Source: Clostridia bacterium (lineage in GTDB: Bacteria; Bacillota; Clostridia; Christensenellales; Aristaeellaceae). Taken from it: 44,154 nucleotides of DNA. The stretch is from the NCBI GenBank assembly GCA_017469025.1, contig JAFUHD010000368.1, positions 1-44,154 of the forward strand, in the 5' to 3' direction. The translations under genes were made by a program, and so were the position numbers. Shown piece after piece: positions 1 through 44,154 of this stretch. Positions within the stretch are counted from its first letter, which is position 1. Each line of letters opens with the position of its first letter. The notes under the pieces are model-generated. The model was not told the DNA's origin. It made no database searches and worked only from the letters and a program-made list of their open reading frames with translations.

Positions 1-1
1 G

Positions 2-412
2 TCCATCACCATGACAGTGTTTTACGTTCTGCTTTACTACATCCTGCTCGGGTGCAGGAAACAGAAGGAAAACAGAAATACGACGAATCTGATCTGGATA
101 CTGGCAGCTGTCCGCATTATTCTCTGCCTCTTCCCGCAGAATGCCTGGCTTGAAAACAAAAGTGATGTGACATGGGGAATCATTCGGAATGTGCCATTTG
201 TGACTCTTGGCGGGATCATCTGCCGGCTGTATTATGAGATCAGAAATGAGTACCAGCCGTTCCGAAATGTCTGGGTCTATATCCTGTTGTCATTCCTGTT
301 CTACATTCCGGTTGCAGTTGCGGCAGGCATTGTGCCAATGTTTGGAATGCTGATGCTTCCCAAGACGGTCTGCTATATTCTGATGATCTGCGCATTTTTG
401 CGTGCAGTATAA
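2..412 (+). CDS. Membrane protein of unknown function, 5'-truncated by the window edge
   Basis: The reading frame is open from base 2, so the real start lies outside the window; the first internal ATG is at 11. At least 133 residues are visible, with about four hydrophobic segments: residues 2-14, 27-41, 60-72 and 85-133. There is no recognisable catalytic motif. It resembles small integral membrane proteins that are common but uncharacterised in Clostridia (family memory, not checked). It is followed after 70 bp by a strong bidirectional terminator, so it ends its transcription unit. Function unknown; coding status is likely because of the long hydrophobic periodic frame. Confidence 0.6.
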   Translation, partial: SITMTVFYVLLYYILLGCRKQKENRNTTNLIWILAAVRIILCLFPQNAWLENKSDVTWGIIRNVPFVTLGGIICRLYYEIRNEYQPFRNVWVYILLSFLFYIPVAVAAGIVPMFGMLMLPKTVCYILMICAFLRAV

Positions 413-483
413 AAAAGTACTGCCATATTAACCATGAATCAACATTCGGCAAAGCCTGCAATTGAATAAGACAAATAAAAAGC

Positions 484-536
484 AGCTGGTCCACAGAAGA
501 TGTGTCTTCGTAACATTCTGTGAGCCAGCTTTTTTT
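484..536. terminator. Bidirectional rho-independent terminator
   Basis: A long hairpin has arms AGCTGGTCCACAGAA and TTCTGTGAGCCAGCT, allowing small mismatches, with T7 on the plus side and a run of A on the left that gives a T-tract on the minus strand. It can end the membrane-protein gene on the plus strand and the decayed toxin-antitoxin unit on the minus strand. Confidence 0.8.
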
Positions 537-559
537 ATGATTATACAGACAGAAAAGAT

Positions 560-781
560 AGCAGTTATGGCCGGTTTATGGGGATTTCTGAAGATGTATT
601 CTGGAGAGCATCCTTCATACCGACTTATGCCTGGAATTTCCCGGACCATGATCCGGAAGATTCCAGACCGTGGGTACTGTGATGATGAATACAGTCAAAA
701 GAAGGATTCTACACGGTTCTCCAACTCATCACCTTCACCCTGTTTTGATAAGGTTTCTTTACATTTCATCAGTAAAATCAT
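560..781 (-). pseudogene. Decayed MqsA/YgiT-type antitoxin remnant
   Basis: An ATG at 781 overlaps the stop of the upstream toxin remnant by four bases (ATGA), the usual coupling in mqsR-mqsA operons. The first frame gives a short peptide starting MILLMKCKETLSKQGEGDE and stops at once. A second frame (start 649) carries VREIPGISRYEGCSPEYI, which resembles the segment before the second cysteine pair of YgiT-type zinc-finger antitoxins (typically V-R-x-V/I-P-x-x-x-C-x-x-C-G-E-x-Y). No intact frame connects the two and most zinc-ligand cysteines are gone. The assignment is inferred from position after the toxin and from this short match. Confidence 0.4.
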
Positions 782-1111
782 GGTCTTGCCCTATACAAAT
801 AGTATGTAAGCGGATATTTCTGTTCATGGAACGAAATACCTATCACGAAACAGTTCTCCAACTTGTTGAACTTGATATACAGAGGTACTGTTTTTTCTTC
901 TGTCCCATTCCTCTCCAAAGGGATTACATCCTTGCCAAATACATACAGTTTTTCATGTTCAAAACCCTTAATGCTCATTCTGCAGACTCTCCGAAAAATC
1001 CATTACAGTAAGGCTCAATATGATTTCTTTAGCTTTTGCCTCATCGATAACATAATCCAGGAACAGATTGATGTTATCCTGCCGTCTGTCAGTTCTTTTT
1101 GCCGATTTCAT
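778..1111 (-). pseudogene. MqsR-family toxin gene with a frameshift
   Basis: Two minus-strand frames join into one protein of about 110 residues. Frame one starts at 1111 and ends DFSESLQNEH followed by TAA. Frame two, one base out of register, continues KGFEHEKLYVFGKDV and ends near VIGISFHEQKYPLTYYLY. Removing one T in the CAT-TAA-GGG stretch near 981 fuses them. The D-x-x-x-S core, the W/Y-V-F-G-K motif and the closing I-S-F-H-x-x-x-x-P-L-x-Y match Clostridial MqsR-like mRNA interferases (recalled family pattern). As it stands the toxin is broken, and its putative antitoxin downstream is also decayed, so the module looks dead. Confidence 0.55.
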
Positions 1112-1233
1112 TCATCATAGCAGTCTAATATGACAGACTTAACTTGTGATGGAATCAAAACGGTATTGTGATAACTTGTTCGCAGGTTTTTGGTGACGTT
1201 TGAAAGCCGTTAACCGGACAAGGAAAGAGAAAT

Positions 1234-1272
1234 CTGTCCGCACTGTTCCGGAGTTCGGAGCGGTACGGACAG
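1234..1272 (-). terminator. Probable terminator of the secreted-protein gene
   Basis: Arms CTGTCCG and CGGACAG, with further partial pairing inside, lie just past the stop of the 1286-2284 gene. On the minus strand they are followed by the pyrimidine-rich ATTTCTCTTTCC. The T-tract is imperfect. Confidence 0.5.
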
Positions 1273-1285
1273 TCAGGTGTAAAGA

Positions 1286-2284
1286 TCAGGTAGTCTGATG
1301 ATCTGCAACAGGTCTGTAAACATATTCAGCGACTGCAACAAGATCCAGCCCGTTCAGTTCTGGCGTGACTACGGACAGGGAATACATGATTCCGGCATCT
1401 GGATCATACCAGAGACAAAGCTCAACCCAGTCGTGTTTATCTGCCTGTGCCTGAGCTATGGTTCCGGAGCAGCTGCCGACAGCGACTGCTTCTTCGTTTT
1501 CCCAGACATAATAAATGTCAGAGATGTTCAAGAGCTCCCGGGGTTTCAGGGAAGCGGGCTGCATACGTGCGCAGAATTCATCGCTGTCCAGTGTAAACCG
1601 CATTTCTGCGAGCTGTTCATCTTCAAGATACCGGTAGCTGATGTTTTCTGCATCTTCCGGCACACCGAAGGATAATCCGGTCTTTTCACTTAACTGCTCA
1701 GCCGTCAGATGAAGCCATGGATCCACGTACCCTGGATATGCAAGGAAACCACTGTCATTTGCGATGCTGGTGAGAAACCAGGTTTCCAGTTCACTTGGCG
1801 GATTTTCGAGATCCTGGACGTGTGTCCAAAGCCGCAAATCTTCCGGTAGATCAAGAATCGGCATACCTGGTGCATACAGGACCATTTCATCTCCCTGAGT
1901 GAGCCCGTACGGAACTGCAGTTACAAACCGGGTACCGTCACTGAACGATTCTATGCCGGTTTTCTCGTCGAGCAACAGCTCATCAACATGGATTCTGAAG
2001 ACGCGCTCACTGATCTGCTCAATAACAGACAGATGTCCGGTGAAGCTGTTGACGTATATGGTGCCGTACGGATATTCATCTGCAGCTTCGCCCATCTCTC
2101 CGTCGTGAAACAGACCGGTGAAAGAGCCGTCTTCCCGGATCGTCATATCAGTCGACCAGGCACTTGCGCCGCTGCAGTAACTCCATTCCAGATTCCTGAA
2201 TTCTGCAAAAATGGATTCTCCGCCAGCACTGAATATGGGGAGTGTCAGTATAAGAACCGCAAATACAAAGATAAGCTTTTTCAA
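1286..2284 (-). CDS. Secreted protein of unknown function, 332 aa
   Basis: The start is a TTG at 2284 preceded by a GGCGG ribosome site. The N-terminus KKLIFVFAVLILTLPIFSA is a clear signal peptide, so the product is exported; no lipobox was seen. Residues about 28-140 look like a small beta-rich domain (EWSYCSG, DGSFTGLFHDGEMG) of the lipocalin-like type seen in Clostridial secreted proteins; the remainder is acidic and rich in Trp and Tyr. No enzyme motif is visible. It lies downstream of another secreted-protein gene on the same strand, separated by a hairpin. Function unknown. Confidence 0.75.
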   Translation of the reverse strand: MKKLIFVFAVLILTLPIFSAGGESIFAEFRNLEWSYCSGASAWSTDMTIREDGSFTGLFHDGEMGEAADEYPYGTIYVNSFTGHLSVIEQISERVFRIHVDELLLDEKTGIESFSDGTRFVTAVPYGLTQGDEMVLYAPGMPILDLPEDLRLWTHVQDLENPPSELETWFLTSIANDSGFLAYPGYVDPWLHLTAEQLSEKTGLSFGVPEDAENISYRYLEDEQLAEMRFTLDSDEFCARMQPASLKPRELLNISDIYYVWENEEAVAVGSCSGTIAQAQADKHDWVELCLWYDPDAGIMYSLSVVTPELNGLDLVAVAEYVYRPVADHQTT

Positions 2285-2316
2285 TGAATACCGCCTTTCG
2301 CTTGGAACAAGTAGAA

Positions 2317-2349
2317 CAGCAGCGGTGTTTTCCGAAGAAACCGCTGCTG
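2317..2349 (-). terminator. Hairpin between two secreted-protein genes
   Basis: Perfect ten-base arms CAGCAGCGGT and ACCGCTGCTG are followed on the minus strand by TTCTACTT. It probably terminates the 2413-3036 gene, although the U-tract is weak. Confidence 0.55.
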
Positions 2350-2412
2350 CTGAAGTGTCACGGAAATCATTCAGATTTGGCTTTGGATGACTGCTGAAAG
2401 TACAGTCCTGGA

Positions 2413-3036
2413 TTATTGCGCAGGAGAATAGAAACGCCAGATCAGCATAGGCTGATAGTCATTATAGAGAATACGCACGTTAAAAACGGAAAAGCTGGGG
2501 CCATTGCCGCTTTCAAGCAGTGCCAGCAGTTCGTCGCCATTCCGGACTGCAACGTTATCCAGAATATCACCGGTTTCAGCATCCACCCAGTCGAGCATGA
2601 CCATATAGGGCAGGACTTCCTGTTCAAGACTACCAAGCTTAACCTGCGGAACCATGTCGTCTTCCATGATGCGCTCGAATGTGCCTTTGGTAGTATCACA
2701 GAACAGGACTTCATCCTCAGTGTTCCGGTTGAAATACAGATCCGGTCCGTCCCATTCAATGCTTTTTACCGGGAGCTCTTCACCATCTGACAGGATGATG
2801 TCACCTATGTTCACGCTTCTTATGGCATCCGCATCAAACTGCTCGTTTTCATAAAGCGTAAGCGTCATCATGTTGTTGCCCTTGTACTCGATATTGGTTG
2901 TTATGAAGCGGTCATTCAGATTGCTGAGATCAATCTGGGGCTGCAGAGGTGTGATGACTTCGCCGGCTGCTGTACCAAATACGGCCAGCATCAGAATCAT
3001 GACGAAAAGCAGTGTTGTGATGGTCTTTCTTTTCAT
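2413..3036 (-). CDS. Secreted protein of unknown function, 207 aa
   Basis: A longer open frame reaches 3150, but the ATG at 3036 has GGAGG eight bases upstream and is followed directly by a signal peptide (MKRKTITTLLFVMILMLAVF, cleavage near AAG-EV). The mature part is about 180 residues, acidic, and predicted beta-rich from alternating hydrophobics. No recognisable domain or catalytic motif was found. The gene is divergent from the LytTR two-component operon, across a 692-bp intergenic region. Function unknown. Confidence 0.7.
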   Translation of the reverse strand: MKRKTITTLLFVMILMLAVFGTAAGEVITPLQPQIDLSNLNDRFITTNIEYKGNNMMTLTLYENEQFDADAIRSVNIGDIILSDGEELPVKSIEWDGPDLYFNRNTEDEVLFCDTTKGTFERIMEDDMVPQVKLGSLEQEVLPYMVMLDWVDAETGDILDNVAVRNGDELLALLESGNGPSFSVFNVRILYNDYQPMLIWRFYSPAQ

Positions 3037-3590
3037 GGTATTTTCCTCCATATATGTTTGAATTTCAGGTATGACAAGTGAATTCCGGTGTAGTCCGGCC
3101 AGATACGCTGGCACAAGTAGCTCGGGTTTTGGTTCCTGTGATTCTGTCAATCAGCAGCAGACACTGAATCTTCCCTTTGCCTCAGGAGAAAGAGAATCCC
3201 TGAATGATGAGGTTCTTTTTTAAAATACGAAGTCAAAAGACAGGTGGCAGTTTTTGGAAGGTTCAGGATACAACTGTGGATGTAAAGCCCAGGGACCAGA
3301 GTCTCCCTGCAGGGATTAATTCATTTTTGCGGGGCAAGATATGACGGAATGTTTTATGCATGCAGTGGCATAACCGGCCGGATGCTGCCCGGATGACTGA
3401 GTTGCTGAATCTTTCGCAGAAACAGAGTGAATCATCTGAATGCCAATATTGTAATTGAGCATGGGAAACTATGCAAGCATGGACTTTTGTCTGTGTGATT
3501 GCAGCAGCACTTTTTTATTATACACCGGATGGATGAACTTAAAATCAGAAAATCTGAGCACAAAACGATGATTCACGACAAAATAATCCA
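3037..3590. other. Long intergenic region without a convincing gene
   Basis: About 550 bp separate the minus-strand secreted-protein gene from the regulatory repeats of the two-component operon. I saw no supported reading frame, no agrB/agrD-like genes and no strong terminator. A short signal-peptide gene too small to notice cannot be excluded, and the region could carry the ligand gene for the neighbouring kinase. Confidence 0.4.
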
Positions 3591-3591
3591 A

Positions 3592-3655
3592 TTACGATAA
3601 AAACGGGGACAATTACGATGTACGCCTTGAAAAAAGAAACGTATATTTATATTAT
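3592..3655 (+). promoter_or_regulatory. LytTR-type direct-repeat promoter of the two-component operon
   Basis: Repeats TTACGATAA (3592-3600) and TTACGATGT (3613-3621) start exactly 21 bp apart, two helical turns on one DNA face. Five bases later comes a -35 box TTGAAA (3627-3632), then 17 bp, then -10 TATTAT (3650-3655). LytTR domains are known to bind tandem 9-bp repeats with 12-13 bp between them. The first gene downstream encodes such a regulator, so autoregulation is inferred. Confidence 0.7.
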
Positions 3656-3728
3656 ATTTTCAAAGATGAGGCCGGCATGACAAGAGAGGTACCGGTGATA
3701 CAAATTATGACCTGAGGAGAAGTTCAGA

Positions 3729-4442
3729 ATGCTGAATATTATCATTCTGGAAGACCAGGCGGAGCAGGCAGAACGGCTTTCTCAGATGCTGAAAAAATAC
3801 GGGGAAGCCCACAAAGATTTTTCTTACAATTTGAAGCTGTACAACCGCTCCATTCCATTTTTGACGGAATACAGGTGTGATGCAGATCTACTGTTTCTGG
3901 ATATTCAGATTCCGGATATGCTGGGCATGGAAGCGGCCAGACGGATCCGGCAGATGGATAACAGGGTGATGATAATTTTTATCACAATGCTTACCCAGTA
4001 TGCAATTGAAGGGTATTCTGTCGGTGCATTTGACTATGTGCTCAAACCAGTACGATTTGAGGAATTTTCAGTCAAGATGGACAGGGTCTGCCGGATGCTG
4101 TCACATCAGAATATCTCCATGAGTCTTGATGTGCGCAATAAAGAGGAAAACAGACGTATCAACGTGGATGAAATAACATTTATTGAAGTATCCAATCATG
4201 ATATCCTTATCCATACGGACAGTGAAATTATTCGACAATGGGGAAACCTGAAGAGCTATGAGGAAAAGCTGTCCTCAGTTCATTTTGTGCGATGCAGTGC
4301 ATCGTTTCTGGTGAATCTGAAGTATGTGCGGGCAGTAAATGGAAGCACAGTGATAGTACATGGACATGAACTGTCTGTCAGCAATGGCAGACGCAAGGAA
4401 TTCCTGTCGGCTCTGGCAAAGTATAAGGGAGGAAGCAGGTAA
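3729..4442 (+). CDS. LytTR-family response regulator (AgrA/LytR-like)
   Basis: The protein has 237 residues. Residues 1-120 form a receiver domain: acidic pair E8-D9, phospho-acceptor D58 in LLFLDIQIPD, T86, and K106 in DYVLKP. Residues about 135-233 form a LytTR DNA-binding domain (INVDEITFIEVSNHDILIH, FVRCSASFLVNLKYV). The start is ATG 3729 after a GAGGAGAAG ribosome site. It overlaps the histidine kinase gene by one base (TAATG), so the two are translationally coupled. The class binds 21-bp-phased direct repeats; matching repeats occur before this gene and before three downstream transcription units. It probably activates the secreted-protein genes to the right. The signal is unknown. Confidence 0.93.
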   Translation: MLNIIILEDQAEQAERLSQMLKKYGEAHKDFSYNLKLYNRSIPFLTEYRCDADLLFLDIQIPDMLGMEAARRIRQMDNRVMIIFITMLTQYAIEGYSVGAFDYVLKPVRFEEFSVKMDRVCRMLSHQNISMSLDVRNKEENRRINVDEITFIEVSNHDILIHTDSEIIRQWGNLKSYEEKLSSVHFVRCSASFLVNLKYVRAVNGSTVIVHGHELSVSNGRRKEFLSALAKYKGGSR

Positions 4443-5749
4443 TGAGCTATATGCCGGTCTGGTATCAGCAGGGGCGCAGTGCTTTTCTGCTGCTGCAGTC
4501 GGTAGTCGGTCTGCTGCTGGTTTCATATCCCATGAAACGCAGGCAGCATTTCCTGCCACGATTGATTCTTTCTGTACTTGCAGGCTGTGCTGTACAGTAT
4601 CTGTTCAGGAATATTTATGTCGTTGGCAGCAGTCCTCTGGCTATGATGTCACATGCAGCAGCAGCCCTGCTTGTTTATATCACGCTGAACGTTATCGTGT
4701 GGTTTTGCTATGATGAAAGCATTTGGACCATACTTTTTATGGCGGCAACCGGTTATATTGCCCAGGATATTGCGGGCAGTGTTAAAACCCTGTTCCGGCA
4801 GATAGAATGGATAGACAGTTTTTCACGGCGGGCAGAGGGCGTGCTGGTTGTTGATCTGATCTGCTATGGAATGGTGTATGTGCTGCTGTTTTTTGCACTT
4901 CGGCCTTTTATCAGAAACAGAGAAGATAATTATGACAACAAGCTGAAAGCCATTTTTTCTGTAATTGTTCTGCTGTTGTGTATCGGTATGGCACGTCTTA
5001 CGCAGGATAACCCGGGAAGAAATCAGATGGCTGTAATCGCTGAAGCACTGTTACAGATAGTCATTGATGTACTGGTGATCGCACTGCAGTTCGGCGTAAT
5101 GGAACAGGCGAGACTTGCCAGCAATATGGAAACCATGCGTGAACTGATTCATACACAGCGGGTACAGTATGAGGCAAGCAAGGAAAGCGCACAGCTGATC
5201 AATGAAAAGTACCACGACTTAAAACACCTGCTGAAATCCTTCAGGGGAACGGTACCTCAGGAACAGCTTGACAAACTCAAACAGTCTATCGCGGCATATG
5301 AGCGTCCGGCCAATTCAGGCAATGAGGTGCTTGATGTACTTCTGGCGGAAAAAATCGGTATCTGTCAGCAGCGGGGGATAGTGCTTACGTGCTCTCTTGG
5401 AATGACAGACTTTTCATTTGTAGAAGAACTTGATCTGTATTCCCTGTTCCAGAACGCGCTGACGAATGCGATTAATGCTGTATCGGCCCTGCCCGAAGGT
5501 ACGGAACGATTCATTTCCCTGTCTTCCACACGTGACGGAAACATGCTGAATATTCATATGGAAAATCCCAGTGAAGAAGATATTTCTTTTGTCAACGGCC
5601 TGCCTAAGACCAAAGGTGATCCTGACTGGCATGGATTTGGTATGAAGAGCATGAACCGTATAGCGGAAAAATATAACGGCATGCTGACCGCTGAACAGCA
5701 TGGGAAAATGTTTTTTCTGGATATTCTGCTCCTGGCACCGGATAAATAA
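4442..5749 (+). CDS. AgrC-like sensor histidine kinase with GHKL ATPase domain
   Basis: The protein has 435 residues. Roughly the first 220 contain six or seven membrane segments and no large extracellular domain, the AgrC plan. A coiled segment leads to the phospho-acceptor motif YHDLKHLLKSF (H258). The C-terminus is a GHKL ATPase: N box LFQNALTNAINAV and G box WHGFGMKSMNRIAEKYNG. The gene starts one base inside the regulator stop codon. AgrC-family kinases normally sense peptide ligands made by agrB/agrD; neither gene is visible here. A rho-independent terminator follows 26 bp after the stop. Confidence 0.92.
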   Translation: MSYMPVWYQQGRSAFLLLQSVVGLLLVSYPMKRRQHFLPRLILSVLAGCAVQYLFRNIYVVGSSPLAMMSHAAAALLVYITLNVIVWFCYDESIWTILFMAATGYIAQDIAGSVKTLFRQIEWIDSFSRRAEGVLVVDLICYGMVYVLLFFALRPFIRNREDNYDNKLKAIFSVIVLLLCIGMARLTQDNPGRNQMAVIAEALLQIVIDVLVIALQFGVMEQARLASNMETMRELIHTQRVQYEASKESAQLINEKYHDLKHLLKSFRGTVPQEQLDKLKQSIAAYERPANSGNEVLDVLLAEKIGICQQRGIVLTCSLGMTDFSFVEELDLYSLFQNALTNAINAVSALPEGTERFISLSSTRDGNMLNIHMENPSEEDISFVNGLPKTKGDPDWHGFGMKSMNRIAEKYNGMLTAEQHGKMFFLDILLLAPDK

Positions 5750-5813
5750 TTACGATGCCGGAAGAACCAATCTCGCGGTTCGCCTTGTGGCGGACCGCTT
5801 TTTTTTATACGAT
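5750..5813 (+). promoter_or_regulatory. Degenerate LytTR-type repeat promoter before a secreted-protein gene
   Basis: TTACGATGC (5750-5758) has a weak partner TCTCGCGGT (5771-5779) exactly 21 bp on. Five bases further is TTGTGG (5785-5790), then 17 bp, then TACGAT (5808-5813). The spacing is identical to that before the two-component operon. The second repeat matches only 5 of 9 positions and overlaps a terminator stem, so this is the weakest member of the set. Confidence 0.4.
5775..5806 (+). terminator. Terminator of the two-component operon
   Basis: The arms GCGGTTCGCC and GGCGGACCGC with loop TTGT are followed by T8. This is a textbook intrinsic terminator directly after the kinase gene. 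Confidence 0.9.
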
Positions 5814-5851
5814 CGCAACGTCCAATATGATACGTGGGGGAGGAATATTCT

Positions 5852-6574
5852 TTGAAGAAAACATGGTTACTGCTTTTTGCTTTGCTTTGCATGGGAATGT
5901 GCGTTGCCCAGGCGGATAATACGGATTCCGTATATGATGTGCTGAATGGCCTCATCAATGGAAGAACATTTACACTGACCGTGAATGCAGAATCCGACGC
6001 AGACAAAGCTGCTGAACTCATTTCCAGATACGGCAGTGTTACCTGTACGCTTTGTCAGGAGAAAGATGAAATCCTGCTGGCAATTGTTTGTGATGGTGAT
6101 GCATATCTGAACGCAGCTGCCACAAAAGACGGAATCGGATTTGAAACCAGTCTGCTGGGAAACGGTTCTTTCCATAGCTCTTGGGATGCGCTTGAACCGG
6201 TGATTCTTGAGGAGAACGGCACAGTCAGTATCACGATGACGGGTCCTGACCATGAACTGATCCGGTTTACCTGCAAAGTGTCTGGGACAGATCCTGATGA
6301 CTGTCAGGCAGAAATTGATATCGGTTATATTACCGGTCCTGGAAACGTGCACAGCCTGTGGGACGGAATTACGAATAAAAGCAGTGAAACCAGCCGGGAA
6401 TTCTATTTTACCTTCAGTGAGGAAGAATACGGTATGGAGTGCGAAGGCACATCCACTGTGGAAATTGACGAAGATGGCAGCATGATCATTACCCGGGAGG
6501 AAACCGGCACGCTTACCTATCAGGAGGATGACCTGGGCGAAATCACGTTCCATTCCAGATTGACCATCCACTGA
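5852..6574 (+). CDS. Secreted protein of unknown function, 240 aa
   Basis: The TTG start at 5852 is chosen because GGGGGAGG lies about ten bases upstream and a signal peptide follows at once (KKTWLLLFALLCMGMCVAQA). A GTG at 5834 is in frame but overlaps the ribosome site. The mature protein is acidic, beta-rich and Thr/Ser-rich, without a known domain. It sits between the two-component operon and the first esterase, and its upstream region has the same repeat geometry, so co-regulation is proposed. The first repeat of the next promoter begins four bases after its stop codon. Function unknown. Confidence 0.75.
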   Translation: MKKTWLLLFALLCMGMCVAQADNTDSVYDVLNGLINGRTFTLTVNAESDADKAAELISRYGSVTCTLCQEKDEILLAIVCDGDAYLNAAATKDGIGFETSLLGNGSFHSSWDALEPVILEENGTVSITMTGPDHELIRFTCKVSGTDPDDCQAEIDIGYITGPGNVHSLWDGITNKSSETSREFYFTFSEEEYGMECEGTSTVEIDEDGSMIITREETGTLTYQEDDLGEITFHSRLTIH

Positions 6575-6577
6575 TTT

Positions 6578-6641
6578 TTGCGATGTGAAAAAGCGCAGTT
6601 ATGCTGTTTGCCCTGAAGGGGATACTCCGGCATGTAAAAAT
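6578..6641 (+). promoter_or_regulatory. LytTR-type repeat promoter of the esterase pair
   Basis: TTGCGATGT (6578-6586) and TTATGCTGT (6599-6607) start 21 bp apart. After 5 bp comes CTGAAG (6613-6618), 17 bp, then AAAAAT (6636-6641). The repeats match TTACGATGT at 8/9 and 7/9 positions. The -35 and -10 boxes are poor, as expected for a promoter that needs an activator. Confidence 0.55.
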
Positions 6642-6679
6642 GACATACAAAAGCTCATGTGAAAAAGAAGGAGGATTCC

Positions 6680-7618
6680 ATGATAAACAAGATTATCTGC
6701 CTGGTTATGGTTATAACCCTGGCGCTTTGTGCCCTGATTCCAGCTGTGGCTGAAGAGCGTGCAGAAGACCGAAAGGAAACTGTCACCGAGCTGGAAGGCG
6801 GCAATGAATCTCATTTCCGCAACTACGCGACCAGGTTCTGGGAGGCAGCGTGCGATCACCCGGGGGCCATTGAAAAGCTGGAATACACCACTTCTGTGTA
6901 TGGCGACACAGTAAACCAGTGGGCCAATGTGTACGTGCCCTACGGCTACGATGAGACCAGGCAGTACAACATCATCTACTTCTTTCACGGCACCAATGAA
7001 ACCCAGGACAGCTTCATCGGTGATGAAACAGTGAAGAATGCCATTGACAACATGATCGACATGGGTATCTGCGAGCCCTTTCTCATGGTGTGCCCTACCT
7101 ATTATTATAACTATGACGAGCGTGCCACCAACCACGCCGTATTTGTGGATGAGGTCCGCAAGGATCTGATGCCTGCCGTTGAAACCAGGTATTCCACCTA
7201 TGCCAAAACCGCTGACGAGGCGGGCTTTATTGCCTCCCGCGCTCATCGCGCCTTCTCCGGCTACAGCCAGGGAAGCTCCGTCTGCTGGCAGGTGACCTAC
7301 CGCTGCATGGACTACGCAAGGTATTTTGTGCCCATGTCCGCTTCCAGCATGGACAACTTCGCACCGCTCAAGAAGGCCATGAAGAACAGTGAATATGCCA
7401 ACGATGTGTTTTTCTACATCTGCTCTGGCGGCAAGCGTGACATTGCCTATGATGGCGTGGTGGAACTGATCAACGCCATGATTGCGGACGATGCCTTCTC
7501 CTATGGCACTGACCCCGCAGTGAATAACTGTTATGCAGCGATCTCCAAGGAAATCCACCAGACGCTCAAGGGCCGCTTCAACCTGTACAATGCATTTCAG
7601 GATGTGCTGTTCAAGTAA
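6680..7618 (+). CDS. Secreted CE1-like esterase (esterase D / feruloyl esterase fold)
   Basis: The protein has 312 residues from ATG 6680, with AAGGAGG just upstream and a signal peptide (MINKIICLVMVITLALCALI). The alpha/beta-hydrolase core shows NVYVPYGYDE, the oxyanion strand YFFHGTNETQDSF, the nucleophile elbow G-Y-S-Q-G with S196, GGKRD near the acid, and a late histidine in KEIHQTLKGRF. This is the pfam00756 pattern of acetylxylan and feruloyl esterases, so it probably removes acyl or feruloyl groups from plant xylan outside the cell. No binding module is attached. It lies 20 bp before a paralog and forms an operon with it under a LytTR-type promoter. Confidence 0.88.
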   Translation: MINKIICLVMVITLALCALIPAVAEERAEDRKETVTELEGGNESHFRNYATRFWEAACDHPGAIEKLEYTTSVYGDTVNQWANVYVPYGYDETRQYNIIYFFHGTNETQDSFIGDETVKNAIDNMIDMGICEPFLMVCPTYYYNYDERATNHAVFVDEVRKDLMPAVETRYSTYAKTADEAGFIASRAHRAFSGYSQGSSVCWQVTYRCMDYARYFVPMSASSMDNFAPLKKAMKNSEYANDVFFYICSGGKRDIAYDGVVELINAMIADDAFSYGTDPAVNNCYAAISKEIHQTLKGRFNLYNAFQDVLFK

Positions 7619-7638
7619 TTAATGGGGGAAACAGACGA

Positions 7639-8574
7639 ATGCAAAAGATAATGATCCTGTCTCTGCTGTTATTGCTTCTGTGCGGTGCGGGCGGGATATA
7701 TGCTGAGGAAGCGGGTTTTCAGGCGCCTGCCCTGCTGGATGCAGGTAATCTGGCAGGCGTGCCCACCCACTATCTGCTTTATGACCGGGATTTTTACGAA
7801 GCGCCGTGCGATCAGCCAGGCACCGTGGTCAAGATGAAATACAACACCAATGTGTACGCCGAAAAAACGTACAAAAAAACGATGTATGTGTATCTGCCCT
7901 ATGGATATGACGAAAATGGAACGGATCGCTATCCCGTGATCTATTTCTTTCATGGCCGGGGCTGCGATCCGACCACGCTCCTTTGCAACCCGGCAACCAA
8001 GAACGCCTTTGACCACATGATTTCCACCGGTGTTGCGAGGCCTTTCATTCTGGTAGCGCCAACCTATTACTACGATGCCCGTCATCTGCTGTATGACTGG
8101 GAGCAGTTTCCACGGGAAATGCGGGAGGAAATAATGCCTCTGGTGGAAAGCACCTACCGCACCCATGCCGAAACAGCGGACGAATCCGGTTTCCGCGCAT
8201 CCCGGGACTACCGGGCGATCAGTGGTTTTTCGATGGGCAGCATGACAACGTGGGCACTGTTTGACAATATGCTGGATGTAAGCACCAATTTTCTGCCGTT
8301 CTCCGGTCCCATGCAGGACACAGAAGCTGTTCTTTCCATCGTTCAAGAAACAGAGTACCCCTTTTACATCTATATGGCCTGCGGTGGTGAGGAGGATCTG
8401 GCCTTTGAAAACTGCAATGCACTGGCAAGGACACTGGCAGCTGATGCCCATTTCAGCTATGGTCCGGACCGTGAGAAAAACAATTTCTTCTACTGTCTGT
8501 CCGACAACATCCATCAGGATCTGACCAGCCGATATTATCTCTATAACGCGTTCCAGGACGGATTATTCCAATAA
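7639..8574 (+). CDS. Secreted CE1-like esterase, paralog of the preceding gene
   Basis: The protein has 311 residues, with a signal peptide MQKIMILSLLLLLLCGAGG and the same fold: MYVYLPYGYDENG, VIYFFHGRGCDP, elbow G-F-S-M-G with S198, CGGEEDLAF, and histidine in DNIHQDLTSRYYLYNAF. It is clearly homologous to the gene 20 bp upstream and to the esterase at 12520, but diverged in the loop after the oxyanion motif (RGCDPTTLLC in place of TNETQDSF), which suggests a different substrate. A GGGGGAAA ribosome site lies in the short spacer. Likely secreted and active on plant cell-wall esters; exact substrate unknown. Confidence 0.87.
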   Translation: MQKIMILSLLLLLLCGAGGIYAEEAGFQAPALLDAGNLAGVPTHYLLYDRDFYEAPCDQPGTVVKMKYNTNVYAEKTYKKTMYVYLPYGYDENGTDRYPVIYFFHGRGCDPTTLLCNPATKNAFDHMISTGVARPFILVAPTYYYDARHLLYDWEQFPREMREEIMPLVESTYRTHAETADESGFRASRDYRAISGFSMGSMTTWALFDNMLDVSTNFLPFSGPMQDTEAVLSIVQETEYPFYIYMACGGEEDLAFENCNALARTLAADAHFSYGPDREKNNFFYCLSDNIHQDLTSRYYLYNAFQDGLFQ

Positions 8575-8580
8575 ACTGAG

Positions 8581-8644
8581 TTACGATGTAAGAACCATCA
8601 GTTACGATGTATGCGTTGTAAGACGGGTTTCAAACTGATACATT
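8581..8644 (+). promoter_or_regulatory. LytTR-type repeat promoter, two perfect copies
   Basis: Two identical TTACGATGT repeats at 8581-8589 and 8602-8610 start 21 bp apart. Five bases on is TTGTAA (8616-8621), then 17 bp, then TACATT (8639-8644). This is the cleanest copy of the arrangement seen before the two-component operon. Confidence 0.7.
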
Positions 8645-8699
8645 ATGCCCGTAACAAAGACCTGCTGAGACGGGTCGAATTAAGAAGGAGGATTTTCCT

Positions 8700-9305
8700 A
8701 TGAAAAAGTATCTGATTCTTCTGGTTGCCATGATCATGGCCATGTCCATTGTGACAGTTGCTACTGCTGAAATCAAGAGCAGCTACAACCTGAGCGACAA
8801 CAATTTCATCGATGCGGTTGGCTGGTATGCGACCAAAGACGCTTCTCTGATCCTTCGCGATGATTCCCATTATGAACTGTTCTATCGTGAGTATTACTTT
8901 GGTACCACCGATCCCGGCCTCAAAGCCAATAAGCTGATCGTCTATCGCGGCACTTATTCTTCTACTGAGTCTGCTGATGATGAGGCCTGTCATTTTGACA
9001 TTACCCTGAATACCTGTGAGGGCATCTACTTTGAGCAGCATGGCAAAGGCTATGGCCGCACTCCGCTGGGATTCGCCATGGTTCTGGATACCGACAACTG
9101 GACCGATGAAATGACGGATATTGCTTTCCCGGATGGTTCTGACAACGGTGCTGCCGACTTCCTCGCACATCACACCCTGGAAGGCAAGATGTTCACTGTT
9201 GAAGATCTGCGGGAGGATCTGGATGACGTTACCCTGCAGAACATGATCGTGACCCTGCCTGAAGGCATGGAAAGCGTTGAAGCCCTCACCATTACCGAAG
9301 GCTGA
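8700..9305 (+). CDS. Secreted protein of unknown function, 201 aa
   Basis: ATG 8700 follows an AAGAAGGAGG ribosome site. Residues 1-23 are a signal peptide (MKKYLILLVAMIMAMSI, ending ATA-EIK). The mature part, about 178 residues, is acidic with two cysteines (near CHFDITLNTCEG) that could form a disulfide. No domain is recognised. Its promoter carries the two perfect TTACGATGT repeats, so it should be the strongest target of the neighbouring response regulator; its function may explain what the system is for. A strong terminator follows. Confidence 0.78.
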   Translation: MKKYLILLVAMIMAMSIVTVATAEIKSSYNLSDNNFIDAVGWYATKDASLILRDDSHYELFYREYYFGTTDPGLKANKLIVYRGTYSSTESADDEACHFDITLNTCEGIYFEQHGKGYGRTPLGFAMVLDTDNWTDEMTDIAFPDGSDNGAADFLAHHTLEGKMFTVEDLREDLDDVTLQNMIVTLPEGMESVEALTITEG

Positions 9306-9333
9306 TCCAACTGAATATCTGACTTGAAGTCAT

Positions 9334-9364
9334 GGCCGCCGTGCGAATAGTGCGGCGGCCTTTT
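9334..9364 (+). terminator. Rho-independent terminator
   Basis: The arms GGCCGCCGTGC and GTGCGGCGGCC are followed by TTTT. It separates the putative LytTR regulon from the GH3 gene. Confidence 0.85.
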
Positions 9365-9430
9365 CTGATTGACAAAGGAAGCTTACGATCTGGTTTCGTA
9401 TCTGCATTTTATTGACGAAGGAGCGTTACT

Positions 9431-12400
9431 ATGGCCAAAAATAAAAAGCCCAAAGGGAAGCTGATCTGGAAAATCCTTTGCGGTGTATTTGCCTTCCTTT
9501 TCGCGTTTCTGATGATCGGTGGACCAATTGCCAACAATTACGCCACCATCATTAATATGGTACTGGGCATTGAGGGCAGTACTGTTGTGGGAGACGCAGC
9601 GGAAGATCTGCCGCCCCGTTTTGTATCTGATTATGAAGACAGTGCATCTCAGGCTGCTGCTGCCGATCTGGTATGTGAAAGTGTTGTTGCGAATGGTTCT
9701 GTACTGCTGCTGAACCGGAACAATGCACTGCCGCTTTCCGGGGGTGAAAAGATCAGTCTGCTGGGAACCACTTCCGTTCATTTTGTATATGGTGGTACAG
9801 GTTCCGGTGGAATGGATACCTCCAAGGCGCAGACTTTAAAGGACGCTCTTGAGCAGGATGGGTTCACTGTCAATCCCATGCTGTGGAAATTTTATGGAGA
9901 GGGTGCCGGTAAGGATTACGGTCTTAAGAGCGCAGCCGGAAGTCTGAACAACTATATTTTCAAAAATGAAGAATTTGCGGTAAATGAAGCACCTCTGAGT
10001 GCATTTTCCAGTGCTGAATGGGATTCCGTTTCCGAGTACGGTGATGCAGCCATTATGGTTATCGGCCGTGTATGCGGTGAAGGAAAGGATCTGCCGGTTA
10101 TCGGCGCGTCTGATGCAAATGGAAACATGCTCTCCATCAGCAAGGAAGAAAAGGATATCCTGGGCAAGCTGGCTGAGCTGAAAGCAGCTGGTTCTCTCAA
10201 GAAAATCATCCTGCTTCTGAATACTGCAAATGCGGTTGAACTTGACGTAATTGATCCTGCTGTTTGCGGCGTGGATTACGGTATTGATGCCTGCCTGTGG
10301 GTTGGCGAGGTAGGACAGAGCGGCATCCGTGCCATCGGTGATCTGCTGAATGGAAAGATTAATCCATCCGGACGACTGGTAGATACATACTGTTATGACA
10401 ATACCACATCGCCTGCCGTTCAAAATGCTTATGTAACTTCTTATACCAATGCCTCTGACAAAGGTCTGGCCTTTGAAAAGACGAACAATGAGTATTATGT
10501 TGTTTATCAGGAAGGCATCTATATTGGATATCGTTATTACGAAACCCGGTATGAAGATATGGTGCTGGGCAATGCCAATGTAGGCGATTACGACTATGCC
10601 GCAACAGTTGCGTTTCCTTTTGGCTACGGCCTGAATTACAGCAGCCTTTCCTACGGCAAGCTGAATATGAAGGAAAACGGGAATAACTTTGACTTTACCG
10701 TGGATGTCACCAATCCGTCTGAGCGGGATGCCCGTGATGCGGTTCTTATCTATATGCAGAGTCCTTATACCGATTATGACAGACAGAACGGAATCGAAAA
10801 GGCAGCAGTAGAACTGGTGGGTTACACCAAGATTGATGTACCTGCGGGCAAAACCGTTACCGCAAATGTATCTGTGGCCAAGTCGGAAATGCGGACATAT
10901 GACGCCAATGGCGCCAAAACCTACATTGTGGATGAAGGCAACTATTACTTCGCGACAGGAAATGGCGCACACGAAGCCCTGAATAATATCCTGATGCAGA
11001 AGGCTGCACAGAAAGATACCCTGAACGGTACAGTGGATACCGCGAAAATGGTGGGCGAAGGCAGGGCGGATCTTGCGGTTGTCTACAAGCAGACAAAGCA
11101 GGACGACACGACTTATGCAACCAGCCGCACCGGTTTCGCCATTACCAACCAGCTGGATCATGGTGATCTGAACAAATTCGATACCGATACATCCAATGAT
11201 GTGAAATATCTGACCCGTTCTGACTGGGCGGCAACCATGCCCAAAGCGGATCTGAGCAGCGGCACTTACAAAGCTGCCGTGCAGATGGCTGCCAATGATG
11301 AACTGGTAAAAGCGCTGAATACCATTATCGATTCTGAAAAGAAGGGGACAATGCCGACCATGGACAAGGAAGGCGAGCTTACGCTGGCTCACTTCATCGG
11401 TGTGCCTCTGGATGGCTCCATCACCCTTCAAAATGGTCAGATATACACCTGGGATGATCTGATGGACCAGGTGAAGTTTAATGAAATGAGCAAGCTTATC
11501 GGCCAGACATATCATGCAACTGCTGCTGTCAAGTCTGTCGGCAAGCCTGCCACCAAGGATGAAAATGGTCCGCAGGGCATTACTGCAACACTGACCGGCG
11601 GCTCATCTTCTACCAGCTATACCTCTGAAGATGTCATGGCTGCATCCTTTGATACTGCCATTGCCGAAGCTGTAGGCCGTTCCATGGGCAATGACTGTCT
11701 TATGGCGAACCGGAAGGCATATTCCGGTATCTATGGTCCTGGAGCAAATATTCACCGTACACCGTATTCCGGCCGTAACTTTGAATATTATTCTGAGGAT
11801 CCGTTCATTTCCGGCAAAACCTGCGCAGCTGAAACTGCCGGCATTCAGAGCAAGGGTGTGTATGTATACAACAAGCACTTCTGCTTCAACGACCAGGAGA
11901 CAGGCCGTGACGGCATCTGCGTGTGGACAAATGAACAGGCTGCCCGTGAGATCTATCTCCAGGCATTTGAATATCCTATTGCAGACGCCAATGCCTACTG
12001 TGTCATGACGTCCTTTAACCGTCTTGGTGCAACCTGGGCAGGCGGTGACTATAACCTGATTACTAATATTTTGCGTGGTGAATTCGGTATGCCCGGCTTT
12101 GCGCTGACCGATTTCTCCAATAACAATGCGTTCATGGACGTAATTCAGGGCCTGCTGGCCGGCGGCGACGGCTGGGACTGCAATGATGCTTCCAAGTGGA
12201 CGGATAAACTCAAGACCTACTCGGATGATCCGCAGGTCGTGAGCGCAATGCGTGAGGCAACCAAGCATATTCTCTATACAGTGGCCAATTCAAATGCAAT
12301 GAACGGCATGGGATTCAATACCATTGTGGAAGAAGTACATGGCTGGTGGCAGGATGCCATCACCTATGGCCAGATTGGCACCGGTGTGCTGGCGGCTCTG

Positions 12401-12454
12401 TTCCTGGGTTTGAGCATTTTCAGCAGCCGCAAAGCCAGAAAGAAAGCGGCATAA
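9431..12454 (+). CDS. Circularly permuted GH3 beta-glucosidase with membrane anchors at both ends
   Basis: The protein has 1007 residues. After a basic N-terminus there is a membrane segment (about 14-35, KILCGVFAFLFAFLMIGG). The GH3 C-terminal domain comes first (about 75-340: ESVVANGSVLLLN, GGTGSGGMD), then a fibronectin-III-like domain (about 395-510). The GH3 TIM barrel follows at about 640-950 (GPGANIHRTPYSGRNFEYYS, NKHFCFNDQE) with the nucleophile D894 in FALTDFSNN. This permuted order is known in some rumen Butyrivibrio and Ruminococcus enzymes. A second membrane segment ends the protein (about 979-996), followed by RKARKKAA. It probably hydrolyses beta-linked oligosaccharides at the cell surface. 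The esterase 65 bp downstream has no intervening terminator. Confidence 0.9.
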   Translation: MAKNKKPKGKLIWKILCGVFAFLFAFLMIGGPIANNYATIINMVLGIEGSTVVGDAAEDLPPRFVSDYEDSASQAAAADLVCESVVANGSVLLLNRNNALPLSGGEKISLLGTTSVHFVYGGTGSGGMDTSKAQTLKDALEQDGFTVNPMLWKFYGEGAGKDYGLKSAAGSLNNYIFKNEEFAVNEAPLSAFSSAEWDSVSEYGDAAIMVIGRVCGEGKDLPVIGASDANGNMLSISKEEKDILGKLAELKAAGSLKKIILLLNTANAVELDVIDPAVCGVDYGIDACLWVGEVGQSGIRAIGDLLNGKINPSGRLVDTYCYDNTTSPAVQNAYVTSYTNASDKGLAFEKTNNEYYVVYQEGIYIGYRYYETRYEDMVLGNANVGDYDYAATVAFPFGYGLNYSSLSYGKLNMKENGNNFDFTVDVTNPSERDARDAVLIYMQSPYTDYDRQNGIEKAAVELVGYTKIDVPAGKTVTANVSVAKSEMRTYDANGAKTYIVDEGNYYFATGNGAHEALNNILMQKAAQKDTLNGTVDTAKMVGEGRADLAVVYKQTKQDDTTYATSRTGFAITNQLDHGDLNKFDTDTSNDVKYLTRSDWAATMPKADLSSGTYKAAVQMAANDELVKALNTIIDSEKKGTMPTMDKEGELTLAHFIGVPLDGSITLQNGQIYTWDDLMDQVKFNEMSKLIGQTYHATAAVKSVGKPATKDENGPQGITATLTGGSSSTSYTSEDVMAASFDTAIAEAVGRSMGNDCLMANRKAYSGIYGPGANIHRTPYSGRNFEYYSEDPFISGKTCAAETAGIQSKGVYVYNKHFCFNDQETGRDGICVWTNEQAAREIYLQAFEYPIADANAYCVMTSFNRLGATWAGGDYNLITNILRGEFGMPGFALTDFSNNNAFMDVIQGLLAGGDGWDCNDASKWTDKLKTYSDDPQVVSAMREATKHILYTVANSNAMNGMGFNTIVEEVHGWWQDAITYGQIGTGVLAALFLGLSIFSSRKARKKAA

Positions 12455-12494
12455 CCATTTTTGATAAACGATCTGTTTTTGAAACAAGGATGAG

Positions 12495-12506
12495 TTGACC
12501 CGTCAA
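12495..12506. repeat. Short palindrome before the third esterase
   Basis: The perfect inverted repeat TTGAC-CC-GTCAA lies directly before the AGGAGG ribosome site at about 12509. It could be a small hairpin affecting translation or a protein site. Confidence 0.3.
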
Positions 12507-12519
12507 CAGGAGGTTAAAG

Positions 12520-13506
12520 ATGAAGAGAATTACAGCGCTCTTGTGTGCTCTGATGCTGCTTATGTGCGCCTTTTCTGCTTTGGCAGACGGCCGTACTCCA
12601 CCGGAGGACAAAAAGGTTATTACAACAGATGATGTCATTGGGGCAGAGACCATATTTAAAAAATATGACAACAAGTTCTATGACGCCGAGTCCACACAGC
12701 CCGGCACCGTGGTGCGCCTGGATTACACCACCACTGCCTACGGTGCGGAGCAGCCTGGCTGGGTGAATGTATACCTTCCATATGGCTATGATGAAAACGG
12801 CACCGAACGGTACAACGTGATCTACTTCCTCCATGGCACCAATGAAACCCAGGACAGCTTCATCGGCGACGAAAAGGCCAAAAATGCCCTGGACAACATG
12901 ATTGAGGCGGGCATTACCGCGCCGTTCATTATGGTGTTCCCCACTTACTATTACGACTACGAAGCCCGTGCTATCGACATGAAAGCCTTCTCCACCCAGG
13001 AAATGCGCAATGACATTATGCCGGCTGTTGAAAGCACATATCGTACCTATGCAGAAACTACGGATGATGCCGGCTTCATCGCATCACGTGATCATCGTGC
13101 CTTCTCCGGTTTCTCACGCGGATGTTATGCGTGCTGGCATCAGCTGTTTAACAGCCTGGACCGCGCAAAATGGTATATGCCTTTTTCGGCCAATATCAGC
13201 AGTGCTGATGAAATGGGACTCGAAATGCCAGTGGAAGAGCAGATGCAGCTGCTTAAGGATGCACTCAATGCTCAGGCAGAATACAAGAATGACTTCTTCG
13301 TTTATGCAGCCTGCGGCGGCAAACGTGACATGATGTATGATGTAAATGCTGCCCTTATTTCTGCCATGGTGGCTGATACCGATGATTTCAGCTATGGCAC
13401 CAATCCTGCAGAAAACAACCTGTATTACAGCATCTCCGGAGAAATCCATCAGACGCTTATGAGCCGGTTCTATTTCTACAATGCTTTTGATGTAGTATTT
13501 AAGTAA
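12520..13506 (+). CDS. Secreted CE1-like esterase, third paralog
   Basis: The protein has 328 residues from ATG 12520 after an AGGAGG site, with signal peptide MKRITALLCALMLLMCAFSALA. The core motifs are NVYLPYGYDENGTERY, YFLHGTNETQDSFIGDE, elbow G-F-S-R-G with S199, CGGKRDMMYD, and GEIHQTLMSRFYFYNAF containing the probable catalytic histidine. The loop NETQDSFIGDE is shared with the 6680 esterase and not with the 7639 one, so the three form a small expanded family. It probably acts with the GH3 enzyme upstream on decorated plant oligosaccharides. A strong terminator lies 15 bp past the stop. Confidence 0.88.
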   Translation: MKRITALLCALMLLMCAFSALADGRTPPEDKKVITTDDVIGAETIFKKYDNKFYDAESTQPGTVVRLDYTTTAYGAEQPGWVNVYLPYGYDENGTERYNVIYFLHGTNETQDSFIGDEKAKNALDNMIEAGITAPFIMVFPTYYYDYEARAIDMKAFSTQEMRNDIMPAVESTYRTYAETTDDAGFIASRDHRAFSGFSRGCYACWHQLFNSLDRAKWYMPFSANISSADEMGLEMPVEEQMQLLKDALNAQAEYKNDFFVYAACGGKRDMMYDVNAALISAMVADTDDFSYGTNPAENNLYYSISGEIHQTLMSRFYFYNAFDVVFK

Positions 13507-13520
13507 ATTCAGGTCGTCCG

Positions 13521-13566
13521 TCGGGCTGAAGATCCGGTCAGGGCTGAGGATCTTCAGCCCGATTTT
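13521..13566 (+). terminator. Terminator of the GH3-esterase unit
   Basis: Perfect 15-base arms TCGGGCTGAAGATCC and GGATCTTCAGCCCGA are followed by TTTT. Confidence 0.9.
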
Positions 13567-13609
13567 CATTGTATTTCGGAACAGAATAACGATAATTAAA
13601 AATCTGCAA

Positions 13610-13638
13610 TTGCACATGGAACAGGAATCGTCTATAAT
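13610..13638 (+). promoter_or_regulatory. Sigma-A promoter of the sugar kinase gene
   Basis: TTGCAC, 17 bp, TATAAT. The transcript would start near 13646, leaving an untranslated leader of about 260 bases. Confidence 0.65.
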
Positions 13639-13645
13639 GACATCA

Positions 13646-13895
13646 GCAGATACCTGCCCTATACAGTAATGTATCTGAACGGCTGCGATTTCCGGAGGAA
13701 AGTGCATACTGTACTGTAAAACCGGACTGCATACGTTCATAGGTCAGTTCTTGTCTGCCGGATCCCCGTATACATCCCGAAGATGAATATACCCGGGAAA
13801 AGGACTGTTCCGCCTGCAGCCTCTGCATGGCTCTGGGCGCGGCAAGTATCAATGGTTTATGGCATAGCTGTTGATATTGAACCATATATTTTTAG
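13646..13895 (+). other. Long leader, possibly containing radical-SAM gene debris
   Basis: This stretch before the kinase gene has no intact frame. In separate plus-strand frames it encodes MYLNGCDFRRK (from 13669) and EKDCSACSLCMALGAASING (around 13798-13850). These resemble the cluster motif and a ferredoxin-type C-x-x-C-x-x-C of a glycyl-radical activating enzyme. It may be a relic of such a gene or simply a leader RNA; evidence for either is thin. Confidence 0.25.
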
Positions 13896-13907
13896 GAGGA
13901 GATCACC

Positions 13908-15008
13908 ATGCTTAATCTGAATGTAAAGCCTGCCAATGAATGTCGCTATGATGCTGTATCCCTGGGTGAGGTAATGCTTCGTCTGGATCCCGGCGAGGGC
14001 CGCATCCGTACTGCCCGTGAGTTCAAAGCCTGGGAGGGCGGCGGCGAATACAATGTGGTACGTGGTCTGCACAAGTGCTTCGGCATGAATACTGCTGTTC
14101 TTACTGCTTTTGCTGACAACGAAGTTGGCAAGCTGCTCAAAGACCTGATTGAGCAGGGCGGTGTGGATACCAGCCTGATCAATTGGAAGAAGACGGATGG
14201 TATTGGCCGTCTGTGCCGCAATGGCCTGAACTTTACCGAGCGTGGATTTGGCATTCGTGGTGCTGTAGGCTGCTCCGACCGTGCCAATACGGCTATTTCC
14301 CAGGCAAAGCCTGAGGACTTTGACTTTGAATATGTGTTTGGCAAGCTGGGCGTGCGCTGGCTGCATACCGGTGGTATCTATGCTGCCCTGTCTGAACAGA
14401 GCTGCGAAACTGTTATTGAGGCCTGCAAGACTGCCAAGAAGTACGGCACACTCGTATCCTATGACCTGAACTATCGTCCTTCCATGTGGTCCGCTATCGG
14501 CGGTCTGGAGAAGGCCCGCGAGGTCAACAAGGAAGTGGCCAAGTATGTAGACGTCATGATCGGCAACGAAGAAGACTTCACTGCCTGCCTGGGTCTCAAG
14601 GTAGAAGGCAATGATGAAAATCTGAAAGAGCTGAACCTGGACGGCTATTACAAGATGATCGCTGAGGCTGCCAAGCAGTATCCGAACTTCAAGGCCATCG
14701 CAACCACCCTGCGTACCGTAAAGACTGCTACCGTGAATGACTGGAAGGCCATTTGCTGGGCAGACGGAACCGTGCATATGTCCAAGGCCTATGACGGCCT
14801 GGAGATTCTGGACCGCGTCGGCGGCGGCGACTCCTTCGCTTCCGGCCTGATCTACGGCCTGATGACCACCGGCGATCCTGAACTGGCTGTCAACTACGGT
14901 GCAGCTCACGGCGCGCTTGCCATGACCACACCGGGCGACACTTCCATGGCCAGCAAGGAAGAAGTGGAGTCCATCATGAAGAACGGCAGCGCCCGCGTAA
15001 AGCGCTAA
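13908..15008 (+). CDS. kdgK: PfkB-family sugar kinase, probably 2-dehydro-3-deoxygluconate kinase
   Basis: The protein has 366 residues. ATG 13908 lies after AGGAGGAGATCACC. PfkB features: the early LGEVMLRLDPGEGRI and GGGEYNVVRGL for sugar binding, VSYDLNYRPSMW in the middle, and the signature VGGGDSFASGLIYG with catalytic D308. The E-V-M-L-R-L-x-P start and D-x-N-x-R-P motif fit KDG kinases better than fructokinases or ribokinases, so it should phosphorylate 2-keto-3-deoxygluconate from pectin or uronate breakdown in the cytoplasm. It is a single-gene unit with its own promoter and terminator. The exact substrate is an inference; other PfkB activities remain possible. Confidence 0.8.
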   Translation: MLNLNVKPANECRYDAVSLGEVMLRLDPGEGRIRTAREFKAWEGGGEYNVVRGLHKCFGMNTAVLTAFADNEVGKLLKDLIEQGGVDTSLINWKKTDGIGRLCRNGLNFTERGFGIRGAVGCSDRANTAISQAKPEDFDFEYVFGKLGVRWLHTGGIYAALSEQSCETVIEACKTAKKYGTLVSYDLNYRPSMWSAIGGLEKAREVNKEVAKYVDVMIGNEEDFTACLGLKVEGNDENLKELNLDGYYKMIAEAAKQYPNFKAIATTLRTVKTATVNDWKAICWADGTVHMSKAYDGLEILDRVGGGDSFASGLIYGLMTTGDPELAVNYGAAHGALAMTTPGDTSMASKEEVESIMKNGSARVKR

Positions 15009-15106
15009 GAACCGGCAAAGGGGAACTTCAGCAACTGGTATATAGATGCTGACAGATTGTCCAGCGTGGCTGATTTCATGAATTCCAGTACACAGTTAAT
15101 GTGTTA

Positions 15107-15149
15107 AAAGCCTGTAATCCGGAGAAAAATCCGGGTTACAGGCTTTTTT
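15107..15149 (+). terminator. Terminator of the sugar kinase gene
   Basis: The hairpin arms AAAAGCCTGTAATCCGG and CCGGGTTACAGGCTTTT allow one mismatch and are followed by a T-tract. Confidence 0.9.
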
Positions 15150-15231
15150 GTCCGACAGAGAGAAATATAGCACTGTCTTTTTTTCTCAGCCTGGAAAATT
15201 CAGCCGGGAAAAACTGTGTAAAAAAAGCACT

Positions 15232-15298
15232 TGTTTTCTGTTGGCTTCACATGTTAAAATAAAATATGGAATGTGCATAAATTGGTGACATGTTGTCA
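15232..15298 (+). promoter_or_regulatory. Promoter and palindrome before the EAL-domain gene
   Basis: TTGTTT, 18 bp, TAAAAT forms a plausible promoter (15232-15261). The palindrome TGACA-TGT-TGTCA at 15286-15298 lies between it and the start codon at 15334 and could be an operator. The 325-bp gap after the kinase gene holds nothing else apart from its terminator. Confidence 0.45.
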
Positions 15299-15333
15299 AA
15301 ATTCTGTTGTTTTATCGCCGTTGAGGGGTTTCT

Positions 15334-16995
15334 ATGGAGCGTACTGATTATCTGTCTTCATTCGAACGTCTGGTATCATTGATGACCAGTCTTCGAGAAT
15401 TTGATATACCAGCAATTTTCTCCACGCTTGCACAATTATGCAAGATGCTTCGTGTTTCAAAAGGGGTTACTACTTTCTATGACAGCCCTGAAAAGGAATG
15501 GTGCGGCATTGGGGAACCCTTTGTCTGCTATGACAGCGGGGAGAAGCATGTACTTGTTTCTCACCTGCGGTTTGTGACGCCGACAGAAAACGTTATTGTT
15601 TGTGATGTTTATCAGGCTGAGGGCGCTGAACCGCTCAATGAAGAGGAACATTTCAGGATTGGCGTGATCCAGCGGATGATGGTGACCTATATGAACAAAA
15701 GCCGTCAGGAGAAAATGATCGAGCGGCTTAAGTTCTGGGATGAAGACGGATATACGAACCTTCGCTATTATTATTCCCAGATTATGAGAATTAAAGGTGA
15801 GGGAAAACTGGCAGGAAAGTCAGCTGCAAGAATCAATCTCAAGCATTTTTCACTTGTCAATGAGCAGGTGGGAAAAGAAAAAGGTGATCTTGTTCTGCGC
15901 CGGTATATGGATGCCATCTGTGCTGCGATGGGACCCGGTTCTGTGCTTTCACGTCTTGGCGGAGACAACTTTATTCTTCTGTTTGATACAGACAGGCTCG
16001 GTGCGGTTATCGAAGTCCTCTCAGGTGCACCGATTACCTATGCTGATGGACAGCGTGTGGAAGTATCTGCTGTGGCTGGCATCTGCACAATTTCCTCTGC
16101 GGACGATGTCCAGCATCCGGGTTACATCATGGAGCGGATTATCTCCTCATATCTTGTTGCAAAACGGGATAATACGGATGATGTGGTATTCTATACGAAA
16201 AAGCTGCAGGAAATGCGCCAGCATTCACTTATGGTTCAGAAACAGTATAACTTTGGTCTGCACCATGAGGAGTTTAAGGTCTATTATCAGCCGAAAGTTG
16301 ATATTGAGAAGAAAACCATAATGGGTGCAGAGGCACTGTGCAGGTGGATTCACAAGGGCAGGATGATTCCGCCGGCAAACTTTATACCTGAACTTGAGCA
16401 GGGACAGGATATCTGCAGGCTGGAGTATTATATGCTTGAGCACGTCTGCAGGGATTTACGCAGATGGATTGATACGGATAGACCGGTTGTTCCTGTTTCC
16501 GTCAACCTCTCCAGGCGGCATCTGATCGATCCGGATTTGTTTAAACACATTATAGAGATTATTGATAAGTACAATATTCCGCATGCGCTCATAGAAATAG
16601 AGCTCACTGAAACAACAACAGATGTTGAGTTTAAAGATCTAAAAAAGCTGGTTGGACAGCTCCAGGATGCCGGTGTTGGAACATCGGTGGATGATTTCGG
16701 CGTTGGGTATTCATCGCTTAATCTTATCAAACAGATTCCCTGGGATGTGCTCAAGCTTGATAAAAGCATCATTCCAGTGGAAGGAGAGGATCTTGAACGC
16801 GGAACCCGGGTGTTCGGCTATATTATCAGTGTAGCGCATGAGATAGGACTCAGGTGTATTGCTGAGGGTGTAGAGACAGAGAAACAACTGGAGATTATGA
16901 AGCAGTGCGGCTGCAAATATGTTCAGGGGTATGTTTTTGATAAGCCGATGCCGGTGGATGAGTTTGAAGCGCGTCTGATGAGAGGCAAATACTGA
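15334..16995 (+). CDS. Degenerate GGDEF plus EAL protein, c-di-GMP phosphodiesterase
   Basis: The protein has 553 residues and no membrane segment. Residues 1-130 resemble a GAF-like sensory region. Residues about 140-290 are a GGDEF-like domain with SRLGGDNFILL, where the signature reads GGDNF, so cyclase activity is doubtful. Residues 305-550 are an EAL domain: YYQPKVD, E333 in GAEALCRW, NLSRRHL, IELTETTTD, VDDFGVGYSSLNLIKQIP, LKLDKS and AEGVET, all the catalytic metal and loop residues of active enzymes. It should hydrolyse cyclic di-GMP in the cytoplasm, perhaps controlled by the N-terminal domain. Single-gene unit. Confidence 0.9.
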   Translation: MERTDYLSSFERLVSLMTSLREFDIPAIFSTLAQLCKMLRVSKGVTTFYDSPEKEWCGIGEPFVCYDSGEKHVLVSHLRFVTPTENVIVCDVYQAEGAEPLNEEEHFRIGVIQRMMVTYMNKSRQEKMIERLKFWDEDGYTNLRYYYSQIMRIKGEGKLAGKSAARINLKHFSLVNEQVGKEKGDLVLRRYMDAICAAMGPGSVLSRLGGDNFILLFDTDRLGAVIEVLSGAPITYADGQRVEVSAVAGICTISSADDVQHPGYIMERIISSYLVAKRDNTDDVVFYTKKLQEMRQHSLMVQKQYNFGLHHEEFKVYYQPKVDIEKKTIMGAEALCRWIHKGRMIPPANFIPELEQGQDICRLEYYMLEHVCRDLRRWIDTDRPVVPVSVNLSRRHLIDPDLFKHIIEIIDKYNIPHALIEIELTETTTDVEFKDLKKLVGQLQDAGVGTSVDDFGVGYSSLNLIKQIPWDVLKLDKSIIPVEGEDLERGTRVFGYIISVAHEIGLRCIAEGVETEKQLEIMKQCGCKYVQGYVFDKPMPVDEFEARLMRGKY

Positions 16996-17118
16996 AACCC
17001 TGAATGGTCTTCTGTAACCACTTAACGGTTTTTTCTGGCGTTCGTGCTGCAGCGCATGAATACTGTGACCCGGATGATAATGGCGACAGGACTGAATAAA
17101 CGAATTGACTTGAATATA

Positions 17119-17148
17119 ATCCCAAAGGAGCATCCTTTGGGATTTTTT
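17119..17148 (+). terminator. Terminator after the EAL gene
   Basis: The arms ATCCCAAAGGA and TCCTTTGGGAT with loop GCA are followed by T5. A TATAAT at 17115-17120 overlaps its left edge and could be the -10 of the next gene. Confidence 0.8.
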
Positions 17149-17170
17149 ACTGGAAGGAAGATGATTTTTT

Positions 17171-17902
17171 ATGAAGAAACTGATTTGCATTGCAATGATC
17201 CTGTGTATGATGTGCGCTCTGACTGCCTACGGCGAGCAAAGTGCTGTGCTGCAAACGCCCCGGGAAATCATCGGTTTGGAGGCGGAATCTTCTCCGGAAT
17301 GGGCTGTGACGCTGGCAGAAAAGCAGGACGCGCTCCAGCTTTTCGTGGTGGCAGTCTATGAAAACACCACAGCCTGGATTTCCCTTCACGAAAAGGATGC
17401 AGATGGTGCGTGGAAGATGACTATGTCTACCCCGGGCTTCATCGGCAAAAACGGCCTGGGCAAAACCAGGGAAGGTGACGGCATGTCTCCTGTGGGCGTG
17501 TTCTCCTTTAACCGGGCCTTCGGCATTGCTACGGATCCCGGCTGCGCCATTCCCTATGTGCAGGTGGATGAGAGCACCTATTGGTCCGGTGACGCACGGG
17601 AAGGGATGCACTATAACGAGATGGTGAGCCTGACGGAGTATCCCGAATTGAACCTTCCGGACAGCGAGCATATCGTTGATTATACCTATGAGTACCAATA
17701 CTGCCTGAACATCAGCTACAACGCGGAGGGAACGCCCGGCCTGGGCTCTGCCATCTTCCTGCATTGTCTGGGCAACCGCAAGCCCTATACCGGCGGGTGT
17801 GTGGCCATTCCCATGGAGCAGATGTACTTTGTGATGCAGCATGTGTCCCCGGACTGCGTTGTAGTCATCGATACACTGGAAAACCTGGGCGGCACCTTCT
17901 GA
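17171..17902 (+). CDS. Secreted L,D-transpeptidase (YkuD)-like protein
   Basis: The protein has 243 residues, with signal peptide MKKLICIAMILCMMCALTAYG. After a variable stretch it shows the YkuD pattern: GKNGLGKTREGDGMSPVGVF, then H198 in AIFLHCLG and catalytic C210 in YTGGCVAIP. The usual S/T-x-G-C-x-R/N is changed to G-G-C-V-A-I, as in the distant YkuD-like group found in Clostridia. It would act on peptidoglycan cross-links or related peptides outside the membrane. The intergenic hairpin and close spacing after the EAL gene suggest a separate promoter. The neighbours downstream are all broken genes. Confidence 0.75.
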   Translation: MKKLICIAMILCMMCALTAYGEQSAVLQTPREIIGLEAESSPEWAVTLAEKQDALQLFVVAVYENTTAWISLHEKDADGAWKMTMSTPGFIGKNGLGKTREGDGMSPVGVFSFNRAFGIATDPGCAIPYVQVDESTYWSGDAREGMHYNEMVSLTEYPELNLPDSEHIVDYTYEYQYCLNISYNAEGTPGLGSAIFLHCLGNRKPYTGGCVAIPMEQMYFVMQHVSPDCVVVIDTLENLGGTF

Positions 17903-18026
17903 TCACCAAAAGAGGCATTGTCCGGGCTATCCGGAATCTCCCAATGGAATGAAAACGCTGTTTTCGGCAGCCCTGAATAAACGAAGTGCCTGAATCAATG
18001 ATAAGAAAATGAGAAAAAAGGCACAC

Positions 18027-18264
18027 ATGGTAAAAAAGACGGATATCCTTCTTCTTGTGACCGCCCTCTTTCCGGTTCGTGCGTTTGCCTGCATGGTCAT
18101 TTACGTGGGCTACGGGCTGACCGAGGATGCCGGCACGATGTCTGCCCGCCAGGGAATACGAAGTGCACGTTCGCACCTTCGTGGACAACACCTCCGCGCC
18201 CACCGAATTGCGAATGGTAGCCTATGGAAGCTACGGCGATATTCGCACCGTCACCGTGCTGTAA
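18027..18264 (+). pseudogene. Remnant of a C69-family peptidase gene
   Basis: From ATG 18027 the frame gives a signal peptide and FACMVIYVGYGLTEDAGTM, which matches the N-terminus of C69 dipeptidases (nucleophile Cys after the signal peptide, then V-G-K-x-x-T-x-D-G-S-T). The frame is lost near 18150. A second frame then reads EYEVHVRTFVDNTSAPTEL and stops at 18264, looking like the C-terminus of a secreted protein. A full enzyme of this family is over 400 residues, so most of the gene is missing. Internal deletion plus frameshift is the simplest reading. Confidence 0.5.
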
Positions 18265-18338
18265 AAACGCCGTTGGCTCAGGATGCCGCGCCATGCGCCG
18301 GAATTGGACAACCGTGAATGAAAATGGAGAAACGCACC

Positions 18339-19588
18339 ATGAAAAGAATCAGGCATTTTTCACGGAAGCTCGCACTGTGCGCTCTGCTGGCATGCTCGTT
18401 GGCCGTGAATGTATCGGCGGAAAAATCGGTATCGGTTTTTGCGGCGACCGACCGGCATGCGCAATACGAAACGGTGGCCGTGGAGAGCGGGGAAACCGAA
18501 GCGGCGCATGAGACGCCGAAGCCGGGATCATCGGAGAAAAACCGCCGAAAAGGCCAAGAAGGATGCCTGCTTATGATGCGATCGGGTCCCTGATCTGGCA
18601 TAACCATCTGACCGACGTTTTGACCCTGGTCCGTCAGGACAGGGACGCCGTGCAGCCGGATATCGTCCTGCTGGGCGGGGACAACATAGGAGAAGGCTCG
18701 GATTCTTCCAAAGACGAAACCGGGTATCCCATGGGTGCGCCGCCCTTTTCCATGAAGGCCGTGGATGCGCAGATCGCGCACGTGTTTGGCGATGCTGCCC
18801 GGGGACTTTATACCTATGGCTCCCATGACAAAAACGAAACGGGAAACTATGCGGATATATTCTTTTCCGGTCCCGTTCAGTGTGACGGCTATTACCTCTA
18901 TGGCATCAGCTTTGCGCAGATGATCTACGACAGCGATTGGCAGGCCCGAGCAGAAGATGAAAGAGGAAGAACATACAGCGGGAAGGATCTGGCTGATCCC
19001 AACGGCATTTCAGCCCAGCCGGCAAGCCATCTGTTTCTGTCATGAGCCAAAAGCCTCGATGATCATTGACCCATCATCGTGATGTCCCACGTACCGCTCC
19101 ATGCAAATCGCGGCGATAACAGCGGCGCATGGACCTGGTCCAGGGCGTTGAACGAAGCCGCGGAAAACCATGATGTTATTTTTCTGTGGGGCCACAATCA
19201 CACACTGGAAAGAAACGAAGAGGAAGAGACTGCCGAGCAGGCGTACTATCTGCTGCTTCCCGGAGAGGAGATCACCGTTCAAAGCTGGGGCCTGAATGCG
19301 GAAGCAAAAACGGTTTTGAGAAAAGCAATTCCCTCCGAAGCCCTGACAGCCGTCGATGCGGAAGTGGAAGAAAAGCCGGAATACGAACTGATCACGGAAA
19401 CGGAAACACTGCAATTTGTTTATATGAACGCAGGCTATCTCATCAACGGAGTCGGCAGTCTGCTTATCTTTACCGATATGGAAGAGGATGGCGCATGGGA
19501 CCGCCTGACGGTAAAACACTATTCACTGGGCAGCGATGAGCCGGAGGAATGGGATTTGCCGCTGCGGCAATGGAATCAGCAGCGTTAA
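18339..19588 (+). pseudogene. Frameshifted secreted metallophosphoesterase
   Basis: ATG 18339 begins a signal peptide (residues 1-24 ending VSA-EKS). The calcineurin-like phosphoesterase motifs appear in order but in different frames: VFAATDRHAQY (metal site, D-x-H), LLGGDNIGEG (G-D), YGSHDKNE (G-N-H-D equivalent), VMSHVPLH, and FLWGHNHT (G-H-x-H). The first frame is lost at an A5 run (18537-18541). The second (18563-19045) ends in a stop; the third runs 19079-19588. All key metal ligands survive, so the decay is recent, or one of the breaks is a sequencing error in the homopolymer. Probably inactive as read. Confidence 0.75.
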
Positions 19589-19700
19589 ATGGAAAAGCTT
19601 TGAAGGAAAACTGGACTACTATGTATGCTCTGCATACAAAAGCGGACGTGGCGAATGTGCCTGCCACTGCATCCAGGAGGGCGTCCTCCGGCACCGCAGG
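19584..19700 (+). pseudogene. Tail of a serine recombinase (zinc-ribbon segment)
   Basis: The frame passing through the phosphoesterase stop reads KWKSFEGKLDYYVCSAYK, then SGRGECACHCIQEGVL. Y-Y-V-C-S-x-Y-K-x-x-x-x-x-x-C-x-x-H/x-x-I-x-E is the recombinase zinc beta-ribbon pattern of large serine integrases and Tn4451-like resolvases. Only about 35 residues remain and the N-terminal catalytic domain is absent. It suggests that a mobile element once sat here and took part in destroying the neighbouring genes. Confidence 0.45.
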
Positions 19701-19795
19701 CAGACGGCGCAAATCATCTTCAATTTTGTCGTTCAGATCGAAATCCCCATCCTGACCGGGCCGATTCCCTTGGAAACGCCCAAAACAAAGAAAAA

Positions 19796-19822
19796 CTGCG
19801 TAGTCACACCGACTGCGCAGCT
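19796..19822 (-). terminator. Orphan hairpin with minus-strand T-tract
   Basis: The arms CTGCGTAGTC and GACTGCGCAG flank ACACC. Read on the minus strand they are followed by TTTTTC. The gene it served is not apparent; the stretch 19700-19960 contains no supported gene. Confidence 0.4.
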
Positions 19823-19980
19823 TCCCCAGGGATCGGTTCCTTATGAACGAAAACCCATATTATTTAAAGGTCTGCAGATCATTTTGGCGTCATGAAAGTT
19901 CCTGGTAAACGTTTTTCATATTTGTGAAATGCTACTGGCCGTGCGGGTATGAAAGCAAGAGAAAGGAGGTGAAAAAGCTT

Positions 19981-20043
19981 ATGTATAAAAGATGCCTCCC
20001 GCTTTGGGAGGCATGGAAGCATTATTTGTGCAGAATTTCATAG
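19981..20043 (+). CDS. Tiny open frame with an extremely strong ribosome site
   Basis: ATG 19981 starts a 20-residue frame (MYKRCLPLWEAWKHYLCRIS). It is preceded by AGAAAGGAGGTGA, a 13-base perfect complement of the 16S rRNA 3' end. The frame overlaps the terminator and the last bases of the minus-strand gene at 20022, so it may be only a stranded ribosome site left from a lost gene. No function is proposed. Confidence 0.2.
   Translation: MYKRCLPLWEAWKHYLCRIS
19986..20014 (-). terminator. Terminator of the minus-strand sugar operon
   Basis: The arms GATGCCTCCC and GGGAGGCAT, read on the minus strand, are followed by CTTTTAT. They sit just past the stop at 20022. Confidence 0.75.
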
Positions 20044-21656
20044 CTGACAAAAGCAATATGCCGGCTGTCTGCTGACCAGCTGTTCACATTTATTGATCCC
20101 TGACCGCCGAAGAAGGACAGGAGTTTGTGGTGACCGGTTCCGTCAGCGTTCATCATCCATAATTCTACACGCATATTGGGAAGGTGTTCGCCGGCTTCCA
20201 GGTCATTCTTTCCATAAGACAGGTAGACGACCCGATTTCCATCAGGAGATACATGAGCAAACCAGTTGTTCCGCTCATTGAAGGTCATCTGGGTCTGGCC
20301 GCTGCCGTCGCGGTTCATGCGCCAGATCTGCATAAGTCCGGTCCGGGTAGAATTGAACCAGATCTGCTTGCCGTCCGGTGAATATTCAGGCCCATCATTA
20401 AATCCGCCGCCTGTCAGCCGCTGTTCGTCGCCGCCCTGTACGGGAATGGTATAAATATCAACCTCCATTTTTCCGTTGTGTTCACGGAAAGCACAGTAGG
20501 CAAATTCCTGACCATCCGGAGACCATCCGTGTAGATAACTGGGGGCGTTTGGTGTTACCAGGCGCGGTGTGCCACCGCTCAGCGGCAGTACGTATACCTG
20601 TGAGAGCCATGGGGTTTCCTTTACGCTGTGGCTTACGGCAATCTCCTGCTCGTCCGGCGAGATGACATGATCATTGTTGCAGTTGTCGCAGGTACCGGTG
20701 TCAATACAGTTTTCAAGGCCGGATGCAATATCGTAAGTGAAAATATGGCCTTCAGAATTAAATATGATGGTGTTCTGACCTTTAAGCCAGTTGGGTGCTT
20801 CAATGACCCGGTCAAAGCGGCAAAGCGTATGGATTTCGCCAGTCTCGACATCCAGTGTGTTCAGATAGCTGACGGAGGGCAGCCGTTCCTGTGTACGGGA
20901 TTCAAGTGCCTTCAGGCTGACGGTCAGATCCGCTTCCGGATCCGGACCGAAATCATCCAGGTCCACCAGCTGTGGGATTCCCATGGCTCTTGCAAACTGG
21001 AAGCATGCAGTGACATCGAGACTGCCGCAGCCGATTGCCGCGGGGGATACAGAACCATTGTTTATGGCAAAATCCTTATAGTGCAGACTGCGGACCGTGG
21101 CTCCGAGACGCCAGAGCAGCTGCTCCGGATCCTGTCCGCCGGCAAGTGCCCAGCCTGCATCAACCTGAGCAAAAACCCTGCCAAGACAGAGAGACAGCAG
21201 ATGCTCATAGGCAGTCATCCCGCCGATGCGTGCGTCAATGTCAGCCTGTTCATTATGAATCAGAAGTTCTGCGCCGACGCTCTCCAGTTCATCTGCCAGC
21301 ATCATATAGGCCAGGGCTGTCTGGTGGAGGGATTTGTCGGTAAGGGATTCAGGACTTTTGACAACCAGCTGGCGAAGACCGCAGGAGGCGGCCAGGTCGG
21401 CCAGCTGTCTGCGGTGCTGAGCAGCATCATATCCGATGAGATGAGCGGATACAATATCAAATCCCAGCCCACGGATTTGAGACAGATGCTTTTCAAACCA
21501 TGAAGCCGGCCAGAAGACGTGATCATAGCCGGGAATGGTTTCGGGGGCAATGCAGGGTTCAATGCATTTGTAACCAAGTCTTCTTAGCTCTTCAAGCGCC
21601 TGAAGGGTGTCTTTCCGGTCCTTCAGAACCCCGTACAGGTTAATTCCGAATTTCAT
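20022..21656 (-). CDS. Fusion of a sugar isomerase/epimerase TIM barrel and a TolB-like beta-propeller
   Basis: The protein has 544 residues and no signal peptide. Residues 1 to about 270 are a xylose-isomerase-like TIM barrel (FGINLYGVLKDRKDTLQAL start, IVSAHLIGYD, ELLIHNEQ, VFAQVDAGWALAGG, LHYKDF). Residues about 285-544 contain repeated PD40/TolB-like blades: SPDEQEIAVSH, WSPDGQEFAY, YSPDGKQIWFNSTR, VSPDGNRVVYLSYG and WSADSRHIAFVSYE. Propellers of this type are usually periplasmic or oligogalacturonate-lyase-like, so a cytoplasmic fusion to an isomerase is unusual. AGGAGG precedes the ATG at 21656. It lies 18 bp downstream of the oxidoreductase and is probably in its operon. It likely handles a sugar released by the neighbouring glycosidases. 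Confidence 0.85.
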   Translation of the reverse strand: MKFGINLYGVLKDRKDTLQALEELRRLGYKCIEPCIAPETIPGYDHVFWPASWFEKHLSQIRGLGFDIVSAHLIGYDAAQHRRQLADLAASCGLRQLVVKSPESLTDKSLHQTALAYMMLADELESVGAELLIHNEQADIDARIGGMTAYEHLLSLCLGRVFAQVDAGWALAGGQDPEQLLWRLGATVRSLHYKDFAINNGSVSPAAIGCGSLDVTACFQFARAMGIPQLVDLDDFGPDPEADLTVSLKALESRTQERLPSVSYLNTLDVETGEIHTLCRFDRVIEAPNWLKGQNTIIFNSEGHIFTYDIASGLENCIDTGTCDNCNNDHVISPDEQEIAVSHSVKETPWLSQVYVLPLSGGTPRLVTPNAPSYLHGWSPDGQEFAYCAFREHNGKMEVDIYTIPVQGGDEQRLTGGGFNDGPEYSPDGKQIWFNSTRTGLMQIWRMNRDGSGQTQMTFNERNNWFAHVSPDGNRVVYLSYGKNDLEAGEHLPNMRVELWMMNADGTGHHKLLSFFGGQGSINVNSWSADSRHIAFVSYEILHK

Positions 21657-21674
21657 CGCATGTCCTCCTGCCTG

Positions 21675-22850
21675 TCAGTCGATCAGGGATTTCTCGGCAT
21701 CAGCACGCCCGTTTCCGCCCATAAAAGAGGAGTAGTAACCGGGGGCAAGCGGTTTCATCTCGAACCTGGAAACAGGTTCAATGGTTTTCCCGGTTGCAGC
21801 CGATTCTTCCATACCGTTCAGAACTTCAAGGCAGTGCAGTCCGTATTCCTTGGAGCAGCGGTTTGGCCGGCCCTTGCGGATAGCATAAGCCATTTCAGCC
21901 ACACCGATGCCTCGATGGCCGTAGAAGTCAAATGGAGAAGGATCCAGTGTATTGACGCCGTTATAGCCGTGGGTGAAAGGCAGGACGCATTCAGGCTGAT
22001 CCGCGTAGATGAGGGAAACCGGTCCGCCGAAGGTGTCCGGATCACCGACTTTCAGAATGCCGCGGCTGCCAAACAGCGTGATGGTATGCTGGGATGCATT
22101 GACTGTATTTCCGTCAAACAGAACACTGACCAGCGCGCCGGATTCAAACTGAAGGGATGCAGAGATGACATTGCTTCCGGGAATCTGCCAGGGCTGGGCT
22201 TCGGCATTGCGGTAGAGAAATTCCGGCTCATGTACCGGCGCCGGTGCACCGAAGGCGCGGATGGCCTTTACAGGTCCGAGAAGGCTGAGCAGAGCGCCGA
22301 CATAGTAGATACCCACATCATAGGGGAGCGAACCGCCATTTCCCTGCAGGAAAGTGAAATATTCCGAGTTCAGCGTCTGGTTTCGGTTGATGACGGCCAG
22401 ACCGGAGGAGATGCTGCCGATCATGTCGGTCAGAATCGCACGACGCGCAGTCTGCAGACCGGCACCAAGCACAGTATCCGGCGCTACGCCAAGGTAGAGC
22501 CCTTTTTCATCCGCAATGCGTACAAGTTCCCGTGCTTCATCCAGTGAAACGGTCATGGTCTTTTCGGTATAGACATGTTTTCCTGCCAGCAGCATCTGTT
22601 TGATGATGCTGTAATGGGCAAAAGCAGGCGTCAGATTTACGACCAGTTCGATGTCATCTGAAGCGGCAATTTCATCAATTGTCATGACGCGCGGAATATC
22701 AAAGGCCTTTGCCTTTTCCTCGGCGGCAGCACGGCTGCGGTTTCCAATGGCAACCAGGTCAATGATGGTAAACAGGTTCTTGAGATTCTTGAGATAGATG
22801 CTGCTGATCATGCCGCATCCGACGACGGCGGTTCTGACTTTTCTTTCCAT
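21675..22850 (-). CDS. Gfo/Idh/MocA-family sugar oxidoreductase
   Basis: The protein has 391 residues. The N-terminal Rossmann fold starts at VRTAVVGCGMISSIYLKNL with the G-x-G-x-x dinucleotide loop. VYTEKTMTVSLDEA corresponds to the family E-K-P motif, with Thr in place of Pro and the catalytic-region Lys kept. The C-terminal substrate half has GGSLPYDVGIYYVGALLSL, including the D-x-G-x-H/Y region. It should oxidise or epimerise a sugar or cyclitol with NAD(P). GGAGAAGG precedes ATG 22850. It lies downstream of the AraC gene on the same strand, with a promoter in the 358-bp gap, and in tandem with the isomerase fusion. Confidence 0.87.
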   Translation of the reverse strand: MERKVRTAVVGCGMISSIYLKNLKNLFTIIDLVAIGNRSRAAAEEKAKAFDIPRVMTIDEIAASDDIELVVNLTPAFAHYSIIKQMLLAGKHVYTEKTMTVSLDEARELVRIADEKGLYLGVAPDTVLGAGLQTARRAILTDMIGSISSGLAVINRNQTLNSEYFTFLQGNGGSLPYDVGIYYVGALLSLLGPVKAIRAFGAPAPVHEPEFLYRNAEAQPWQIPGSNVISASLQFESGALVSVLFDGNTVNASQHTITLFGSRGILKVGDPDTFGGPVSLIYADQPECVLPFTHGYNGVNTLDPSPFDFYGHRGIGVAEMAYAIRKGRPNRCSKEYGLHCLEVLNGMEESAATGKTIEPVSRFEMKPLAPGYYSSFMGGNGRADAEKSLID

Positions 22851-23075
22851 TTTTCCTTCTCCTGAATTCGTGGTTCAATAGTTTGTTTGTATGATAATGG
22901 TACGAGTCCCTCATTATGAGTCTGCAATTTACCCATAGTACAAACGGTACCGCTGTTTCGCTGCTCAAAGCGAATCCAGCACCTGAAGTACATGTTCACT
23001 GCAAAGAAACATAGAAACCTCTGGCAAAAAGATGAAGGGGAATCACGAGTCGGGAAAACAGAATTCCCTGTCATT

Positions 23076-23104
23076 ATCTTAAATTAGTGCAGTCAGTTTG
23101 GCAA
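23076..23104 (-). promoter_or_regulatory. Promoter of the oxidoreductase-isomerase operon
   Basis: On the minus strand TTGCCA, 17 bp, TAAGAT. This gives a leader of about 220 bases before the start at 22850, in which I see no gene and no recognisable riboswitch. Confidence 0.55.
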
Positions 23105-23208
23105 GGGATTATTTCAAGTATATGACTTTGTCCGCCCTGAGATCAGCAGAACAGTACAATACAGGCATCTGTTTTTTAACGCTGTATGGGATGCTGATCT
23201 GTCGGAAA

Positions 23209-24474
23209 TCAATGTGGGGAAGGCACTTCCGGATCATCTGGAGTCAGCTTCTGTTTCCTGTACTGAGCAGGTGTACAGCCGACTTCGCTGTGAAAACACT
23301 GGATGAAATAGTTTGGTGTATTGAATGCAAGACGGTCAGCAATTTCTGATATGGACAGGTCTGTGGTTTCAAGAAGCAGTTTTGCGCGGGCTGTCTTTGC
23401 CGCCCGGATATAACTGGATATGGACTGGCCGGTTTCCTTTTTGAATTTTTCGGTCAGGTAATATTCGGTATAACCAACCAGAGCGGCAAGATCAGCGGTT
23501 CTGATCCGTCGGTCCAGACTGAGTTCAATATAATCGCAGCATTTCTGAATGGCATGGGAGTAACTGGCATTGGCGTGTACATAGTGAACACGGTATATAA
23601 AGTCATGGTACATCGTATGTGCCAGAGCCGTCATTTCACCGGAGTCCCGACAGTCCTCGACAGCCTGAATGTAAGAGTCGCCGAGGGGATAGGCTACCTC
23701 CGGAGACAATCCGCCTTCTATGGCAGCACGGCAGACAAGTGTTGTGAAAACCGTAATGGATGTCTTCATCTGCCGGAGCGGGTCACTGCCTCTTACAGGG
23801 ACGCCCGGACTGAGAGATATGCTGAGCTGCAATGCCTGTTGGTAATTGATATCGCCTTTCCGGACCATTTCGAGCAGTGCCCGTTCACTCTGATAAACCT
23901 GAAGGCGGTTTCGCTGTCCGACCGACTGCGGCTCAGGCAGATTTTGTTTCCATGTACTGCTGCTGAGCGCTTCAAGGCCGAGCTGCTGGCCGGTCAGAGT
24001 GTTGTGAACCATGAGGACGTACCTGGAAAATACGGCATAGGCCATAACCGGTATTTCAGAAAGACGGCTGCAGACTGTCTCGATCCAGTTGGTATCATGA
24101 GTGCCGCCCTTTCCTGAAAACAGCAATGGCCTGATGTCTTTTACATTCGGACCTGTGTAGAAAACAGGCCCGATGACAAAAATCAGCGATTTGTTCCGCT
24201 CCGATTCAAGTGTGACAGCCCATTGCAGGCCAATGCTGCTGCCTATAATCCGGGGAACGGTTTCTTTTGTGCCGTCTGCCCAGTCAAGCACTTTGCGGAG
24301 CGCACCCAGAGTCCGGAATGACTGATCCAGCAGGGGACGCAGGCGCTCGGGACAGGAGGAGGCTATACAGGTGCCGGCAGGGGTGTAGCACCAGATATAA
24401 AGCGGTTCCCCGCCGGGAATCATGGACTGGAGGAGCAGGAGGTTTTGCTCTGCGGTTGTAATGCCTTCATACAT
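23209..24474 (-). CDS. AraC-family transcriptional regulator
   Basis: The protein has 421 residues. Residues 1 to about 300 form a sensory region without membrane segments (YIWCYTPAGTCIASSCP, LQWAVTLESERNKSLIFVIG), typical of AraC regulators in Lachnospiraceae sugar loci. Residues about 312-410 are the double helix-turn-helix: RRIRTADLAALVGYTEYYLT, then KKETGQSISSYIRAAKTARA, then ISEIADRLAFNTPNYFIQCF and GCTPAQYRKQ. The gene is divergent from the symporter-glycosidase operon across 250 bp and upstream of the oxidoreductase on the same strand, so it very likely controls both arms in response to an imported sugar. Confidence 0.92.
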   Translation of the reverse strand: MYEGITTAEQNLLLLQSMIPGGEPLYIWCYTPAGTCIASSCPERLRPLLDQSFRTLGALRKVLDWADGTKETVPRIIGSSIGLQWAVTLESERNKSLIFVIGPVFYTGPNVKDIRPLLFSGKGGTHDTNWIETVCSRLSEIPVMAYAVFSRYVLMVHNTLTGQQLGLEALSSSTWKQNLPEPQSVGQRNRLQVYQSERALLEMVRKGDINYQQALQLSISLSPGVPVRGSDPLRQMKTSITVFTTLVCRAAIEGGLSPEVAYPLGDSYIQAVEDCRDSGEMTALAHTMYHDFIYRVHYVHANASYSHAIQKCCDYIELSLDRRIRTADLAALVGYTEYYLTEKFKKETGQSISSYIRAAKTARAKLLLETTDLSISEIADRLAFNTPNYFIQCFHSEVGCTPAQYRKQKLTPDDPEVPSPH

Positions 24475-24635
24475 GGATGTGCCTCCACTGAATATGATGC
24501 GATAATTTTAACATTTTATGCTGACACCAGTAAATGGAAAATGTGCAGAAACATGTTGATTTACAGGCATTTCTTTCATCTTTCAAGTTATTTTGAAAGT
24601 TCCTGAATTTTTGTAATTTTACTGTACTTTTTGGC

Positions 24636-24664
24636 TTTACGGTCTGAAACGCCTTTTTTATACT
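24636..24664 (+). promoter_or_regulatory. Promoter of the glycan-utilization operon
   Basis: TTTACG, 17 bp, TATACT lies about 60 bp before the symporter start, in the divergent region shared with the AraC gene. The weak -35 fits activation by AraC. Confidence 0.5.
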
Positions 24665-24724
24665 ATAACCAGACAGTGCAGAAAAAAGGACTGCCAAAAC
24701 ATACTGAAAAGAGGAGACATCAAA

Positions 24725-26224
24725 ATGGCTAACAATCCAAATGACGGTGTACAATACCGTAAGGCAAAGCTCTGGCAGATTATTCTGGTCGCATTCAATG
24801 CTTTCAACGGCATGGCGGTGTATTTCCTGATCGGTCTTGCCAGCTACTCGGCGTCCATCGGCTATGGTATCGCAACGGTTGTGGTTGGCGGGCTGCTGAC
24901 CTTTACCCGTATTTTTGACGCAATTACTGATCCGCTTCTGGCGTTTGTATATGACCGGTTCAATACCCGCTGGGGAAAGGTCAGGCCGCTGATGATCATC
25001 GGCTGGGCCATCCAGAGCCTTGGACTTCTGTGCATGTTCAACTTCTTTTCGAGCAAAGGGCACGGTATTCCGACTTTCCTCTGCTTTTATCTCCTGTACG
25101 TGATCGGATACACCATCGTGAATATGACAGCCCAGACGCTGCCAGCCCTGATGACCAATGATCCGAAGCAGCGTCCTACTGTAGGCGTATGGCAGACAGT
25201 GCTCAACTATCTGACGCCGATGGCGCTCAACATCATCGTATACACCAAAATCATGCCAGCCATGGGCGGCAGTTTCAATCAGGCATTCCTGAATGTGACA
25301 ACATGGATGTGTGTTACAATTGCTTTTGTCGGTGTGGTTCTGGTCTGTATCGGTATTGCTGAATATGATAAACCGGAGAATTTCAAGGGCATCCGGAATG
25401 AGCGCCTCAAACTGGCGGATATGCTGGATGTACTGAAGCACAACAAACCGCTTCAGAGTTACATTCTTTCTGCTGCCTCAGACAAGATTGCACAGCAGGC
25501 GTCTTCGGCATCCATTGTCAGCACGATGCTCAACGGCATCCTGATCGGCAACATGGGTCTGGCAACGACACTCAGCATGATCGGTATGCTGCCCTCGATC
25601 CTGTTTGCAGCATACGGCGCAAAGTATGCCGGCAAACATGGCCATAAGGAATCCATTGTTACCTGGACACGCAACTGTATTATTGCCAATGTTGTCATGA
25701 TTCTCTTCTTCATCGTGACACGGATGACAGCCGGTACGCATACCATCGCCAATATGGGACCGACAATGATTTCATTTGTCGTGTTCACCTTCATTGTCAA
25801 TGGCTTTGCCATGTGCGTTACTACGGCCAATACCGGTTTCATGGCCGACATCATTGACTATGAACTGGATCGCAGCGGAAAGTATATACCTGCTGTGATC
25901 AGCGGCACCTACAGCCTCGTGGATAAAATCGTCTCTTCTTTCTCGGCAGCAATTGCAACCGGCTGCGTAGCCATGATCGGCTATACGGCAACCATGCCGC
26001 AGCCAACGGATCCGGATACCGCGGGTGTCTTCTTCATGACCATGTTCCTGCGCTATGGCCTTGCAATAATTGGCTGGATCTGCACGCTGATTGCCATGCG
26101 CCGCTGCGGTCTGTCAAAGAATGAGATGGTAAATGTCCAGAAGCGGATTGCCGAGAAGAAAGCAGCCGCCCAGAATCGGCTTTTTGATAATGAACTTCAC
26201 AAGGGGGATCCGGTAAATGCGTAA
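24725..26224 (+). CDS. GPH-family glycoside/pentoside/hexuronide:cation symporter
   Basis: The protein has 499 residues with about 12 membrane segments. The family signature after the second helix is clear: FTRIFDAITDPLLAF, then YDRFNTRWGKVRPLMI, holding the cation-binding aspartates of MelB-type carriers. The helix VVFTFIVNGFAMCVTTANTG, then FMADIIDYELDRSGK is the matching C-half motif. It should import an oligosaccharide or glycoside with Na+ or H+. AGAGGAG precedes the ATG. It is the first gene of the operon and overlaps the GH2 gene by eight bases. Because all downstream glycosidases are cytoplasmic, this is the uptake step of the pathway. Confidence 0.93.
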   Translation: MANNPNDGVQYRKAKLWQIILVAFNAFNGMAVYFLIGLASYSASIGYGIATVVVGGLLTFTRIFDAITDPLLAFVYDRFNTRWGKVRPLMIIGWAIQSLGLLCMFNFFSSKGHGIPTFLCFYLLYVIGYTIVNMTAQTLPALMTNDPKQRPTVGVWQTVLNYLTPMALNIIVYTKIMPAMGGSFNQAFLNVTTWMCVTIAFVGVVLVCIGIAEYDKPENFKGIRNERLKLADMLDVLKHNKPLQSYILSAASDKIAQQASSASIVSTMLNGILIGNMGLATTLSMIGMLPSILFAAYGAKYAGKHGHKESIVTWTRNCIIANVVMILFFIVTRMTAGTHTIANMGPTMISFVVFTFIVNGFAMCVTTANTGFMADIIDYELDRSGKYIPAVISGTYSLVDKIVSSFSAAIATGCVAMIGYTATMPQPTDPDTAGVFFMTMFLRYGLAIIGWICTLIAMRRCGLSKNEMVNVQKRIAEKKAAAQNRLFDNELHKGDPVNA

Positions 26225-28418
26225 AATCTGTGTACTTAAGGATGGATGGAAATTTCTGCGGGCAGACATGTCCCCTGAACAGGCCGTACAGTATGCCGGC
26301 CAGGGAGAGAATGTCTCCCTGCCGCATACATGGAATGCCGTGGACGGACAGGACGGCGGAAATGATTATCACCGGGGACGCTGCTGGTATGTGCGCGAAC
26401 TGACGGCTGAGGAAACAGCGGGCGAGTGCGTGTATCTTGAGATCGGCGGCGCGGCAATGACTGCAGATGTTTATCTGAACGGGCAGCATCTTGTCCGGCA
26501 TGAAGGCGGATATGCCGCATTCCGTGCGGATCTGGCGGAATCCCGCGCGGACAGGAATGTGCTGGCCATTGCCGTCAGCAATGAGGACAATGATACCGTT
26601 TATCCCCAGAAAGCTGATTTTACGTTCTATGGCGGTCTTTACCGTGAAGTCCGGCTGATAGCGGTCCCAAAGGAACACTTTGAACTGCTGAAGGACGGAA
26701 CACCGGGCATCAAAGTGACCCCGATTGTGGACCTTGGTGCACACAGGGCGGAGGTTACCGTGGAAACCTGGCAGAACGCATCCAGTGTGACGGTCACGGT
26801 GAACGGCGAAAGCAAAACCGTTCCGTCTCAGGACGGACATGCCCAGGCGATTTTCCATATCGAAAACGTACATCTGTGGGACGGCATCCGCGATCCGTAT
26901 CTGTACACGGCCTCTGCTGCACTTGAAAGCGGGGACGAAATCACTGCCCGCTTTGGCTGCCGTGAGTTCCACTGTGATCCGCAGAAAGGCTTTTTCCTCA
27001 ATGGACGGAGCTATCCGCTGCGCGGCGTCAGCCGGCACCAGGACCTTGCCGGAAAGGGGAATGCACTGTCACGGGAGGACCATGCTGCAGATATGGCCAT
27101 CATCCGGGAAATCGGCGCCAATACCCTCAGGCTGGCCCATTATCAGCATGCTCAGGAATTCTATGACCTCTGTGATGAAAATGGCATTGTGGTGTGGGCG
27201 GAGATTCCCTATATCACGATGCACATGAAAAACGCTCGCGAAAATACGCTGACACAGATGCGTGAACTCATCACCCAGTGCTATAATCATCCCAGTATTG
27301 CTGTCTGGGGGCTCAGCAATGAAATTACAGCTGCAAGCACTGTGAATGATGACCTGCTTGAGAATCACAGGCTGCTGAATGAACTGTGCCACAGAATGGA
27401 CAAAACACGTCTGACGACCATGGCAGATGTATTTATGCTTGAAACAGACAGTCCGATTCTTGAGATTCCGGATATCAACAGCTACAACCTTTACTTTGGC
27501 TGGTATCTCGGCGATCTTGAACAGAACGATGAGTTTTTCGATGAATATCATGCCAAATATCCGGAGCGCGTTATCGGCTTCTCGGAATACGGCGCGGATG
27601 CCAATCCGGCATTTCATGCCTCCCGTCCCGAAAAGGGCGATTATACGGAAGAATACCAGGCGGTTTACCATGAGCATATGCTCCGCATGATTGAGGCACG
27701 GCCGTATCTGTGGGCAACACATGTATGGAACCTGTTTGACTTTGCAGCAGACGGCCGGGATGAAGGCGGCAAGCACGGTGAAAACCAGAAGGGACTGGTG
27801 ACATTTGACCGTAGTCTCCGCAAGGATGCCTTCTATCTGTACAAGGCTGCATGGAACAGGACGGAACCATTTGTTCATCTGTGCGGCAAGCGGTATCTGA
27901 ACCGCTGCGAGAATGAGACGGAAATAAAGGTGTATTCGAACCAGCCGAAGGTTACACTGTTTGTAGACGGCGTCAAGGCCGGCGAACAGACAGGGAAAAC
28001 AGTCTTTACATTCCGGGTGCCGCTGATGGGCGAGCATATGATCCGCGCGGAGGCAGAGGGTGTCAGTGATGTCATGTGTGTACGCCGTGTGGAGTCGCCG
28101 GATGAAAGCTACATCTTCAATAAGGCGTCTGCATCTGTGACCAACTGGTTTGACAGTGAGGAAATTGATCCAGCCTGCTTCTCTATTCAGGATACGTTGG
28201 ACGAGCTCCGGGCGCATCCGGTGGCGGGTGAGGTGATTAACCAGATGATGGCAAAAGGTGCTGCATCCCGCGGTGATGTTGCCGAGTCGGTCAAGGATAA
28301 TCCTGCCCTGCAGCGCATGATGGGACGCATGACAATGATCAGCCTGCTCAAACAGAGCGGTGCTGATGAACAGAGCATGAAACAGCTCAACCGCATACTT
28401 CAGGGGATACGCAAATGA
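26217..28418 (+). CDS. GH2 family glycosidase (beta-galactosidase/beta-glucuronidase-like)
   Basis: The protein has 733 residues and no signal peptide. Residues 1-150 form the GH2 jelly-roll domain (LPHTWNAVDGQDGGNDYHRG, VYLNGQHLVRHEGGYAAF), 160-260 the Ig-like domain, and 265-560 the TIM barrel (RGVSRHQDLAGKGNAL). The acid/base is E369 in WGLSNEI and the nucleophile E457 in IGFSEYGAD. A beta domain follows, then a helical tail of about 90 residues (DTLDELRAHPVAGEVINQMM) also seen in other Firmicutes GH2 proteins. GH2 covers galactosidase, glucuronidase and mannosidase activities; the sequence alone does not decide. It overlaps both neighbours, so translation is coupled. Confidence 0.92.
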   Translation: MRKICVLKDGWKFLRADMSPEQAVQYAGQGENVSLPHTWNAVDGQDGGNDYHRGRCWYVRELTAEETAGECVYLEIGGAAMTADVYLNGQHLVRHEGGYAAFRADLAESRADRNVLAIAVSNEDNDTVYPQKADFTFYGGLYREVRLIAVPKEHFELLKDGTPGIKVTPIVDLGAHRAEVTVETWQNASSVTVTVNGESKTVPSQDGHAQAIFHIENVHLWDGIRDPYLYTASAALESGDEITARFGCREFHCDPQKGFFLNGRSYPLRGVSRHQDLAGKGNALSREDHAADMAIIREIGANTLRLAHYQHAQEFYDLCDENGIVVWAEIPYITMHMKNARENTLTQMRELITQCYNHPSIAVWGLSNEITAASTVNDDLLENHRLLNELCHRMDKTRLTTMADVFMLETDSPILEIPDINSYNLYFGWYLGDLEQNDEFFDEYHAKYPERVIGFSEYGADANPAFHASRPEKGDYTEEYQAVYHEHMLRMIEARPYLWATHVWNLFDFAADGRDEGGKHGENQKGLVTFDRSLRKDAFYLYKAAWNRTEPFVHLCGKRYLNRCENETEIKVYSNQPKVTLFVDGVKAGEQTGKTVFTFRVPLMGEHMIRAEAEGVSDVMCVRRVESPDESYIFNKASASVTNWFDSEEIDPACFSIQDTLDELRAHPVAGEVINQMMAKGAASRGDVAESVKDNPALQRMMGRMTMISLLKQSGADEQSMKQLNRILQGIRK

Positions 28419-29260
28419 AAAAAGCAGTACAGCAGATCATGCTGGGAACGGTGACCGGAAACGAAACCCGGGCCAGAGAGACACTTGGCCGCATTAAGGC
28501 TGCCGGATATGACGGATTGGAACTGAACCGGTTCATGATTCATCCATCATCCATGATGGTCCGCCTGATGACCCGTGCGGCTGGCATGCCCACAGGGAAG
28601 GGCGGCAATCTGGACTGGGGACGCCTGATGCAGGACAGCGGTCTGTCGGTGATCAGCCTGCATACTGATCTTGGCAGTCTTGAGGGTGAAGGGGACGCGG
28701 TTGCAAAAGAGGCCGCGGAACTGGGAACGGATACCGTGGTCATCACTGGAATGTACCGCTTCGATTATGGCAGTGAACCTGCTGTCCGGGTACTGGCAGG
28801 ACGTCTGAACCGCGCGGGCGAAGCACTCGCCCGCAGCGGCATATCCCTGCTTTATCACAATCACAATGTTGAACTGATGTCTGTCCGGCCTGGTCTGAGG
28901 GCATATGATATTCTGCTCGAAGATACAGATCCGTCGCTCGTGAATTTTGAATTTGACAGTTACTGGTTTACGGACGGCGGCGCGGATGCCGGCGCATGGA
29001 TGCGCAGACTGGGGACGCGCATGCGCATGTGGCATGTTACGGACCGCGGATTCCGCCGGAGCGGTCCGTCCATGACGCCCATTTTGAAGGCGGACAGTAT
29101 GGAACTGGGAACAGGAAACATGGATCTTGATACACTGTCTGCGATTGCTGTGCAGAACGGCATCAGGGCTGTGGTCCTGGAGAGCCACAAAAACTGGATT
29201 GACAGCGATCCGGTCAGGAGTCTTGAGGTGAGCAGCAAGTGGCTGAACGGGAGGTTTTAA
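28415..29260 (+). CDS. Sugar phosphate isomerase/epimerase (xylose-isomerase-like TIM barrel)
   Basis: The protein has 281 residues. The AP-endonuclease-2/xylose-isomerase-like barrel shows AAGYDGLELNRFMIH at the start, VISLHTDLG, TVVITGMYRFDY, LLYHNHNVEL, NFEFDSYW, MWHVTDRG and AVVLESHKNW at strand ends carrying likely metal ligands (Glu, Asp, His). The start overlaps the GH2 stop (ATGA). It is related to the N-terminal half of the fusion protein at 20022 but lacks the propeller. The role inferred from context is to isomerise or epimerise a sugar released by the glycosidases, possibly acting with the Gfo/Idh/MocA enzyme. Confidence 0.87.
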   Translation: MKKAVQQIMLGTVTGNETRARETLGRIKAAGYDGLELNRFMIHPSSMMVRLMTRAAGMPTGKGGNLDWGRLMQDSGLSVISLHTDLGSLEGEGDAVAKEAAELGTDTVVITGMYRFDYGSEPAVRVLAGRLNRAGEALARSGISLLYHNHNVELMSVRPGLRAYDILLEDTDPSLVNFEFDSYWFTDGGADAGAWMRRLGTRMRMWHVTDRGFRRSGPSMTPILKADSMELGTGNMDLDTLSAIAVQNGIRAVVLESHKNWIDSDPVRSLEVSSKWLNGRF

Positions 29261-29262
29261 GC

Positions 29263-31509
29263 ATGGAGAGAATGCCGAAACAGTGGTCTGCTCTCTGGAT
29301 TGATCCAGAGCCGGCACATGACCCTGACAGACGTCAGCCGGCCTCCTGCCTGCGCCGCAGTTTTGAGTGGAATGCCTGCAGACAGGCGGTTCTTTACATC
29401 ACCTGCCATGGTTTGTATGAGGCTTATCTGAACGGGGAACGCGTTGGAGACTTTGTGCTTGCACCGGGGACGGGCAATTACAAAAAGCGTCTGGCTGTAC
29501 AGTGCTACGACGTGACCGGCCTTTTGCGGCAGGGGAACAATGAACTGTTCATTCTGCTCGGCGACGGCTGGTACCGGGGCAGTGTGGGGATAGACGGCAT
29601 TACCGGTTACTATGGAACGGATCTGGCGCTTTTGTGTCAGCTGGAGGCAGACGGCGTGCCAGCCCTTTGCAGTGATGCACAGTGGGAAGCTTCCCAGAGC
29701 GGACCGGTCCGTGAAAATGATCTGCAGCAGGGTGAAGCATTTGATGCACGTATGGAATCCGTAACGGACTGGCATGGCGTGACAGTGCGCGACTTTGGCT
29801 ATGAGACGCTGGCAGCAGATGAAGGCGTGCCTGTCATTGAGCAGGAGCGCTTTCCCGGGAAACTGATCATGACCCCGAATGGAGACAGGGTGGTTGACTT
29901 TGGGCAGAATCTGGCCGGTTATACCGAGCTGCGGGTACGCGCCAGTGCCGGGCAGACAATTACGCTCTGGCATGGGGAAACCCTCGATGAAAACGGGAAT
30001 TTCACCCAGTCCAATTTTGATCCGGGTGACCGGAACAAAAACGGCATCCAGCAGAAAATCAGCTATACCTGCCGGGATGGACTCAATGTCTACAAACCGC
30101 ACTTTACGATCTTTGGTTTCCGGTACGCAAAAATTGATACGGAAATTGACCTGCAGGATGCTTCGTTTACGGCAGTTGCCGTTTATTCCCGGATGAAACA
30201 GACCGGCTTCTTTGAATGCGGAAACGCAGATGTGACACGGCTCTTTGAAAACAGTCTGTGGAGCATGCGCTCCAATTTCTGCGGGATCCCGACGGACTGC
30301 CCGACACGGGAACGCGCGGGCTGGACCGGTGATGCCGGTATATTTGCTCCGACGGCAGTCCGTCTGTTTGACTGTCGTCCAGTCCTGCGCAGCTGGCTCG
30401 GTGAATGCCGCCTGGCACAGCACGAGGATGGTCTGGTCGAGAATATCGCGCCGGTCAACAACAGCGGCAGCATGATTTCGAACATGCTTCAGGGATCTGC
30501 CGGCTGGGGAGATGCGTGTATCCTGGTGCCGTGGGCGTTGTATCAGGCATATGGCGACAGGGCGGTACTTGAGGAAAACTACGACATGATGCGCAGATGG
30601 ATTTCGTTCTGCGAAAACCGGGCACATCAGACACGGCCGCAGAATGAGGCAAATCCGTGGAAAGAGTATCTGGTGGACAACGGATTCCACTTCGGCGAGT
30701 GGTGCCAGCCGGATATTGACAACACGGAGGCCATGAAGAAGACCATGATGATGGGCGCACCTGAGGTCGCCACTGCCTACTTCTACCGTTCTGTTTCCCT
30801 GATGGCAGGCATAGCAAAATGTCTTGGAAAGACAGAGGATGCAGCCAGATATGGCGAAATGGCGGAGAACATCCGGAAAGCGTACAGATTTACGTGTACC
30901 CGGGACGGCGTCATCGATTCGGACCGCCAGTGCGACTATGTCAGACCTGTTGCATTCGGACTGCTCGAGGGAAAAGAAAACCAGGCAGCAGCAGACCGGC
31001 TGAATGAGCTTGTGATAAACAACGGCTGTCATCTTAACACCGGTTTCCTGTCCACACCGGATCTCTGCCGTGTGCTGGCGGAATACGGTCATACTGATAC
31101 AGCATACCGCCTGCTGCTGCAGGACGAGTGCCCTGGCTGGCTGTATGCAGTCCGCAGGGGCGCTACGACGATCTGGGAGACCTGGGACGGAATCCGTCCG
31201 GATGGTACCGTGCATGATTCCCTGAACCACTATGCCTATGGTGCAATCTCCGGATGGCTCATCGGCGGCGTCTGCGGCATCTCTCTCACAGAAAATGGCA
31301 TACGCATTGCGCCAAAGCCGCATCCGTCACTCGGATGGGCACGTGCAGAATGGGCATCGCCCGCAGGCAGGATAAAGAGCAGCTGGGCATATGAGAATCA
31401 TACGCTGAGCATGCAGATTACGGTACCCGCACCGTCGGTCATTGAACTGCCGGACGGGGAAAAGCATCGTGTAAAGGCAGGTGAATACCGGTATGAAATA
31501 CCTGTGTAA
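29263..31509 (+). CDS. GH78 alpha-L-rhamnosidase, cytoplasmic
   Basis: The protein has 748 residues. ATG 29263 is chosen because GGGAGG lies eight bases before it and the previous gene ends at 29260. The N-terminal beta domains (SCLRRSFEWNACRQAVLYIT, GDGWYRGSVG) and VVDFGQNLAGYTELRVRA are typical of rhamnosidases. The (alpha/alpha)6 domain carries the hallmark DCPTRERAGWTGDAG with general acid E350, FGEWCQPD, and TTIWETWDG with probable base E639. No signal peptide, so it cleaves terminal alpha-L-rhamnose from imported oligosaccharides or glycosides. This enzyme points to rhamnogalacturonan, arabinogalactan side chains or plant rhamnosides as the locus substrate. Confidence 0.93.
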   Translation: MERMPKQWSALWIDPEPAHDPDRRQPASCLRRSFEWNACRQAVLYITCHGLYEAYLNGERVGDFVLAPGTGNYKKRLAVQCYDVTGLLRQGNNELFILLGDGWYRGSVGIDGITGYYGTDLALLCQLEADGVPALCSDAQWEASQSGPVRENDLQQGEAFDARMESVTDWHGVTVRDFGYETLAADEGVPVIEQERFPGKLIMTPNGDRVVDFGQNLAGYTELRVRASAGQTITLWHGETLDENGNFTQSNFDPGDRNKNGIQQKISYTCRDGLNVYKPHFTIFGFRYAKIDTEIDLQDASFTAVAVYSRMKQTGFFECGNADVTRLFENSLWSMRSNFCGIPTDCPTRERAGWTGDAGIFAPTAVRLFDCRPVLRSWLGECRLAQHEDGLVENIAPVNNSGSMISNMLQGSAGWGDACILVPWALYQAYGDRAVLEENYDMMRRWISFCENRAHQTRPQNEANPWKEYLVDNGFHFGEWCQPDIDNTEAMKKTMMMGAPEVATAYFYRSVSLMAGIAKCLGKTEDAARYGEMAENIRKAYRFTCTRDGVIDSDRQCDYVRPVAFGLLEGKENQAAADRLNELVINNGCHLNTGFLSTPDLCRVLAEYGHTDTAYRLLLQDECPGWLYAVRRGATTIWETWDGIRPDGTVHDSLNHYAYGAISGWLIGGVCGISLTENGIRIAPKPHPSLGWARAEWASPAGRIKSSWAYENHTLSMQITVPAPSVIELPDGEKHRVKAGEYRYEIPV

Positions 31510-33304
31510 TCCCATTAATATCAATTACCGATATCAGTTCAATGCTGATCCGCGCCGGCATGGACAGCTTCAGATCTGCCGCGAAGCTGCAGATCCGTCC
31601 ATGATCTGTTTTGAAGGCAGGTATTATATCTTTGCATCCATGACACTTGGTGTATGGGTGTCAGATGATCTGGTTACGTGGGAAAACCACCGTCTGCCGG
31701 CGGAACTGCCGCTGTATGATTATGCACCGGATGTGCGTGTCAGGGACGGATGGGTATGGCTGTGCGCTTCCAGCCGGGACCAGAATTGCGACCGGTGGCG
31801 TACCCGCAATATTCTGGATGGACCATATGAAAAGGTGGAGGGAACATTCCCGTTCTGGGATCCCAACCTCTTTGTGGATGATGACGGACGGGTTTATTTC
31901 TACTGGGGTTGTTCCAACACAACACCGATCTGGGGCGTGGAACTGAATCGTGAAACCATGCACCCTGCAGGGGAAAAGCAGGCCCTTATAGACGGTCATC
32001 CATGGGAGATTGGCTATGAACGCATCGGGGAGGACAACAGCAAACTGCCTGCTTCGGAGGCAGAAGTCGAGGCGCGCTATCAGGCATTCATCAGGCGCAG
32101 CGGCACACCCGAAAGCCAGATCCCGGATGCCGTTAAACCACTGATCCGCGGCATGCTGTCCGACAGACCCTACATCGAGGGCGCCTGGATGGATAAACAC
32201 TGTGGCCGGTATTATCTGCAGTATGCCTGCCCGGGCACCCAGTATAACACGTATTCAGACGGTGTATACGTAAGTGACAGCCCGCTGGGCCCATTTACGC
32301 TTGCAAATAACAATCCCTATTCCTACAAGCCGGGCGGTTTCCTGCCTGGTGCCGGTCATGGCTCCACTATGCAGGATGAACAGGGAAACTGGTGGCATAC
32401 TGCGACCATGCGCATCAGCATGAACCATGACTTTGAGCGCCGTGTCGGTCTCTGGCCGGCAGGATTCGATGCCGATGGCGAACTGTTCTGCAATCAGCGC
32501 TATGGGGACTGGCCCCTGTCTGTTTCCGGTCTGCGCCAGGATCCCTGGCGCAATCCTGAATGGATGCTGCTCAGCACCGGCAAGACCTGCATGGCTTCCT
32601 CTTCACTTTCAGGACATGAACCTGAAAAGGCAGTGGAGGAAAATGTGCAGACATGGTGGACGCCTGTGACGGCCAACCGGAGTGAATGGCTCCAGCTGGA
32701 TCTCGGCCGGGTTTTCGATGTCCATGCTGTCCAGATCAACTTTGCAGACGACAGGCTGGATATTTCCTGTCCGGGGCCAATCCGTCCCGGTTCACAGGCC
32801 AGATATATTGAGGAGCGGGACCTTCTGACACAGTGGAAACTGGAAGGATCCGTGGACGGGACCGACTGGTTTGTCATTGAGGACAAGAGTCAGGCGCCTA
32901 CAGATCTTTCGCATGATCTGATTGTGCTGGAAAACGGGACTTCCATACGTTTCTTCCGGCTTTCTGATATGGCGGTTCCATATGGACAGCTGCCCTGCAT
33001 TTCCGGACTTCGCGTATTTGGCCTTGGAAACGGCGATAAGCCGGCAGTCCCTGCATTTACAGCGGAGCGCGCCGGAGATCTGGATATGAATGTCTGCATT
33101 GTGCCCCAGCCGGATACCCTCGGATACAATATCCTGTTTGGCGCCTCTCCGGACAAACTATATCACAGCTATATGGTGTTTGACGCCAGGACGCAGCGTG
33201 TGGGTGCGCTGATTTCCGGCAGGAAGTACTATGTGAGGGTGGATGCCTTCAATGAAAACGGGATTACGGAAGGACAATGCGTCCCACTTGAGAAGGAGGC
33301 ATAA
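31493..33304 (+). CDS. GH43-like glycosidase with F5/8-type C (CBM32-like) and FN3-like domains
   Basis: The protein has 603 residues. ATG 31493 is preferred, with the purine-rich AAGGCAGGTGA upstream; it overlaps the rhamnosidase by 17 bases. Residues 1-350 are a five-bladed propeller with the GH43 triad: D34 in EAADPSMI, D123 in FPFWDPNLFVDD and E229 in RPYIEGAWM. Residues about 365-515 look like a discoidin/CBM32 domain (EENVQTWWTPVTANRSEWLQ, LDLGRVFDVHAVQINF), followed by a fibronectin-like domain. There is no signal peptide, which is unusual for a protein carrying binding modules. Likely alpha-L-arabinofuranosidase, beta-xylosidase or a related exo activity on imported oligosaccharides. 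Confidence 0.88.
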   Translation: MKYLCNPININYRYQFNADPRRHGQLQICREAADPSMICFEGRYYIFASMTLGVWVSDDLVTWENHRLPAELPLYDYAPDVRVRDGWVWLCASSRDQNCDRWRTRNILDGPYEKVEGTFPFWDPNLFVDDDGRVYFYWGCSNTTPIWGVELNRETMHPAGEKQALIDGHPWEIGYERIGEDNSKLPASEAEVEARYQAFIRRSGTPESQIPDAVKPLIRGMLSDRPYIEGAWMDKHCGRYYLQYACPGTQYNTYSDGVYVSDSPLGPFTLANNNPYSYKPGGFLPGAGHGSTMQDEQGNWWHTATMRISMNHDFERRVGLWPAGFDADGELFCNQRYGDWPLSVSGLRQDPWRNPEWMLLSTGKTCMASSSLSGHEPEKAVEENVQTWWTPVTANRSEWLQLDLGRVFDVHAVQINFADDRLDISCPGPIRPGSQARYIEERDLLTQWKLEGSVDGTDWFVIEDKSQAPTDLSHDLIVLENGTSIRFFRLSDMAVPYGQLPCISGLRVFGLGNGDKPAVPAFTAERAGDLDMNVCIVPQPDTLGYNILFGASPDKLYHSYMVFDARTQRVGALISGRKYYVRVDAFNENGITEGQCVPLEKEA

Positions 33305-33305
33305 C

Positions 33306-34592
33306 ATGAGTTTTCCAAAGGGATTCCTGATCGGTGCATCTACTGCAGCCCATCAGGTGGAGGGCAACAATACCAACAGTGATTACTGGGCACAGGAACA
33401 GATGCCGCACAGCAGTTTTACCGAGCCGAGCGGGATAGCCTGTGACCACTACAACCGGTATGAAGAAGATATACGCATGATGGCAGATGCCGGTCTCAAT
33501 GCCTATCGCTTTTCTATTGAATGGGCGCGTGTTGAACCGGAAGAGGGGCATTTTAACGAGCGGGAGATCGAGCATTACCGCAGCGTGATCCGCTGCTGCC
33601 GTGATAACGGAATCGAGCCCGTCGTTACCCTGATGCACTTTACAAGCCCGGCCTGGCTGATCCGCAGGGGCGGCTGGGAGTCGGAGGAAACCATTGAACT
33701 GTTCCGGCGCTATGCAGCCTATGTGACAGAAAAGCTGGGCAGCGAGATTCGTTACATTTGCACGATTAACGAGGCCAATATGGGACTGCAGCTTGCAGCG
33801 ATCGCAAGACGCTTTACCCTGATGGCCCAGCAGGCGCAGCAGAATGCCAAAAACGCTGAGGGCACTGTTCAGGTCGGCATGAACTTCCAGAAGATGATGG
33901 AAAACATGAAATATGCTGCCATGGAGAATATGGAAGTTTTCGGAACAGCGCAGCCGCAGATCTTTGTATCCTCCCGTACGTCAGCCGGAGATGCCCTTGT
34001 TTTCAGGGCACATCAGGCGGCAAAGGCGGCAATCAAATCCACCAGACCGGAAATCCGGGTGGGCATTACGCTGTCTCTCCACGATCTTCAGGCACTGCCA
34101 GGCGGCGAGGCAGCCGCTGCAGCGGCATGGGAAGAGGAATTCAGACACTATCTTCCGTTCATACAGGGGGATGACTTCCTTGGTGTCCAGAACTACACCC
34201 GTACCCAGTATGGGCCGGAGGGACAGCTTCCATGTCCGCCGGGAGCCGAACTGACCCAGATGGACTATGAGTTTTATCCGGAGGCACTCGAACATGTGAT
34301 CCGCCGTGTCCATGAGGATTTCACCGGTGATCTGATCGTTACCGAAAATGGTATCGCAACAGCTGATGATACCCGCCGTGTGGAATTCATCCGCCGCGCA
34401 CTTGCCGGTATTGAAAACTGCATAAGCGACGGAATTCCTGTCAAAGGCTACTGCCACTGGAGCCTGATGGACAACTTCGAGTGGCAGAAAGGTTTTTCAA
34501 TGACCTTCGGCCTGATCGCTGTAGACCGCACAACACAGAAACGAACACCCAAGCACAGCCTGCATGTCCTCGGCACCTATGCCGCCAGATAA
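33306..34592 (+). CDS. GH1 family beta-glycosidase, cytoplasmic
   Basis: The protein has 428 residues from ATG 33306, with AAGGAGG upstream and one base after the GH43 stop. GH1 features: FPKGFLIGASTAAHQVEGN, the barrel with YRFSIEWARVEPEEG, acid/base E156 in CTINEAN, nucleophile E347 in IVTENGIA, and YCHWSLMDNFEWQKGF. It is a free beta-glucosidase/galactosidase type with no EIIA or phospho-binding signature that I can identify, so it is probably not a phospho-glycosidase. It completes the operon that begins with the symporter; a hairpin follows. Confidence 0.93.
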   Translation: MSFPKGFLIGASTAAHQVEGNNTNSDYWAQEQMPHSSFTEPSGIACDHYNRYEEDIRMMADAGLNAYRFSIEWARVEPEEGHFNEREIEHYRSVIRCCRDNGIEPVVTLMHFTSPAWLIRRGGWESEETIELFRRYAAYVTEKLGSEIRYICTINEANMGLQLAAIARRFTLMAQQAQQNAKNAEGTVQVGMNFQKMMENMKYAAMENMEVFGTAQPQIFVSSRTSAGDALVFRAHQAAKAAIKSTRPEIRVGITLSLHDLQALPGGEAAAAAAWEEEFRHYLPFIQGDDFLGVQNYTRTQYGPEGQLPCPPGAELTQMDYEFYPEALEHVIRRVHEDFTGDLIVTENGIATADDTRRVEFIRRALAGIENCISDGIPVKGYCHWSLMDNFEWQKGFSMTFGLIAVDRTTQKRTPKHSLHVLGTYAAR

Positions 34593-34616
34593 TCTGCCGC
34601 AGAAGTCCAACTAAAC

Positions 34617-34650
34617 AAAGAGCCGGAATGAAGATTCATTCCGGCTCTTC
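34617..34650 (+). terminator. Hairpin ending the glycan-utilization operon
   Basis: The arms AGAGCCGGAATGAA and TTCATTCCGGCTCT almost touch, followed by TCGCAT. The U-tract is short, but the stem is perfect and placed 25 bp past the GH1 stop. Confidence 0.65.
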
Positions 34651-34659
34651 GCATATGGG

Positions 34660-34840
34660 GATTTATTCATCGACGGGATCATGTCCGGGAAAGTGTGAAA
34701 CGGTGTGTAAAGCTGACTTAAAACCTGCATCGGGCATTCACAAACCGTTTCCATGCGCTGGAGCAGCCGTCCTTTTTGACTGGCTGCAGCCTGTCCTGTC
34801 AGCTGCTTATACTGCTGAGCAGCCCGGATATTTTCCTTTT
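34660..34840 (-). other. Non-coding or relic sequence between operon end and insertion element
   Basis: A minus-strand open frame crosses this stretch, but its beginning lies inside the neighbouring inverted repeat and it matches no family I know. If the element is removed, the membrane-protein tail from the right side reads in and ends near 34800 (LLMCKRKISGLLSSISS). Confidence 0.3.
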
Positions 34841-34846
34841 GCACAT

Positions 34847-35193
34847 AAAATCCCGTGGTGCACTGTGGACCTAAATATGCCATAATCTCCCTACAGTTCT
34901 AAGTCACGTAAAGGGCTATCTAACAAAGACTATTTTTGAAGCGCGTAAATGAGGTACATGCGAGACTTAAAGACTTCTTGAACCTTCATTCTGGCTTTTT
35001 TACAGGAGGAACTACAACACTATCTAAATCCGTTTTCTTTAGCCATGAATCTCCATCAGATAAATTGGAGAAAGTTGAGATTCTCCTGAATTTGACATTT
35101 CAAAATCCTAAAACGCTTCGTTACCGAGACTTCTTTGTAGACAATTCAAGGACAGTGGATGATTTTTAGGTCCACAGTGCATCACGGGATTTT
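34847..35193. mobile_element. Short inverted-repeat insertion element (MITE-like)
   Basis: The 29-bp ends at 34847-34875 and 35165-35193 are inverted copies with 28 matches (core TCCCGTG, then TGCACTGTGGACCTAAA). TTTTGCACAT occurs directly outside the left end (34837-34846) and again at 35191-35200, overlapping the right end, so a target duplication of 6-10 bp is likely. The interior of about 290 bp holds no transposase. It has one 77-residue plus-strand frame (34936-35169, ending inside the right repeat) of unknown meaning. This is the structure of a non-autonomous element mobilised in trans. Confidence 0.75.
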
Positions 35194-35200
35194 TGCACAT

Positions 35201-35330
35201 TAACAGTTCAGTTCTGAAACAGCGGTCAAGGAGTGCAGCAATGACAAATACAGCGATGGAAATCATTACGGAGATGATGCCGTTGAGCAGAAGCCCGTGA
35301 ATGCCTGCTTTACTGCAGCCTCGAGAAGGC
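35201..35330 (-). pseudogene. C-terminal tail of a polytopic membrane protein (flippase-like)
   Basis: On the minus strand the frame [20 protein letters not shown], then FVIAALLDRCFRTELL encodes one long membrane helix followed by a basic tail. This is how polysaccharide flippases and related exporters end. Its upstream part is missing and replaced out of frame by the GT2 fragment; its last codons are separated by the insertion element. Precise removal of the element restores a natural-looking end. The family assignment is only a suggestion. Confidence 0.35.
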
Positions 35331-35637
35331 TGTGGATAAAACCAGAATGGTATGTGTCATCCGGATCAAGAAAAGCTACGTATGCGCCGATCATGAAATC
35401 CAGACCTGTATTTCTGGCTGCACTTAATCCACCATTTTTCTGGTGGAAAATAACGACTCTCGGATCGTGCGCATATTCATCGCAGATCGCAGAAGAATCA
35501 TCTGAAGAACCGTCGTCAACAAGTATAATTTCCAGATTTCGGTAGGTTTGCTTTACCACACTGTCAAGGGCTTCTCTGAGATAGCTTTCAACGCCAAAAA
35601 CAGGAACAATTACACTGACCAGCGGTTCAGGGATCAT
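35266..35637 (-). pseudogene. Truncated family 2 glycosyltransferase
   Basis: ATG 35637 follows AAAGGAGC. The protein starts [20 protein letters not shown] with [32 protein letters not shown] and the D-x-D-like [15 protein letters not shown], the complete nucleotide-binding half of a GT2 enzyme. After about 107 residues the frame runs out of homology and stops ([12 protein letters not shown]). A full enzyme is about 250-350 residues, so the acceptor half is missing. The break joins it to the tail of a membrane-protein gene, suggesting a deletion within an exopolysaccharide locus. Confidence 0.7.
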
Positions 35638-35639
35638 CT

Positions 35640-35990
35640 TCAATGCTCCTTTAATGACATTGTCGTGCTTTCGGCACCGTATCAATTGCAGTTGTCATGA
35701 TTTGACAAACCAGCATGAAATGCTGGGCCATCTCCTTTTGGACTGGCGGTATGTATCATGACAGTTCGTTTGCTGCTTTGTTTTTCGCGAGTGAAGAGAG
35801 AAGACTATAATTTGACACTTGGTGCTTAATCTCAGGTGAACTCATTTAAACAGAAGCGCAGGATGTAAAGAATGCTGATAACAAGGTGATGCAGATAACG
35901 GTATTAATTATGTCAGTCTTCATTCTGTCTGTTCCCAGGGAAAGATAATTATCAGGCTATGGGGATAATCTTGGGAATGCTTTTTACCCG
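35640..35990. other. Intergenic region upstream of the GT2 fragment
   Basis: No supported gene. It contains a hairpin CCAGCAT-GAA-ATGCTGG (35709-35725) and, on the minus strand near 35838, a TTCACCTGAGAT box like the one found upstream of the two tandem units to the right. Confidence 0.35.
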
Positions 35991-35995
35991 GATAT

Positions 35996-36062
35996 AAAAA
36001 AGCTCCCCGTAAAGGGGAGCAGGGAGTAAAAGGAGGTCATTAGAGTGCCACATCTAATGATG
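35996..36062 (-). ncRNA. Putative small RNA, copy A
   Basis: Read on the minus strand: TAACCT-type -10 near 36072, an early hairpin TCATTAGA...TCTAATGA (36037-36060), an unpaired CCUCCUUUUACUCCCU linker complementary to Shine-Dalgarno sites, and a terminator GCTCCCC...GGGGAGC (36002-36020) with T6. TTGTCT at 36091-36096 could be the -35. The predicted RNA is about 67 bases and contains no useful reading frame. A second copy with the same layout lies 170 bp away. Confidence 0.45.
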
Positions 36063-36067
36063 GACTA

Positions 36068-36118
36068 AGGTTATCATTTTATTATTGGAAAGACAATATT
36101 CAGGTGACAATTGGAAAA
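36068..36118 (-). promoter_or_regulatory. Promoter region of small RNA copy A with conserved upstream box
   Basis: On the minus strand CCAATTGTCACCTGA precedes TTGTCT, 17 bp, TAACCT. The upstream box is matched by CCGATTATCACCTGA before copy B (13 of 15 bases), which suggests a shared regulator or promoter element. Confidence 0.4.
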
Positions 36119-36161
36119 GGGAGCGTGAAAATAACAACATTTCTTTATCCGTCGAGGCAAC

Positions 36162-36240
36162 AAAAAACTGCTTTCCCCCTGTGCCTGAAGGAAGCAGTAA
36201 CTATAAAGAAGGTCTTAGAAGTGTCCTGTATCTAACGACA
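36162..36240 (-). ncRNA. Putative small RNA, copy B
   Basis: Same order as copy A on the minus strand: -10 TATCAT (36246-36251), hairpin with arms TTAGA (36215-36219) and TCTAA (36231-36235), linker GACCUUCUUUAUAGUUA, then terminator CTGCTTCC...GGAAAGCAG with T6 (36162-36197). The linker is less complementary to ribosome sites than in copy A. The primary sequence of the hairpin-linker region is clearly homologous to copy A. Confidence 0.45.
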
Positions 36241-36245
36241 AACGG

Positions 36246-36292
36246 ATGATAGCATTATTCTGCATCAAAATACAAGTATCAGGTGATAATCG
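36246..36292 (-). promoter_or_regulatory. Promoter region of small RNA copy B
   Basis: On the minus strand CCGATTATCACCTGA, then TTGTAT (36270-36275), 18 bp, TATCAT (36246-36251). Confidence 0.4.
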
Positions 36293-36387
36293 GCTGCCGT
36301 ATAGGTGCATTGGTTTTGATATGCCGGTATGCAGCGGGGAACAGGTGTATCATGGCTGAGTAGTTGTCAAGAGGTTATTTATGGTAT

Positions 36388-36415
36388 AGAAAAGCGCTGC
36401 CCCCGTGGACAGCGC
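36388..36415 (-). terminator. Terminator of the SH3-like protein gene
   Basis: GCGCTG...CAGCGC with a C/G-rich loop, followed on the minus strand by TTTTCTATA, 80 bp past the stop at 36497. Confidence 0.7.
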
Positions 36416-36496
36416 GAACGTTATAGAGCAGAAGTGCGAATATTACTTGCCTATTTCCAACTTGAGTATTCCTTGTCAGCCTCCTGATCCCTCCTG

Positions 36497-38065
36497 TCAG
36501 CCGTTGCCGGCCCAAAGATCACTCTGACGCACAAAGCCATACTCCCCGGTGGCCGGGAACCAGACGTGGTACCACTCGTCACCGATGATCCCGATCACCC
36601 GCATGGTGTTCCAGTCCTCGTTCATGTGCCATTCGTATTCGCCGATCTGCGGTTCCCTGTAGACTTTCAGCTTTTCGCCTGCCGGGGACAGCTGCGGCAT
36701 GTGCGATACATCCAGATACAGCGCGTCTCCGGCCTGCCCGAAGGTCAGGTATCGCTTCATCATGTACCCCCGCACCCAACTGTTCCAATCGCCGAACACC
36801 ACCAGCGTCCAGTCACCGTCCTGAGCCATGACGCCAACTGCTGTCCCGGTGTAATACTTGCCTTGGGAGCGGCTTCCCTTGTCCGCCCGTTCCCGCAGGT
36901 GCAGACGATCGGTGGGTTTCGGATTCACCACCATCGCGTAATTGCCAGAATCCATTTGCGCTGAAGCCTCGGCCAGGGTGTGCGGCAGCGAATTCCAGTC
37001 GATCTCAGTAATGTCATCCCACGGATGATCGCCAAAGAGAATTAACTGAGCCGGAACCTCTGATCCATCCCACACGGTTCGGTCCCCGAAGAACAGAAAA
37101 CCTCCCGTTTCTTCCGAATACGCGCTGTCGTCATAGATGTATTCAAGTACTGCTTTGCCGGAGTAGAGTAGTTGAACGGTCACGCATCGCCCGTCAATCC
37201 ATAGGCTGTCGGTAAAGTTTTCTACCCCCAGATAAGTGTTTTCCGGAAGGGGTGAGCTCATAATCAGATTTACTTTACGCTGGCTGGCGTACTCCACAAT
37301 CACATAAAACTTTTCGCGAGTATTTAAGTTTCGTACGAGAAAGTGCATGGCACCATCCTTGAGAATACATTTAATATAGGAGAAATCCGGCATCAGGCTT
37401 GCACAAGCCGCCACAAAGAAACGGTCTGTTTCAAACCATGCACCTAATTGCGGGTCAATTAGCGTCGGAAAGCCCCGAAGATCAAAGTCCGCCAACATAA
37501 TATGATCTCCTACCCACGTAGCGGGCAGAGGATCCATCCGGATCAGTTCCGTATTGTCGTTCTTGTCCGAAATGTAAAAGCTGCGGATAATCTCACCGCC
37601 GTGGGCTTCATCCCAGAGAGTGCTCCAAGCGTGGGTGTATTCACCATAGCCGTTGTCCGCATAGTATTGATCAACCGGACCCCATGTTCCGTTCGCATCC
37701 CGGGAGCTGTGATAACGCACAATCTCCGTATCTGACAGCGTGTACGTCCAGAAAACAGCATTGTCGGAATCAAGCACAAGCTCAGGCCAGTCTGCATTCC
37801 GGATCAGCGCTGTCGGGTTGTCGATCACGATCTGCCATTCGCCCTCCCGTTTTTCCAGGAGAATCAGCCGCTTCGTCCCGTCTGTTTCCGCAAAGCAGGC
37901 TGCTGTGTCACCCCACTGCGTGAGCTGCACAGGTTCTGAAATACCCGCCTGCAAAAGTGCGTCTGTGATCTGAGTTCTGTCCTGGTTTTCCGCAATGGCA
38001 GATGCTGAGAATAGCATCACAACACACAGAAGAATTGTAAGAAGCATAGTGTACAGTTTTTTCAT
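36497..38065 (-). CDS. Secreted protein with C-terminal SH3-like domains, 522 aa
   Basis: ATG 38065 is chosen because AAAGGTGA precedes it and a signal peptide follows (MKKLYTMLLTILLCVVMLFS, ending AIA-ENQ). The middle of the protein (about 40-390) is a tryptophan-rich beta region of unknown function. Near the C-terminus there is a bacterial SH3-like domain (RLHLRERADKGSRSQGKYY, then GTAVGVMAQDGDWTLVVFGD) and a second similar unit (LKVYREPQIGEYEW, then GDEWYHVWFPATGEYGFVRQ). Such domains usually bind the cell wall. It is divergent from an ECF sigma factor gene across 276 bp and could belong to its regulon; this is inference. Confidence 0.78.
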   Translation of the reverse strand: MKKLYTMLLTILLCVVMLFSASAIAENQDRTQITDALLQAGISEPVQLTQWGDTAACFAETDGTKRLILLEKREGEWQIVIDNPTALIRNADWPELVLDSDNAVFWTYTLSDTEIVRYHSSRDANGTWGPVDQYYADNGYGEYTHAWSTLWDEAHGGEIIRSFYISDKNDNTELIRMDPLPATWVGDHIMLADFDLRGFPTLIDPQLGAWFETDRFFVAACASLMPDFSYIKCILKDGAMHFLVRNLNTREKFYVIVEYASQRKVNLIMSSPLPENTYLGVENFTDSLWIDGRCVTVQLLYSGKAVLEYIYDDSAYSEETGGFLFFGDRTVWDGSEVPAQLILFGDHPWDDITEIDWNSLPHTLAEASAQMDSGNYAMVVNPKPTDRLHLRERADKGSRSQGKYYTGTAVGVMAQDGDWTLVVFGDWNSWVRGYMMKRYLTFGQAGDALYLDVSHMPQLSPAGEKLKVYREPQIGEYEWHMNEDWNTMRVIGIIGDEWYHVWFPATGEYGFVRQSDLWAGNG

Positions 38066-38190
38066 GTCGGTCACCTTTCCTCGTTTCTTTTGTTGCTTCC
38101 ATATACACCGTGATTGTGAATGTACTGGACGGTACAATCGAGTATCTCGAGTATGATACGACATTAGATGGAAACGGGTAACCGATTATA

Positions 38191-38236
38191 GAAGATTCCT
38201 GTTGGACAGATCGGCCCTTCAGGAGTCTTCTTTTTT
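38191..38236 (+). terminator. Intrinsic terminator in the leader of the sigma factor gene
   Basis: The arms GAAGATTCCTG and CAGGAGTCTTC are followed by T6. It lies 106 bp before the sigma factor start, with no gene upstream on this strand. It may end a short leader RNA or act as an attenuator. Confidence 0.6.
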
Positions 38237-38341
38237 GCCCGCATCTTTACCGACACAAGAAAAGTCTGTATGATTTTCTCTGACAACATTCAAGTTTTCC
38301 CCCGCAGTCTCGTCTGTATGAGTGAAGGAGGTGAGCAGCCG

Positions 38342-38866
38342 ATGATTGCAGAACAAGGCCCGTCCTGCAACGCAGAGGAACAATTCAGCCGCCTGGTATC
38401 GGAGTATCAGCGACCGCTGCTTCATATGTGCGCCATGATGCTCCGCGATGACGCTGCGGCGGAGGATGCCGTGCAGGAGACTTTCGTGAAGGCCTGGCGG
38501 GCGCTGCCACAGTTCCGGGGCGAGTGCAGCGAGAAATCCTGGCTGATGCGGATCGCCATGAACACCTGCCGGGACATGACCCGCACCGCTTGGTTCCGCC
38601 ACACGGATCGGCGGATCACGCCGGAGGAGCTGCAGCTGCCCGCTCAGGAGGAGCCGTCCCGGGACGATGACAGAGAAGAGCTGGCGCAGGCCATCATGAA
38701 ACTGCCCTGGAAGTGCCGGGACGCGCTGCTGCTCTATTACTATCAGGACATGAATCAGGAAGAGGTGGCTCAAGCACTGAACACCAGCCCCTCGACCGTA
38801 TCCAAACGATTGAAGCACGCAAGAGACAAGCTGCGCACACTGCTGGAAAGGGGGCGGGAGCTATGA
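38342..38866 (+). CDS. ECF-type RNA polymerase sigma factor
   Basis: The protein has 174 residues from ATG 38342, with a GAAGGAGGTGA ribosome site; a longer frame exists but lacks a ribosome site. Region 2: FSRLVSEYQRPLLHMCAMML, then DDAAAEDAVQETFVKAWRAL. Region 4: IMKLPWKCRDALLLYYYQDM, then NQEEVAQALNTSPSTVSKRL. The linker is short, so this is an ECF sigma factor. The following gene, which encodes a single-pass membrane protein, overlaps by four bases (ATGA), the usual sigma/anti-sigma arrangement. Target promoters are unknown. Confidence 0.93.
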   Translation: MIAEQGPSCNAEEQFSRLVSEYQRPLLHMCAMMLRDDAAAEDAVQETFVKAWRALPQFRGECSEKSWLMRIAMNTCRDMTRTAWFRHTDRRITPEELQLPAQEEPSRDDDREELAQAIMKLPWKCRDALLLYYYQDMNQEEVAQALNTSPSTVSKRLKHARDKLRTLLERGREL

Positions 38867-40020
38867 AGGATGAGCAGATCAGAGCTCAGATCCATCAGAC
38901 GATAGATCACCATGCCGGACATCTGCGCACCAACCCTTTCCTGGCGCAGCAGATCATGAATCAGGAAAGGACAGGTGAACCGATTGTGAAGAAACGGCTG
39001 TCGGTCGGCCTGGTGCTGGCCATTGTGTTGATGCTGGTCGCGGTGACCGCGCTGGCAGTGGCGCTTCTCTCCCCGAAGGAAGTCGTGGAGCAAGTTGCGG
39101 TGCCGATGGCGAAAGAAAATGATGAGGGAGAAGTTCGTCAGGAGTATTACAGCCATGAACAACTGGCACAGTTAATTCAGACGCTGGGAGAAAATGGTTT
39201 CACTCTGGATGAAAACACAACCATCATCCAGGCATTCAGAAGCGGGCAGGGTTATTGGGAAGATGAAGTCCTGTATGAAATCTGCCGGGAGGCTTTCGGC
39301 AGCAACTTTGATGCTTGGAGCATCGAACAGAAGTATTGGTATGAGACGATATCTGCAGAGATCGGCCTTCCGGGAGAGCATGCATACCGGCTGCCAGATG
39401 AAACCGACATGACAGAACAGGAGGCAGCGCAGCATGCTGCAGATTTGCTGAAAGATGCCTGCGGTGTCGATCTTCCCGGCGTCAGCAACAATGAGTGGTT
39501 GATCCTCCCGTATTTCTATGATGAATGGGATACCGAATTTGATCAGCGTCCCGCTGTGTGGGAATTCTGGTTTGTCAATCGTGTGTCCGGCACTCCGGAA
39601 TACATTGTACGATTCCTGCGCAATGGTGAGTTATACGACATGGAGGAAGCAGGCTTCCACAATGCTCCTGAGACTGCGGATACATTTTCAACGGCAGATC
39701 GCCTGATGGGCGACAAGTACGGCAGCATGGCAGACTGGCCTATAGCAGCTTGGCCTGAGTTTGCCCGGATGATTGCAGGCATTACCCCGGAGCGGAAAAG
39801 CGAATGGTGTTACCAGCATGCCGGATACCGCCTACCGCCAGAGGGAAGCATCCCTTCAGAGGCGGCGATTCATATTGTAGATGAAGCCGCACAAGTAAAT
39901 GATCGTTTCAAGGCATTTGTGATCTGCTGTACAGATGGAGAAACCCCCATCTACAAGGTGAATCTCAGTTACTACAATAATCTCTGGTTCTTTCTTTTTC
40001 ATGGGTGCCTCCGGTATTGA
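38863..40020 (+). CDS. Single-pass membrane partner of the sigma factor, probable anti-sigma factor, 3' end altered
   Basis: The frame has 385 residues. Residues 1-46 are cytoplasmic and rich in His and Gln, 47-69 are a membrane helix (VGLVLAIVLMLVAVTALAVA), and the rest is a large acidic outside domain. There is no zinc-binding H-x-x-x-C-x-x-C motif, so it is not a classical ZAS anti-sigma factor; the role is inferred from the four-base overlap with the sigma gene. The tail after about residue 366 (LSYYNNLWFFLFHGCLRY) does not fit the preceding acidic beta-rich style, and mobile-element sequence starts near 39965, so the native C-terminus was probably replaced. Confidence 0.7.
   Translation: MKDEQIRAQIHQTIDHHAGHLRTNPFLAQQIMNQERTGEPIVKKRLSVGLVLAIVLMLVAVTALAVALLSPKEVVEQVAVPMAKENDEGEVRQEYYSHEQLAQLIQTLGENGFTLDENTTIIQAFRSGQGYWEDEVLYEICREAFGSNFDAWSIEQKYWYETISAEIGLPGEHAYRLPDETDMTEQEAAQHAADLLKDACGVDLPGVSNNEWLILPYFYDEWDTEFDQRPAVWEFWFVNRVSGTPEYIVRFLRNGELYDMEEAGFHNAPETADTFSTADRLMGDKYGSMADWPIAAWPEFARMIAGITPERKSEWCYQHAGYRLPPEGSIPSEAAIHIVDEAAQVNDRFKAFVICCTDGETPIYKVNLSYYNNLWFFLFHGCLRY
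39856..40002 (-). CDS. Small open frame at the edge of the mobilizable element, probably truncated
   Basis: On the minus strand GGAGG precedes ATG 40002 and the frame begins MKKKEPEIIVVTEIHLV. After about 15 codons it runs antisense through the sigma-partner gene and stops at 39856. It could be the last gene of the mobile element cut at the junction. The 40021-40197 stretch has a second tiny frame and nothing else. Confidence 0.3.
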   Translation of the reverse strand: MKKKEPEIIVVTEIHLVDGGFSICTADHKCLETIIYLCGFIYNMNRRL

Positions 40021-40197
40021 TGGGATGAATGGGTTCTTGGTTTCTTAAAGCGTAACGCAATGATGGCTGTAAACCATTGAGTAACATGGAGTTCTTCTCC
40101 TTTGCGTGTGAAGTGGAATTTGGGCAGGATGACCTGATGTTCATCCTACCCACAATTAAGGTTCGGAAAGCCCTGAAATAAATGGGTTTTGAAAGCT

Positions 40198-40608
40198 CTA
40201 AACGGTAACGCTTTTACCTGCCTTCTTCCTGAGTCGGTAGCTCTGCTGTTTCAGCCGGTCGCGGGTGCGCTTGGCAGCTTGCCCGCACTCCGTGCAGTAC
40301 TTCTGCCGATTGCTGGCAGGGATGAAAGGCTTATGGCACCGAGCGCAGTTTTTCCACCCCTCACCGGCATCGCATTCTTCCCGGAAGATTTCATGCCAGT
40401 ATGCCGTATGAAGATCCGGTTCCCGGGGAAGCACAGCCTTTACGAACCAGTCACAGTCGATGCAGCCATCATGGACGGTGCTGTATCTCGGATTGATCAC
40501 CCGGCAAGGGCAGTCATCCGGCACACAGAAGCCGTCCTGCCAGTTGGCGCATTCTTTGGCAACCAGCTTTCTGACGCTGTGGATGATTTCTTTATCTTGC
40601 TTCATCAT
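40198..40608 (-). CDS. Cysteine-rich VLP-domain protein of a mobilizable element
   Basis: About 136 residues from ATG 40608; a longer frame to 40674 lies inside the relaxase gene. Cysteines are arranged CANWQDGFCVPDDCPC, then DGCIDCDWFVKAVLP, then NCARCHKPFIPASNRQKYCT and ECG, ending in a basic tail (RTRDRLKQQSYRLRKKAGK). This is the Cys-rich VLP family that accompanies MobA/MobL relaxases in gut Firmicutes elements. It probably binds zinc; its role in transfer is unknown. It overlaps the relaxase gene by 17 bases, indicating one operon. Confidence 0.8.
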   Translation of the reverse strand: MMKQDKEIIHSVRKLVAKECANWQDGFCVPDDCPCRVINPRYSTVHDGCIDCDWFVKAVLPREPDLHTAYWHEIFREECDAGEGWKNCARCHKPFIPASNRQKYCTECGQAAKRTRDRLKQQSYRLRKKAGKSVTV

Positions 40609-42262
40609 GGGACGGAACAGCTCTTTTCTTTGTGGACTCACGGACGGTTTCTGTCCTGGATGCTGGATTGCCATCCAAAGGTGCGCTTGAGAGTACAGCG
40701 TCTGATGACTGTTGAAGCAAATCGTCCAACTCTGCCCGGTTTACCCGTTCTTCATCGGAATCCTCGAATGTCCTTCGACCGTCGGCGTACCTGGCTTCCA
40801 GCGCATCGGGAATCACCTTTCGGATGTGGGAGCGGATCTTGTACAGATTGTTCATCTCTGCCTTCATTCTTTCCAGATGCGGAAGAAGAGATTCAACCTC
40901 AGCTCGCAGCTGCCTGGACTCCCGGCGCAGGCCTTTTGCGTCTATCGGCAGCTGCACCTTCAGCTTTTTCAGCAGCCATTCTGCCTTCTTCACCCGGTCG
41001 ATTTCATCACTATGCTCTCGAAGGTATTTCTCTCTGGCTGACTTGAAGTGCATGCTGTTGTACTTGTCCAGCACCGGCCCCAGATCACGAATTGATCGTA
41101 CGGCATCAATGATGTCATCGATATCCCGGATGCGCTTTTCCATTGCCTTGACGGCAGACTTCATATCATCCAGTCTTTCGCTTGCGCCGGTCAGGAAATC
41201 GCTGAAGTCATGAATGGTTTTAATGCCATGATCGTGGAGGAAATCAATGGCGATAATCGTTTCGGACAGATCACGAATGTGGCCTTTTGTCTGTGCCCCG
41301 TGATACCATCCTTCGCGTTCCTTCGTGCGGAGATCCACATAGGCCATCAGCACGTCGGTGATGGGATAGTCATATGGGCTTTCGAGCTTCTCATGATCGG
41401 CGATAATCTCAGCTGTGCCTTTCAGCCAGCTGCTGAGATCCTTTAGCTTGCGCTTGATGAGGCTGAACAGGGAATTGATCATCCGGATGGCCTTGTTGTG
41501 ATCGCCAAGCCTGGTGCGTATGCCCTTTTTCTCCAAAGCAGAAGCGGCAGGGCCGAGATGCGTTTGTGGCACAATCTCGATACCCTGCCGCTCGTAGGAT
41601 CGCATGTCGATCCGCTCAGGCCTGCCTGCTGCTTCAAGAGCCATATTCTGTTGCACTTCCCATTCATGCCGCCAGCGTTCGCAGTTATCGTGGTTGTTCC
41701 AGTCTACGGTGTCAACCTTGATTCGCTTTGGCTTCCCGTTTTTGCCGATGATCCTGTCGCCTTTTTCATCCACAGCATAAATGCTCTTCGATTTCGCCAG
41801 CCACTTGCCATGCTCGTCCATAGCCCGCATAGTCAGCAGAATGTGAGCATGCGGGTTTGGTGGATCCTTGTGGTCGAAATGGACAGCGATGTCGGCGATC
41901 ATGCCCATGTCCACGAAAGTGGTTTGGCAATACTGCCGGATCAGTGCAATGTTCTGATCCAGAGTGAGCTCATTTGGCAGGGCAATAATGAAACGCCTTG
42001 CGGTCTGTGCGTTCGGGCTGTCTTCGGCAGCGTCCACGGCATTCCATAATGTCTGCCGGTCGGCATATTCCCGTGGAGCGTTGGGCGGCAGCAGGATTTC
42101 CTTGTGAACAATGCGCTCTTCATGATCGCCGGATTCCCAAGTGCCGGTATACTGGCTGAAGAGCGTTTCACCGGATTGATAGGCTGCTGCCGCGATCACG
42201 GATCGTCCCTTGCCTCTGGAAACGATCTCAATATCAAAGTGCGGACATGGTATCTCTATCAC
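40592..42262 (-). CDS. mobA: MobA/MobL-family (MOBQ) relaxase
   Basis: The protein has 556 residues with a GTG start at 42262, the only possible start before an in-frame stop. The N-terminal relaxase domain has IPCPHFDIEIVSRGKGRSVI, then AAAAYQSGE with the likely catalytic Tyr, RRFIIALPNELTLDQN, and the HUH-type metal motif NPHAHILLTMR (H138, H140). The C-terminal 300 residues are largely coiled coil (IDDIIDAVRSIRDLGPVLDK). It should nick and lead a DNA strand at the adjacent oriT during conjugal mobilization. No type IV secretion genes are visible, so the element would depend on a helper. Confidence 0.93.
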   Translation of the reverse strand: MIEIPCPHFDIEIVSRGKGRSVIAAAAYQSGETLFSQYTGTWESGDHEERIVHKEILLPPNAPREYADRQTLWNAVDAAEDSPNAQTARRFIIALPNELTLDQNIALIRQYCQTTFVDMGMIADIAVHFDHKDPPNPHAHILLTMRAMDEHGKWLAKSKSIYAVDEKGDRIIGKNGKPKRIKVDTVDWNNHDNCERWRHEWEVQQNMALEAAGRPERIDMRSYERQGIEIVPQTHLGPAASALEKKGIRTRLGDHNKAIRMINSLFSLIKRKLKDLSSWLKGTAEIIADHEKLESPYDYPITDVLMAYVDLRTKEREGWYHGAQTKGHIRDLSETIIAIDFLHDHGIKTIHDFSDFLTGASERLDDMKSAVKAMEKRIRDIDDIIDAVRSIRDLGPVLDKYNSMHFKSAREKYLREHSDEIDRVKKAEWLLKKLKVQLPIDAKGLRRESRQLRAEVESLLPHLERMKAEMNNLYKIRSHIRKVIPDALEARYADGRRTFEDSDEERVNRAELDDLLQQSSDAVLSSAPLDGNPASRTETVRESTKKRAVPSHDEAR

Positions 42263-42299
42263 CTCGTTTTCTCAGCGCTGTGCGCTGTAAAGGGTAGCC

Positions 42300-42410
42300 G
42301 ATGGAATCGGCGCAGGGGCTTGCCCCTGATGATGGCCGCAGGCCATCGAGCTCCCCGCAGGGGCCCTCGGAGAGCGCAACTCGCACGGGCACCGTGCGTA
42401 TAGTTGCGCA
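42300..42410. other. Putative oriT: nested hairpins upstream of the relaxase gene
   Basis: Three short GC-rich hairpins (GGGGC-TT-GCCCC, GATGGCC-GCA-GGCCATC, CCCC-GCA-GGGG) are followed by a long palindrome at 42374-42409: GCGCAACT, CGCACGG, GCA, CCGTGCG, TAT, AGTTGCGC. On the minus strand AGTTGCGCTCTCC resembles IncQ-type nick regions (AGTGCGCCCT). The location directly before mobA is typical for oriT of this family. The exact nick site is not established. Confidence 0.65.
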
Positions 42411-42434
42411 CCGAACATAAATGTCCGGTGGTTC

Positions 42435-42773
42435 TCATGTGACCCCCGTCTGTGTTTCGCTGCCCAGAATGCTCGGCTTTCCGGCTTCAGGATCACGACG
42501 CTTTGCTTCCAGAATCGCTTTCAGGCGATCCTTGACATAGGGTGTGTTGAACGCATACCCCAGAAGCTCGAATACCTCATCATCCGTGAGCGCCTCCGGT
42601 TCCAGAAGGAGCTTTTCCAGATAGCCACCACGGGTGCAGAGACGATGGGTGCGCTCCTTGTCCTTCAAGTCGGAAATCTGCTTTCTGATCCGCTTCTCCT
42701 GCTGCTCGGCTTCGTGCTTTTTCTGTGTTGCCTTTTCCTGGGCTGCGAGCAGTTTGTCCAATTGCGTAGTCAT
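42435..42773 (-). CDS. DUF3847-type mobilization accessory protein
   Basis: The protein has 112 residues; GGAGAG precedes ATG 42773. The N-terminal half is a charged coiled coil (LLAAQEKATQKKHEAEQQEK), followed by LKDKERTHRLCTRGGYLEKL and TDDEVFELLGYAFNT. The R-x-x-x-x-x-x-R-G-x-x-L-E pattern is that of DUF3847 proteins found upstream of MobA/MobL in Firmicutes elements, where they are thought to act like MobC-type accessory factors at oriT. That role is inferred from position. It lies on the opposite side of the oriT hairpins from mobA, in the same orientation. Confidence 0.75.
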   Translation of the reverse strand: MTTQLDKLLAAQEKATQKKHEAEQQEKRIRKQISDLKDKERTHRLCTRGGYLEKLLLEPEALTDDEVFELLGYAFNTPYVKDRLKAILEAKRRDPEAGKPSILGSETQTGVT

Positions 42774-42895
42774 TGACTTACTCTCCTTGTCGTGATGTTG
42801 GGCACAAGAAAACGGCCAGCTCTTCTGCCGGTCGTCTGTGTGGAAATGGAAAAGCCCAACGGGTGTGAGCCGCTGGGCGATATGGGATTACAGTC

Positions 42896-42919
42896 ATTGT
42901 GAACGTGCGCGTTCACAAT
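42896..42919. repeat. Perfect palindrome between ORF6N gene and DUF3847 gene
   Basis: ATTGTGAACG-TGCG-CGTTCACAAT, ten-base perfect arms. It lies 32 bp after the ORF6N gene stop and is followed on the minus strand by a sequence with no T-tract, so an operator or a processing hairpin is more likely than a terminator. Confidence 0.5.
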
Positions 42920-42950
42920 CCCCTGAATAGCGGGGGAAAGCTCCGGTTGA

Positions 42951-44045
42951 TCAGCGCAGTGTGAGCGCAGGATTCGCCATCAGCTTCTTGATCAGCCCTC
43001 TGAATCCGTTCAGCAGCTGCTTGTCTGTCAGCTCGCTGATTACGGTCGTCAGTCTGATGCCAGCATCTTTGGAGGATGCTCCACAGTGGAACACCTTCTC
43101 ATCGCCGGTGCCGTAATCCAGAACGATGAAGCGGTCATGCGTTGTCCGGCAGGTCTGCCGGAAGCTGACCGGGATGGACGGGAACTCCGTCTGGAAATCA
43201 GCGTAATCATGGGCGTGAAGCTGATTGCCGAGGTTGTCGCTGAAGACGGTGACTGTCACACCATTCTGTACGCCGTGGAGCAGCCGCAGTGTCTTGATGC
43301 TCACATAGTTGTCGATGATGAAGATGCCGTGCTTTGCCTGGCTGTAGATGCTGATGTAAGTCTCATCTGCCTTGGCTGGCTGTCCGTTCAGAATCAGGAA
43401 TTCCTTCGGGTGATCCTCGTCCGCTTTCTTCGCCAGATCCAGCATGAAGGGCGAGATTTCCGACTTGCGGACGGTGTCGCTCATCTGGGTGAAGACCGTG
43501 TTCAGCCGGTCCTCGTGCTCCACCAGCTGCGCCTGGATCGCGTGAACGGTCTGCTGCGTGTCCGACACCTGCATGGAGAGGCGCAGATAATCATGCTGGG
43601 TGAGCAGCCCCTGGTTTTCCACGATGTAATTCTTCATGGCATGAAAGGCTCGAATGAGAGCGCGGCTCTGCTGTATTGCTAAATCGCCACGAAGAACTGT
43701 CATAAGCATGTATACTCCCTGCTCAGTAAAAGCGTAAGGAAGATACGGACTGCCACCTTTGACGCCCTTCGTTTGGATCGTGGTGAAATTTTTGCACCTC
43801 GATAATTCTTTCAGCTCGTCTCGCGTCAAGCGGAACATGAAATCGTCACCTTCAAACTTGGCGGCATTATTCCTCACCTGACGATTGAAATTTTTAGTTT
43901 CATATCCGTAAATCTCTGCCAGTTCAAAGTCCAGCATGACTTTTACTCCGCGGATGATGTAGATCTTGTCGCGGATCGTGCGCTCGTCCACAATGGCAAT
44001 CTCACTACCGGCCTCCGGCTGCGTGCTGTTGGTTTTGTCGTCCAT
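42951..44045 (-). CDS. ORF6N-domain protein with C-terminal phospholipase-D-like domain
   Basis: The protein has 364 residues from ATG 44045, chosen for the GGAGGG site eight bases upstream. Residues about 18-135 are an ORF6N DNA-binding domain, usual in phage and mobile elements (IRGVKVMLDFELAEIYGYET, KNFNRQVRNN, YAFTEQGVYMLMTVLRGDLA). A coiled linker follows. Residues about 215-350 form a PLD-like module with one HKD-type motif in variant form, H303-x-R-x4-D310 (HDRFIVLD), and CGASSKDAG behind it. Arg replaces the motif Lys, so nuclease activity is uncertain. It is probably cargo of the mobilizable element, perhaps regulatory or defensive. Confidence 0.8.
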   Translation of the reverse strand: MDDKTNSTQPEAGSEIAIVDERTIRDKIYIIRGVKVMLDFELAEIYGYETKNFNRQVRNNAAKFEGDDFMFRLTRDELKELSRCKNFTTIQTKGVKGGSPYLPYAFTEQGVYMLMTVLRGDLAIQQSRALIRAFHAMKNYIVENQGLLTQHDYLRLSMQVSDTQQTVHAIQAQLVEHEDRLNTVFTQMSDTVRKSEISPFMLDLAKKADEDHPKEFLILNGQPAKADETYISIYSQAKHGIFIIDNYVSIKTLRLLHGVQNGVTVTVFSDNLGNQLHAHDYADFQTEFPSIPVSFRQTCRTTHDRFIVLDYGTGDEKVFHCGASSKDAGIRLTTVISELTDKQLLNGFRGLIKKLMANPALTLR

Positions 44046-44154
44046 CAAATAATCCCTCCACAAACCACCGGTTTTGTCTGGCTGCTCCAAGTTGATTATA
44101 GCGGCAGTAACGAGTTATGGCAATATATCTTTGATGCCAATCAGGAAAATGTAA

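Follow-up and report, generated by a model that had tools for sequence, protein, structure and literature searches.

Ferulate and glucuronate ester bonds are thought to limit the digestion of plant fibre in the rumen, and to our knowledge little is known about the control of ester-cutting enzymes in uncultured Clostridia. In the LytTR Regulatory System (LRS), the partner of the LytTR regulator is a membrane inhibitor rather than a histidine kinase. AgrC is a GHKL-type kinase that has about six membrane helices. LytTR promoters have been described as carrying a pair of 9-bp direct repeats directly before the −35 element, in most cases separated by 12 bp (passages of PMC6193735). The occurrence of LytTR regulators beside GH3 enzymes was reported in 2010 for three cases in Butyrivibrio proteoclasticus B316 (passages of PMC2914790). 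Furthermore, Gram-positive polysaccharide utilization loci combine carbohydrate enzymes with a two-component regulator, and a LytTR regulator and a kinase appear among the entries for one Roseburia arabinoxylan locus (passages of PMC5320581).

Here, we analyze a locus from a Clostridia bacterium of the family Aristaeellaceae; the window is the whole stretch of 44,154 nucleotides (contig JAFUHD010000368.1). The locus probably represents a self-contained LytTR/GHKL two-component regulon that works in the way proposed in the last section.

Genes and candidate operators of the locus

The features of the locus, in window coordinates, are as follows.

3592–3621, + strand: O1, candidate LytTR operator; two direct half-sites at 3592 and 3613 (TTACGATAA..TTACGATGT), 5′ of the regulator gene
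3729–4442, + strand: response regulator with receiver and LytTR domains (PF00072, 59.3 bits; PF04397, 57.6 bits; both over Pfam cut-offs)
4442–5749, + strand: GHKL sensor histidine kinase (PF14501, 73.8 bits), about six predicted membrane helices (hydropathy rule), YHDLKH motif
5750–5779, + strand: O2, candidate LytTR operator; half-sites at 5750 and 5771 (TTACGATGC..TCTCGCGGT)
5775–5806, + strand: predicted intrinsic terminator, GCGGTTCGCC-TTGT-GGCGGACCGC-T8, −21.3 kcal/mol
5852–6574, + strand: U1, probably secreted (signal-like N-terminus)
6578–6607, + strand: O3, candidate LytTR operator; half-sites at 6578 and 6599 (TTGCGATGT..TTATGCTGT), 5′ of the esterase pair
6680–7618, + strand: Est1, probably secreted CE1-like esterase (PF00756; XynY 6fj4, E 2.3e-37; GYSQG and IHQ motifs; hydropathy)
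7639–8574, + strand: Est2, probably secreted CE1-like esterase (PF00756; XynY 6fj4, E 4.2e-38; GFSMG and IHQ motifs; hydropathy)
8581–8610, + strand: O4, candidate LytTR operator; half-sites at 8581 and 8602, two perfect TTACGATGT, 5′ of U2
8700–9305, + strand: U2, conserved (38–91% identical in 14 relatives) and probably secreted
9334–9360, + strand: another predicted terminator, in the gap between the U2 and GH3 genes, with no LytTR repeat pair
9431–12454, + strand: GH3 enzyme with permuted domain order (PF01915, PF00933, PF14310), N-terminal membrane helix, GRNFEY, KHF and TDF motifs
12520–13506, + strand: Est3, probably secreted CE1-like esterase, the third in the locus (PF00756; XynY 1gkk, E 2.3e-35)

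The regulator has the domains of a LytTR-family two-component regulator with conserved phosphorylation-site residues, and D9, D58 and K106 are invariant in an alignment of 12 sequences, window included, from which one relative with an internal stop was left out. A LytTR regulator and a GHKL kinase are common to this locus and to agr quorum-sensing systems, and an earlier, sequence-only reading of the DNA had spoken of an AgrAC-type system. The kinase, with its GHKL type and about six membrane helices, resembles AgrC, and this would suit agr-like quorum sensing through an unrecognized peptide signal, with the esterases as density-controlled public goods. However, AgrB had no match in the genome (93.66% complete), in a search of uncertain sensitivity (one of 14 control genomes gave a match, and none gave one over cut-off), and the regulator scored 46.5 bits with the AgrA equivalog model, far under its cut-off of 400. 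The AgrAC label was abandoned and an agr system rejected on these results; an agr-like system of the peptide-signal kind is improbable. No Rfam family reached its gathering score between positions 3000 and 13600.

The genes behind the repeats had been read as esterases and secreted proteins without a family, and the PF00756 matches and predicted signal-like N-termini agree with this. Each of the window esterases has an esterase-fold relative and Ser and His motifs, as expected for CE1, and the matches to XynY mark Est1, Est2 and Est3 as putative relatives of CE1 feruloyl esterases. For U1 and the U2 protein of the window there was no Pfam match over cut-off and no PDB match better than E 0.6 and E 0.5, respectively. 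In two relatives, a CE15 glucuronoyl esterase is preceded by the same candidate operator. Together with the XynY matches of the three esterases, this suggests a regulon for the ester bonds of hemicellulose. Neither GH3 nor Est3 has an operator-like pair to itself in the window, where the sole 21-bp repeat before GH3 is U2 coding sequence and no repeat pair lies upstream of Est3. Since a terminator is also predicted between U2 and GH3 (a similar hairpin lies upstream of GH3 in several orthologs), both genes are assigned to the regulon solely from gene order.

In each of the four pairs, 12 bp separate the repeats, a −35-like hexamer follows after 5 bp, and a −10-like hexamer comes after another 17 bp. 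These hexamers are good at O1 (TTGAAA, 3627–3632; TATTAT, 3650–3655), fair at O4 (TTGTAA and TACATT), and weak at O2 (TTGTGG, 5785–5790; TACGAT, 5808–5813) and O3 (CTGAAG and AAAAAT). Direct reading confirmed the coordinates and spacing given earlier for these pairs, three of them clearly and the fourth, at 5750, as a weaker pair. The shared promoter geometry that had been emphasized is real, but it is the usual geometry of LytTR promoters (passages of PMC6193735), so it is not special in itself and was rejected as a novelty. Direct-repeat pairs with a 21-bp period upstream of −35 are characteristic of the LytTR family, and we infer that the regulator would bind the pairs found here.

With up to three mismatches, the pattern TTACGATGT-N12-TTACGATGT has three matches in the window compared with 0.03 expected, and 0 of 100 shuffles reach three. 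When spacings of 10–44 are compared in the window at up to two mismatches per half, three pairs have period 21, and no other spacing has more than one. Genome-wide, five matches at up to three mismatches (the three in the window and two elsewhere, at three mismatches) compare with eight in the reversed control, and at up to two mismatches 8581 and 3592 are the only matches; on genome-wide counts alone, therefore, only these two stand out. The candidate site at 6578 is backed by its position and by orthologs. The genome scan proposed in the sequence-only reading, with two mismatches allowed, thus found 8581 and 3592 and missed 6578 and 5750 at that stringency, and there was no genome-wide excess of scattered copies, which that reading had named as evidence against itself. 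The single-genome counts at three mismatches, by failing to exceed the reversed control, would fit an origin of the repeats in chance or low-complexity matches, yet the shuffle test, the spacing test, and the ortholog comparison described below contradict such an origin, and its probability is negligible.

The 5750 pair is too degenerate for this pattern. A pattern made from its conserved class, at up to two mismatches, matches only 5750 and 8581 in the same genome (control 0). In two relatives, G021 and G023, two of three and one of three matches to it lie on the ortholog contig (controls 0 and 1, respectively). Counting against the regulon, genome G002, whose regulator is 60% identical, has six genome-wide matches at two to three mismatches (control 2); none of the six shares a contig with the regulator or with GH3 and Est3, in data that cover neither the kinase nor the U2 stretch.

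Conservation of the sites among relatives

A scan of 16 ortholog loci (about 216 kb), which the CGCGGT half-site class joined only after an earlier look at orthologs, gave 40 matches. Most of these (37) are intergenic and directly 5′ of the regulator gene, the first post-kinase gene, U1, Est1, or U2; two are inside genes and one is in a shifted register. The repeats are conserved at corresponding places in the ortholog loci, which supports the sequence-only reading. Relatives that keep the regulator and lose the repeats, its other stated sign of error, did not emerge: 15 of the 16 loci retain at least one site, and the exception, L162, ends inside the regulator gene. A site precedes U2 in all 12 ortholog loci holding that stretch, window included, and 12 of 15 kinase 3′ ends carry an O2-class site; these sites are related by descent, so the counts are not independent. 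An O1-type site lies before the regulator in 10 of 16 loci (9 of 15 besides the window), and one of the six loci without it, L155, has just 167 bp upstream. The site before Est1 is also found in L149, L150, L153, and L159, and L152 has none between U1 and Est1.

More distant loci were drawn from the best 80 of at least 585 regulator relatives. GH3 lies within the fetched flanks of 57 of 65 distant regulator loci. In a rough comparison, with thresholds that differ from those of this count, 6 of 75 LytTR domains from 24 genomes are within 10 kb of GH3, or 6 of 32 in the five genomes having such a GH3. In L188 there is no GH3 within 10 kb, nor is there one in its relative L189 within 6 and 10 kb. 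Of the 59 full-length GH3 enzymes in the best 80 loci, a simple rule finds 56 with membrane helices close to the two termini, and the window GH3 has the N-terminal one only. With its regulator close to a GH3 of this secreted, membrane-anchored kind, the window has the gene order of a GH3-associated LytTR module.

In noncoding DNA of 63 distant loci (two near-copies of the 65 omitted), combinations of repeat and promoter number 316 at period 21 and 51–128 at other periods from 14 to 30, in a comparison that counts overlapping registers. Upstream of GH3, 8 of 49 distant loci have such a site at period 21, one at period 22, and none at fifteen other periods. Before the regulator, a strict search finds 2 of 55 at period 21 with controls up to 1, and a loose search finds 4 of 55 with a control that reaches 3. 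For the sets of 49 and 55, eight near-copies of the 65 were omitted by eye, followed by loci without a usable GH3 start or with less than 200 bp upstream. The case for autoregulation in distant loci is weak, and the earlier claim that the first promoter drives the regulator and kinase has its site in 10 of 16 ortholog loci, window included, without being general.

The absence of strong −35 elements from several promoters, and of a regulator-upstream site from 6 of 16 ortholog loci, would be expected if the regulator bound the repeats to repress or fine-tune, with carbon-source regulators mainly controlling the enzymes and the esterase output incidental to a shared neighbourhood. This has a small likelihood, however: the half-sites end 5 bp before −35, or about 9 bp when counted in the usual LytTR register, which is the placement described for activated LytTR promoters (passages of PMC6193735), and some distant loci have this spacing ahead of their GH3 genes.

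A candidate operator overlapping the predicted kinase-operon terminator

The 5750 pair overlaps the predicted terminator of the kinase operon, which the sequence-only reading had not remarked on. The second half-site of O2 is in the 5′ arm of the hairpin, the −35 begins in the loop, the T-run is in the spacer, and the −10 follows the T-run. In 12 aligned terminator sites (L150, nearly identical to L149, was omitted and a second L159 site included), the first half-site hardly varies, CGCGG is the same in all, the −35 starts TTG in nine, and the −10 is TA...T in 11. Around the conserved half-site, the remainder of the predicted hairpin covaries with compensation, in a count for which the structure was derived from the very sequences counted. 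Similar overlays with other half-sites occur in L163–L165, L187, L118, and L119. The overlay is absent from three loci (L155, L158, and L074) in which the next recognized gene beyond the kinase is U2, preceded by its own site, and L148 keeps it though just a 28-residue Est2 remnant precedes U2. Across 97 kinase ends, reduced from 106, repeats matching in 6 of 9 letters occur in 14 at period 21 and in 0–6 at other periods from 12 to 33. At 7 of 9 letters there is no excess at period 21 (1 of 97; two at period 20 and up to two elsewhere) because the two half-site types share only six of nine letters.

It is possible, though unlikely, that the regulon is real at O1, O3, and O4 and that 5750 is only a terminator, its likeness to an operator left from a recombined or decaying site. 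The degenerate second half-site in the window, TCTCGCGGT, is what such decay would leave, and a better sigma-70-like pair (9 of 12) at 5804–5831, before U1, could serve as the U1 promoter. Set against this are the elements kept in the 12 aligned sites around a compensating hairpin, the overlays built with other half-sites, and the absence of the overlay where U2 comes next; a false fourth site or plain terminator was rejected on this ortholog comparison. We give about an even chance to the broader proposal that terminator and activator-dependent promoter are selected as one composite element ending a regulatory operon, with a half-site as the 5′ arm, the −35 start in the loop, and the T-run in the spacer. 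The hairpin would end the regulator RNA, and the same DNA would start output only with phosphorylated regulator. Such an element would have been kept, or re-made with different half-sites, in several paralog groups of GH3-associated LytTR systems, and binding of regulator and polymerase could also alter the stop frequency, coupling regulator level to output.

Proposed mechanism and comparison with known systems

In the proposed mechanism, the membrane kinase would sense a signal and phosphorylate the regulator, which would bind direct half-site pairs of 21-bp period (extended consensus CARTTACGATGT) immediately 5′ of −35 elements, several of which are weak. Bound regulator would activate its own operon in many orthologs, along with the secreted CE1-type esterases (CE15-type in two relatives), U1, and U2, downstream of which lie GH3 and Est3. 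Judged by the enzyme families, the regulon probably serves to strip ferulate and glucuronate esters from hemicellulose before GH3 acts at the cell surface. Where the kinase gene ends, terminator and first output promoter would be one element: the hairpin would end the regulator transcript, the same DNA would hold the second half-site, −35, and spacer of an activator-dependent promoter, and transcription from O2 would start just after the T-run. In this way the outputs would be shielded from basal transcription of the regulator and made dependent on its phosphorylated form.

The local signalling system controlling secreted esterases that the sequence-only reading described is supported by the domains, conserved sites, and predicted secreted esterases, apart from its AgrAC type; the identity of the esterase output and the terminator overlap at 5750 go beyond it. 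It knew of no described AgrAC-type system with such an output; the association of LytTR with GH3 was already published (passages of PMC2914790). Titles and abstract openings among the matches listed for the open PubMed Central subset revealed neither a LytTR esterase regulon nor terminator-nested LytTR operators. The operators and gene set can be read from sequence and are open to reporter testing; because many gut Clostridia carry relatives of the module, a single tested example would suggest what a large group of two-component systems is for. A terminator-nested operator, if true, would be a compact design for regulation whose interest extends past this family.

The window differs from an LRS in that its regulator has a receiver domain and a GHKL kinase as partner. 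The best solved relative of all three window esterases is the CE1 feruloyl esterase domain of Clostridium thermocellum XynY (PDB 1gkk and 6fj4), whereas the putative window esterases are separate proteins with their own signal-like N-termini. The extended half-site TCAGTTACG resembles the LytTR consensus. In contrast to Gram-positive polysaccharide utilization loci, none of the 10 window proteins scanned (1286 to 13506) is a transporter, and several outputs are esterases. The passages on B. proteoclasticus B316 (PMC2914790) give three cases in one genome, without operators, whereas here there are candidate operators, esterases, and many relatives. Finally, the window pairs share repeat size, spacing, and −35 placement with LytTR-regulated promoters of the AgrA, ComE, and HdrR/BrsR type (passages of PMC6193735), but the half-site sequence differs, one candidate operator overlaps a predicted intrinsic terminator, and the probable output is plant cell-wall esterases.

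Repeat pairs in the window and in ortholog loci

Reading the sequence directly bore out the positions that a sequence-only reading had given for four pairs of 9-bp repeats, each repeat a putative half-site of a LytTR operator:

3592, repeat pair before the regulator gene
5750, repeat pair at the 3' end of the GHKL kinase gene
6578, repeat pair before the esterase gene Est1
8581, repeat pair before U2, which like U1 encodes a family-less protein

The proposal of one geometry at four promoters also stands, as the distances from repeat to -35 and -10 are equal at all four pairs; two of the pairs, 5750 and 6578, have weak promoter hexamers. With up to three mismatches, TTACGATGT-N12-TTACGATGT has three matches in the window, against 0.03 expected, and with up to two mismatches per half more than one pair occurs in the window only at a repeat-to-repeat distance (period) of 21 bp. 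Of five matches in the organism's own genome (4,252,068 bases, 373 contigs), three are those of the window and the other two have three mismatches; at that level the reversed control gave eight.

Two other stretches of the window were tentatively named by reading:

20022-34592, a run of carbohydrate-metabolism genes (beta-galactosidase-like, rhamnosidase-like, GH43-like, GH1-like, sugar symporter), covered for LytTR sites by the window pattern scan only
40198-44090, the right contig end, which looks like a mobile element, with one relaxase-like gene and another whose start resembles ORF6N/KilA (translations read)

Orthologs of the regulator at 83, 73 and 60% identity were found among 60 genomes searched. 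The pattern has six matches in each of these three relatives' genomes, G021, G023 and G002 (controls 2, 0 and 2). The ortholog contig of G021 holds three of the six, with 0, 2 and 3 mismatches; in G023 two, with 1 and 2 mismatches, fall on contigs carrying the regulator and U2, and G002 has none on either its regulator contig or its GH3-Est3 contig.

The best 80 of at least 585 regulator relatives were taken from named genomes, which were searched with an alignment of 12 regulators, and the first 15 of these 80 (loci L148-L162, 60-88% identity) were taken as orthologs. Fourteen of the 15 assemblies are labelled Clostridia, Clostridiales or Christensenella, and L158 is labelled Ruminococcaceae; a ruminant gut site is given for six, and L149 and L150 hardly differ from each other. 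An operator scan of the window plus these 15 loci gave 40 matches, 37 of them intergenic and directly upstream of the regulator, of U1, Est1 or U2, or of whichever gene comes first after the kinase, with two intragenic and one in a shifted register. The operator precedes the regulator in 10 of 16 loci, window included, and was not found there in L155 (167 bp upstream only), L156, L158, L159, L161 and L162. It precedes U2 in all 12 loci containing that stretch, the twelfth being L074, and Est1 in the window, L149, L150, L153 and L159. Est1 follows the kinase and its terminator element in L151, L154, L157 and L161. No operator was found in the U1-Est1 interval of L152, where the two genes may form one operon. 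Downstream of U2, a predicted terminator at 9334-9360 (U2-GH3 interval; GGCCGCCGTGCGAA..GTGCGGCGGCC) is much alike, loop included, in several orthologs and may set the U2:GH3 ratio.

A putative operator overlapping the predicted kinase terminator

At 5750 the half-site TCTCGCGGT extends into a predicted hairpin, GCGGTTCGCC-TTGT-GGCGGACCGC, with a run of eight T behind it. Of 15 kinase 3' ends, 12 (window, L148-L154, L156, L157, L159 and L161) have a terminator whose 5' arm includes the second half-site, mostly TTGCGCGGT or TTACGCGGT; the window and L148 sites, the latter with a period of 22, scored under the threshold of the 16-locus operator scan. At the three exceptions (L155, L158 and L074) the next recognised gene after the kinase is U2 with its own operator, and no terminator was found at the kinase 3' end of L158. 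The element is followed by U1, Est1 or a CE15-like glucuronoyl esterase (L156, L159), and in L148 a 28-residue Est2 remnant alone separates it from U2.

In an alignment of 12 such sites CGCGG does not vary and the first half-site hardly does; the -35 starts with TTG in nine and the -10 reads TA...T in 11. The rest of the stem shows compensatory change, with five pairs altered on both sides, and its covariation score is 0.313, against 0.155 shuffled (0/500) and at most 0.102 when slid.

Distant paralogs and the GH3-associated family

The overlay extends to regulators only 49-52% identical (L163-L165; records Pseudoflavonifractor, Oscillospiraceae and Lachnospiraceae), where the kinase 3' end carries TTTTGATGY-N12-NTTTGCGGT with its second half inside the terminator arm. 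The U2 promoter of L164 has TTTTGATGT-N12-ATTTGATGT with unchanged -35 and -10 spacing. A similar overlay occurs in L187; in L118 and L119 there is one with a period of 20 and another half-site. Among 97 distinct kinase 3' ends, 54 of them with a terminator by the criterion of the analysis, a 6-of-9 repeat with its second copy in the 5' arm occurs at 14 with period 21 and at 0-6 with other periods (12-33). Many of these 14 should be related by descent. A 7-of-9 repeat gave no excess at period 21 (1/97) because two half-site types have 6 of 9 letters in common.

Further features were seen in and around such loci:

L163:4713 and L164:2857, minus strand, repeats that resemble LytTR sites and have promoter spacing, directed away from the regulator; about 1 kb beyond them in L163, on the same strand, a CE1-like esterase gene starts
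L048:2833-2969 (G021), CAGTTGCGGT repeats with a 21-bp period, flanked by a divergent GH3 gene on one side and an esterase gene on the other, close to a paralogous regulator-kinase pair
L112:10789-11487, minus strand, a regulator paralog interrupted by an in-frame stop, perhaps because the copy has decayed or the assembly is wrong
1286-2284 of the window, minus strand, a family-less protein with a signal-like N-terminus; a 46% identical homologue (L118:8296-9294) adjoins another regulator-kinase-GH3 locus, and the protein may be part of this kind of module

A GH3 of this type lies near 57 of 65 distant regulators (34-52% identity; among the best 80 of at least 585), within fetched flanks of up to 10 kb, the farthest at 6.5 kb. 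Six of the eight loci without one have at least one flank of only about 2 kb or shorter; no GH3 was found in L188 (10 kb on both sides) or the related L189 (6 and 10 kb). A rough point of comparison comes from the 75 LytTR domains of 24 of 29 genomes: 6 have a GH3 (E 1e-60 or better) no more than 10 kb away, the two rates resting on different thresholds. Such a GH3 occurs in only five of the 24 genomes, and there 6 of 32 LytTR domains are close to one, on fragmented contigs. By a simple hydropathy rule, 56 of 59 full-length GH3 proteins from the best 80 of at least 585 loci have membrane helices near both ends; the window GH3 meets the rule at its N-terminus only.

In noncoding DNA of 63 distant loci, repeat-plus-promoter combinations peak at period 21, with 316 against 51-128 at the other periods. 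A strict site upstream of GH3 occurs in 8 of 49 loci at period 21, one at 22 and none at others (14-30), and a looser scan gave 10 of 49 (controls at most 3); most distant loci are therefore without a detected site upstream of GH3 by these criteria.

Likely output and relation to known systems

Est1, Est2 and Est3 all match PF00756, and among solved structures each is closest to the XynY feruloyl esterase domain. Judged by family, CE1 and CE15 esterases under one operator type point to hemicellulose ester bonds with ferulate and lignin. Both U1 and U2 begin with a signal-like N-terminus, and neither was matched to a known family. The window GH3 has a permuted domain order, which is also described for rumen beta-glucosidases (PMC11233000).

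The locus had been likened to AgrAC, and by the tests made it is not an agr system. In LytTR promoters of other bacteria a gap of mostly 12 bp separates the 9-bp repeats, which lie a few bases, most often 10 bp, upstream of the -35 (PMC6193735); measured in the register of the canonical motif, the distance at the window sites is about 9 bp. PMC2914790 describes three loci in Butyrivibrio proteoclasticus with LytTR regulators near GH3 proteins having a C-terminal membrane helix. Among the matches listed from an open-access subset of the literature, no report was found on these operators, on esterases as their output or on an operator overlying a terminator. We therefore class the locus as a probable LytTR two-component regulon in which both the output and the placement of one operator are unusual.
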